Shown here: positions 1 through 41,953 of the stretch, in pieces
Layout of the letters: the number at the start of each line of letters is the position of its first letter
How positions within the stretch are numbered: the first letter of the stretch is position 1
Origin: Bacilli bacterium
Lineage (GTDB): Bacteria > Bacillota_I > Bacilli_A > RFN20 > CAG-826
Direction of reading: 5' to 3'
Assembly (NCBI GenBank): GCA_024696885.1
Contig: JAILGI010000038.1
Location: forward strand, 1 to 41,953
Length of the DNA stretch: 41,953 nt
The notes under the pieces: generated by a model
The model's input: the letters and a program-made list of their open reading frames with translations, nothing else
What the model was told of the DNA's origin: nothing
Databases searched by the model: none
Made by a program: the position numbers and the translations under genes

Positions 1-1
1 A

Positions 2-610
2 TTACCTAATATTGATGAAAAAACATTTATTGGTGTAAGACTTCCTATTATTAAAAAATATGCCAAAGAAATTGATGTAAAGAGTAGAGAAGAATTCTTA
101 AAATCTCTCCCCCATCAATATCATGAAGAAAACATTCTTCACGCCTTTATTTTGTCAAATATCAAGGATTATGATACATTTATTGACTATGTCGATAAGT
201 TTTTACCTTATGTAACCAATTGGTCAGTATCTGATGCTTTATGCAATAAATATCTTAATAATCACAAAGAAAAACTCATCAATGTTATTTACGAATGGTT
301 AAAGAGTGATGAATTATATCGTGTGAGATATGCGGTTAAATGCTTGATGAATTATTATCTCAACAAAGACTTTAGAGAAGAGCACATTCAAAAAGTAGCG
401 GAAGTCAAATTAGATGATTATTATGTCAAAATGATGATCGCTTGGTATCTCGCTACTGGTTTAGCGAAGAATTACAATTCTTTTATTAAAGCCATCGAAA
501 AGCATCAATTCGATACATTCACTCATAATAAAGCCATTCAAAAGGCAGTTGAATCTTATCGAGTAAGTGAAGATCATAAAACTTATTTAAAAACATTAAA
601 ACTAAAATAG
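2..610 (+). CDS. DNA alkylation repair protein, AlkD-like (5' partial; frame is open upstream of the listed ORF start at 152)
   Basis: Frame is open from base 2 (LPNIDEKTFIGVRLPIIKKYAKEI...LPHQYHEENILHAFIL...FLPYVTNWSVSDAL), which resembles the AlkD HEAT-like family; TTG at 152 is internal. Confidence 0.8.
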   Translation, partial: LPNIDEKTFIGVRLPIIKKYAKEIDVKSREEFLKSLPHQYHEENILHAFILSNIKDYDTFIDYVDKFLPYVTNWSVSDALCNKYLNNHKEKLINVIYEWLKSDELYRVRYAVKCLMNYYLNKDFREEHIQKVAEVKLDDYYVKMMIAWYLATGLAKNYNSFIKAIEKHQFDTFTHNKAIQKAVESYRVSEDHKTYLKTLKLK

Positions 611-623
611 GGTATATAACGAT

Positions 624-1787
624 ATGAAAAAAGTAGTATTTATCGGTGGTGGAGCCTCCACTTTATGTTCCGCGGTTCTATTAAAGAAGAGAGAACCTTC
701 TTTTGAAGTTGTTATCGTAGAGAAAGATAAAAAACTAGGAAAGAAATTATCAATGACAGGAGGGGGTAAATGTAATATTGCTCCTTTAGAAGATAACCCT
801 TCTGTTTATAATGCTCTAGCGCTTGAATTAATCGAAAATACCTTTAAAAACATATCATTATCTCAATATTTATCCTTATTAAAAGAAATCGGATTTGATA
901 CAAAAACAATTAAGGATTACGGTTATTATCCGATTCATGAATCCGCTCCACAAGCAGTGAAGAACCTCTATCATCAAATCAATAAATTAGGCATTAAAGT
1001 TATTTATGATGAGTTCCTTGATTATGAAAGCAAAAACAATAAAGTAACCATCAAGTTAAAAGAACAAAACATTGAAGCTGATTATTTAATCATCGCTACT
1101 GGTGGTTTATCTAAAGAAATGAGAAATGTTTTTGAAAATCACAATGTTAAGGTCACAAAAACATATCCAGGTTTATGCCCAGTTAGATTAAAAGAAAATG
1201 TTGCCTCTTTATTTGGCTGCCGCTTTGAGGCAACAATCACCCTTTTTTATAAGAAGGACATTGTTAAACAATGTTATGGTGAAGTTCAATTCAAAAAAGA
1301 TGGCTTGTCTGGTATACCCGTCCTCAATATGTCCTCTTTGATATCTCGCAAAATGATCGATGAGGATATCAATATGAATGATTATCAAATTAGCATTGGT
1401 CTTCCTGAACAATTACATGTAGACATTTTAGGTAAAACAGTTGAAGAAGCATTTCTAATGCTTTTTAAAGAAGAATACGCTAATTATATGATTGAAAAGC
1501 ATGACTTAAATAAAAAAGAAATTATCAATCAATCATTAGAAAAAATCATTCTTAATATTGTTCAAGATGAAAGATTTACAGTCGAATCATTATATGACTT
1601 TAAAGATGGCCAAGTAACTGTTGGTGGTGTCTCTTTGGATGAAATTAATAAGGATTTCGCATTAAAAATAACCACAAACGTCTATGTTATCGGTGAAGCA
1701 TTAAATGTCGATGGCATCTGTGGTGGATATAACTTACGATTTGCTATCGCGTCTGGATTTATCGCAGTCCATTCGCTTGTAAAATAA
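624..1787 (+). CDS. NAD(P)/FAD-dependent oxidoreductase, BaiN/HI0933 family
   Basis: N-terminal FAD motif GGGASTLCSAV, KLGKKLSMTGGGKCN motif, C-terminal GEALNVDGICGGYNLRFAIASG. Confidence 0.88.
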   Translation: MKKVVFIGGGASTLCSAVLLKKREPSFEVVIVEKDKKLGKKLSMTGGGKCNIAPLEDNPSVYNALALELIENTFKNISLSQYLSLLKEIGFDTKTIKDYGYYPIHESAPQAVKNLYHQINKLGIKVIYDEFLDYESKNNKVTIKLKEQNIEADYLIIATGGLSKEMRNVFENHNVKVTKTYPGLCPVRLKENVASLFGCRFEATITLFYKKDIVKQCYGEVQFKKDGLSGIPVLNMSSLISRKMIDEDINMNDYQISIGLPEQLHVDILGKTVEEAFLMLFKEEYANYMIEKHDLNKKEIINQSLEKIILNIVQDERFTVESLYDFKDGQVTVGGVSLDEINKDFALKITTNVYVIGEALNVDGICGGYNLRFAIASGFIAVHSLVK

Positions 1788-1904
1788 GATAAATGGTGGA
1801 AATCGCCACTCTTTTGGCCATTTATAGCCATTTTTTATTGTCCTTTCAATAAATAATAATTTCGCAAAAGCGAACTTATATTTATTATTTTTAATAAATT
1901 GTAA

Positions 1905-1910
1905 TATAAT
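1905..1910 (+). promoter_or_regulatory. -10 box (TATAAT) for the gdpP operon
   Basis: TATAAT at 1905-1910 overlaps the ORF-track ATG (1909); SD-like AAAGGA precedes ATG 1933, so the true start is probably 1933. Confidence 0.5.
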
Positions 1911-1932
1911 GTTTCTCAAAGGAAATACTATT

Positions 1933-3969
1933 ATGGGAAAGACTATTAGAAGAATCAAAATCGTATCATTTGTACTTATCATTACACAATTAGTGCTTAT
2001 TGGACTATTTGTGGCTTTTTATTTTAATAAACTATTTAAAGTTGACACTATTAATAGTAAATACATCCTCATTGGTGCTTCCAGTTTAGTTTTCCTTGAT
2101 TGTTTATACGTTTGGATTATTTCCCTTATTATTTCATCTTTACGTCAAAAGACAGACTTACGTGCTGCTGAAGTTATCGGTGGTGATATTCAAGAAGCCT
2201 ACAACTTCGCCATGATCGGTTTATTAGTCGTGGATGAAAGTGACACCATCGTATGGACAAACGATTTATTCAAACAACGTCATATTGACATCATCGATAC
2301 CAAAATCTTTGAATGGCAACCTGATTTACAAAGTTTAAAAGACACAAATAATCCTGATAGTTCCGTTAAAGTGGTTATTAACTCCCGTAACTATGAAGTT
2401 AAATATCTTGCTGATGCAGGATTATGGATCTTTAAGGATATTACCGATTACGAATCATTATTAAAATATTCCAAAGAACAAGCCCCTGTCGTTGGTGTTC
2501 TCGCTATTGATAACTACCAAGATGTTATTCGTGGTGAAGACGACTTTAACGACGTGGTTACAAAAGTGAAAAACGTTATCTTTGCATATGCAAAAGAATA
2601 TGGCATTCTCCTTAGACGTGTTAAGGATGATAACTATTCTATGCTTTGTAGTTATGATAGTTTCACCAAAATGAAAGCGGATAAATTCTCCATCATTAAT
2701 GAAGTCCGCGCTGTTTCTTCTGGTGAAGATATTCCATTAACTCTTTCCATCGGTTTAGCTCATGACTTCCCAGATGTTATTAAATTAAATGAACTAGCTA
2801 GTAATGCTTTAAATATCGCCGTTAGCCGTGGTGGTGACCAAGTTGTCGTCTCCGTTTTCGGTGGCGAAATGGAATTCTATGGTGGCAAAACCGAAGCTCA
2901 AGAAAAACGTAACAGAGTTAAAATCCGTGTTCTTGCTGACTCCTTAATCACTTTATTAAAGAGTACATCCAACGTCTTAATTATGGGTCACACCAATATG
3001 GATATGGATGCCTTTGGTGCCTGTTTGGGCGTAAAAGCAATATGTAATCGTCTCCAAATCCCTGCGATGATTGTCGCTGATTTAAAGGCCACCGAGATGA
3101 AAACAAGAAGTGCGATGACCTCTTCATTCTCAAGAGAAGAATTAGAAAAATTGGTTGTTAATTGTAAGGATTCAGAGGCCTTAGTACATCCAGATACCTT
3201 ATTAGTGGTTGTTGATGTCCATAAACCCGACATGACTATGGCGCCTCGCCTTATTGAAAAATGTTCAAAAGTCGTTGTTATTGACCATCATAGACGTGCT
3301 GAACAATATATTGAAAATCCAGTCTTTAACCACATCGATCCAGCGGCATCTTCCACATGTGAAATTATCGCTGAATTCATTCGTTTCTCCTCCATTAACC
3401 CGAGAATCGAATTATCATCTACATACGCGACAATCATGCTAGCGGGTATCTTCCTCGACTCTTCCTTCTATAAGAGTAGAAATACCGGTATCCGTACATT
3501 TGAAGCATCCACTATTCTTAAAGAATACGGTGCAGATAACTCCTTAGCTGATGATTATCTTAAAGATGACTTTGAAGAACATAGAGCGGTTTACGATATC
3601 GTCAACAAAATGGAACACCCATTCTATGGCGTTGTCGTTTCTATCGCTAATCCATTACAAATATTTGACCAAGCAACAATTTCTAAAGCAGCGAATGCCT
3701 GTTTACAATTTAAAGGTGTGCATGCATCCTTCGTTATTGGTAAAACAGCAAGTCACGAAATTAAGATTTCTTGCCGTAGTGATGGCACAATTAACGTCCA
3801 ATTACTCGCTGAGAAATTAGGTGGTGGAGGTCACTTCTCCATGTCCGCGGTTACACTTGACCGTGCGACAGTTGATAGCGCAAAACAAGCCCTTATAGGC
3901 GTCTTAAATACATACTTATCAGAAGCGACATACGATGACCGCAATCGTCGTGGTGAGGAGGAAGAATAA
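1933..3969 (+). CDS. gdpP: Cyclic-di-AMP phosphodiesterase GdpP (TM, degenerate PAS/GGDEF, DHH-DHHA1)
   Basis: Two N-terminal TM segments; DHH motifs NMDMDAFGA and [18 protein letters not shown]; upstream of rplI-dnaB as in other Firmicutes. Confidence 0.93.
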
Positions 3970-4421
3970 TGAAAGTAATATTACTCAAAGATGTGAAGAA
4001 ACTTGGCAAGAAAGATCAAATTGTCAATGTTAGTGATGGCTACGCCACCAACTTCCTTTTTCCTAACCGCCTTGCTGTCGCTGAAAGCCAAAAATCAAAA
4101 GAAATCCTCAATAAACAACAAGAAGACGCTCGTATTTTAGAGGCAAATTTAAAAGCAAAAGCCTCAGAACTTGCCGAACAATTAAAATCATTAGAAGTCA
4201 CTTTCCCTGTTAAAGTAGGAAAAGACGGCAAATTATTCGGTAACGTTTCTTTAAAACAAGTCGAAGAAGCTATGCTTAATCAACATAACATTACAATTGA
4301 TAAGAGAAAATTTATTGATAAAGGACCGCTAGACGCCCTTGGATATCATCGCTTAAAAATCGAATTACACAAAGGTGTCGTGGGTGTTATCAATGTCCAT
4401 ATCGTTGAGGAGGGTAAATAA
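3969..4421 (+). CDS. rplI: 50S ribosomal protein L9
   Basis: [36 protein letters not shown]. Confidence 0.98.
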
Positions 4422-4423
4422 TT

Positions 4424-5920
4424 ATGGCTAAAAGAGTAAGAACTGACCTTCCTTATAATGCTGACGCAGAAAGAGCCGTTTTAGGTTCTGCCTTCTTAAC
4501 AAAAGAAGCACTTTATAGCGTGCTTTCCCGCTTAGATGAAGAAGATTTCTATGAAGGAAAACACCAAATTATCTATCGCGCTTTAGCGTCTTTGCAAAAG
4601 AAGAGCATCGCTGTTGATATCTTAACAGTTACAGAAGAACTCATTAATGCGAAAGAGATTGAAAACGTTGGTGGAGCAAAATATTTACAAGAATGCGCCG
4701 ACTCAATGGTGGCGATTTCATCCTTAGAATTCTATATGAATATCGTTAAAGACCAAGCGGTCTTAAGAAATCTTTTAATCAACCTTCGTGAAATCGATAA
4801 TCGTTATAAAACGGAAGAAATCGAAGATGTCGATAGTTTCATTGCCTCCGCTGAAGAACAAATCAAAGCGGCCACAGAAAAGAGAAGAATTTCCACCTTT
4901 AAATCCGCTGAAGAAGTGGCAAAAGTCGTGGCAATGTCCCTTCAAACACAACAAAAACTCGATGATGAAAACGTCACTGGTTTAACAACTGGTTATGACA
5001 ATATTAATAAATTAACTAATGGTTTCCAAAAAACAGAATTGACCATTATCGCCGCTCGTCCATCTGTTGGTAAAACCGCTCTAGCGCTTAACTTTGCTTA
5101 TAAAGCCGCCACTAGAAAACAAGTACCTGTTGCTATCTTCTCATTAGAAATGGCGTCTGAACTCTTAGTGAGACGTCTTGTCGCCGCGGATAGCAATGTT
5201 CCACTTCAACATATCAGCACCGGTACATTAAGTGGTCAAGAAAGAGCGAAAGTCGCTTCTGCTATTAAAACAATTTCCGCTGCACCAATTTATATCGATG
5301 ATTCTCCAGGCATTAAATTAATGGATATCATCGCTAAATCTCGTCAATTACAATCGCAACATCCGGATCTAGGATTAATCGTCGTCGATTATTTAGGCTT
5401 AATTACCACAGGTAATACTTCTAAAGGAAACGACTCCCGTCAAGAAGAAGTGAGAAAGATTTCCTTAGCCTTAAAAGGTTTAGCGAGAGACTTAAAAGTC
5501 CCTGTCGTTGTTCTTTCTCAATTATCTCGTGATGTTGAAAAACGTGATACTAAAAAACCAATGCTTTCTGACTTACGTGATTCTGGTTCTATTGAACAAG
5601 ACGCTGATGTCGTTATGCTCTTGTATCGTGAAGACTATTATAAGAACTCTAAGAAAGAAACAAGCGCTGGCAATAAGAAAATGGGCAAATTAACCCAAGC
5701 TGAAAGATTCGAAATGGTGAAAGCCGCCCAAGAAAAACAATTAGGCGAAGCTATGCCAGGCGATGCCTCATATATTGAAGTTAATATCGCTAAAAACAGA
5801 AACGGTCAAACCGGTACATGTGGTTTATTCTTCTATAAAGCATTTGGTCGTTTTGAACTTCCAAGCCCTGAATGGGAAGAACAAATGGCGAATATTCGCG
5901 CAGGTGAAGAAATCGACTAA
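4424..5920 (+). CDS. dnaB: Replicative DNA helicase
   Basis: LPYNADAERAVLGSAF; Walker A AARPSVGKTALALNFA; VVDYLGLI; SGSIEQDADVVMLLYRED. Confidence 0.98.
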   Translation: MAKRVRTDLPYNADAERAVLGSAFLTKEALYSVLSRLDEEDFYEGKHQIIYRALASLQKKSIAVDILTVTEELINAKEIENVGGAKYLQECADSMVAISSLEFYMNIVKDQAVLRNLLINLREIDNRYKTEEIEDVDSFIASAEEQIKAATEKRRISTFKSAEEVAKVVAMSLQTQQKLDDENVTGLTTGYDNINKLTNGFQKTELTIIAARPSVGKTALALNFAYKAATRKQVPVAIFSLEMASELLVRRLVAADSNVPLQHISTGTLSGQERAKVASAIKTISAAPIYIDDSPGIKLMDIIAKSRQLQSQHPDLGLIVVDYLGLITTGNTSKGNDSRQEEVRKISLALKGLARDLKVPVVVLSQLSRDVEKRDTKKPMLSDLRDSGSIEQDADVVMLLYREDYYKNSKKETSAGNKKMGKLTQAERFEMVKAAQEKQLGEAMPGDASYIEVNIAKNRNGQTGTCGLFFYKAFGRFELPSPEWEEQMANIRAGEEID

Positions 5921-5922
5921 TT

Positions 5923-6675
5923 ATGAAATTCAATATCATCAGTAGTGGTTCCAAAGGTAACGCCACGATTGTGAGATATAAAGAAACAAACATCCTCATT
6001 GATATGGGGATTTCTTTAACTCGTCTTGAAGATGGATTAAAGATGTTTAATCTCACTGTCAAAGATATCGACGCGGCTATCTTTACCCATGACCACGCTG
6101 ATCATATCTCCGGTTTAAAATTCCTTTCTCCCAAAATTCAATATGCACTAGAGGGAACTTTACCCACAAATAGCAATGTGGTTCATCTATTTGAACCATT
6201 TATCGTTAAAGATATTAAAATTACACCATTCCCAACTTCACACGATGCGAAAAACCCATGTGGATATATCCTAGAAGCGGGTAATGAAAAATTAACATAT
6301 GTTACAGATACCGGCTTTTTCCCAGAAGAAAGTGAAGAAATCGCTGAGAATCCCACATATTTAATTATCGAATCAAATCACGATATTAAAATGCTTTTGC
6401 ACACCAATAGGACATATGAATTGAAAGCAAGAATCATGTCTAACGTAGGACATTTATGCAACGAAGATTCCGCGATTGCGACAGTAAGATTAATTGGTGA
6501 TAGAACCAAAGAAATCTATTTAGCTCATTTATCCGAAGAAGCGAATACTCCCGAAGTCGCTTTATCCGCCTATTATAAAATCTTCAAACATTTCAATGTA
6601 AACATTGATGATTATCTATTAAAGTGCGCTAATCAATGGGAATGCACACTGGGAGGTAATCTCGATGAAGATTAA
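5923..6675 (+). CDS. walJ: MBL-fold metallo-hydrolase, WalJ/YycJ-like
   Basis: SSGSKGNATIV, THDHADHISGL, YVTDTGF, GHLCNEDSA. Confidence 0.9.
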   Translation: MKFNIISSGSKGNATIVRYKETNILIDMGISLTRLEDGLKMFNLTVKDIDAAIFTHDHADHISGLKFLSPKIQYALEGTLPTNSNVVHLFEPFIVKDIKITPFPTSHDAKNPCGYILEAGNEKLTYVTDTGFFPEESEEIAENPTYLIIESNHDIKMLLHTNRTYELKARIMSNVGHLCNEDSAIATVRLIGDRTKEIYLAHLSEEANTPEVALSAYYKIFKHFNVNIDDYLLKCANQWECTLGGNLDED

Positions 6676-7144
6676 GATTTATGCGATTGGTAAAATCAAA
6701 GAAGACTATCTTAAGATAGGCATTAATGAATATTTAAAGAAAATTAAACCCTATTCACAAATTGAAATTATCGAAGTTAATGATGAACCAATTTATGATG
6801 CGAGTAGTGAAAGTGAAATAGAGCAAGCCAAAGATAAAGAAGGTCAAAAAATCCTGCAATTAGTCAAAAGTGGTGAATACCTCATTGGCTTAGATTTAAA
6901 TAAAAAAGAATACACATCCCCCTTATTTTCTGAATATCTCAATAAAAAACTCGTCGATAATGGTGCTTCTATCTCCTTTGTCATCGGAGGTTCATATGGG
7001 TTAAGTGAAGCGTTAAAAAAACGCTGCAATGACTCCATATCTTTGTCGCAAATGACATTCCTTCATCAAATGACAAGATTAATATTACTTGAACAAATAT
7101 ACCGCGCTTTTAAAATATTAAGAAACGAAACATACCACAAATGA
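6665..7144 (+). CDS. rlmH: 23S rRNA (pseudouridine1915-N3)-methyltransferase
   Basis: MKIKIYAIGKIKEDYLKIGINEYLKKIKPY; FVIGGSYGLS; LSLSQMTFLHQMTRLILLEQIYRAFKI. Confidence 0.97.
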   Translation: MKIKIYAIGKIKEDYLKIGINEYLKKIKPYSQIEIIEVNDEPIYDASSESEIEQAKDKEGQKILQLVKSGEYLIGLDLNKKEYTSPLFSEYLNKKLVDNGASISFVIGGSYGLSEALKKRCNDSISLSQMTFLHQMTRLILLEQIYRAFKILRNETYHK

Positions 7145-7479
7145 AACAGGAAGAATTTAAAGATTTAAAAGAACTAAAAGATGAACAAAACCCATTCTCT
7201 AATCTCTATGAATTAGAAAGTGGTGATACCTTTTATATGGAACCTGTTTTCTATACCCAATTAAAAGGTTTTAAAGATCATTATCCTGAGCAATACGCAC
7301 GTATTATTAAAGAGGTAATAGAGCTAGTGAAAAAGAACCATCGTGTCATTTTTACTGGTAACTATGAATGCCCCTTAACAAATAAAGAAGGATATATCTA
7401 TTTAGAAATAACGGATGTAACTGATCCATTAAAAATATTCGTGGAAGATAAAAGCCGCGGATCAGATTATGGAGATTAA
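7141..7479 (+). CDS. Hypothetical protein (112 aa)
   Basis: ORF overlapping the rlmH stop, co-oriented; ends just before a terminator. Confidence 0.65.
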   Translation: MKQEEFKDLKELKDEQNPFSNLYELESGDTFYMEPVFYTQLKGFKDHYPEQYARIIKEVIELVKKNHRVIFTGNYECPLTNKEGYIYLEITDVTDPLKIFVEDKSRGSDYGD

Positions 7480-7512
7480 AAAAATCGCACGTGTATGTGC
7501 GATTTATTTTTT
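7480..7512. terminator. Bidirectional intrinsic terminator
   Basis: AAATCGCAC-GTGTAT-GTGCGATTT (7482-7505), flanked by A- and T-runs between convergent genes. Confidence 0.85.
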
Positions 7513-8554
7513 AATATTGAGGTCTCAATTGTCTCATCGATAACCACATGATTCTCAAGCCCGCGAGAGCGATGAATAACATTTGGGCGAAGGATGATAA
7601 GAGGAATCCTAATAAGAGAGATAATAACGCTGGTGATAAGATAGCCCACCAAACGATTTTTTCACAATCGATGAACTTGAGGTAATTGAACATATTGTTT
7701 TTGCCTCTTGTCATGATGAAGACTAATAATCCAAGAAGGAGTGCTAAACCAGCATAGATACCCCAGAAGAGGAAGGTAGAAACTCTAGTGTTGAAACTCT
7801 TTTGGGTTAAATAGGCCTTATTATAATAGCCTTTCCAAACTTTTAAGACGCTATCAACATATTCTTGTTTGTTGAGTTGAGCGGCGCCATCAGGTAAGGA
7901 TTCAGCGATTAATTTTGTACCCACATCAATGTGCTTCCAGTCTGCGGAGAAAGCAGTATATGTTCCTGAACCAGCTTCTGTAGAATTGTTTTTATTAATT
8001 CTAGTGTAAACACCTTTACTATGAAGGGCGATGAATGATGGAGCGTATCCGCTTTCTTCTTCGCCAGGTGCTTCTGTGGAAGAACCCAATTTATAGGATT
8101 GCTTTTCAATATTACCAATCCATTCTTTATAAGAAGCGGAATCAATCTTGGTCGCGGAATAATAGATTTCTAAATCGATTTGATTGGTTTCGGAATTAAT
8201 GACTTGATAAACTGGCTTTTCATCATCGTAATTTGCCACCGGAACTTCTGTGCCATTTTCGGTATATGCTAAATAGGCACCTTCTTTGACTTCAAAGTCC
8301 TTTTTGGCTTCGTTTAATTTGACACAAGCTGTCGCTAAACTTTGATCAAAGCCATAGATGTTGCTGCTTAAGAAAGAAGAACCATAACTATTAGCTTGTC
8401 CAACAGTAATAGGAATAACAGGAATAAAAGAAGCGATAACAAAAATAATAAGGGCAACCCACCATGGGTGTGTTTTCGCACCATCGATGACGCGGTCATT
8501 GCTGACTAATCCCCCGAATAAACTTAATAAGAAATTCTTAGTTCTTGGTTTCAT
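7511..8554 (-). CDS. Multipass membrane protein with large extracytoplasmic loop, unknown function (possibly DUF1189-like)
   Basis: TM near N-terminus, ~190-aa soluble loop, C-terminal TM cluster; SD-like GTGAGG upstream of ATG. Confidence 0.7.
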   Translation of the reverse strand: MKPRTKNFLLSLFGGLVSNDRVIDGAKTHPWWVALIIFVIASFIPVIPITVGQANSYGSSFLSSNIYGFDQSLATACVKLNEAKKDFEVKEGAYLAYTENGTEVPVANYDDEKPVYQVINSETNQIDLEIYYSATKIDSASYKEWIGNIEKQSYKLGSSTEAPGEEESGYAPSFIALHSKGVYTRINKNNSTEAGSGTYTAFSADWKHIDVGTKLIAESLPDGAAQLNKQEYVDSVLKVWKGYYNKAYLTQKSFNTRVSTFLFWGIYAGLALLLGLLVFIMTRGKNNMFNYLKFIDCEKIVWWAILSPALLSLLLGFLLSSFAQMLFIALAGLRIMWLSMRQLRPQY

Positions 8555-8684
8555 TTGAATACCTCACTTTGCTTGTATATTGTATGGTATAAGGTTCTAT
8601 TTTACAAATAGATTTTTATAAGGGTCTAATATTCGTTGATTTTCTTTTGCTTTTTGATAGAATTATTCCGCAAATAGCACAAGT

Positions 8685-9081
8685 GGGGTCGTACTGGTTT
8701 CGACAGGGATGTGCTAGGCTCTAACTGCAGCCGGTTGGTCACCGTGATAACCAAAAGAAAAATAACTGACAACAGTTATATGAGAGCTCCTAGAGCTCAA
8801 TCACTCTGCTTAGCTTAATTTAAGCACTCGACATAGAGTTCCGACGCTACGCGCCGGGCAGAGCATCCTCCAGGGTTTTAGCCTTTCACGCCTGGTCAGG
8901 GTGTCATACCAAAAGGATAATTATTGTTTGAAGGCAAATGGAACAATAATGAAATTAGAATTAGCCTCGCATGTGAAGTGAGTCGATATACAAAGCATGT
9001 TAAATAAAAATATCGTCTAAGCTGTAGACGTTATTGAAGAGCCATCTTTGGACAGGAGTTCAATTCTCCTCGGCTCCACCA
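8685..9081 (+). ncRNA. ssrA: tmRNA (transfer-messenger RNA)
   Basis: 5' GGGGTCGTACTGGTTTCGACAGGG; 3' GGACAGGAGTTCAATTCTCCTCGGCTCCACCA; acceptor stem GGGGUCG/CGGCUCC with G3-U70; open tag frame. Confidence 0.95.
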
Positions 9082-9087
9082 AAATAA

Positions 9088-9679
9088 TGAAACTTCCCCC
9101 AAAATTTTGCCCAAATCAGGGTAAAATGGAAGGGGGTTTTATTTATGCCAGACAATACTCTTAAATACACCCGAGCGGAAAAACTCAAAATCGTCAAAGA
9201 ACATGTTGATGATGGTTTGTAATACGATGAATTATCAAAAAAATATGGTTTGGCAACTTCTACAATCAAATATCAAGTTCGCTTATATTTAGCGCATGGC
9301 GATTCCATCTCACTAGCGATATTGCAAAGCGATATGGGATGGCAATATCAAATGCAAAAATATCATGACAAATTGGAAGAATTAAAGATAATTCAATCAA
9401 TGTCTAGAAAAGGAAATTGCTTAGATAACTCTCCAACTGAGAACTTCTTTGGGCGAATGAAAGAAGAAATGTTTTATGGTAAAGAGCATTTATATAAAAC
9501 TATATCGCAGCTTGAGGAAGCAATTATTCGATACATCGAATATTACAATAAAAAAAGAATTGTTGTTAAACTAGGTATGAGTCCATATCGATACCGATTA
9601 TCTTTACAAAATAATTGTAATCTAGTTTAATGTAGGCAAGAGTTAATACCCATTGGGCAAAAGAAATGGGGAAGGTACA
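9088..9679 (+). mobile_element. Internally deleted IS3-family (IS150-like) element with degenerate terminal inverted repeats
   Basis: Left end TGAAACTTCCCCCAAAATTTTGCCCAA; right end (minus) TGTACCTTCCCCATTTCTTTTGCCCAA; transposase remnant inside; no clear target duplication. Confidence 0.72.
9145..9630 (+). pseudogene. IS3-family transposase remnant: OrfA-like HTH N-terminus with in-frame TAA, joined to OrfB C-terminus
   Basis: Same frame gives MPDNTLKYTRAEKLKIVKEHVDDGL*YDELSKKYGLATSTIKYQV...SDMGWQYQMQKYHDKL...IIQSMSRKGNCLDNSPTENFFGRMKEEMFYG...YYNKKRI; TAA at 9220-9222; central catalytic part missing. Confidence 0.88.
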
Positions 9680-9687
9680 AGAACCTT

Positions 9688-9714
9688 AAAAGCGGCGTAA
9701 GTCGCTTTTTTATT
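9688..9714 (+). terminator. Intrinsic terminator, plus strand
   Basis: AGCGGC-GTAA-GTCGCT followed by TTTTTTATTT. Confidence 0.8.
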
Positions 9715-9723
9715 TCTTAAACG

Positions 9724-9754
9724 AAAAAAGCCAAGGCTAATTTTCACCTTGGCT
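9724..9754 (-). terminator. Intrinsic terminator for the minus-strand LRR gene
   Basis: AGCCAAGG (9729-9736)...CCTTGGCT (9747-9754); on minus followed by TTTTTT. Confidence 0.85.
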
Positions 9755-9782
9755 CATTCTAATAAATTAGAATCATTAACGA

Positions 9783-11672
9783 CTATTTCCAAATAACTTG
9801 GAGATTATCGTAATGATATGGATCGTGCCAGCTAGCAATAGTTACTTCTGCTAAAGCTTCATCCGCAAAATCAACAGTTCTATTGTGAATTTGTTCATTT
9901 GATGGGAATGCTGTGATTGCAGCAGCATCAACTCCACTCTTCATTCTTAAGATAATGAAGCAGTTTTTGTCTGTTGGAACATTGATTGTGTATTTGTAAT
10001 CAACTGGTGCGTTGTGATCATAGTAGAAAGCTCCTGATGCGTTATCGCCTTGTGTCCAAGCCCAAACTGCAAACCATGCACCATCTACATCGAATTCAGC
10101 GCTGGATTGAATGGTAAGTGTATCAGACCACACTCTTGGAGCGTCGTTTGATCCAACTCTGTGCCAGAATCCATCTGCGTGTTCAGGTGCGTCAACAGCT
10201 GGTTCATTTTCTGAATAGAAATAGAATTTAACATTTTGAGAATCCATTGTCTTGGAATCTGCCCAGTCTTCTGACCATGAATCTAATGGTTCGGTTGCTT
10301 CGAAGAACACTCTTGCGCCATCTCCGAGTTGGCCTAAACCTCTTGCGTCAATAATAGTGTTTGCTGGGAGGACTAAGTGTCCTTCGAAATTTCTTAATGG
10401 ATTCCAATAAAGTTTAACAGCACCGGATCCATTGAATTGAATGTCATAAAGTTTTTCACTGTATGATAAAGCATAACTATCAAACGCTAATTGATTTGTA
10501 TTTTGTAAAATTAAGGTTTCAAGGTTAGCAGTTTCTCTCATTGAAGAATCATGAAGTCTCACAACTTCAGCAGGAACTGTAAATGATGTTCCAGCTCTCT
10601 TTGATGGATATTTATAAAGAACAGTTCCATTATCTGCGTAGAGAATATTATCAACAACTGTGAAATATCCTTCGTCATAATCGTCTTCAATAGCAATAGT
10701 TGCTAAATTTTCCATATCGTAGAATGTGTAATAGTCAAAATTGTATTGATAATCACATGCGCGTTTTGGAAGTGTGAGAGAGGTTAAGGCTCTACAACCT
10801 CTGAATGCCCCACTCATTGAAATATTTCCTGTTCCACCAGCTTCGAATGTGACAGTAGCAATATTGTCACAATCATAAAACGCATCCCTCATTTCTGAAA
10901 TTGTATTAGGAATGGTTACTGATAATAAGGAATCTTCATCTTCGAAAGCGTAATCGTTGATTGCAGTAACGTCTAAACCATCAACTTGTTTAGCGATAAC
11001 GGCGTTTTCTAATGAATGATTGTCTAAACCTAATACTACGGCGTGGTCTTCAAGTTTTCTATATTTGATGCCATCAACAACCTTATATGGGTTAGTTCCA
11101 GATTCACATGCGTTACCGTATTTAATAACGAATTGTTTAATATATGGTGCAGAATATGCGTTACCACTGGTAACTAAAACATAATTTGGATGGTCACCTT
11201 CAAAATCGTATTCATATGAAGGATTAATTGTTAATTGCTTGATGCCAACATATTCGATAACACCAGCATTTTCAAATCCCCATTTGATGTAGAATGTGCC
11301 ATAACCAGTAATCGTGATGGAATTCATGGAACGAATCTCATTTTCTCCACCAGCTTCGTATGGGTTGCAAATGTAACCGACTTCATTTTGATCGATGTAA
11401 ACTGCATCGTCGCCTTCGCTGTATCTAGCGTTGACATAAGCAAAACTTACATCGTTTTGAAGTTGGTCTGTTTTGGCTACAAAGCTTCCACTTACAGGAT
11501 TCTCTGTTTCTGTTGTAATGTCAGTGTCTTCAACTGTGATTGAGTAGAAATCATCAGTACCAGTTGTTCTACTGAACATATCGGATCCACGATTCATTGA
11601 TACTAACGATACAACAAGCGTGGAACATGCTGTGATAGTAACCAAACTAAGAAGATAAGCTCTCTTGTTCAT
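9783..11672 (-). CDS. Secreted BspA-like leucine-rich repeat (LRR_5) protein
   Basis: N-terminal signal/anchor (MNKRAYLLSLVTITACSTLVVSLV); LRR_5-like units (AINDYAFEDEDSLLSVTIPNTI, AFRGCRALTSLTLPKRA); aromatic-rich C-terminal domain. Confidence 0.8.
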   Translation of the reverse strand: MNKRAYLLSLVTITACSTLVVSLVSMNRGSDMFSRTTGTDDFYSITVEDTDITTETENPVSGSFVAKTDQLQNDVSFAYVNARYSEGDDAVYIDQNEVGYICNPYEAGGENEIRSMNSITITGYGTFYIKWGFENAGVIEYVGIKQLTINPSYEYDFEGDHPNYVLVTSGNAYSAPYIKQFVIKYGNACESGTNPYKVVDGIKYRKLEDHAVVLGLDNHSLENAVIAKQVDGLDVTAINDYAFEDEDSLLSVTIPNTISEMRDAFYDCDNIATVTFEAGGTGNISMSGAFRGCRALTSLTLPKRACDYQYNFDYYTFYDMENLATIAIEDDYDEGYFTVVDNILYADNGTVLYKYPSKRAGTSFTVPAEVVRLHDSSMRETANLETLILQNTNQLAFDSYALSYSEKLYDIQFNGSGAVKLYWNPLRNFEGHLVLPANTIIDARGLGQLGDGARVFFEATEPLDSWSEDWADSKTMDSQNVKFYFYSENEPAVDAPEHADGFWHRVGSNDAPRVWSDTLTIQSSAEFDVDGAWFAVWAWTQGDNASGAFYYDHNAPVDYKYTINVPTDKNCFIILRMKSGVDAAAITAFPSNEQIHNRTVDFADEALAEVTIASWHDPYHYDNLQVIWK

Positions 11673-12007
11673 TTGTACTTCTTGCTATTAGCCATCCTAG
11701 CAAACGCTCCTTTTAATAAAAAATGGGCTAAACTTAAAATAAACTTAAGCGGAATGTTATATGGCCATTTGATAAGTGACCATAGCAAAACATTTAATAC
11801 ATTATAAAATACTTTTACTTAATTTGAGAGTTTTTTATTAGAAATATGCAAATATATAACATCGACAAACAACAAAATAAAAATTTATTTATAAATAAAT
11901 AATTGTTTTGCAGTAGTGGTGCATTTAAATCGAATTATTAGATTTTGAAGATAGATGACTTTGTGCTTTTATTTATTTCATTGACTGTTCAAATTTTAAG
12001 ATACATA

Positions 12008-12057
12008 TTGAAAAATGAACACATAGTGTTAATATAATCTTGTTTAAACAAGGAGAT
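12008..12057 (+). promoter_or_regulatory. Promoter, palindrome and SD for the amidohydrolase/lic operon
   Basis: TTGAAA (12008-12013), 19-nt spacer, TATAAT (12033-12038), palindrome CTTGTTTAAACAAG (12039-12052), SD AAGGAGAT. Confidence 0.55.
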
Positions 12058-12064
12058 AACTAAA

Positions 12065-13633
12065 ATGACAGTTTATTCAGGTCAAATATTAAGCGTAAAC
12101 GCAAATGATGATGTATTTAAATATCTCGTCGAAGATAAGGGAAAAATCGTTTTCGTGGGAAATGAGCTTCCTGAACAATATAAAAATGCAAAAGTCGTGG
12201 AATTAGGTGAAAAAGTTTTAACTCCTACATTCTGTGACTCCCATCAACACTTCGCCAGCTTCTCAATGTTCAACGCTGGACTTAACGTTATGGATTGTGA
12301 ATCTAACGAACAAATGATGGAAGAAATCAAAAAATTCGTCGCAAAAAGTAAGAATAAAACCCTTCTCGCTTTTGGTGCTTCCCCATATTCCGTTAAGGAA
12401 AGAGTGCTATTAAGTAGAGAACAATTAGATAAAGTATGTCCAAAGAAACCAATGATGATCGTTAAATACGATGGCCATGCTTGTATCGTTAACTCCGTCT
12501 TATTAAAGAAATTAGATAAAAAATTAAAACCTTTAAGAGGTTACCACCCAGATACCGGTGAAATGAATCAAGAAGCATTCTTTGTTGTTTCCGATTACAT
12601 TTCTAATTCCATTTCTGTCTTTGGTTTATTAAAACAAATGCAACAAGCCGCGGATTTCCAAGCTAAACGCGGTATTGGTTTAATTCACACCGTTTCCGGT
12701 GTCGGTTTCCCAATGAACCTCGATATTACGTTTGAAAAAATCTTTGGCAAATCCTTACAACGCGGTTTGCAATTAAGAGTTTTCTCTCAATCTTTAAATC
12801 CAAAGGTTGCTAAAAAACGTCACTTACCACGTATCGGTGGTTGTTTCGAATGCGCCTTAGATGGCTGCTTTGGTTCCCAAGATGCATCCATGAATGAACC
12901 ATATATCAATGATAAGAACAACTCTGGTGTCCTTTATTATTCCGATGAAAAGGTCACTAACTTCTTAAAGAAAGCCAATAGAATGGGTCTTCAAATTGAA
13001 ATGCATGCGATTGGTGATAAAGCCTTTGATCAAGCCACACGCTGTATGAAAGCCGCTCTTGATGATTTCCCAAGAGAGGATCATAGACATGGTATTATTC
13101 ATGACTGTTTACCAACGGAAGAAGGCATTAAGATTTGTAAGGATTACCACATTCAAATGCCTGTCCAAACCGCTTTTATCGGTTGGAAACAAGAACCAGA
13201 TGAATACTTAGAAGAAATCTTAGGTAAAGAAAGAGCCAATAGACTCAATCCATTAAGAACCTTCTTAAATAATAATATTATGATGTCCGCAGGTAGTGAT
13301 GGTCCATGTACCACACCTGATCCAATCGATTGGATTTATAAAGCCTGTAACCATTCCAATCCAAAAGAATCCTTAACCGCGAAAGAAGCATTAAGAATTT
13401 GTACCTATAATGGTTATTGGACAACATTTGATGAAAAAGAAAGAGGCAGCCTTGAAGTCGGTAAAATCGCCGATATGGTTATCCTTTCTAAAAACCCATA
13501 TGAAACACCAGTTAAAGAATTGAACACCATTAAAGTGGAACAAACATTCTTAGGTGGTGTCGCCTATCAAAATCAAAAACAATCCGTTTTGGGTATGATT
13601 TTTAGAGGCATATTCAACCATCACAAAGTGTAA
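12065..13633 (+). CDS. Amidohydrolase family protein (YtcJ-like, Amidohydro_3)
   Basis: CDSHQHF, VKYDGHACIVNS, EMHAIGDKAFDQA, SAGSDGPCTTPDP, GSLEVGKIADMVIL; no signal peptide. Confidence 0.88.
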   Translation: MTVYSGQILSVNANDDVFKYLVEDKGKIVFVGNELPEQYKNAKVVELGEKVLTPTFCDSHQHFASFSMFNAGLNVMDCESNEQMMEEIKKFVAKSKNKTLLAFGASPYSVKERVLLSREQLDKVCPKKPMMIVKYDGHACIVNSVLLKKLDKKLKPLRGYHPDTGEMNQEAFFVVSDYISNSISVFGLLKQMQQAADFQAKRGIGLIHTVSGVGFPMNLDITFEKIFGKSLQRGLQLRVFSQSLNPKVAKKRHLPRIGGCFECALDGCFGSQDASMNEPYINDKNNSGVLYYSDEKVTNFLKKANRMGLQIEMHAIGDKAFDQATRCMKAALDDFPREDHRHGIIHDCLPTEEGIKICKDYHIQMPVQTAFIGWKQEPDEYLEEILGKERANRLNPLRTFLNNNIMMSAGSDGPCTTPDPIDWIYKACNHSNPKESLTAKEALRICTYNGYWTTFDEKERGSLEVGKIADMVILSKNPYETPVKELNTIKVEQTFLGGVAYQNQKQSVLGMIFRGIFNHHKV

Positions 13634-13639
13634 TAAACA

Positions 13640-15406
13640 ATGGATAAAAACACCTTTCTTGTATTAAGAAACTATTTTAAGTACGGCCCTGATTCTTTAA
13701 GAAATGTCGCTAAAAAGACCGGCCTTTCTTTAGGCACGCTTTCTAAAGTTCATAAGCAACTATTAGAACAAAAGTTTATCGACACAAAAGGCATTACTGA
13801 ATTAGGAAAAAAAGCATTAGAACCATATCGTGTGAATAACGCAATTATTATGGCCGCTGGCATGTCCACAAGACTTGCCCCTTTATCCTTTGATAAACCC
13901 AAAGGATTATTTGAAATTAAAAATGAAATCTTAATCGAAAGGCAAATTAAACAACTCTTAGAAGCGGGTATTAAAGAAATCATTTTAGTGCTCGGTTATA
14001 AGAAAGAATCCTTCTTCTATTTAGGGGAAAAATATGGTGTCAAAATCATCATTAATTCCACCTATGAAACGAAAAATAACTGCGAAACACTATATTTAGC
14101 GCGTAATTTCTTCTCAAGAACTTATATCTGTTCATGCGATCAATATTTCATTAATAACCCATTCAATGAGTTTGAATATGAAACCTTCTATACATCCGTT
14201 TTAAATAAAACCGATGTTGTTGAGCCACGCGTATCTTTAGGTACAGGTAAACGCATTATAGGATTTAGAAGTAAGAAAAGTGGTCATATCCTTTTAGGCT
14301 TCTCCTTCTGGAACGAAGAGTTTTCTAAAGCATTTAAAAAGTTATTAGAGGATCATCACGACCTCGGCGATTTTGACCGTGATTTCTGGGAAAACGCATT
14401 TGCGAGAAACATCAATAGCTTACCCCCTATGTATATTGATGAAAGAGAAGTAGGCACCATCTTTGAATTTGATAACTTAAAACAATTACGCGACTTTGAT
14501 GAAAAATACATTGAACACACGACAAGCAAGATCATGCAAAATATCGCCAAAGTTTTAAGATGTAAAGAAGGCGACATTACTGACTTTGCTCCTATTCAAG
14601 AAGGATTAACCAATACTTCTTATACATTTATTGTTAAAGGCAAGAAATATGTCTATAGACATCCTGGTTTAGGAACCACTCAATTCATCAATCGTAAAAA
14701 TGAAGAAGAAGCATTAAAAATAGCCAAGAAAATAAACCTTGATCCATCATTCATTAAGATGAACGCTAAAGAGGGTTGGAAGATATCTTATTTCGTCCCT
14801 AACACAAGAGTGCCTGATTACCACAACTTTGAAGATAGCAAAATTGTAATTCGTAAAATGAAACAATTACATGATGCAAACATCAAGGTGGATTTCGCCT
14901 TTGAGCCATGGTACGACGCATTAAAATATGAAAAACATGTCAAAAAGACACAAGGTATCGATATGCCTGACTTTGAAAAATTAAAGAAGGATATCCATAA
15001 GATATATCAAAAAATCGATAAAGATGGCTTATATGAAAAGAGATTATGCCACTGCGATACCTATCAACCAAACTGGCTCATCAAAGAAGATGATGATGTT
15101 GTTTTGATTGACTGGGAATATTCCGGTTCAGCGGACCCAGGAGTGGATGTCGGTTATTTCATCGTGGATGCGATGTATGATTTTGATGAAGCAAAAAAAT
15201 TTATTAAAGAATATCTACAAGATAAATATTCATTAAAAGAAGAAGAACACTTCATGTCATATGTAGCGATTATCGCTTACTATTGGTTTGTTTGGGCCTT
15301 ATACAAACAATCAATCGGTTCCGTTATGGGTGAAGTTTTATATAATTGGTATTATATGGCGAAGAAATATGCGCAATACGCTTTGAGGACTTATCAATAT
15401 GAATAG
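13640..15406 (+). CDS. Trimodular fusion: winged-helix HTH + LicC-like CTP:phosphocholine cytidylyltransferase + LicA-like choline/ethanolamine kinase
   Basis: wHTH LRNVAKKTGLSLGTLSKVHKQLLEQKFID; NTase NAIIMAAGMSTRLAPLSFDKPKGL; kinase LCHCDTYQPNWLIKEDDDVVLIDWEYSGSADPGVDVGYF. Confidence 0.88.
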   Translation: MDKNTFLVLRNYFKYGPDSLRNVAKKTGLSLGTLSKVHKQLLEQKFIDTKGITELGKKALEPYRVNNAIIMAAGMSTRLAPLSFDKPKGLFEIKNEILIERQIKQLLEAGIKEIILVLGYKKESFFYLGEKYGVKIIINSTYETKNNCETLYLARNFFSRTYICSCDQYFINNPFNEFEYETFYTSVLNKTDVVEPRVSLGTGKRIIGFRSKKSGHILLGFSFWNEEFSKAFKKLLEDHHDLGDFDRDFWENAFARNINSLPPMYIDEREVGTIFEFDNLKQLRDFDEKYIEHTTSKIMQNIAKVLRCKEGDITDFAPIQEGLTNTSYTFIVKGKKYVYRHPGLGTTQFINRKNEEEALKIAKKINLDPSFIKMNAKEGWKISYFVPNTRVPDYHNFEDSKIVIRKMKQLHDANIKVDFAFEPWYDALKYEKHVKKTQGIDMPDFEKLKKDIHKIYQKIDKDGLYEKRLCHCDTYQPNWLIKEDDDVVLIDWEYSGSADPGVDVGYFIVDAMYDFDEAKKFIKEYLQDKYSLKEEEHFMSYVAIIAYYWFVWALYKQSIGSVMGEVLYNWYYMAKKYAQYALRTYQYE

Positions 15407-17279
15407 AGAATTGTTTAATCAATTAGTTGCACTAGAAAAAGAAAACAAATTAAATAAAGAACAATTAGAAGCCTTAGAACCATATCGCGTTAAAAGAGCT
15501 ATTATTATGGCTGCGGGTTTTGGTTCACGTATGATGCCTATTACTTTATTCACCCCAAAGCCATTAGTGACAGTCAACGGTGTACGTATCATCGAAACAT
15601 TAATTGAAAAAATCGTCAAAGTGGGTATCAAAGAAATCTATCTCGTAAGAGGTTATTTAAAACAACAATTTGATGTCTTATTAGAAAAATATCCTTTCAT
15701 TAAATTTATCGATAATGATGATTTTGATAAGGAAAACAATATATCAAGTGCGATTAGATTCGCTCATTTATTAGATAACACTTATGTTTGCGAAGCTGAT
15801 TTTGTGGTTCGCGGAGATGATGTTATCACTAAATATCAATATGAATCTAATTATCTAGGAACACCAGTCAAAGAGACTGACGATTGGTGTTATGACGTCG
15901 ATAGTAATGATGTTATCCATAATTATCGTAAAGGCGGTAAAGACTGTTACCAAGCCTTTGGTATTTCCTATTGGAATGAAAAAGATGGTGCATTCCTAGC
16001 TAAAAAGTTATTAGAAATGCACGAAGATAAAAAGAATCGTCAAGAATTCTGGGAAATGTGTTTCTTCTCCATTTATCAAAATGAATTTAACGTCCACGCA
16101 AGAGCGTGCGCTAAAGAATCTATTTTTGAAATTGATTCATTCGATGAATTATGCGCGGTGGATCCATCTCATAGATTAGGTGAAAGAAAGAGAATCGGTG
16201 TTGTAGGCGCTGGTAATATGGGCACCATATTAGCCACCAAGTTCTCCTTAAGCCATGATGTTGCTTTATATGACAACGTCGGTTCTATGAAAAACTGCGT
16301 TGATAACATCATGAATGTGAGAGATGAAGACAACAAGATTACTTATTCGGCAAAAATCAAAACCATTACATCTGATTTAAAAGAATTTGTTTCTTTATCT
16401 GATTATATTTTTATTACCTTCCCTTCCTTCCTTTTTAAAGGATTAGCCAAAGATTTAATTCCTTTATTACATGAAGGACAACATTTAATCTTTATCCCTG
16501 GTAGTGGAGGTGCGGAATTCTATTTTCATGAAGCTCTTAAAAAAGGCGTTACCATTTCTGGTTTACAAAGAGTGCACTGTGTCGCTCGTATATTAGAACC
16601 TGGTAAGTTAGTAAGAGAATCCGGCAAAAAATCACTCTTAAAAGTGGCGTCTATTCCATCTAGTTATAATCACACTGCCTCTATGCTCATTAATGAGTTA
16701 TTTGGTATTAAGGTTCATGAATTAGATAATTACTTAAATATCACCTTAATCAATAGTAATGCAGTGTTACATACATCTCGTTTATATAACCTCTTCCATG
16801 ACTATCATGAAGGAGTTTATTACAGTAAAAACCCATTATTTTACGAATCTTGGAATGATGAAACCTCTATTCTATTAGAGAAAATGGATAACGAATTAGC
16901 ATCCTTATTCCCCATGTTTGAAACCTATGGATTACCAGTGAAAGATATTCCCGGCATTCTCCCATATTATGATTCTGAAACCCCAGAACAAATGACAAGA
17001 AAGATTATTAGTATTGCAGGATTCAAAGGTTTATATTCCCCAATGAAAGAAGTGGAGCCAGGTAAATTCATTCCTGATTTCTCAAGTCGATACTTCACCG
17101 CGGACTTCCCATTTGGTTTAGATATCATCTTAGAGTTCTTAAGACTATTTGAAATGAAGAAAGATAACTGCGAAATGGTGTCATCTTGGTATAAGGAAAT
17201 GATTAAACCAGAATCAGTCTTCTCCTTCAAAGATTTCAACATTAATACAAAAGAAGAACTAATTAATCTTTATAAATAA
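15399..17279 (+). CDS. Bimodular fusion: LicC-like nucleotidyltransferase + NAD(P)-dependent octopine/nopaline-type (opine) dehydrogenase
   Basis: NTase RAIIMAAGFGSRMMPITLFTPKPLV; Rossmann KRIGVVGAGNMGTILATKFS; opine-DH-like helical domain (NSNAVLHTSRLYNLFHDYHEGVYYSKNPLFYESWNDETSILLEKMDNE). Confidence 0.83.
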   Translation: MNRELFNQLVALEKENKLNKEQLEALEPYRVKRAIIMAAGFGSRMMPITLFTPKPLVTVNGVRIIETLIEKIVKVGIKEIYLVRGYLKQQFDVLLEKYPFIKFIDNDDFDKENNISSAIRFAHLLDNTYVCEADFVVRGDDVITKYQYESNYLGTPVKETDDWCYDVDSNDVIHNYRKGGKDCYQAFGISYWNEKDGAFLAKKLLEMHEDKKNRQEFWEMCFFSIYQNEFNVHARACAKESIFEIDSFDELCAVDPSHRLGERKRIGVVGAGNMGTILATKFSLSHDVALYDNVGSMKNCVDNIMNVRDEDNKITYSAKIKTITSDLKEFVSLSDYIFITFPSFLFKGLAKDLIPLLHEGQHLIFIPGSGGAEFYFHEALKKGVTISGLQRVHCVARILEPGKLVRESGKKSLLKVASIPSSYNHTASMLINELFGIKVHELDNYLNITLINSNAVLHTSRLYNLFHDYHEGVYYSKNPLFYESWNDETSILLEKMDNELASLFPMFETYGLPVKDIPGILPYYDSETPEQMTRKIISIAGFKGLYSPMKEVEPGKFIPDFSSRYFTADFPFGLDIILEFLRLFEMKKDNCEMVSSWYKEMIKPESVFSFKDFNINTKEELINLYK

Positions 17280-17283
17280 ATAA

Positions 17284-17312
17284 AAAGCACAAGTTCATCA
17301 CTTGTGTTTTTT
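17284..17312. terminator. Bidirectional terminator overlapping the licD stop
   Basis: AAGCACAAG-TTCATCA-CTTGTGTTTTTT between convergent genes. Confidence 0.75.
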
Positions 17313-18146
17313 ACTCATATATTCTTTATAACCTTCGGTTAATGAGAATCCTTTGTTGTAATGGTGACCCACCTGCTGCTCAATAGGTGGCAGTTTCATA
17401 TAATCGCCAAAGATACATGTGAGGTAATCATGATATCTTTTCATGACCCTGGCTTGCATGTCTTCAAATTGGACATAGACGAAGTCAGAGAAGATGTCGC
17501 TATCCATAGCCGCTCGTTTAAATGTGTAACCGAATAAATTACCGGATAAAGCGCATTCTTCCATCTTTAATTTCTTCGCGTATTTATCCATTCTCTTATT
17601 TCTAAAATGAGCAATGTCGAATAGGTAAGGAATAGCCACGGCAATATCAATCATAATGTCTTTAAACCATGTTTTCTTTTGTGGTTTTCGCATCAACGCG
17701 GGTAAATAGGAAAGATAGAATTGTCGCCAGATAAATTTGACTTTTTTTGCGCATTTCTCGCGTGGAATTGGCTCTTTGCTCATTCCATCAATCGGGAAAA
17801 TATCAATCCAAACACCGTGATTTATACGATGGTTTTTAAAGTGATCTTCAATAAACGTAGTGGAGGAATCTCTGAGCTTTGCGTATCCATATGTATAATG
17901 TGGATCTGATTTCCACCACTGAATGAAATATGGAGTTCCTTCATATTCTTTTTGAAGTGTTAAATACTTTTCATAATCTTCTCTAGGCATCATGACATCT
18001 ATATCATCATCCCAAGGAATGAAACCTTTATGTCTAATCGCACCTAAGCAAGAACCACCATTGAGAAAATATCTTAAATGGTGTTTTTCACAAACATCAT
18101 GAAAGGCTTTAAAGATAACTAATAATCTCGCTTGTAAATCATTCAT
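17298..18146 (-). CDS. LicD family phosphotransferase
   Basis: YFLNGGSCLGAIRHKGFIPWDDDIDVMMPREDYEKY; start placed at ATG 18146 (MNDLQARL) because the listed start is TTG. Confidence 0.92.
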   Translation of the reverse strand: MNDLQARLLVIFKAFHDVCEKHHLRYFLNGGSCLGAIRHKGFIPWDDDIDVMMPREDYEKYLTLQKEYEGTPYFIQWWKSDPHYTYGYAKLRDSSTTFIEDHFKNHRINHGVWIDIFPIDGMSKEPIPREKCAKKVKFIWRQFYLSYLPALMRKPQKKTWFKDIMIDIAVAIPYLFDIAHFRNKRMDKYAKKLKMEECALSGNLFGYTFKRAAMDSDIFSDFVYVQFEDMQARVMKRYHDYLTCIFGDYMKLPPIEQQVGHHYNKGFSLTEGYKEYMSKKHK

Positions 18147-18186
18147 ATCAATCAAATTATAAACAATTCTGAAAGCGTTTAAAACT

Positions 18187-19380
18187 TTAGAGTTTAACTA
18201 TATCGAGAACCACATCAATCATCTTGAGGAAATCTTGAACGACTAAATATTCATATCTTCCGTGATGATTAGAACTACCAGTTCCTAGATTTGGTGTCAC
18301 TAAACCTCTCTTAGAGAAAGTTGCTCCATCGGTTCCGCCTCTTATCTTAGACATAACAGGAGTTAAACCATTCTTGATTAATGCTTCCTTAGCTTTATCC
18401 ACAGGTCGAGGATCTTTTTGGACATAAGGAAGCATATTGTAATATTGATCTCTTACAGCAACATCAATCTTTGCTTTTGGATATTTCTTTAGTAATAACG
18501 CTGCTTGCTCTTTGATATATTCGCTGCGTTTTAATAAGTTATCATAATCAAAGTCACGAAGAATCATATCTAAATCGCAAACATCGCTAGATCCTTCAAT
18601 GCCATTGATATGCCAATAGCCTTCATCTTCATTGGCATCATATGGTGTTTCCTTTTTAGGGAATGTTTCAATTAATTCATGTAATACTAATAAAGCATTG
18701 ATTAAGGCGTTCTTTCCTTCACCTGGGTGGACAGATACGCCTTCTACGTGAATATGGACTTGTTGTGCGTTGAAGTTTTCAGCATCGATATGACTGATAT
18801 CTCCTCCGTCAATTGTGAAGGCATAGTCAGCGTCCATCTTCTTTAAATCAAAGTGTTTTGGTCCTTCACCGATTTCTTCATCAACGGTGAAACATACGGA
18901 AATGTTATGGTGTTTAATTTCAGGATGGTTATGTAAGTGTTCTAATACACCCATAATAATAGCGATGCCCGCTTTATCATCTGCGCCTAATAAGGTATTG
19001 CCATCGGTAACCACTAAGTCTTTACCAATGTGTTTCTTTAATGCGGGGAATTCTTCACTAGAAAGAACATATTTATCATTTAAATGATAATCCTTGCCAT
19101 CATAATTCTTAATGATTTGAGGATTACAATTGGTGTCAGTGACTTCTAATGCGGTATCAACATGGGCGTTTAAACCAATCTTATCGCCTTCACCTTTTAA
19201 ATGAGCGTAGACGATACCATATTCATCCATATAAGCATCTTCTAAGCCTAATTCCTTTAAATCCTCAACAAGAACTCTGGATAAGTCTTTTTGCTTTTCG
19301 GTAGATGGCGTAGTGCCGGTTGTATCATCCGCTTGAGTGTCAATTTTCGCGTATTTAATAAATCTTTGTACTGGGTCCAT
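18187..19380 (-). CDS. pepT: Peptidase T (tripeptide aminopeptidase, M20)
   Basis: RFIKYAKIDTQADDTTGTTPST; GLNAHVDTA; LLGADDKAGIAIIM; TVDEEIGEG; IRGGTDGATFSKRGLVTPNLGTG. Confidence 0.95.
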   Translation of the reverse strand: MDPVQRFIKYAKIDTQADDTTGTTPSTEKQKDLSRVLVEDLKELGLEDAYMDEYGIVYAHLKGEGDKIGLNAHVDTALEVTDTNCNPQIIKNYDGKDYHLNDKYVLSSEEFPALKKHIGKDLVVTDGNTLLGADDKAGIAIIMGVLEHLHNHPEIKHHNISVCFTVDEEIGEGPKHFDLKKMDADYAFTIDGGDISHIDAENFNAQQVHIHVEGVSVHPGEGKNALINALLVLHELIETFPKKETPYDANEDEGYWHINGIEGSSDVCDLDMILRDFDYDNLLKRSEYIKEQAALLLKKYPKAKIDVAVRDQYYNMLPYVQKDPRPVDKAKEALIKNGLTPVMSKIRGGTDGATFSKRGLVTPNLGTGSSNHHGRYEYLVVQDFLKMIDVVLDIVKL

Positions 19381-19408
19381 AATCTATCTCCTTATTAATA
19401 AATAATAA

Positions 19409-19438
19409 TTAACATTTCATTAAATATGTTAATATATT
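19409..19438 (+). promoter_or_regulatory. Promoter for degV-like gene (TTAACA-18-TATATT)
   Basis: TTAACA 19409-19414 and TATATT 19433-19438, 7 nt before ATG 19446. Confidence 0.5.
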
Positions 19439-19445
19439 TTCTAGA

Positions 19446-20297
19446 ATGAAAATAATTATTTCCGCAGAATCAACAATTGATCTCAGCCCAGAATTACTCA
19501 AAAAATACCACATTTCCACAATTCCATTCACTGTGAATTTGGGAGAAAGAATGGGCAAGGATGGCGAAATAACACCAGAAGATATTTTTCAATATGTTGA
19601 TGAAACTGGTGAATTACCAAAAACCAGTGCGATTAATGAATTTGAATATTCGCATTACTTTAAAGATTTATTAAAACAATATGATGCAATAATTCACATT
19701 TCACTTAGTGAAAAAATCTCTTCCGCAATATTAAGTGCGCGCAAAGCCGCTAGTAAATTAGAGAATGTCTACGTCATCGATTCTAGATCTTTATCTACCG
19801 GTATTGCTTTAAGCGCTATATATGCTTCTCAACTAGTGGATAAAGGTTATTCTCCAAAAGAGATTGTAAAGAAAGTGGAAAGTAGAACCCATAAGGTACA
19901 AGCCAGCTTTGTCGTTAACACTTTATCTTATTTATACAAAGGTGGTAGATGTACCGGATTACAAAAATTTGGAGCGATGCTTTTGAGACTTAAACCACAA
20001 ATAGTTTTAAAACATGGTGCGATGGTGCCCGGTAAAAAATATCGTGGTAAAAGCATCAATTGTGTTGATGAATATTGCCGTGATACATTAGGTGAATTTA
20101 ATAACCCAGATAAATCAATCGTCTTTATTACACACACGCATGCAACCGAAGAAATGGTTGAAAATTGCCGAGAATGGCTCAAACATGAAGGATTTGTGAA
20201 TATTTTGGAGACAATTGCTGGTGCCACAATCACAAGCCACTGTGGTCCAAAGACAATCGGAATCCTCTATATCAACGATGGTGGAGTAAAAGACTAG
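19446..20297 (+). CDS. DegV family fatty-acid-binding protein
   Basis: IISAESTIDLSPELLKKYHISTIPFTV; KTSAINEFEY; VIDSRSLSTGIAL; YLYKGGRCTG. Confidence 0.92.
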   Translation: MKIIISAESTIDLSPELLKKYHISTIPFTVNLGERMGKDGEITPEDIFQYVDETGELPKTSAINEFEYSHYFKDLLKQYDAIIHISLSEKISSAILSARKAASKLENVYVIDSRSLSTGIALSAIYASQLVDKGYSPKEIVKKVESRTHKVQASFVVNTLSYLYKGGRCTGLQKFGAMLLRLKPQIVLKHGAMVPGKKYRGKSINCVDEYCRDTLGEFNNPDKSIVFITHTHATEEMVENCREWLKHEGFVNILETIAGATITSHCGPKTIGILYINDGGVKD

Positions 20298-20325
20298 ATG
20301 CGCAAAATTGGCGCATCTTTTTTAT
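20296..20325 (+). terminator. Intrinsic terminator
   Basis: GATGCGC-AAAATTG-GCGCATC followed by TTTTTT. Confidence 0.85.
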
Positions 20326-20421
20326 ATAAATAAAGGATATTTATAACCCACATTTTTAACGAAAAAAAATATGTCCAAAAAAGTCGATTTGGACAGTGTC
20401 TAAAAATGATTAAAAATGTCT

Positions 20422-20454
20422 TTGTATTATTGTTCGTCTATGTTAGATTAGACG
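20422..20454 (+). promoter_or_regulatory. Candidate promoter with overlapping inverted repeat
   Basis: TTGTAT (20422-20427), 16 nt, extended -10 TGT-TAGATT (20441-20449); IR CGTCTA (20435-20440)/TAGACG (20449-20454). Confidence 0.4.
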
Positions 20455-20485
20455 CGTTGAAAAAAGATAGCTGGAGGAAGTATTC

Positions 20486-20614
20486 ATGGATCCAAGAAAC
20501 AAAAACGAAGTTACTGATGCCGAAGAATTACAAATCATTGAAGCATTCGCTGAAGCCGAAGAATATTTAGAATCCGGTATCGTTGACGACTATTATTTTG
20601 ATTCCGAAGACTAA
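20486..20614 (+). CDS. Small acidic protein, 42 aa (absent from the ORF track)
   Basis: SD GGAGGA then ATG; MDPRNKNEVTDAEELQIIEAFAEAEEYLESGIVDDYYFDSED*; intrinsic terminator 28 nt downstream. Confidence 0.75.
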   Translation: MDPRNKNEVTDAEELQIIEAFAEAEEYLESGIVDDYYFDSED

Positions 20615-20640
20615 TCTTAAATTAGTAAGAATAAATGATT

Positions 20641-20672
20641 GAAAAACCTTGGAACAAACCAAGGTTTTTTCT
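20641..20672 (+). terminator. Intrinsic terminator after the small acidic ORF
   Basis: AAAAACCTTGG-AACAAA-CCAAGGTTTTTT. Confidence 0.88.
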
Positions 20673-20751
20673 TACCCAATCTTAAACGATGCAATATACC
20701 GATTTGCCCTTTTGCTTTATTTAGTAAATAAAATTATTATAATTATGTTAT

Positions 20752-22254
20752 ATGCGCGAAGAGAACAAAGCATCTAACTTCAATTTATCACAATTTGGAC
20801 GCGTCCTTGTTTTTGTGGTTCTTGAAGTTTTAGCCTTATTTGCCTCTTCTATTTGGAATTCAATTTACTTATACACAATTGTGAGCATCTTGCTTGTTGT
20901 TCTTGTTATAGCAGTGATGTTCCAACAAGTGAAAAAAGATGGTCTCTCTAATATAGGATTTTTCTTATTCCCCATTCTTGTATATGGTTTTTTATCCGCG
21001 ATAAGTTACCTCTATTTAGATCCTAATTTCGCTTTATCTAATTCCTGGTTCCGTTTTATCGTTCCATTTGGATTAGTGGGCTTTGCTGCTGCGGGATATT
21101 ATATCGCCTCTAATCAGGATTTTAAGATTGGTCATGCCTTATTGGTCATCTATAGTGGTATTGCCTTCTTAACGTTCTTAAACCTTATAGTCACAATGGT
21201 GCAATTTGTGCCTTTTTATACAATTAGATACGCGAATTACTATTTATACTATGATGGTTCGCCATCCCCAGTTCCCGTCTCTGAAATGGCGTATTTCCTC
21301 ACTAATTTCTCATTTGAAGAAGTGTCATTATCTTATTTCACTTTCTATCCGATGATTTTGTTAACCGCCTTCTTACCTTTATCTTTTATTTCTTATAGCA
21401 AACAAAAGAAGACATTCGTAGCCTATCTATCATTTGGCATTTTAGGTTTATTAACCATCATCTTGACAATCAATAAGTTCACTCTCCTTTATTTATTTGT
21501 TATCGCTGTGGTCATAGCCTTAATCAACATCTTCACTAAATTTAATTTAAAAACCAAATGGTTAAAAGTAACCATGAAAATCATCGGCGGATTAGCTATC
21601 GCTGGATTTGTCTTATTATTACTTAACGCTCAAGATAGTGTCTCCACTTTCCGTCTTTCATTCTTAAGAGATTTAACGACTAAGAATGCTTTATTTGATC
21701 GTTTATTTAACTCCAATCGTTTAGTGAGTGGCTATAACGCTATTCTCGATGGAACATTCACTAACGTTAAGATACTTGGTTATCCAATCGCAGGAGCGTA
21801 TCAAAACTTTGGTATGATGACTTGGGTCTTTAACGATTCATCCAATTCCTTCTTCTTTGATTCCTTCTTTGTGTCTGGTTTATTCGGCACTGGATTCCTT
21901 GTCTTTGTCCTTATTATGTGTATCAGACATGTGTTCTTCTATTACATGTATTCAACAGATAAAAAAGAAGATAAAGTATTGGTTATAGGCTTTATTTTAG
22001 TCTCCTTAATCTATTCCTTTATCGCCTTTGATGCGACACCATATGTTTTCTATAACAGTATTGTTCCTTTCTATATGAACAATATCTTCTTTATCATCAT
22101 CTTCTTATTTGGCTATTGCTTATTCAAATCATTGAACTCAAATAGACCAATCGTGGTGAAGAAAGCGATTAAGGAAGAAAAAGAAGGAACACCACTTATT
22201 GTGACTACGACTGAAGAGAAAAAGGAGGAAAAGAAAAATGAAGAAAGTAAATAA
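20752..22254 (+). CDS. Polytopic membrane protein, O-antigen ligase/polymerase-like
   Basis: About 11-12 hydrophobic segments with a large loop (NSNRLVSGYNAILDGTFTNVKILGYPIAG...NDSSNSFFFDSFFVSGLFG); polysaccharide gene context. Confidence 0.65.
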   Translation: MREENKASNFNLSQFGRVLVFVVLEVLALFASSIWNSIYLYTIVSILLVVLVIAVMFQQVKKDGLSNIGFFLFPILVYGFLSAISYLYLDPNFALSNSWFRFIVPFGLVGFAAAGYYIASNQDFKIGHALLVIYSGIAFLTFLNLIVTMVQFVPFYTIRYANYYLYYDGSPSPVPVSEMAYFLTNFSFEEVSLSYFTFYPMILLTAFLPLSFISYSKQKKTFVAYLSFGILGLLTIILTINKFTLLYLFVIAVVIALINIFTKFNLKTKWLKVTMKIIGGLAIAGFVLLLLNAQDSVSTFRLSFLRDLTTKNALFDRLFNSNRLVSGYNAILDGTFTNVKILGYPIAGAYQNFGMMTWVFNDSSNSFFFDSFFVSGLFGTGFLVFVLIMCIRHVFFYYMYSTDKKEDKVLVIGFILVSLIYSFIAFDATPYVFYNSIVPFYMNNIFFIIIFLFGYCLFKSLNSNRPIVVKKAIKEEKEGTPLIVTTTEEKKEEKKNEESK

Positions 22255-23083
22255 AAAGATCCTCCTCTTATTCCCCATCTTTATTCTCACAGGATGTGGT
22301 TATGGTTTAAAAGAAGTCTATCCTGGTAATGTTTATAATTCTGTTGATTATAATCTCAACTTCTATAAGGAATGGAATAAGGATTTAAATTACCATGAAG
22401 TGGAAATGGAAAGCGAGAGTCACGTCCTTGATAAAGACGCTGATAAGGTGTTTTTAAGCCCTAATGACGCTTATTTCCCTGATCATAATGATTATGACTA
22501 CGCCGATGATTTAGATTTTAACGATGACACAAGGAGTTATGGTCAAACATTTGCCCTAAGCAAGAGTGAATCCTCCTTCAAATATGGCTATTTATCTAAA
22601 TTATTTGATGGACAAATGTTCTGCCATGGCCGTTATGAATTGGCCCGTGTGCAAATTGGTGAAAGTGGCTTTGCAGCAAAAACCAGTAAAGAATTAAAGG
22701 AATATTCCTATTTTGCGCTTAATTTCAAAGCATCATTAGATTATAGACGCGATGGTGTTTCTACTGGCATTCCCGCTCATAATTCCTCAATTATTTTGAA
22801 GATTAATTTCTACTGTAAAGTTAATAGTTCCACCTATAAACGTGTAGAATTCACCTACCCAATTGAACACGTGAATACAAACTATAGCGAAGCTACAAAT
22901 ATCTATACATTCTTTGGCTTTGACCTTGAAAAATATGATATTAGTAGATGCGCTGGTTACTCTATCGAATATGAACTAGTCCATGATGAATATATTGAAA
23001 GCCATGGAGCGGAGTACACCCCATCGCTTACGCATTGTTTACTTTTATATGAAATGTTTTTACCAGGTTCTACTTGGCATTAA
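22238..23083 (+). CDS. Lipoprotein, unknown function
   Basis: Signal with lipobox MKKVNKKILLLFPIFILTGCGYG; SD AAAGGAGG inside the upstream gene. Confidence 0.78.
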   Translation: MKKVNKKILLLFPIFILTGCGYGLKEVYPGNVYNSVDYNLNFYKEWNKDLNYHEVEMESESHVLDKDADKVFLSPNDAYFPDHNDYDYADDLDFNDDTRSYGQTFALSKSESSFKYGYLSKLFDGQMFCHGRYELARVQIGESGFAAKTSKELKEYSYFALNFKASLDYRRDGVSTGIPAHNSSIILKINFYCKVNSSTYKRVEFTYPIEHVNTNYSEATNIYTFFGFDLEKYDISRCAGYSIEYELVHDEYIESHGAEYTPSLTHCLLLYEMFLPGSTWH

Positions 23084-23987
23084 CAAATTTTGAAATATCT
23101 AACCATTCGCCCATTTCAAAATCACACTTATCATCATCTAAGATTAATGTGCCTTTCGCTGGGGTAAATGTCATTTCGGAAAAATAAATTTTTCCGTTAA
23201 TGTTATATAGATCCACTCTCACGAATGGGAAAGGTTTAGAAAGAATCTCCGCCATCTCAACCATGTCAGACCAATGGTCTGGCTTTTTTAGTGGATAATC
23301 AGTCTTTTTCCAACCATTAAATTGACTGCCATCAAAGGGAGTCCAATCAATATAGTAGTTGTTATAACGAATATCTACTCCACGTGATGAGACAACATAC
23401 ATCGAACGTGCCTTGCCATTAAAGACGTGAATCTTATATTCAAGTGGTAAAGGTTGTCCTTCTTCCACTAAAAACTTCTCAATAATAATCTGTGGTTTAA
23501 TCTTCGCGTAATGTAACTCCACAGTCTTTTTACCATAGTTAGTTTTTAACCATTTATTAAATTTCTTTCTTAATTCTTCTTTATCGATCTTGCTCTTATC
23601 ACGACAAATATAATTAAAAGCGCAAGCGTGAGAACACTTCATTACGAATTGATCAGGAAGCTTATCAAAATCAATCTCATCAAAGGAGTTGTAAACACCA
23701 TAAATAGGGATTAATTTATCGCAAAACCCCTTTCTTTTTAAGTATTCTCTCACTCCCACTCGACCAGCGCACTGACTGACTAAAGGATCTTTTGGATAGA
23801 CAAATAAGCGTAGATATTGCAGCTTTTCTGTATATCTCACAGGGTTTTTCAAATTGAGTTTATGATGGGTAATGTATTTATATTGTGACTTTACATACCA
23901 TGTTTTATTTATAGCCTTAACCACATTACGGAACGGGGCTACAAAAAAACGTTTCACTTTATTTTCTTTAAGATTCGGATTCGGCAT
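23070..23987 (-). CDS. TupA-like ATP-grasp protein
   Basis: LPDQFVMKCSHACAFNYICRDKSKID...PQIIIEKFLVEEGQPLPLEYKIHVFNGKARSMYVVS...FPFVRVDLYNINGKIYFSEMTFTPAKG. Confidence 0.83.
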   Translation of the reverse strand: MPNPNLKENKVKRFFVAPFRNVVKAINKTWYVKSQYKYITHHKLNLKNPVRYTEKLQYLRLFVYPKDPLVSQCAGRVGVREYLKRKGFCDKLIPIYGVYNSFDEIDFDKLPDQFVMKCSHACAFNYICRDKSKIDKEELRKKFNKWLKTNYGKKTVELHYAKIKPQIIIEKFLVEEGQPLPLEYKIHVFNGKARSMYVVSSRGVDIRYNNYYIDWTPFDGSQFNGWKKTDYPLKKPDHWSDMVEMAEILSKPFPFVRVDLYNINGKIYFSEMTFTPAKGTLILDDDKCDFEMGEWLDISKFVNAK

Positions 23988-25497
23988 TTTTACGTTCTTC
24001 CTTTCTTTTTTTGGAAAAAGAATAAATTAAATCTTCCTTCAAAAGGAATAAGATTACTAAATAGATAATTCCCGCGATAGCGACAATAGCCACTAATTGA
24101 AGAGTGTAGGCTACTCCATCGGAGAGATTCATATTTTTCCATAAAGTCAATAATGGGTTGTAGATAAGTAAGGAAACACCTAATATCACCGCATTAGCAA
24201 TCAATAATTTAAGTGTATTCATATTAAACACTGTTTTTCTTGTCCATTTCCAAGTTAAAGCGAGTAAGAAAATGATAATCAACACATCGGTGGTTACTGT
24301 TCCAATAGCGACTCCTATCGCCGGTCTGTCTTTAAAGAGGAACATACCTAATCCAATTGATGCGCCAGCGTTAACTAAAGCCCCCACACTAATAGCGATG
24401 AGATAATATTTTTCCTTCTTCATTGGTAAAAGAATTTGTCCATAAATAATATCGCCTATGGAATATGTCGCCATCATCGCTGCTAAAATCATTAAAACGT
24501 ATGGAGCGTTATAGTAATCATCACCTTGCTGGAATGTATATGAGCCAGAAATAAGTCCACATATTGGTTTAGCTAAAACACACATTGTAACTATCGCTGG
24601 TAAAACAATAAACAAACAAATATTGATGGAATACTTATTTAAATTGTTGAAGAAACGCTTATCTTCTTTGGAGTAGTAATAAGCCGCTCTTGGAATAAAG
24701 ACGACTGATAAAGCGGTAATAATACCGATAATAATATCAACACCCTTAATACCAACGGAATAAGAAGCAACTTCGGTTTTGTCGCTATTAATGAAACCTA
24801 AAATAAAGGTATCGGTTTGATTATAAATGGATAAGACTAGTGATAAAGTACATAAAACAAGTAATTGTTTACTATATTGTTTTAAGTTATAAGGCATTGT
24901 TTTCTTAAAGGAAACAAATCTTCTTACATAGTAAACGTTAGCAATTGTGGTAATCACAGTGACCATAATCGCGATTAATGCATAAAGTAAAATATCATCA
25001 GGTGTGGTCACGAAAACAATGATTAAAATCGCAGATATGGTTAAGGCAACAATGCTACGCACCGCCATATAGAATTGTTTTTCTAAAGCGATGAATACCC
25101 ATTCAAAAGAGAAGGCACCCACTAAGAAGTTGAGTGAAAGAATGAATATAAGCGAATGTTGTTCTCTTAAAGCGGGTACAGAGAAAACAACCACACATAA
25201 TAAACCAAATGATAAAATGGTGCTGATTAATTGTAAGAGAAAGAAACCTTGTACTTTATTTGATAATTCTTCCTTGTTGTCTCTCACCTTAACGCATTCT
25301 CTAACCGCTAAGTTAGGAATACCAATCTTCGCTAAAATAAGGAAATAGGCAACAAAAGTATTAGCCCAAGTGTATGTTCCAACTGCGGAATCGCCTAAAT
25401 AACGGCAAACCCATGGAAACGTAATAAAAGAAAGCAAAGTCAAGACGACTGTGCGGATAATATTCACAATGACATTAATACGAATATTGTTCTTCAT
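23968..25497 (-). CDS. Polysaccharide flippase (Wzx-like, MOP superfamily)
   Basis: About 14 TM segments; N-terminal NIIRTVVLTLLSFITFPWVCRYLGDSAVGTYTWANTFVAYFLILAKIGIPNLAVRE. Confidence 0.92.
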   Translation of the reverse strand: MKNNIRINVIVNIIRTVVLTLLSFITFPWVCRYLGDSAVGTYTWANTFVAYFLILAKIGIPNLAVRECVKVRDNKEELSNKVQGFFLLQLISTILSFGLLCVVVFSVPALREQHSLIFILSLNFLVGAFSFEWVFIALEKQFYMAVRSIVALTISAILIIVFVTTPDDILLYALIAIMVTVITTIANVYYVRRFVSFKKTMPYNLKQYSKQLLVLCTLSLVLSIYNQTDTFILGFINSDKTEVASYSVGIKGVDIIIGIITALSVVFIPRAAYYYSKEDKRFFNNLNKYSINICLFIVLPAIVTMCVLAKPICGLISGSYTFQQGDDYYNAPYVLMILAAMMATYSIGDIIYGQILLPMKKEKYYLIAISVGALVNAGASIGLGMFLFKDRPAIGVAIGTVTTDVLIIIFLLALTWKWTRKTVFNMNTLKLLIANAVILGVSLLIYNPLLTLWKNMNLSDGVAYTLQLVAIVAIAGIIYLVILFLLKEDLIYSFSKKRKEERKNAESES

Positions 25498-26174
25498 CTC
25501 TTATTTATAATAGCCTCAAAAATATCTAAATCCGTTGGGGTGGTAATTTTAAAATTATATTTATCACCCTCAACGATATATACTTCATTTCCCATTGATT
25601 TAACTAAACCAGCGTCATCAGTGAATGATTCGCCTTGACGTAAGTTGTGGGCTTGGTAGATGAGATTAAATAAGAAACTTTGGGGAGTTTGACTTTGATA
25701 AATCTCATCTCTATTTAATGTATGATCAACAGTTTGATTATTCTTAGAAATAACAAGTGTATCGACAGCTTTACACGCTGTTTCAACTGCACCATATTTT
25801 TGGGTTAAATATATGTTATCCTCAATTATTTTTTGAGAAACTAGTGGTCTAGCAGCGTCATGAATCAAAACGATATCATCGTCTTTAACATTCTTTTCTT
25901 TTAAATACTTAAGTGCTAAGAATGTGGATTCTTGACGAGAATTACCACCGGCAATAACACCCACCATTTTTCTTAATGGATATTCCTTTAAGAAGGAACT
26001 AACCCTATCAACATCATTAGAAGGAACAACGAGAAGAATTTTATGAATTAATGGATGGAAATCAAAAGCCTCAAGTGAATAGACGAATAGTGGTTTTTCA
26101 TTTACCATGATAAATTGCTTTTGTTGGCCCATTCTTGTGCCACTTCCTGCGGCTAAAACGATTGCGATATTCAT
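25494..26174 (-). CDS. IspD/TarI-type cytidylyltransferase; TarI-like (ribitol-5-P) preferred
   Basis: VLAAGSGTRMGQQKQFIMVNEKPLFVYSLEAF; IHDAARPLVS; DEIYQSQTPQSF (TarI-like motif); FKITTPTDLDI; 1 nt from a licD-type gene. Confidence 0.8.
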   Translation of the reverse strand: MNIAIVLAAGSGTRMGQQKQFIMVNEKPLFVYSLEAFDFHPLIHKILLVVPSNDVDRVSSFLKEYPLRKMVGVIAGGNSRQESTFLALKYLKEKNVKDDDIVLIHDAARPLVSQKIIEDNIYLTQKYGAVETACKAVDTLVISKNNQTVDHTLNRDEIYQSQTPQSFLFNLIYQAHNLRQGESFTDDAGLVKSMGNEVYIVEGDKYNFKITTPTDLDIFEAIINKR

Positions 26175-26175
26175 A

Positions 26176-27066
26176 TTATTTCTTCTTTCTCGATAGGGAA
26201 TATTTCACTAAGTGCTTAAATTGTCTTTTTTCTTTTGGGAATGGATCATACCATTTTTCACCATCCCATTTTTTCATACCTTCTTCGCCATATCTCGTGC
26301 GACAGAATTCTTCAATGTTATTGAAGGAATATATCTTATGACCTTCAAAATCATATTCTTTAAACGGATAGATAATATCTTTTGGATAAACATCGGTGTG
26401 CGATGATAAGCCCCAATCCTGGAAAGGAATAATTGGGGTTTGTGAAACAAATTTGGAATCCTTATATTTCTCTGCGATTTTTCTTTCGTACTTTTTCAAA
26501 GATTTCTTAATAAGATGAGGATGAATTCTTAATAAAGAATCGAAGAATGTATATAAAGGCATTCTATTTTTCGCGTATTTTAAAATCTTTTTTCTTTCTT
26601 TTGGGTCCTCAGGTGTACCCACTAAAGCGATCACGTCAAGGAAGAAACCATCGCTGTTATGGCATCTATTAGGAAGAGTGTAAGAATTCTTTTCAAGCAA
26701 ATATGATTCTTTATAACGAATCTTAATAGTGGGGATTAATACGTTGTATCTCTTGTCTGTTTCATAGCTATCGAATGTGAACTCATCACTCAAATCTTTC
26801 TTTAAAGCCTCGATCAATCTAGGAAGATCAAAATAATCGATAGCAGCGTCAATATCATCATCCCAAGGAATGAAACCAGCGTAATTGTACGCGCCTAAAG
26901 CACTACCATATGCGATAGCGTAAGGAATGTTGTTCTTACGACAAACACGGTCTAATTCCAACAAAATCTTTAATAACAATTGGTGTAAGTCCTCAGTAGT
27001 GTGTTCCACTCCATCGAGATCTTTACCAATTGGATATGCTTCTTTTTCTAAAATGTAGTCAGACAT
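26176..27066 (-). CDS. LicD family phosphotransferase (second copy)
   Basis: IPYAIAYGSALGAYNYAGFIPWDDDIDAAIDYFDLPRL; start placed at MSDYILEKEAYP (27066). Confidence 0.9.
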   Translation of the reverse strand: MSDYILEKEAYPIGKDLDGVEHTTEDLHQLLLKILLELDRVCRKNNIPYAIAYGSALGAYNYAGFIPWDDDIDAAIDYFDLPRLIEALKKDLSDEFTFDSYETDKRYNVLIPTIKIRYKESYLLEKNSYTLPNRCHNSDGFFLDVIALVGTPEDPKERKKILKYAKNRMPLYTFFDSLLRIHPHLIKKSLKKYERKIAEKYKDSKFVSQTPIIPFQDWGLSSHTDVYPKDIIYPFKEYDFEGHKIYSFNNIEEFCRTRYGEEGMKKWDGEKWYDPFPKEKRQFKHLVKYSLSRKKK

Positions 27067-27178
27067 AGATATCAATATTAAAGCACAATCACGCAATAAT
27101 ATCTATCAATCGTAGATTATTTTCTATTAGCGAACGATTTATATCGCATGTGATGTTGATTCATCTTATACTAAAATC

Positions 27179-30100
27179 ATGGCTGAGATAGTTAATCAGA
27201 CAGTTAATGCAACTACATTTTCTAATACTTCTGGAACTGGTGGTCATTCTAATCATTTTAAATTGAACAGAACCACACCCATTTCAGTTATTTTTTCATC
27301 TTTTTCTATTTCTCGTGGAAGCGTTGTTAATAAGTGCTTGCTTTATTTTAAAATTCCATCTGAAATTGTAGACCCATATAGAATTAAGATTTCATACAGA
27401 TCTCAAAATACCTCCAATGATATTGAAGATATTGATGTTGGAGATTATAAAGAAATATCAAGCAGTGAAAAATATTTAGTTTTTGATATTTCTGATGCTT
27501 TTCCACGCGTGCATAAATCTTCAATGACGTTTGAACTTGAATTAATAACTAATGATCAAAACGATAACAGTGTTTATTATTTTGAAAAAACACCCGTTCC
27601 CTATTTAGACATCTCCTACAATAGACCTTTTGCCTTTTTAGAGAATCAAAAAGTTCTTAAAGATGATATTGGGGAGGACATGTCATATTCGATAAATTTA
27701 AATTCTGGTTTGTTAACGTTTAAAAAACGACTTTTTAATGATGTTTTGCCATATCCATTAGAACTTACGTACGACGATTATAGTAATTCTCGTTACCATA
27801 ATTTACCTTATCGATTTAAATTATCAATTTTAGAGAGAATAAACTTTCTCAATAATAATCCAAAAACCTATGTTGATGGAGAATATAAATATTATTCTTT
27901 GAAAAAAACATCAAAATCTGGCATTTACTATTTTGATGAATATGGAAGTGGTTTAATCTTAGAACCCCTCTCAAATGGCAATTATAAATTATTTGTTGAT
28001 TCAAACAATGGATATAAATTATTTAATTCTGACGGATATCTCATCAAAATTGTCGATGAATTTGGCAGAGAAATAAATATCGCATATACCCAACCTTTTT
28101 CCAAAAATCATGGTGAAAACGATGAAACAATAGAAGAAGATGAAACGCGTCTACCAAGTTTTTACACGATTACAATTACCGATTATTTAGGCTTTTCAGT
28201 TGTTATTGAAGAAAAACCTCTTAACGGAACAATTACCATTAAAGATAGCTCTTCTAATATTTTACAAACGATCAATTACACCTCACCCAGCAGCAAACTA
28301 ACAATTATCAAAGAAAGTAACGACACCAAAGAGACAACAATCTCTTATGACACAAATAACGGTAGATTATCGTCCATTAATGAATATTCACTTTATAGTG
28401 TTTTATTTGGTTATGATGACGTAATGGAAAAGCCCATTTCTGTCACTCATAAATATAATGGCCAAACTTTAAAAACATATTCCTTTGATTATGGTTCCAT
28501 GCGAACAGATGTCACTGATAATCATGGTGTTCGAATGCGATATCTTTTTGATGAAAAAGAAAGACTTGTCACTAGTGGTGAAGTTAAGGATAACCAAGTC
28601 CATTTTGCTTCTTTTAATTCATATGATGAGTTTAATAAATACAGCGCATCCCTAGATAAAATGCGTGGTATTTCCTTTAAAACAAATCAAATTCCACAAC
28701 AAGGAGTCAATACTTTTAATTTAAATATTTACTCTTACTCATATGATTATGGTTTTATTCTTAAGGGTGGTAAATATTATCTTTTGTTGTTACAAATTTC
28801 AAAAGATTATGATGAATTACTCCGATACAAGACGAATGTCCCCACTGTGACAATGACATGCGGGGGAATAACAACAACGCTTGAGTGTCGTAGTAATGAA
28901 CGCAATGGTGTGGCTTTGACTAGGTTTTATCTCGCAAGTGACCATGATATGTCATCTGCTAATCCGGGTTTAACGATGTCCATTTCTTTCTTCCAAGACG
29001 GAAATATAAACCATCATTTTGGATTCTCTGTCAAAATCATTGAATGTAAAGGTTATATGTCTGATTATTATCTTGGTTTAAACAATAGTGAACCTTCACT
29101 TAATAAACCATCATTCTTTTCAACTGTTATTAATGGGCAATATTATCATTCTTTAACTTTTAAAGATTTAACAGCGAACTACTACAATAAAAACAGAGGT
29201 AAACCATTCTTTTGGGACAATGACAAACACACTTTAGTGTACGCTCCAACATATCCAAGCGAATATTTGTATTGTGATGGCGTTTTGGGGGCATTAATTG
29301 CTATATTTGCGGATACTTTATCAACAGTTACCCTTGATGCGATTGTTAATCATTTTTCAAGCGTTCAACGTTGTGATATTGATTCCACTCTTTTTGGCGT
29401 TAAAACAGTTGTTAAATATGTTACTGATTACACGGCGCAATTAGGATATTACCCAATTGTTCGCCTTTATTACATTCGTTTATTTACTGATTACGCTCTC
29501 ATTTATAACAAGACATTCACCAAAAATAATACTTATCTAAAAACGTCAAAATATGATTATTATTCCCGCCTTTTAAAAACGGTGGACGAAAACGATAATT
29601 TTGTCGAATACACTTATGATAATTACGATAATGTCTTATCTAAAAAAGAAGGCAAAGAACAATATAGTAATTACATTGAAGTGACAAATGCATATGATTC
29701 TTTATATAGAATGACTTCAATGTCCACAACTATCGATAACATCATACAAACATCATCACTTCAATACACATCATTTTTCAGAACACCATCATCATCGACA
29801 AACGCCAATAATGTAACGAAATATTATTCTTTTGACCTTGATCACAGAAACATTACCTCGGTTTCTTGTGGCAACTCTTCAATAGATAGCGATTACACTT
29901 ATTCAAATTTAGATACAGTCTCAAACGATAGTGAGATTAACCTTCCTCGAGATAGCAAGAATCTAAGCTCTGGTTATAATGTTTTATTTGGAAACAATCA
30001 ATATAAACAAGTTTTGACGGTAACTAACACTGTAGGAGGAGTTTCAGACAGTGTATCTGAACAATATTTAAACAAATTATTAGTTCGTTACGGAAATAAT

Positions 30101-32092
30101 AAATATCAACAAATACGTTACATCTTTGAACTGGTTCCGTTATCGAAATTAATTAGACCTAAAGTGGCCCTTTTCTACTTTGATGAAAGGCCGGAAAATA
30201 TTGAAGATTTAACTATTAATGACAGTGATAATCCTTCCCTAACTTCACAATTATTTAAAATAATTGATACTTATTCTGAACAATCAACCTGTTTTACTTA
30301 TGATGATTACGATAGAGTTAGCTATATCGCTGTTCGTGACAACAATACCGAACTCATTACTTACACACAACTGCAACAATATGATTCTTTTAATCGATTA
30401 ACAAATGTGAGATATTCTAACTTCGGAAAAACCGTGGAAACTCTTATCTCATATGCAAGTGAAATGGGTGACACTATATCCGAAATAACTCAAAGGGTTT
30501 ATTTCACAACAACAAATTATAGTTTTATTAGTGAAGAATCCACTCTCGACCCTCTTAAACGCATCTCCAATCTCAATCAAATTGATAATGGGGAATACGA
30601 GCTAAATAAAGACTATAATTATCATTCCTCAAATAACAAAACTAGTGTTTATCCTTATCGCATTGATTATTCCTATACTGATAATAACAATACATCCATC
30701 TTACAAAAATCTTATTACATTACATATAATGCATTAGCAAATATCACCTCTATTAAAGAAGGTAATACATCTAGCCCAACTCCATTAACAGGAAGTGATT
30801 ATGTCTACGATAATCTTAATCAATTAACTGAGGAGATTAATTATCAATCCAACATCGAATCTAGATTAGTCTATTCTTACGATAATAATGGCAATATCAC
30901 CTCGGTTAATAAATATGATTTGAATAATAATCTCATCTCAAGTGATACCTATTCATATCATTCTTATTACAAAGATTTATTAATCTCATTTAACAATAAC
31001 TCCATTACCTATGATGATGCTTTAAATCCCATTTCTTATAATGGAATGACTTTTGCATATTCTAATCGAAACAAACTCATCTCATTTACTAAGAATAACG
31101 TTACCTATAATTACAAATATAACTATAACGGTATAAGAACTGAAAAGACTGTTGATAACATCTTGAAAGTTAAATATGTCTTAGATGGTAATCGCATCAT
31201 CAAAGAAGAAAGACAAGACCTAGTTAATAACACAAACATTAATCTCATCTATTTATATGGCCAACAGGGATTAATGGGTATTATCAAAGATGAAACGTTA
31301 TATCGAGTTATTACTAATGTTCTTGGTGATATTACTTATATCTATCAAGGAGATACCTTATTAGCCCATTATGTCTATGATGCTTATGGCAATCATAAAG
31401 TATTGGATTCTAACAATAATGAAATCACAAATCCAACCCATATTGGTCTATTAAACCCATTTAGATATCGTGGTTATTATTTTGATCAAGAATCTGGCCT
31501 ATATTACTGTAATGCAAGATATTATTATCCTGTTTGGAGAAGATGGTTAACACCTGATCATTATTCTTATTTAGACAACAAATCACTCATCGGTATTAAT
31601 CTATTTGCATATTGTAAGAATAATCCGGTGATGTTATATGATCCGGAGGGGAATAGTTCATTGCTTGTTGGCATAATTATTATAGTTGCTTTTTCAATTT
31701 TATTTCTTCATTCAGACACAAAGCACAAATACGAAAACTACTATGATAAAGGATATATGGGTCATGAAAAAATTACCTTATCTACTGGTAACGATATTTA
31801 CTATTATATTTCTGATGTTGAAGACCATAATGGTATTAAGCGCAAAAATCTTAAAATTTTTAATTCATATTATTATTCCGAAAAAGAAATTGATGAATTA
31901 CTTGACTATTTGATTCGTGATGGTTATGAAATTAATATAAAAATAGTTAAAAACGAATGGGAATGGCATAAAATAGCATTTGAATATGGGATTGACCAAC
32001 GCAATACTGCATCGGTTGATTCGTATTTCGATGCTTACGATGATACTCATGGTTTTTGGTCTTGGTTTATGAAAACGTTTAGGTGGTTTTGA
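27179..32092 (+). CDS. RHS-repeat protein with RHS core and variable C-terminal tail (candidate polymorphic toxin)
   Basis: YD repeats (YDNYDNVLSKKEG, YDDYDRVSYIAVRDN, YDNNGNITSVNKYD); RHS core NPFRYRGYYFDQESGLYYCNARYYYPVWRRWLTPD...NLFAYCKNNPVMLYDPEG; 145-aa unrelated tail. Confidence 0.93.
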   Translation: MAEIVNQTVNATTFSNTSGTGGHSNHFKLNRTTPISVIFSSFSISRGSVVNKCLLYFKIPSEIVDPYRIKISYRSQNTSNDIEDIDVGDYKEISSSEKYLVFDISDAFPRVHKSSMTFELELITNDQNDNSVYYFEKTPVPYLDISYNRPFAFLENQKVLKDDIGEDMSYSINLNSGLLTFKKRLFNDVLPYPLELTYDDYSNSRYHNLPYRFKLSILERINFLNNNPKTYVDGEYKYYSLKKTSKSGIYYFDEYGSGLILEPLSNGNYKLFVDSNNGYKLFNSDGYLIKIVDEFGREINIAYTQPFSKNHGENDETIEEDETRLPSFYTITITDYLGFSVVIEEKPLNGTITIKDSSSNILQTINYTSPSSKLTIIKESNDTKETTISYDTNNGRLSSINEYSLYSVLFGYDDVMEKPISVTHKYNGQTLKTYSFDYGSMRTDVTDNHGVRMRYLFDEKERLVTSGEVKDNQVHFASFNSYDEFNKYSASLDKMRGISFKTNQIPQQGVNTFNLNIYSYSYDYGFILKGGKYYLLLLQISKDYDELLRYKTNVPTVTMTCGGITTTLECRSNERNGVALTRFYLASDHDMSSANPGLTMSISFFQDGNINHHFGFSVKIIECKGYMSDYYLGLNNSEPSLNKPSFFSTVINGQYYHSLTFKDLTANYYNKNRGKPFFWDNDKHTLVYAPTYPSEYLYCDGVLGALIAIFADTLSTVTLDAIVNHFSSVQRCDIDSTLFGVKTVVKYVTDYTAQLGYYPIVRLYYIRLFTDYALIYNKTFTKNNTYLKTSKYDYYSRLLKTVDENDNFVEYTYDNYDNVLSKKEGKEQYSNYIEVTNAYDSLYRMTSMSTTIDNIIQTSSLQYTSFFRTPSSSTNANNVTKYYSFDLDHRNITSVSCGNSSIDSDYTYSNLDTVSNDSEINLPRDSKNLSSGYNVLFGNNQYKQVLTVTNTVGGVSDSVSEQYLNKLLVRYGNNKYQQIRYIFELVPLSKLIRPKVALFYFDERPENIEDLTINDSDNPSLTSQLFKIIDTYSEQSTCFTYDDYDRVSYIAVRDNNTELITYTQLQQYDSFNRLTNVRYSNFGKTVETLISYASEMGDTISEITQRVYFTTTNYSFISEESTLDPLKRISNLNQIDNGEYELNKDYNYHSSNNKTSVYPYRIDYSYTDNNNTSILQKSYYITYNALANITSIKEGNTSSPTPLTGSDYVYDNLNQLTEEINYQSNIESRLVYSYDNNGNITSVNKYDLNNNLISSDTYSYHSYYKDLLISFNNNSITYDDALNPISYNGMTFAYSNRNKLISFTKNNVTYNYKYNYNGIRTEKTVDNILKVKYVLDGNRIIKEERQDLVNNTNINLIYLYGQQGLMGIIKDETLYRVITNVLGDITYIYQGDTLLAHYVYDAYGNHKVLDSNNNEITNPTHIGLLNPFRYRGYYFDQESGLYYCNARYYYPVWRRWLTPDHYSYLDNKSLIGINLFAYCKNNPVMLYDPEGNSSLLVGIIIIVAFSILFLHSDTKHKYENYYDKGYMGHEKITLSTGNDIYYYISDVEDHNGIKRKNLKIFNSYYYSEKEIDELLDYLIRDGYEINIKIVKNEWEWHKIAFEYGIDQRNTASVDSYFDAYDDTHGFWSWFMKTFRWF

Positions 32093-33168
32093 TGAATAAA
32101 AAAAAGTATATAAGCTTAACAATCGTTTTAATTCTTTTGTTTATATATGCAGGCGTTCGCATTTTAATTTCCATTTCATTAAAAGAAGGACCATTTCATT
32201 ATATATCTATGGTCGATACTATTAACCCTTTAAAATATATACATGTTGAAGACAATCTATACCTATACTTAGATGGTGGGCTCTATTCTCTCGAAAAAGA
32301 AAACATTAAATTATATCGAAGTTTTAATAGTTCATTTGCCTGCTATGATAATGGCAAATTTTATTATGGTCGAACTGGAATTAAGCCCACCCCCACTTAT
32401 TTTTATGACATTTCAACCGGAGAACAAGGAACGATTGATATTTCTTATTTGGACTTTGTTTACAACAATAAAGGCTTTGGATTAGAATTCAATAAAAAAG
32501 AAGATGGATTTAAACATATTAAAAAGTATGATTTGACAACAACGCAAGTGGAAGAATGTGATTTAGTATGGAATTATAATATGTTTATTAAGATTTACGA
32601 TATCTATTGTTATATTGATCGCACCCCATGTATTTTCAAAATTGATAATATCGATTCGTGTGTTTGCCTCGATATTGAAAATTTAAAAAATGAATGGATA
32701 TTTGTTTGGAAAGACGGATGCTGGAACACTGGTTTATATTTATTTGATATAGATATGAAATTGCTTTCTAAAAAGATTATTGGTAACAAGTTTTATGCTT
32801 CGATAACCACGAAAACGTTTAATGGAAAATGTTCCACGTACGATGAAATGTGTATTTGTCGTTACGGAGAAACAAAGATTATTAGTTACGATATTACCAC
32901 TAATAAAATGGAAGAAATAATGATATTGCCATCTCGAGATGTTCCGTTTTATTACAATGGGGAAATGTTGCTTCATTACTATGAAGGAAACATTTATAAT
33001 AACGAATTATTATTTAAAGAAGTGGATTTAATTAAAGAAGGAAAAGAACATTACCAAAAAGATGAAATGCCGGGAGAAGAAGACTTTATACATAAATACT
33101 ATTTTGACTATATAAATAACAAGATTTTTTATTTTGATTTAAAATCTTTCAATACCATTAATTTGTAA
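32092..33168 (+). CDS. Membrane-anchored hypothetical protein, candidate cognate immunity/partner of the RHS tail
   Basis: ATG 32092 overlaps the RHS stop by 1 nt (TGATG); N-terminal TM MNKKKYISLTIVLILLFIYAGVRILI; aromatic beta-rich repeats. Confidence 0.68.
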   Translation: MNKKKYISLTIVLILLFIYAGVRILISISLKEGPFHYISMVDTINPLKYIHVEDNLYLYLDGGLYSLEKENIKLYRSFNSSFACYDNGKFYYGRTGIKPTPTYFYDISTGEQGTIDISYLDFVYNNKGFGLEFNKKEDGFKHIKKYDLTTTQVEECDLVWNYNMFIKIYDIYCYIDRTPCIFKIDNIDSCVCLDIENLKNEWIFVWKDGCWNTGLYLFDIDMKLLSKKIIGNKFYASITTKTFNGKCSTYDEMCICRYGETKIISYDITTNKMEEIMILPSRDVPFYYNGEMLLHYYEGNIYNNELLFKEVDLIKEGKEHYQKDEMPGEEDFIHKYYFDYINNKIFYFDLKSFNTINL

Positions 33169-33179
33169 AGGAATAAGGC

Positions 33180-34370
33180 ATGAAAATTTTAATGATTTGC
33201 CAGTTTTATTATCCCGAGAACTTTGTTATAACAAAAATCGCGGAAAAGATAGCCTCTTTTGGTCATGATGTAACCGTTTTAACTGGTAAACCAAATTATG
33301 GATATGGTTATATCCTTCCAGAATATAAAGATGTATCTCACGAAGTAATAAACAATGTCAAAGTGGAAAGAGTGAATCTCAAACCGAGAGAACAAACTCG
33401 TAAATCCATTATTAAAAACTACCTTTCCTTTTGGAAAGCATCTAAAAAATGGGTGAGAAAAACAAAAGAAAAGTTCGATATTGTTTATTCCATGTCTTTA
33501 TCCCCAGTGACTATCTTGGCGGCGGGTAATGTCTATAAGAAAAAGCACAAAGTTCCTCATGTTGTTCATTGTGTGGATCTTTGGCCTGAATCAGTTTTAG
33601 TCACTCATGCGGTAAAAAAGAAATCATTAACTTATAAGCTTTTGTATAAATGGTCTAGGTCACTTTATAAAAAAGCGGACGAAGTATTAATTGGTTCCCC
33701 ATCTTTTGAAACATATTTTAATGATGTTTTAAAACTACCAAGCATTCCAAAGGTATTTATTCCTCAACCAAGCTTAGTGGAGGAGAGCGATTTAGAACCT
33801 TATCAATATGAAAAAGATACATTCAATATTTTATATTGTGGTAATCTGGGCACCATTCAACAAATACCAATGATTGTTGATGCAATGAAAGCATTTAAAG
33901 GCACTAATGTTAAGTTCCATGTTATTGGCATGGGCCCATTATCTCAAACATTAGAAAAAGGAATTAAAGATAACCACTTAGAAGACAATTTGAAATACTA
34001 TGGTCCAATTCCCGCTTATAAGGCAAGTGCCTATTTCAAAAGTGCAGATGCATTATATGTCTCTTTAAAAGATGAGGGATATGTTGGTAAAACAATTCCC
34101 AATAAACTAGTTATGTCGATGGCATTTAAAAAGCCAATTCTCGCTATGTTAAATGGTGATGGGAAAGACATCTTAAAAGCCGCTGATGGAGCGGTATATT
34201 CCGAACAAAACGCATCTTCATTAACCGAGGCAATTAAAACAATTTCTTCAATGAGTAAAGAAGATTTAAGTAGGTTAGGAAATAACAATTATCAATATTA
34301 TAAAAACAATCTCACTGTGGAGACTGTTTCAAGAAAAATTGAACAAGAATTATTGAACAAAATTAGCTAA
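33180..34370 (+). CDS. Glycosyltransferase family 4 (WbuB-like)
   Basis: MKILMICQFYYPENFVITKIAEKIASFGHDVTVLTGKPNYGYG...VVHCVDLWPESV...YCGNLGTIQQIP...IPNKLVMSMAFKKPI. Confidence 0.92.
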   Translation: MKILMICQFYYPENFVITKIAEKIASFGHDVTVLTGKPNYGYGYILPEYKDVSHEVINNVKVERVNLKPREQTRKSIIKNYLSFWKASKKWVRKTKEKFDIVYSMSLSPVTILAAGNVYKKKHKVPHVVHCVDLWPESVLVTHAVKKKSLTYKLLYKWSRSLYKKADEVLIGSPSFETYFNDVLKLPSIPKVFIPQPSLVEESDLEPYQYEKDTFNILYCGNLGTIQQIPMIVDAMKAFKGTNVKFHVIGMGPLSQTLEKGIKDNHLEDNLKYYGPIPAYKASAYFKSADALYVSLKDEGYVGKTIPNKLVMSMAFKKPILAMLNGDGKDILKAADGAVYSEQNASSLTEAIKTISSMSKEDLSRLGNNNYQYYKNNLTVETVSRKIEQELLNKIS

Positions 34371-35501
34371 GAAATCGGAAAGTTTTTTACCGATTTTTTC
34401 TATGGAATAAAGAGATAAGCACACTGTTCTAGCAGCATATGCCATCTTTTTTCTTTCTTCTGGAGACATCTTCAAAGCTTTGTCCATGGCTAAATATAAA
34501 TCTTCAACTTCACCAGATTGAGCCCAAATAGCGAGATTAGCAAATTTAGATTCTAGTTCTGTGTTTCTCACTGAGATAGTAACAGAATTGGAGGATAAAT
34601 ATTCTAATGTTTTACTAGGGATAGAAAGACGATCTAAATCCTGAGTAAATGGACGTGGATTGATGTTTGCAATTGCGTCTTTTTCAAGTTCTAAAACTTC
34701 TTTAACGGGAAGAGTGCCTAAATATTTTATTCTCGGTTCATTTCTAATGGCATTTTTAATGGCTTCTTCATCCGCGTGATGTCCACAAATAAGTAGAGAT
34801 ACTTTCTTATCTTCAATCTTCTTAAAGGCTTTGATTAAATTGTAAACGCCATAACGAGGAAGTAGTGCTCCACCGAAGAAGAAATATCTATTTTTGGTAT
34901 TTCTTTCTTCAATCTCTGATGATTCCACAACACCTTCAATGTTGATGTGTTCTTTATTCTCTTTATTAAAGAGCATGTTTAAACCTTCAGTTAAGGTGAT
35001 GAAACCATCTAATTTTGCACTTTGATTGAGAAGATACAAAGTATAAGAACGAGATGTACCTGTAATATTAGACGGTGAATCTGTACAAATACCAACCGCT
35101 GGATAATTAAACTTCTTGTGTAAATAATTAGCGGTTACGATGCATTTTGGATTGATTGTATCGGTCACGATTACTGCTTTTTCAAGTTTTAAATCGGATA
35201 ATAACTTTTTACTTTGCTTCTTAATGGAATGTAAACGTAAGAAACGATTCTTAGAAATGGATAAATAGTTATAAGTAATGTTTCCAATTTGTCTTCTTTG
35301 TGCGTTCAAAGATTTGACTGTGCAATTAGTATGAGAATACGGGCGAATTGAAATAACTTCCACTTCGTTATTTAAACTTAAAGCACGAATAATCTTGTTA
35401 TGGAAATTCTGGTTAGATGGATTTAAGGAAACTTTCCATAACTTATTAAATTCGTTATAGTCGTTTTCTTCTAAAGAAGTTGTGACGTATATAATTTTCA
35501 T
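34350..35501 (-). CDS. Glycosyltransferase (GT4-like)
   Basis: MKIIYVTTSLEENDYNEFNKLWKVSLNPSNQNFHNKIIRALSL; YFFFGGALLPRYGVYNLIKAFKKI; SIPSKTLEYLSSNSV. Confidence 0.82.
   Translation of the reverse strand: MKIIYVTTSLEENDYNEFNKLWKVSLNPSNQNFHNKIIRALSLNNEVEVISIRPYSHTNCTVKSLNAQRRQIGNITYNYLSISKNRFLRLHSIKKQSKKLLSDLKLEKAVIVTDTINPKCIVTANYLHKKFNYPAVGICTDSPSNITGTSRSYTLYLLNQSAKLDGFITLTEGLNMLFNKENKEHINIEGVVESSEIEERNTKNRYFFFGGALLPRYGVYNLIKAFKKIEDKKVSLLICGHHADEEAIKNAIRNEPRIKYLGTLPVKEVLELEKDAIANINPRPFTQDLDRLSIPSKTLEYLSSNSVTISVRNTELESKFANLAIWAQSGEVEDLYLAMDKALKMSPEERKKMAYAARTVCLSLYSIEKIGKKLSDFLANFVQ
34372..34400 (+). terminator. Intrinsic terminator of the plus-strand GT, inside the 3' coding end of the minus-strand GT
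   Basis: AAATCGG (34372-34378), 11-nt loop, CCGATTT (34390-34396) then T-run. Confidence 0.7.
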
Positions 35502-36586
35502 TTCATTAAGTCCTTAATACATTTAATAGTAGTTTCCGCCATCATTTCAATAGTATTTTCTTTTGCGGTTTTAATTGCTTCAAGAGATGAACACTCTTTT
35601 AACTTATTGATTTTATCGATAATGTCCTTTTCATCATTTAATTTCACAACAAATCCATTGACGCCATCTTTAATAAGATGAGTGGAACCAATAACCTTAT
35701 CAGAAGATAAAACTGGTAAGCCCATCGCTAAGGCTTCGTTAGTGGTGTGTCCATAGATGTCTTCTTTTGATAAAGTGATAAATCCATCACATAAAGACAT
35801 AATCTTAAAAAGATTCTCTCTCTTTTCAAAAGGTCTAATGATGACGTTAGTAATATTGTTTTCAATTATAATCTTCTCGTAATTAGCTTTTTCTTTGCCT
35901 TCACCCACTAATAAAAGTGTGCCTTTGATTTGTTTGAAGAGCTTAATTAATTGTTCATTATTCTTTCTCTTGATGAACTGAGATGCGGCAATGTATAAAT
36001 CACCATTTGGGAGATTAAATGCTCTCCTCTCCGCCTCTTTTTCTTCTTTTGTTAATGGTTTAGCAATAATGTCACTGTCGTAAAGCGTGCTATAAACGTA
36101 GTGGGAAATCTTGTTTTTATCCGCTCCATAATAGAGTAAATATTCATCCGCTTCTTCACATGGAGAAAGATAATTAGCAGCGGAAGAAATATATTTAGCT
36201 TTATATTTTCTCTTAAGACTATTTTCCTTTTTAATAACACCGCCATTAATTAGAAGAGTGTAGGGGATATGTTTCTTATTTAAATATTTAATGGCTTTTA
36301 ATTCGGCAATCTTGCTATATCCATTCATGATAATTAAATCGAATTCTTGATGTCTTCTCTTAAGAATATTCTTTAATTCCGAACTAAAAGAATTCTCTTC
36401 GCCAAAAATACATTTGTTGATAATTGTGTATTTGAAGTTATATTCGTTGCAGTTATAAAAGGAATCAGGTCTATTCTTTGCCTTTTTTCTTTCGAAAATG
36501 ACTTCTAAATCAAAATGTTTAGCCAGTTCATTGAATAATCTCACCTTGTATGGTGCGGGATGGTTGAAGACAATCAAAACTTTCAT
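35498..36586 (-). CDS. Glycosyltransferase family 4
   Basis: MKVLIVFNHPAPYKVRLFNELAKHFDLEVIFE; LPNGDLYIAASQFIKRKNNEQLIKLF; GFITLSKEDIYGHTTNEALAMGLPVLSSD; start at 36586 favoured by TATACT 6 nt upstream. Confidence 0.85.
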   Translation of the reverse strand: MKVLIVFNHPAPYKVRLFNELAKHFDLEVIFERKKAKNRPDSFYNCNEYNFKYTIINKCIFGEENSFSSELKNILKRRHQEFDLIIMNGYSKIAELKAIKYLNKKHIPYTLLINGGVIKKENSLKRKYKAKYISSAANYLSPCEEADEYLLYYGADKNKISHYVYSTLYDSDIIAKPLTKEEKEAERRAFNLPNGDLYIAASQFIKRKNNEQLIKLFKQIKGTLLLVGEGKEKANYEKIIIENNITNVIIRPFEKRENLFKIMSLCDGFITLSKEDIYGHTTNEALAMGLPVLSSDKVIGSTHLIKDGVNGFVVKLNDEKDIIDKINKLKECSSLEAIKTAKENTIEMMAETTIKCIKDLMK

Positions 36587-36631
36587 AAAATCAGTATACA
36601 AGCATGTCATAAAAAATGATATCATTTTTAT

Positions 36632-37306
36632 ATGCTAACAAAAATCAAGACTTGGAATGAATTTTTTAAACTCACGCAAGGAAAAGAATATTCTGTGCGT
36701 TTGCATAAATTTTTAGATGAGGAATATAGCGCATATACTTGTTATCCCCCTCGTCAGTTATTATTTAATGCTTTTAAATTAACACCTCTAGACAAAGTCA
36801 AAGTGGTGATTATTGGCCAAGATCCATATCATGAACCAGGCCAAGCTATGGGTTTGTCTTTCTCTGTTCCTAATGGCATAATGCCCCCTCCATCTTTAAT
36901 CAATATTTATAAAGAAATACAAGATGAGTATGACACCAAAATGGACCTAAATAATGGCGATTTAACGTATTTAGCTAAGCAAGGTGTCCTTCTTTTGAAC
37001 TCAGTTTTATCAGTAAGAGCCCATCTTCCACTTAGCCACAACATCGAAGAATATCGCATGTTCTTTGAAGACGTTTTAGAAGTGTTAGACCATCAAACTC
37101 AGCCAATTGTATTCCTTCTTTGGGGAGGAAATGCAAGAAGACTAAAAAAGAATCTTCATAATCCTTCACATTTAGTCTTAGAATGCGCCCACCCTTCACC
37201 CTTATCCGCGAATAGAGGTGGATGGTTTAAGAACAACCATTTCCGTTTAACTAACCAATATTTAAAAGAACATCATTTAAAACCAATTGAATGGTGCAAA
37301 CAATAG
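36632..37306 (+). CDS. ung: Uracil-DNA glycosylase
   Basis: VVIIGQDPYHEPGQAMGLSFSVP; KQGVLLLNSVLSVR; LLWGGNARRLK; ECAHPSPLSANRGGWFKNNHF. Confidence 0.98.
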   Translation: MLTKIKTWNEFFKLTQGKEYSVRLHKFLDEEYSAYTCYPPRQLLFNAFKLTPLDKVKVVIIGQDPYHEPGQAMGLSFSVPNGIMPPPSLINIYKEIQDEYDTKMDLNNGDLTYLAKQGVLLLNSVLSVRAHLPLSHNIEEYRMFFEDVLEVLDHQTQPIVFLLWGGNARRLKKNLHNPSHLVLECAHPSPLSANRGGWFKNNHFRLTNQYLKEHHLKPIEWCKQ

Positions 37307-37317
37307 TTATAAACTAT

Positions 37318-37405
37318 CACTGGGAGCTGGGCAATAACCCGGCTGAGAGGAACCGTGTTCCGGTTCGACTAAACACCTGATCCAGGTAATGCTGGCGGAG
37401 GTTAC
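37318..37405 (+). promoter_or_regulatory. TPP riboswitch (THI element)
   Basis: CACTGGGAGCTGGGCAATAACCCGGCTGAGAGG...CACCTGATCCAGGTAATGCTGGCGGAGG matches the conserved CUGAGA and ACCUGAUC-GGUAAUGC core. Confidence 0.95.
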
Positions 37406-37447
37406 TATTTTTTTCCTCCGGGTGTTGTTTTAGGAGGATTTTTATTT

Positions 37448-38455
37448 ATGGAAGAAACAAGCCCAAAAAGAGAAGACAAATTATCATTATTTTTTAAGAA
37501 TTATGGATGGGTTATCTCTATCGTTTGTGGGATAATTTCAATTCTATTTTTATTAGGAGTTGTCGTCACCTACAAAGTTAAAATTGGCGACGATTCATTC
37601 TATTACAACGTTCATCTATTTGATTATTTAAAACATCAAAATAAATACGACTGGACAATGGATATGACACTTGGCTTTTTGCTTGGTGGTATCATCTGTG
37701 TGTCATTAAGAAAAGTCGTTAAAGACATTGGCACCGCTGGTGGATTATTCTTTGTTTTGGCGATCACTTCATTGGCCCTTTGCCGTGAATTTTATACGGA
37801 AAACGCCATTGAAAACCTCAAATCTGTGTCTTTAGGATGGGGCGCAGTGTGTTCAATTGCTTTTGCGATTGCCGCTGGTATTTTTGCGCTTTCAGATAAC
37901 TTTTCAAATAACCCAATTACTACCAGAGATATTGCTGAAGATGGCATTTTGATCGCTTCCGCATTTGTTTTAAATCTCATTAAGTTACCAATAGCTACCG
38001 GTGGAGGTTCCATCAATTTCCAAATGCTTCCATTGTACCTAATCGCTTTAAGACATGGACCAGCACATGGGTTAATTTGTGGCGGCATTGTTTATGGATT
38101 GATTACCTGCTTCACTGATGGTTGGGGATTTGCTACATATCCATTCGATTACCTAATCGGTTTTGGCAGTGTTATGGTAATGGGATTCTTCAAAAATCTC
38201 GTATTTCCTAAAGATACTAAAACATACAATTTCAAAGGTGAATTATTCCTCTTTATTTCCGCTGTCTTAGCGACTGCGGTTAGATTTATCGGATCCACCG
38301 CTTCTTCATCCATTGTTTATGGTTTAAAAATCATCCCCGCTATGCAATACAATGCGATATATATTCCTATAAGTGGTGCTATATCTCTTGCGGTTCTCAT
38401 GATTGCGTATGGACCATTAATTAAAATTAATAATCGCTATCCCGTGAATAAATAA
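37448..38455 (+). CDS. thiT: ThiT-like thiamine ECF transporter S-component with N-terminal membrane extension
   Basis: TPP riboswitch upstream; C-terminal part ILIASAFVLNLIKLPIATGGGSINFQMLPLYLIALRHGPAHGLICGGIVYGLITCFTDG. Confidence 0.85.
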   Translation: MEETSPKREDKLSLFFKNYGWVISIVCGIISILFLLGVVVTYKVKIGDDSFYYNVHLFDYLKHQNKYDWTMDMTLGFLLGGIICVSLRKVVKDIGTAGGLFFVLAITSLALCREFYTENAIENLKSVSLGWGAVCSIAFAIAAGIFALSDNFSNNPITTRDIAEDGILIASAFVLNLIKLPIATGGGSINFQMLPLYLIALRHGPAHGLICGGIVYGLITCFTDGWGFATYPFDYLIGFGSVMVMGFFKNLVFPKDTKTYNFKGELFLFISAVLATAVRFIGSTASSSIVYGLKIIPAMQYNAIYIPISGAISLAVLMIAYGPLIKINNRYPVNK

Positions 38456-38508
38456 CTAAACAAACTCTAATTAATTTGATATATTAATTAGCAAGAGTTA
38501 TCAAAATT

Positions 38509-39495
38509 ATGGACGAAAAAAATATCAAAGAATCAACAAATCAAGAAACTATCAAACAAGAAAATCAAGAACCACAACAAACATTTAACCCCGTCATCGA
38601 CATTAAAGCCCTTCAATATGACAAACCATACTATGAAGTAGTCGAAGACGAGAGAAATAATTTGCTATCACAAGCCAAAAAGTCGGGTACCATTTCTCGT
38701 ATTCTTTTGTTTTTGGTTTTAGCGTTAGGAACAGGTGGCATTATCACCTACATGAACGCAATTTATATTGCCGCGGGTATTTGTGCCGGTTTAGCGGTGG
38801 CCCTTTTAATTACGCATTTAATTCTCAGTAAGAGAATTGCTAGACCAGATGAAAAAGGCTACATCAACAATGCTAGTGCTGCAATTGATAGTTTTGTTTT
38901 TAGCGATACTCGTTTTTCTGATGTCTTATTTGACACCACCGCCAAACTTGAATTAGGCGATGTTTATAGTGATGGTGTTTATGCAGGTCTTATTAAAATG
39001 ATTTCTAGAAACCTCGTCACAGGTAAATTCAATGATGCATCATTTAAGATTTGCGAATGCGCCTTACATCAACCGGGTGAAAAGAATAGACCGGAAGCCG
39101 CTTTCATTGGGAAATATATGGTATTTCCTAACTCTTTACACTTTGAAGGCCGCATTCTTTTAATCTCTAAAGGTAAAGAAGATGTTGACTTACCAACCGA
39201 TTTAGATGGTTTAGTACAAGTAGAAGGTGAAGATAAATTCTTTGCTTATGCCCTTAGTGAAAAGTCTTATAAAGAGTTAAGCAAGAAATTTATTTCTGCG
39301 ATTAAAAAGATTGATATTTCTAATCACTTATTGAATCTCAATATTGCTGTTTGGAGTGGAAAAACAATAGTTTACGCTAGCTATGATGATGCGACTATTT
39401 CCTTATCTCCAGCTGAACCATTCAAGCGTGAAGCCCAAGAATCATTCCGTAAGGATCTAATCCAAATTTTAGAAGCTCTAGATCTTATCAAATAG
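38509..39495 (+). CDS. DUF3137-like membrane protein
   Basis: Two TM segments; GLIKMISRNLVTGKFNDASFKICECALHQ...AAFIGKYMVFPNSLHFEGRILLISKG. Confidence 0.6.
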   Translation: MDEKNIKESTNQETIKQENQEPQQTFNPVIDIKALQYDKPYYEVVEDERNNLLSQAKKSGTISRILLFLVLALGTGGIITYMNAIYIAAGICAGLAVALLITHLILSKRIARPDEKGYINNASAAIDSFVFSDTRFSDVLFDTTAKLELGDVYSDGVYAGLIKMISRNLVTGKFNDASFKICECALHQPGEKNRPEAAFIGKYMVFPNSLHFEGRILLISKGKEDVDLPTDLDGLVQVEGEDKFFAYALSEKSYKELSKKFISAIKKIDISNHLLNLNIAVWSGKTIVYASYDDATISLSPAEPFKREAQESFRKDLIQILEALDLIK

Positions 39496-39505
39496 AGGTA
39501 ACGTT

Positions 39506-40033
39506 ATGGATTTAGTGGGTCGTTGGTTAAGCATTGAATGTTTCAAACATAACGGTTCTTTACATCGCTATTGGGACCGTGGTTTAGTTTTGGAAAATAA
39601 TGATGACTATATTGTCATTGCTTCTAAAAAAGCAAAAGTTGTGGAAAACAATGGCCGTTGTTGGTTTACAAAAGAACCCGCGGTAACTATATTCTCCAAA
39701 AAAGAGTGGTGGAACGCTATCTGTATGATTAAAAAAGATGGCATTTGTTTCTACTGCAATATTGCTTCACCTTGTTTAGTAAATAAAGAAGCCATCAAAT
39801 ATATCGATTATGACTTAGATGCTAAGTTATTTCCTAATGGTGAAATACGTGTTTTAGATGAAAAAGAATATGCACATCATCGTGCTTTATATGAATATAA
39901 CGATGAATTAGATACTGTTTTGAAATATCAAACCAGTGTCATCATCGACAGAATGAAAAAGAAAGAATTCCCATTTGAAGATGAATTAATAACTAGTTAT
40001 TTTGACCAATTTCTTCAAATGATTAAAAGATAA
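39506..40033 (+). CDS. DUF402 family protein (NtdP/YgaC-like nucleoside tri-/diphosphatase)
   Basis: LSIECFKHNGSLHRYWDRGLVL; TIFSKKEWWNAICMIKKDGICFYCNIASP; IDYDLDAKLFPNGEIRVLDEKEYAHHR. Confidence 0.86.
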   Translation: MDLVGRWLSIECFKHNGSLHRYWDRGLVLENNDDYIVIASKKAKVVENNGRCWFTKEPAVTIFSKKEWWNAICMIKKDGICFYCNIASPCLVNKEAIKYIDYDLDAKLFPNGEIRVLDEKEYAHHRALYEYNDELDTVLKYQTSVIIDRMKKKEFPFEDELITSYFDQFLQMIKR

Positions 40034-40034
40034 A

Positions 40035-40487
40035 ATGGAAAAGGTTTTTACAAGTAAAAGTCAAGAAGAAACCATATCTTTAGGCGAGCAATTAGCCCAT
40101 CTTATTCCTAATGGAACTACTTTACTTTTGACCGGTGATTTAGGCGCGGGCAAAACCACTCTTGTGAGAGGAATTGGTAAGGGATTACATATAAAAGACG
40201 TCATCCAATCACCCACTTTTAATATCATGAAAATCTACTTAAAAGCGGATAAACCTTTAATTCATATTGATGCTTATCGTCTCGCTGATATTCCAAATAA
40301 TGATATTGGTTTAGATGAATATATTGGTTACGAAACCGGTATTACCGTTATTGAATGGCCAAATTATATTGAAAACCTAATTCCTAAGAACCATGTTGAA
40401 GTTACGATTGTTAACTTAGGTGATGATAATCGTAAGCTCACCTTTAAAGGTGATAACTTATCATTTTTAGAGGGGGTATCATTATGA
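40035..40487 (+). CDS. tsaE: tRNA t6A37 biosynthesis ATPase TsaE
   Basis: LLLTGDLGAGKTTLVRGIGKGL; SPTFNIMKIY; IHIDAYRL; VIEWPNYI. Confidence 0.96.
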   Translation: MEKVFTSKSQEETISLGEQLAHLIPNGTTLLLTGDLGAGKTTLVRGIGKGLHIKDVIQSPTFNIMKIYLKADKPLIHIDAYRLADIPNNDIGLDEYIGYETGITVIEWPNYIENLIPKNHVEVTIVNLGDDNRKLTFKGDNLSFLEGVSL

Positions 40488-41068
40488 AATATACCTTGTT
40501 ATTAGATTCATCTAATACCTCTTTAACCGTCGCATTAGCTTCTAATAAAGTTGTTGAATCCATCAGTTATGAAGCTTGGCAAAGCCAATCTGAACACATG
40601 ATTCCAGAAATCAATAATCTCTTAGAGAAATATAATGTCGATAGAAATGATATCGATGGTGTCGTGGTCAGTATTGGACCCGGATCTTACACTGGTGTCC
40701 GTATTGCCTTAACCATCGCTAAAACCATGGCCAGTGCGTTAAAAATCAAACTATACACCGTTTCTTCTCTTCAAATATTGAAGGATGTTAAAAAACCATC
40801 GATTTGCCTTATTAATGCGCGAAGCGACCGTTCATATATAGGTGTGTATGAAAATGAAAAATGTTTGTTACAAGATCAAATCATGACAAATGATGAGGTG
40901 AGAAATTATATTAATAACCACCCAGATTATTCTATCTGTGGTAATACTAAATATCTCCAAATTGATGGACATGTCGCAGATATCGCTAAAGAAATGTTCT
41001 CTTTACTCCCTTATCTAAAACCAAGTGAAGAACCACGTGGTGTTAAACCCGTTTATCTAAAGGACTAA
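40484..41068 (+). CDS. tsaB: tRNA t6A37 biosynthesis protein TsaB
   Basis: LLLDSSNTSLTVAL; SEHMIPEINNLL; VVSIGPGSYTGVRIALTIAKTMA. Confidence 0.95.
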   Translation: MKYTLLLDSSNTSLTVALASNKVVESISYEAWQSQSEHMIPEINNLLEKYNVDRNDIDGVVVSIGPGSYTGVRIALTIAKTMASALKIKLYTVSSLQILKDVKKPSICLINARSDRSYIGVYENEKCLLQDQIMTNDEVRNYINNHPDYSICGNTKYLQIDGHVADIAKEMFSLLPYLKPSEEPRGVKPVYLKD

Positions 41069-41069
41069 T

Positions 41070-41531
41070 ATGGAACTGTTTTCTATTAGACCAATTGAAG
41101 AAAAAGACATAGATATTATTCTTTCTTTGGAAAACCAATGCTTTTTAGCGCCTTGGAAGAAAGAAAACATCATCTATGAATTAAAAGAAAACCCCGTCAG
41201 CAATCTATGGGGAGTGGAAAGCAATATCTATGGCCTTGTTGGTTATATTGATTATTGGATTACATTTGACTCATCCACAATTTGTCAAATATGTGTTAAT
41301 CCAACACATCAAAGAAAACACCTAGGCTCTATGTTATTGAACGAAGCAATCAAAGATTGTACTGCTCAAAAGGTAAGAAATGTCACTCTCGAAGTGAGAG
41401 AACATAATCTACCTGCAATTAAACTCTATGAAAAGCATGGCTTTGAAAAAGTCATGATTAAAAAAGCATATTACACGAATGGTGATAACGCTGTTTATAT
41501 GATTAAACAAATTCAGGAAGGAGATAAATAA
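41070..41531 (+). CDS. rimI: Ribosomal protein S18-alanine N-acetyltransferase
   Basis: [65 protein letters not shown]. Confidence 0.93.
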
Positions 41532-41953
41532 TGGCTACAATTCTCGCTATTGAATCAAGCTGTGACGAAACTGCTGTTGCAATCATCAAAGATGGCAAAC
41601 TCCTTTCTAATGTCGTTTCCACCCAAATCGAAGTTCACCGTAAATACGGTGGTGTTATGCCCGAGATTGCTTCTCGTTTACATGCTGAAAACATTTCTGT
41701 TGTTTTGGAAGAATCTTTAGAACAAGCTAATGTCTCTTTAGAGGAAGTCGATGCTTTCGCGGTCACACGTGGACCAGGCCTTATAGGCGCGCTTCATGTT
41801 GGATTACAAGCTGCAAAAACGCTCGCAATGTTATATAAAAAGCCACTTATTCCTGTTCATCACCTCGCTGGACACATCTACGCCAATGAATATGTGACAG
41901 AATTAAAATTCCCACTTCTTGCTGTCGTTGTTTCCGGTGGTAATACCGAATTA
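41531..41953 (+). CDS. tsaD: tRNA t6A37 threonylcarbamoyltransferase TsaD (3' partial)
   Basis: ATG 41531 overlaps rimI stop; [19 protein letters not shown]...[19 protein letters not shown]-type sequence (here [19 protein letters not shown])...[11 protein letters not shown]...[10 protein letters not shown]. Confidence 0.97.

Follow-up and report, generated by a model that had tools for sequence, protein, structure and literature searches.

A nucleotidyltransferase–opine dehydrogenase fusion of an uncultured Bacilli bacterium as a candidate enzyme of phospho-opine surface decoration

In the 41,953-nucleotide stretch of Bacilli DNA that we analysed as a whole (the window), one gene joins a LicC-like nucleotidyltransferase (NTase) to an octopine/nopaline-type dehydrogenase, and we propose, giving the idea an even chance of being right, that its product is a bifunctional surface-tailoring enzyme that would form a phospho-opine from a phosphoamine and a 2-oxo acid and activate that compound with CMP for attachment by LicD. 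The fusion suggests a little-known acidic surface decoration in an uncultured gut bacterium. A preliminary description of the gene had named the two domains, reasoned that they catalyze consecutive steps on the way to a LicD, and envisaged either a reduced amine adduct or a polyol phosphate as the intermediate; the domains, the logic of consecutive steps and the LicD as the likely user were supported, whereas the branch through a polyol phosphate or DHAP was not.

The fusion gene and its two halves

The gene is a single open frame of 626 aa without an internal stop, in which both of the motifs first noticed, AAGFGSRMMP and VVGAGNMGT, are present; its start codon, preceded by a GAGGA motif, lies within an 8-nt overlap with the 3' end of the LicC-LicA gene upstream (Table 1). 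Our survey of the fusion across genomes yielded one further instance, in the MAG G008 (CAMOSS010000066.1), whose domain architecture is identical and whose identity to the host fusion is 69–72%; because of that second occurrence we do not consider the fusion a one-off assembly artefact, the covalent form being known from two genomes only, the host (G000) and G008. The dN was low (0.23–0.24) in both halves, with dS near saturation. In the scan of the genome contigs a single-sequence query gave nothing and an alignment-based query found the relatives; the viral contigs searched contained no match, and a literature search for a described NTase–opine dehydrogenase fusion found none.

Table 1. Features of the window discussed in the text
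Feature	Position	Strand	Remarks
Amidohydrolase (Amidohydro_3)	12065..13633	+	First in gene string; Pfam
Winged-helix + LicC-like nucleotidyltransferase + LicA-like choline/ethanolamine kinase	13640..15406	+	588 aa; upstream of the fusion gene, overlapping
Fusion gene, CTP-type nucleotidyltransferase + octopine/nopaline-type dehydrogenase	15399..17279	+	Residues ~31-255 and 264-626
Nucleotidyltransferase half (NTase2)	15459..16184	+	D134, E244 = LicC D107, E216; E132, E219 pocket
Opine-dehydrogenase half	16188..17276	+	GAGNMG Rossmann motif, H458-D569 dyad, R564, W485
LicD-family phosphotransferase	17298..18155	-	Probable end user; convergent, 18 bp past fusion gene
Flippase	23968-25497		Same block as second LicD
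IspD/TarI-like gene	25494-26174		Same block as second LicD
Second LicD-family gene	26176..27096	-	Alternative user; separate surface-polymer block

Profile searches and structure prediction recovered the two halves as LicC/PntC-type and opine-type, respectively. For the N-terminal half, the LicC-like designation was borne out by Pfam (NTP_transferase at residues 34–149, E 1.6e-10) and by the best solved relative of residues 29–250, the LicC of S. pneumoniae (1jyk, E 1.4e-19). In the alignment, NTase2 keeps the metal and CTP residues (GFGSRM, K, D134 and E244), but the phosphocholine pocket of LicC, with Asp at 105 and 192, is not present, since Glu occupies both positions: E132 and E219 fall, by alignment only, at Glu104 and Glu196 of PntC, which residues contact the primary amine. 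As judged from these positions, NTase2 is a LicC/PntC-type cytidylyltransferase with a PntC-like rather than a LicC-like pocket, and the predicted product is something other than plain phosphocholine, as had been anticipated. Within the full-length fold this half was modelled poorly, the alignment being shallow; folded alone, it reached a mean pLDDT of 86. A further pocket position, A[FY]G versus M[IV]G, was tried as a tracker of dehydrogenase presence and fails in G204, G052 and G099.

The C-terminal half contains the Octopine_DH helical domain (PF02317) at residues 442–601 (E 1.1e-19; 71.4 bits, the curated cut-off being 30), and the best solved relative of residues 306–577 is the octopine dehydrogenase 3c7a (E 7.7e-18). 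With the structure model of this half (pLDDT about 80–95), Foldseek placed octopine dehydrogenase (3c7d, 3iqd, 3c7a) and CENDH (1bg6) at the top, followed by the staphylopine, pseudopaline and yersinopine dehydrogenases, which matches confirm the type of dehydrogenase originally named. H458, D569 and R564 align with His212, Asp329 and Arg324 of the scallop octopine dehydrogenase (PmODH), and the catalytic His, Asp and Arg are invariant in the alignment of the dehydrogenase branch; catalytic residues are intact in both halves of the fusion. On sequence and model together, this half is a member of the octopine/nopaline-type family with a predicted activity of reductive condensation. An ordinary GpsA acting on DHAP was ruled out by the PF02317 domain, the opine fold and the presence of the host's genuine GpsA as a separate gene (G000:C57:3253-3675); the N-terminal part of this half has weak matches to NAD_Gly3P_dh_N and ApbA, and a Pfam search found PF07479, the C-terminal domain of GpsA, absent from the fusion protein. 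A separate GpsA is likewise encoded in G022, G215 and G448.

The dehydrogenase branch was initially supported as one clade at 94/97 in a tree that included one row containing a frame error, and that support drops to 43/80 once the distant rows G722 and G612 are added; monophyly is therefore no part of our argument.

Genomic context in the host and its relatives

In the host, a LicA-type kinase, a LicC-type transferase and a LicD share one locus, which gene string begins with an amidohydrolase that is conserved in G008, G022, G150, G220, G063, G070 and G018. The LicD gene, being convergent and on the opposite strand, is a neighbour and not a part of the same transcript; G164 (L073) shows the same face-to-face order of NTase2 and LicD and has its dehydrogenase in a gene of its own. 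The idea that a LicD would use the activated product is upheld as likely, the transfer by LicD itself being presumed. Of the four aromatic residues in the choline box of LicA, the LicA-like kinase retains three, and its preferred substrate, to judge by sequence, may be choline; the source of phosphoethanolamine in the host genome is accordingly uncertain. Phosphonate biosynthesis in the host was rejected, since the host genome contains no PhnS2-like importer and PEP mutase was found in none of the 10 genomes searched, the host (86% complete) included. A PLP-enzyme partner was not seen beside the host fusion gene.

The dehydrogenase branch was found in 11 genomes, in 10 of which it adjoins, or at least shares the genome with, a cytidylyltransferase. 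The arrangements are diverse: in G039 (L033) the dehydrogenase lies directly downstream of a PhnU2-like permease of the aminoethylphosphonate type fused to NTase2, the permease belonging to a PhnS2-PhnT2-PhnU2-like importer whose PhnS2 and PhnU2 matches are far under the curated cut-offs; at L043 and L044 it directly follows the gene for a fusion of an NTase with a CobD/HisC-like PLP enzyme; in G448 (L057) an operon reads TarF-NTase-PLP-dehydrogenase-LicD; in G215 it adjoins a LicD, the NTase-PLP fusion of this genome lying elsewhere; and in G722 (L115) a PLP enzyme accompanies it and a TagD-like cytidylyltransferase is in the same operon. Among the carriers of an NTase-PLP enzyme together with the dehydrogenase is a named isolate, Perlabentimonas gracilis M08_MB. 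In G164 and G022 the dehydrogenase and the NTase are on different contigs, and in the distant relative G612 no cytidylyltransferase lies near the dehydrogenase. All told, the linkage occurs in at least four architectures, among Bacilli, a Bacteroidota isolate and a MAG labelled Saccharibacteria. Within the order, NTase2 is present in 5 of the 6 dehydrogenase genomes and in 23 of the 279 genomes overall (Fisher test without correction for relatedness, p 1.4e-5). The reasoning that the fused enzymes act consecutively gains support from the fact that, in at least 10 genomes, the branch travels together with cytidylyltransferases, the order of the steps being presumed. The dehydrogenase matches in Burkholderia and Paraburkholderia were beside genes for a quinoprotein oxidase, a tyrosinase and a DUF692 protein, with no NTase.

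In four loci composed of the amidohydrolase, LicCA and NTase2 (G150, G063, G070 and G018), the dehydrogenase is replaced by an ornithine-cyclodeaminase (OCD)/mu-crystallin gene; the corresponding locus of G220 contains neither. The two genes occurred together in none of the 20 genomes searched, and one or the other reductase was present in 7 of 8 LicCA-linked versus 1 of 9 other NTase2 genomes (p 0.003). The OCD protein has its nearest solved relatives in pyrroline-2-carboxylate reductase and in entry 4m54, taken here to be SbnB. That a family of the imine-reductase type stands in for the dehydrogenase indicates the reduction of C=N rather than C=O, and this replacement, along with the opine-type domain and the GpsA elsewhere in the genome, leaves a polyol-phosphate product unsupported.

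The proposed pathway and its alternatives

In the pathway that we propose, the dehydrogenase half would join a phosphorylated primary amine to a 2-oxo acid in an NAD(P)H-dependent condensation. The amine would most likely be phosphoethanolamine (or, in the importer-linked relatives, 2-aminoethylphosphonate) and the acid most likely pyruvate, and the product would be an N-(carboxyalkyl)aminoethyl phosphate, or phospho-opine, of which N-[(R)-1-carboxyethyl]ethanolamine phosphate (R-Cet-EtnP) is an example. The N-terminal half would move CMP from CTP onto the phosphate of the phospho-opine, which LicD would then link to a surface glycan or a teichoic-acid-like polymer. The amine, the oxo acid, the reaction order and the LicD as user are all four what we infer. 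Agmatine, an amine without the carboxylate, is not a substrate of the known octopine dehydrogenase (PMC2924402), and a carboxylate-free phosphoamine would therefore need an altered amine site.

We regard as unlikely the reverse order, in which the NTase half would make CDP-ethanolamine (or CMP-aminoethylphosphonate) and the dehydrogenase half would then N-alkylate the activated amine. Within the order, genomes that have NTase2 but neither the dehydrogenase nor the OCD gene (e.g., G005, G204, G226) are common, and the basic product of NTase2 is therefore probably the unmodified activated amine; moreover, the pocket with E132/E219 and W163 looks suited to a small amine. Nevertheless, the clefts of known opine dehydrogenases accept amino acids and not nucleotides, and the CobD/HisC-type partner supplies free phosphoamine. 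That the amine is instead 2-aminoethylphosphonate, and that an N-carboxyalkyl aminoethylphosphonate is activated with CMP and attached to the surface, would agree with the importer and NTase2-fused permease preceding the dehydrogenase in G039 and with the Glu pair matching that of Tde-PntC; but the low scores of the G039 importer, the lack of PEP mutase and of a PhnS2-like importer described above, and the LicA-type kinase of the host, which enzyme implies a phosphate ester, make this version unlikely.

An accidental fusion to an ordinary LicC, the dehydrogenase making an unrelated opine (e.g., an osmolyte or a metallophore precursor) in a step not consecutive with the other, is suggested by the rarity of the covalent fusion, by the unlinked genes of G164 and G022 and by the surroundings of the G612 gene; we consider it improbable, given the recurrence of the linkage across architectures and phyla and the absence of metallophore-type neighbours, in contrast to L048. 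A reductase paired with a cytidylyltransferase is the logic of TarI/TarJ, and the C-terminal half might by analogy reduce a phosphorylated ketone or aldehyde, DHAP for instance, to an alcohol from which the NTase half would make a CDP-polyol, as in GpsA/TagD; this pairing, the weak matches to NAD_Gly3P_dh_N and ApbA, and the TagD-like transferase in the G722 operon are in its favour, yet the PF02317 domain with the opine-type His-Asp-Arg set, the opine dehydrogenases topping the structure search, the separate GpsA genes and the OCD/mu-crystallin gene used in the sister loci render it highly improbable.

Returning to the phospho-opine reading, we would extend it, tentatively and with more doubt than confidence, to a pathway class new to science, in which an opine dehydrogenase or an OCD/mu-crystallin protein would make CDP-activated phospho-opines from aminoalkyl phosph(on)ates, to be attached by LicD, TagF-like or CDP-alcohol transferases, in Bacilli, Bacteroidota and possibly Saccharibacteria, and which would also explain the R-Cet-EtnP of Proteus. 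If so, the dehydrogenase, its OCD replacement and the matching cytidylyltransferase would be candidate genes, for the Proteus group as well; a genomic marker for groups of this type in uncultured gut bacteria would be at hand; and opine chemistry would reach cell-envelope decoration, beyond energy metabolism, crown galls and metallophores.

Comparison with known systems

C-reactive protein, antibodies and host receptors bind surface phosphocholine and phosphoethanolamine, for which the Lic and Pnt biosynthesis is understood; carboxylated secondary-amine relatives such as R-Cet-EtnP have been observed by NMR for years, and we found no enzyme reported for such groups. R-Cet-EtnP is a listed component of the Proteus mirabilis O-polysaccharide (PMC9630907) and is the same compound as the product predicted here from phosphoethanolamine and pyruvate, including the usual stereochemistry of opine dehydrogenases, which are R-selective at the newly formed C-N bond (PMC10787698). 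R-Cet-EtnP is known as a chemical structure only, its link to the fusion gene being conjectural: no gene for R-Cet-EtnP biosynthesis was found reported in the searchable literature, and a survey paper on the Proteus O-antigens does not mention genes for that substituent. The dehydrogenase search gave a single Proteus match, which we rejected as a link because its surroundings, with receptor, cysteine-synthase-like and decarboxylase genes, are those of a siderophore-type cluster and not of an O-antigen locus; no Proteus O-antigen locus with this branch was found in the collection searched, which holds few Proteus chromosomes.

The PntC of Treponema denticola (Tde1415, PDB 6pd1/6pd2), an AEP cytidylyltransferase fused to an AEP transaminase (PMC6697681), resembles the fusion in joining a LicC-like cytidylyltransferase to an enzyme acting on an aminoalkyl phosph(on)ate and in the Glu pair at the amine end; it differs in that the partner is a PLP transaminase and not an opine dehydrogenase, in belonging to a PEP-mutase pathway, which the genomes tested here lack, and in a sequence match confined to the N-terminal ~110 residues. 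The LicC of S. pneumoniae (1jyk/1jyl) is the best sequence match to the NTase half, with metal and CTP residues conserved, but its phosphocholine-selective Asp pair is Glu here, where a dehydrogenase is fused as well. The octopine dehydrogenase of Pecten maximus (3c7a) and the Arthrobacter CENDH (1bg6) share the fold, the Rossmann motif, the His-Asp dyad and the NADH-sensing Arg, at only ~20% identity; here the genomic linkage is not to amino-acid metabolism but to CDP-activation and LicD, and a phosphoamine is the predicted amine partner. The staphylopine, pseudopaline and yersinopine dehydrogenases (6c4r, 6pbn, 6c4l) likewise perform opine chemistry within a biosynthetic pathway, but they belong to a different branch with a lower structural match, and neighbours of the nicotianamine-synthase type are absent here. 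Finally, the TarI/TarJ-type pairs also employ a reductase and a cytidylyltransferase in succession for a surface polymer, although the reductase family and the chemistry differ, C=O being reduced there and C=N, as we predict, here.

Structure and catalytic residues of the fusion protein

As the preliminary description had proposed, one uninterrupted ORF encodes a nucleotidyltransferase (NTase) followed by an opine-type dehydrogenase in a protein of 626 residues, whose gene starts 8 nt within the 3' end of the LicC-LicA gene. The NTase half (residues about 31–255) matches LicC (PDB 1jyk; E 1.4e-19) and Pfam NTP_transferase, and residues 264–626 match octopine dehydrogenase (PDB 3c7a; E 7.7e-18), with a Pfam Octopine_DH match well above the cut-off. 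Because an independent MAG (G008) carries the same fusion, with a dN of 0.23–0.24 in each half against a dS close to saturation, the fusion is real and under selection. The fused form was present in just 2 of the 279 genomes of the order—the host (G000) and G008—and a pattern-based, non-exhaustive scan of 84,980 species genomes returned G008 as the sole fusion.

The catalytic residues are intact in both halves. The NTase half belongs to the LicC/PntC cytidylyltransferase superfamily, and its D134 and E244 correspond to the metal/CTP residues D107 and E216 of LicC. The amine is contacted by Asp105/Asp192 in LicC and by Glu104/Glu196 in the Treponema denticola aminoethylphosphonate enzyme PntC (PMC6697681), which positions align with E132 and E219 of the fusion. 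Glu occupies both in close relatives—except in G005, with Asp at the second—and also where an NTase is joined to a PLP enzyme, whereas Ser stands at the first in the LicC domain encoded upstream, in LicC-LicA. Judged by homology, a small primary or secondary amine would fit the fusion's pocket better than choline.

Conserved in the dehydrogenase half are the GxGNxG motif and H458, D569, and R564, the first two residues aligning with the His212–Asp329 dyad and the third with Arg324 of the Pecten octopine dehydrogenase, for which enzyme His212, the NADH-sensing Arg324, and a His-Asp relay have been named (PMC2924402), the number Asp329 coming from our alignment. The whole-protein model had high confidence in this half, and its best structural matches were octopine dehydrogenase and CENDH, with metallophore opine dehydrogenases and ketopantoate reductases ranking lower. 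On all features examined—sequence, residues, and modelled fold—the protein belongs to the opine dehydrogenase family.

Genomic associations and replacement of the dehydrogenase

Searching with the dehydrogenase half alone brought up members of this branch in eleven genomes. The gene is fused to NTase2, the LicC/PntC-type cytidylyltransferase, in G000 and G008; in G039 (L033/L045) it lies directly downstream of a PhnS2-PhnT2-PhnU2-like importer, a putative 2-aminoethylphosphonate transporter with its permease joined to both a winged helix and NTase2. In Perlabentimonas gracilis (Bacteroidota; L044) and a MAG labelled Saccharibacteria (L043) the gene overlaps or abuts an NTase-PLP fusion, the PLP part being closest to threonine-phosphate decarboxylase CobD/HisC. 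An operon in G448 (L057) comprises TarF-like, NTase, HisC/CobD-like, dehydrogenase, and LicD genes; G722 (L115) has the dehydrogenase, a PLP enzyme and, from the other fold family, a TagD-like cytidylyltransferase, near a CDP-glycerol-transferase-like gene. The dehydrogenase adjoins LicD within a polysaccharide cluster in G215, with an NTase-PLP fusion on a separate contig; is near LicD in G022, with NTase2 elsewhere beside LicC-LicA; and stands separately in G164, where another contig has NTase2 facing LicD as in the window, without the fused domain. Only the most distant member (G612; E 1e-34) lacked such company near the gene. This recurrent company agrees with the consecutive dehydrogenase and CDP-activation steps envisaged earlier. 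NTase2 occurred in 5 of 6 dehydrogenase genomes versus 23 of 279 across the order (Fisher p 1.4e-5, uncorrected for relatedness).

The amidohydrolase–LicC-LicA–NTase2 string recurs across sister genomes, and in two of these (G063, G070) winged helix-LicC, LicA-type kinase, and NTase2 form one protein of 894–895 aa, which fusion assigns NTase2 and the kinase to one pathway. In sister genomes lacking the opine dehydrogenase, a gene of the ornithine-cyclodeaminase/mu-crystallin family (OCD) is usually there, adjoining NTase2 in G150, G063, and G018 (in the last as two pieces with a stop in between) and located elsewhere in G070; G220 has neither gene, and the two were together in none of the 20 genomes searched. 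The closest solved relatives of the OCD gene are a pyrroline-2-carboxylate reductase and entry 4m54, which we take to be SbnB. A reductase of either kind was found in 7 of 8 LicC-LicA-linked NTase2 genomes versus 1 of the 9 examined NTase2 genomes without this linkage (p 0.003). Since two unrelated NAD(P)H enzymes, both from C=N-reducing families, occupy one slot, the step would be C–N bond formation and not ketone reduction, for which conclusion this replacement is the best evidence in our analysis. That same replacement and the separately encoded ordinary GpsA of G000, G022, G215, and G448 speak against an ordinary GpsA, the reading that would have undone the preliminary description, and leave that description's polyol-phosphate option unsupported.

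Coordinates of the features in the window and in the loci compared
Locus	Position	Feature
Window	12065-13633	Amidohydro_3 amidohydrolase
Window	13640-15406 (+)	LicC-LicA
Window	13640-13840	Winged-helix N-terminus
Window	15399-17279 (+)	NTase-dehydrogenase fusion
Window	17298-18155 (-)	LicD
Window	23968-27096	Second block: flippase, IspD/TarI-like gene, further LicD
L033	1861-4425	Permease-NTase fusion
L035	9319-11871	Permease-NTase fusion
L096, L098-L104		Permease-NTase fusions
L048	204-9488	Proteus mirabilis siderophore-like cluster
L060	4023-9869	Fusobacterium vincentii NTase-PLP locus
L095 (G063)	3714-4505	CDP-alcohol phosphatidyltransferase
L095 (G063)	5420-8107	LicC-LicA-NTase2 fusion
L097 (G070)	6328-9012	LicC-LicA-NTase2 fusion
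L115 (G722)	8357-9715	TagD-like cytidylyltransferase fused to GFO/IDH/MocA oxidoreductase, in dehydrogenase-PLP operon

Other genes of the window and related loci

The amidohydrolase heads the LicC-LicA string in eight genomes, the host included, and may free the amine from an amide precursor. Winged-helix DNA-binding-like N-termini occur on LicC-LicA and NTase2 proteins (window, L095, L033), that of the window's fusion gene being shortened; the enzymes bearing them may double as regulators. The window's second block points to a separate CDP-activated surface polymer. In G063 the phosphatidyltransferase lies next to the OCD gene and the triple fusion, and there the activated compound may end up as the head group of a lipid instead of decorating a glycan.

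At least 10 genomes encode, beside PhnS2/PhnT2-like genes, a protein of about 850 aa in which a PhnU2-like ABC permease is fused to a winged helix and to a cytidylyltransferase of the LicC/PntC type; it is unusual for an importer permease to be joined to an enzyme that would activate the imported compound. The F. vincentii NTase-PLP fusion is 52% identical to that of Perlabentimonas, with LicD upstream and a DUF1015 gene after it, which gene could encode a kinase for the phosphorylated precursor. The P. mirabilis cluster groups an opine dehydrogenase with TonB receptor, cysteine-synthase-like, and PLP decarboxylase genes, its product probably being an opine/carboxylate metallophore.

Proposed pathway and comparison with known systems

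We propose that the dehydrogenase half would condense an aminoalkyl phosphate, whose source would vary with lineage (a LicA-type kinase, an importer, or a PLP enzyme of the CobD/HisC type), with a 2-oxo acid; that the NTase half would then use CTP to form a CDP-(N-carboxyalkyl)amino alcohol; and that LicD or another CDP-alcohol transferase would place the compound onto a surface polymer. The identities of the amine and the oxo acid, and the order of CMP transfer versus N-alkylation, are what we infer. Phosphoethanolamine and pyruvate would give N-[(R)-1-carboxyethyl]ethanolamine phosphate (R-Cet-EtnP), a listed component of Proteus mirabilis O-polysaccharide (PMC9630907), to which compound we found no gene assigned in the literature searched; known opine dehydrogenases yield the R configuration (PMC10787698). 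Agmatine, the decarboxylated amine, is no substrate of the scallop octopine dehydrogenase (PMC2924402), so that phosphoamine use would need an altered amine site.

The fusion is not to be filed as LicC, lacking as it does the Asp pair of the phosphocholine pocket, nor does its system constitute a complete Pnt phosphonate pathway, PEP mutase having been found in none of the ten genomes searched, the host (86% complete) included. The open-access papers searched made no mention of an opine dehydrogenase in Lic/Pnt-type pathways. The fusion's system would work like Lic/Pnt tailoring with an added opine step, and it stands a fair chance of representing a new class of pathway for surface substituents.
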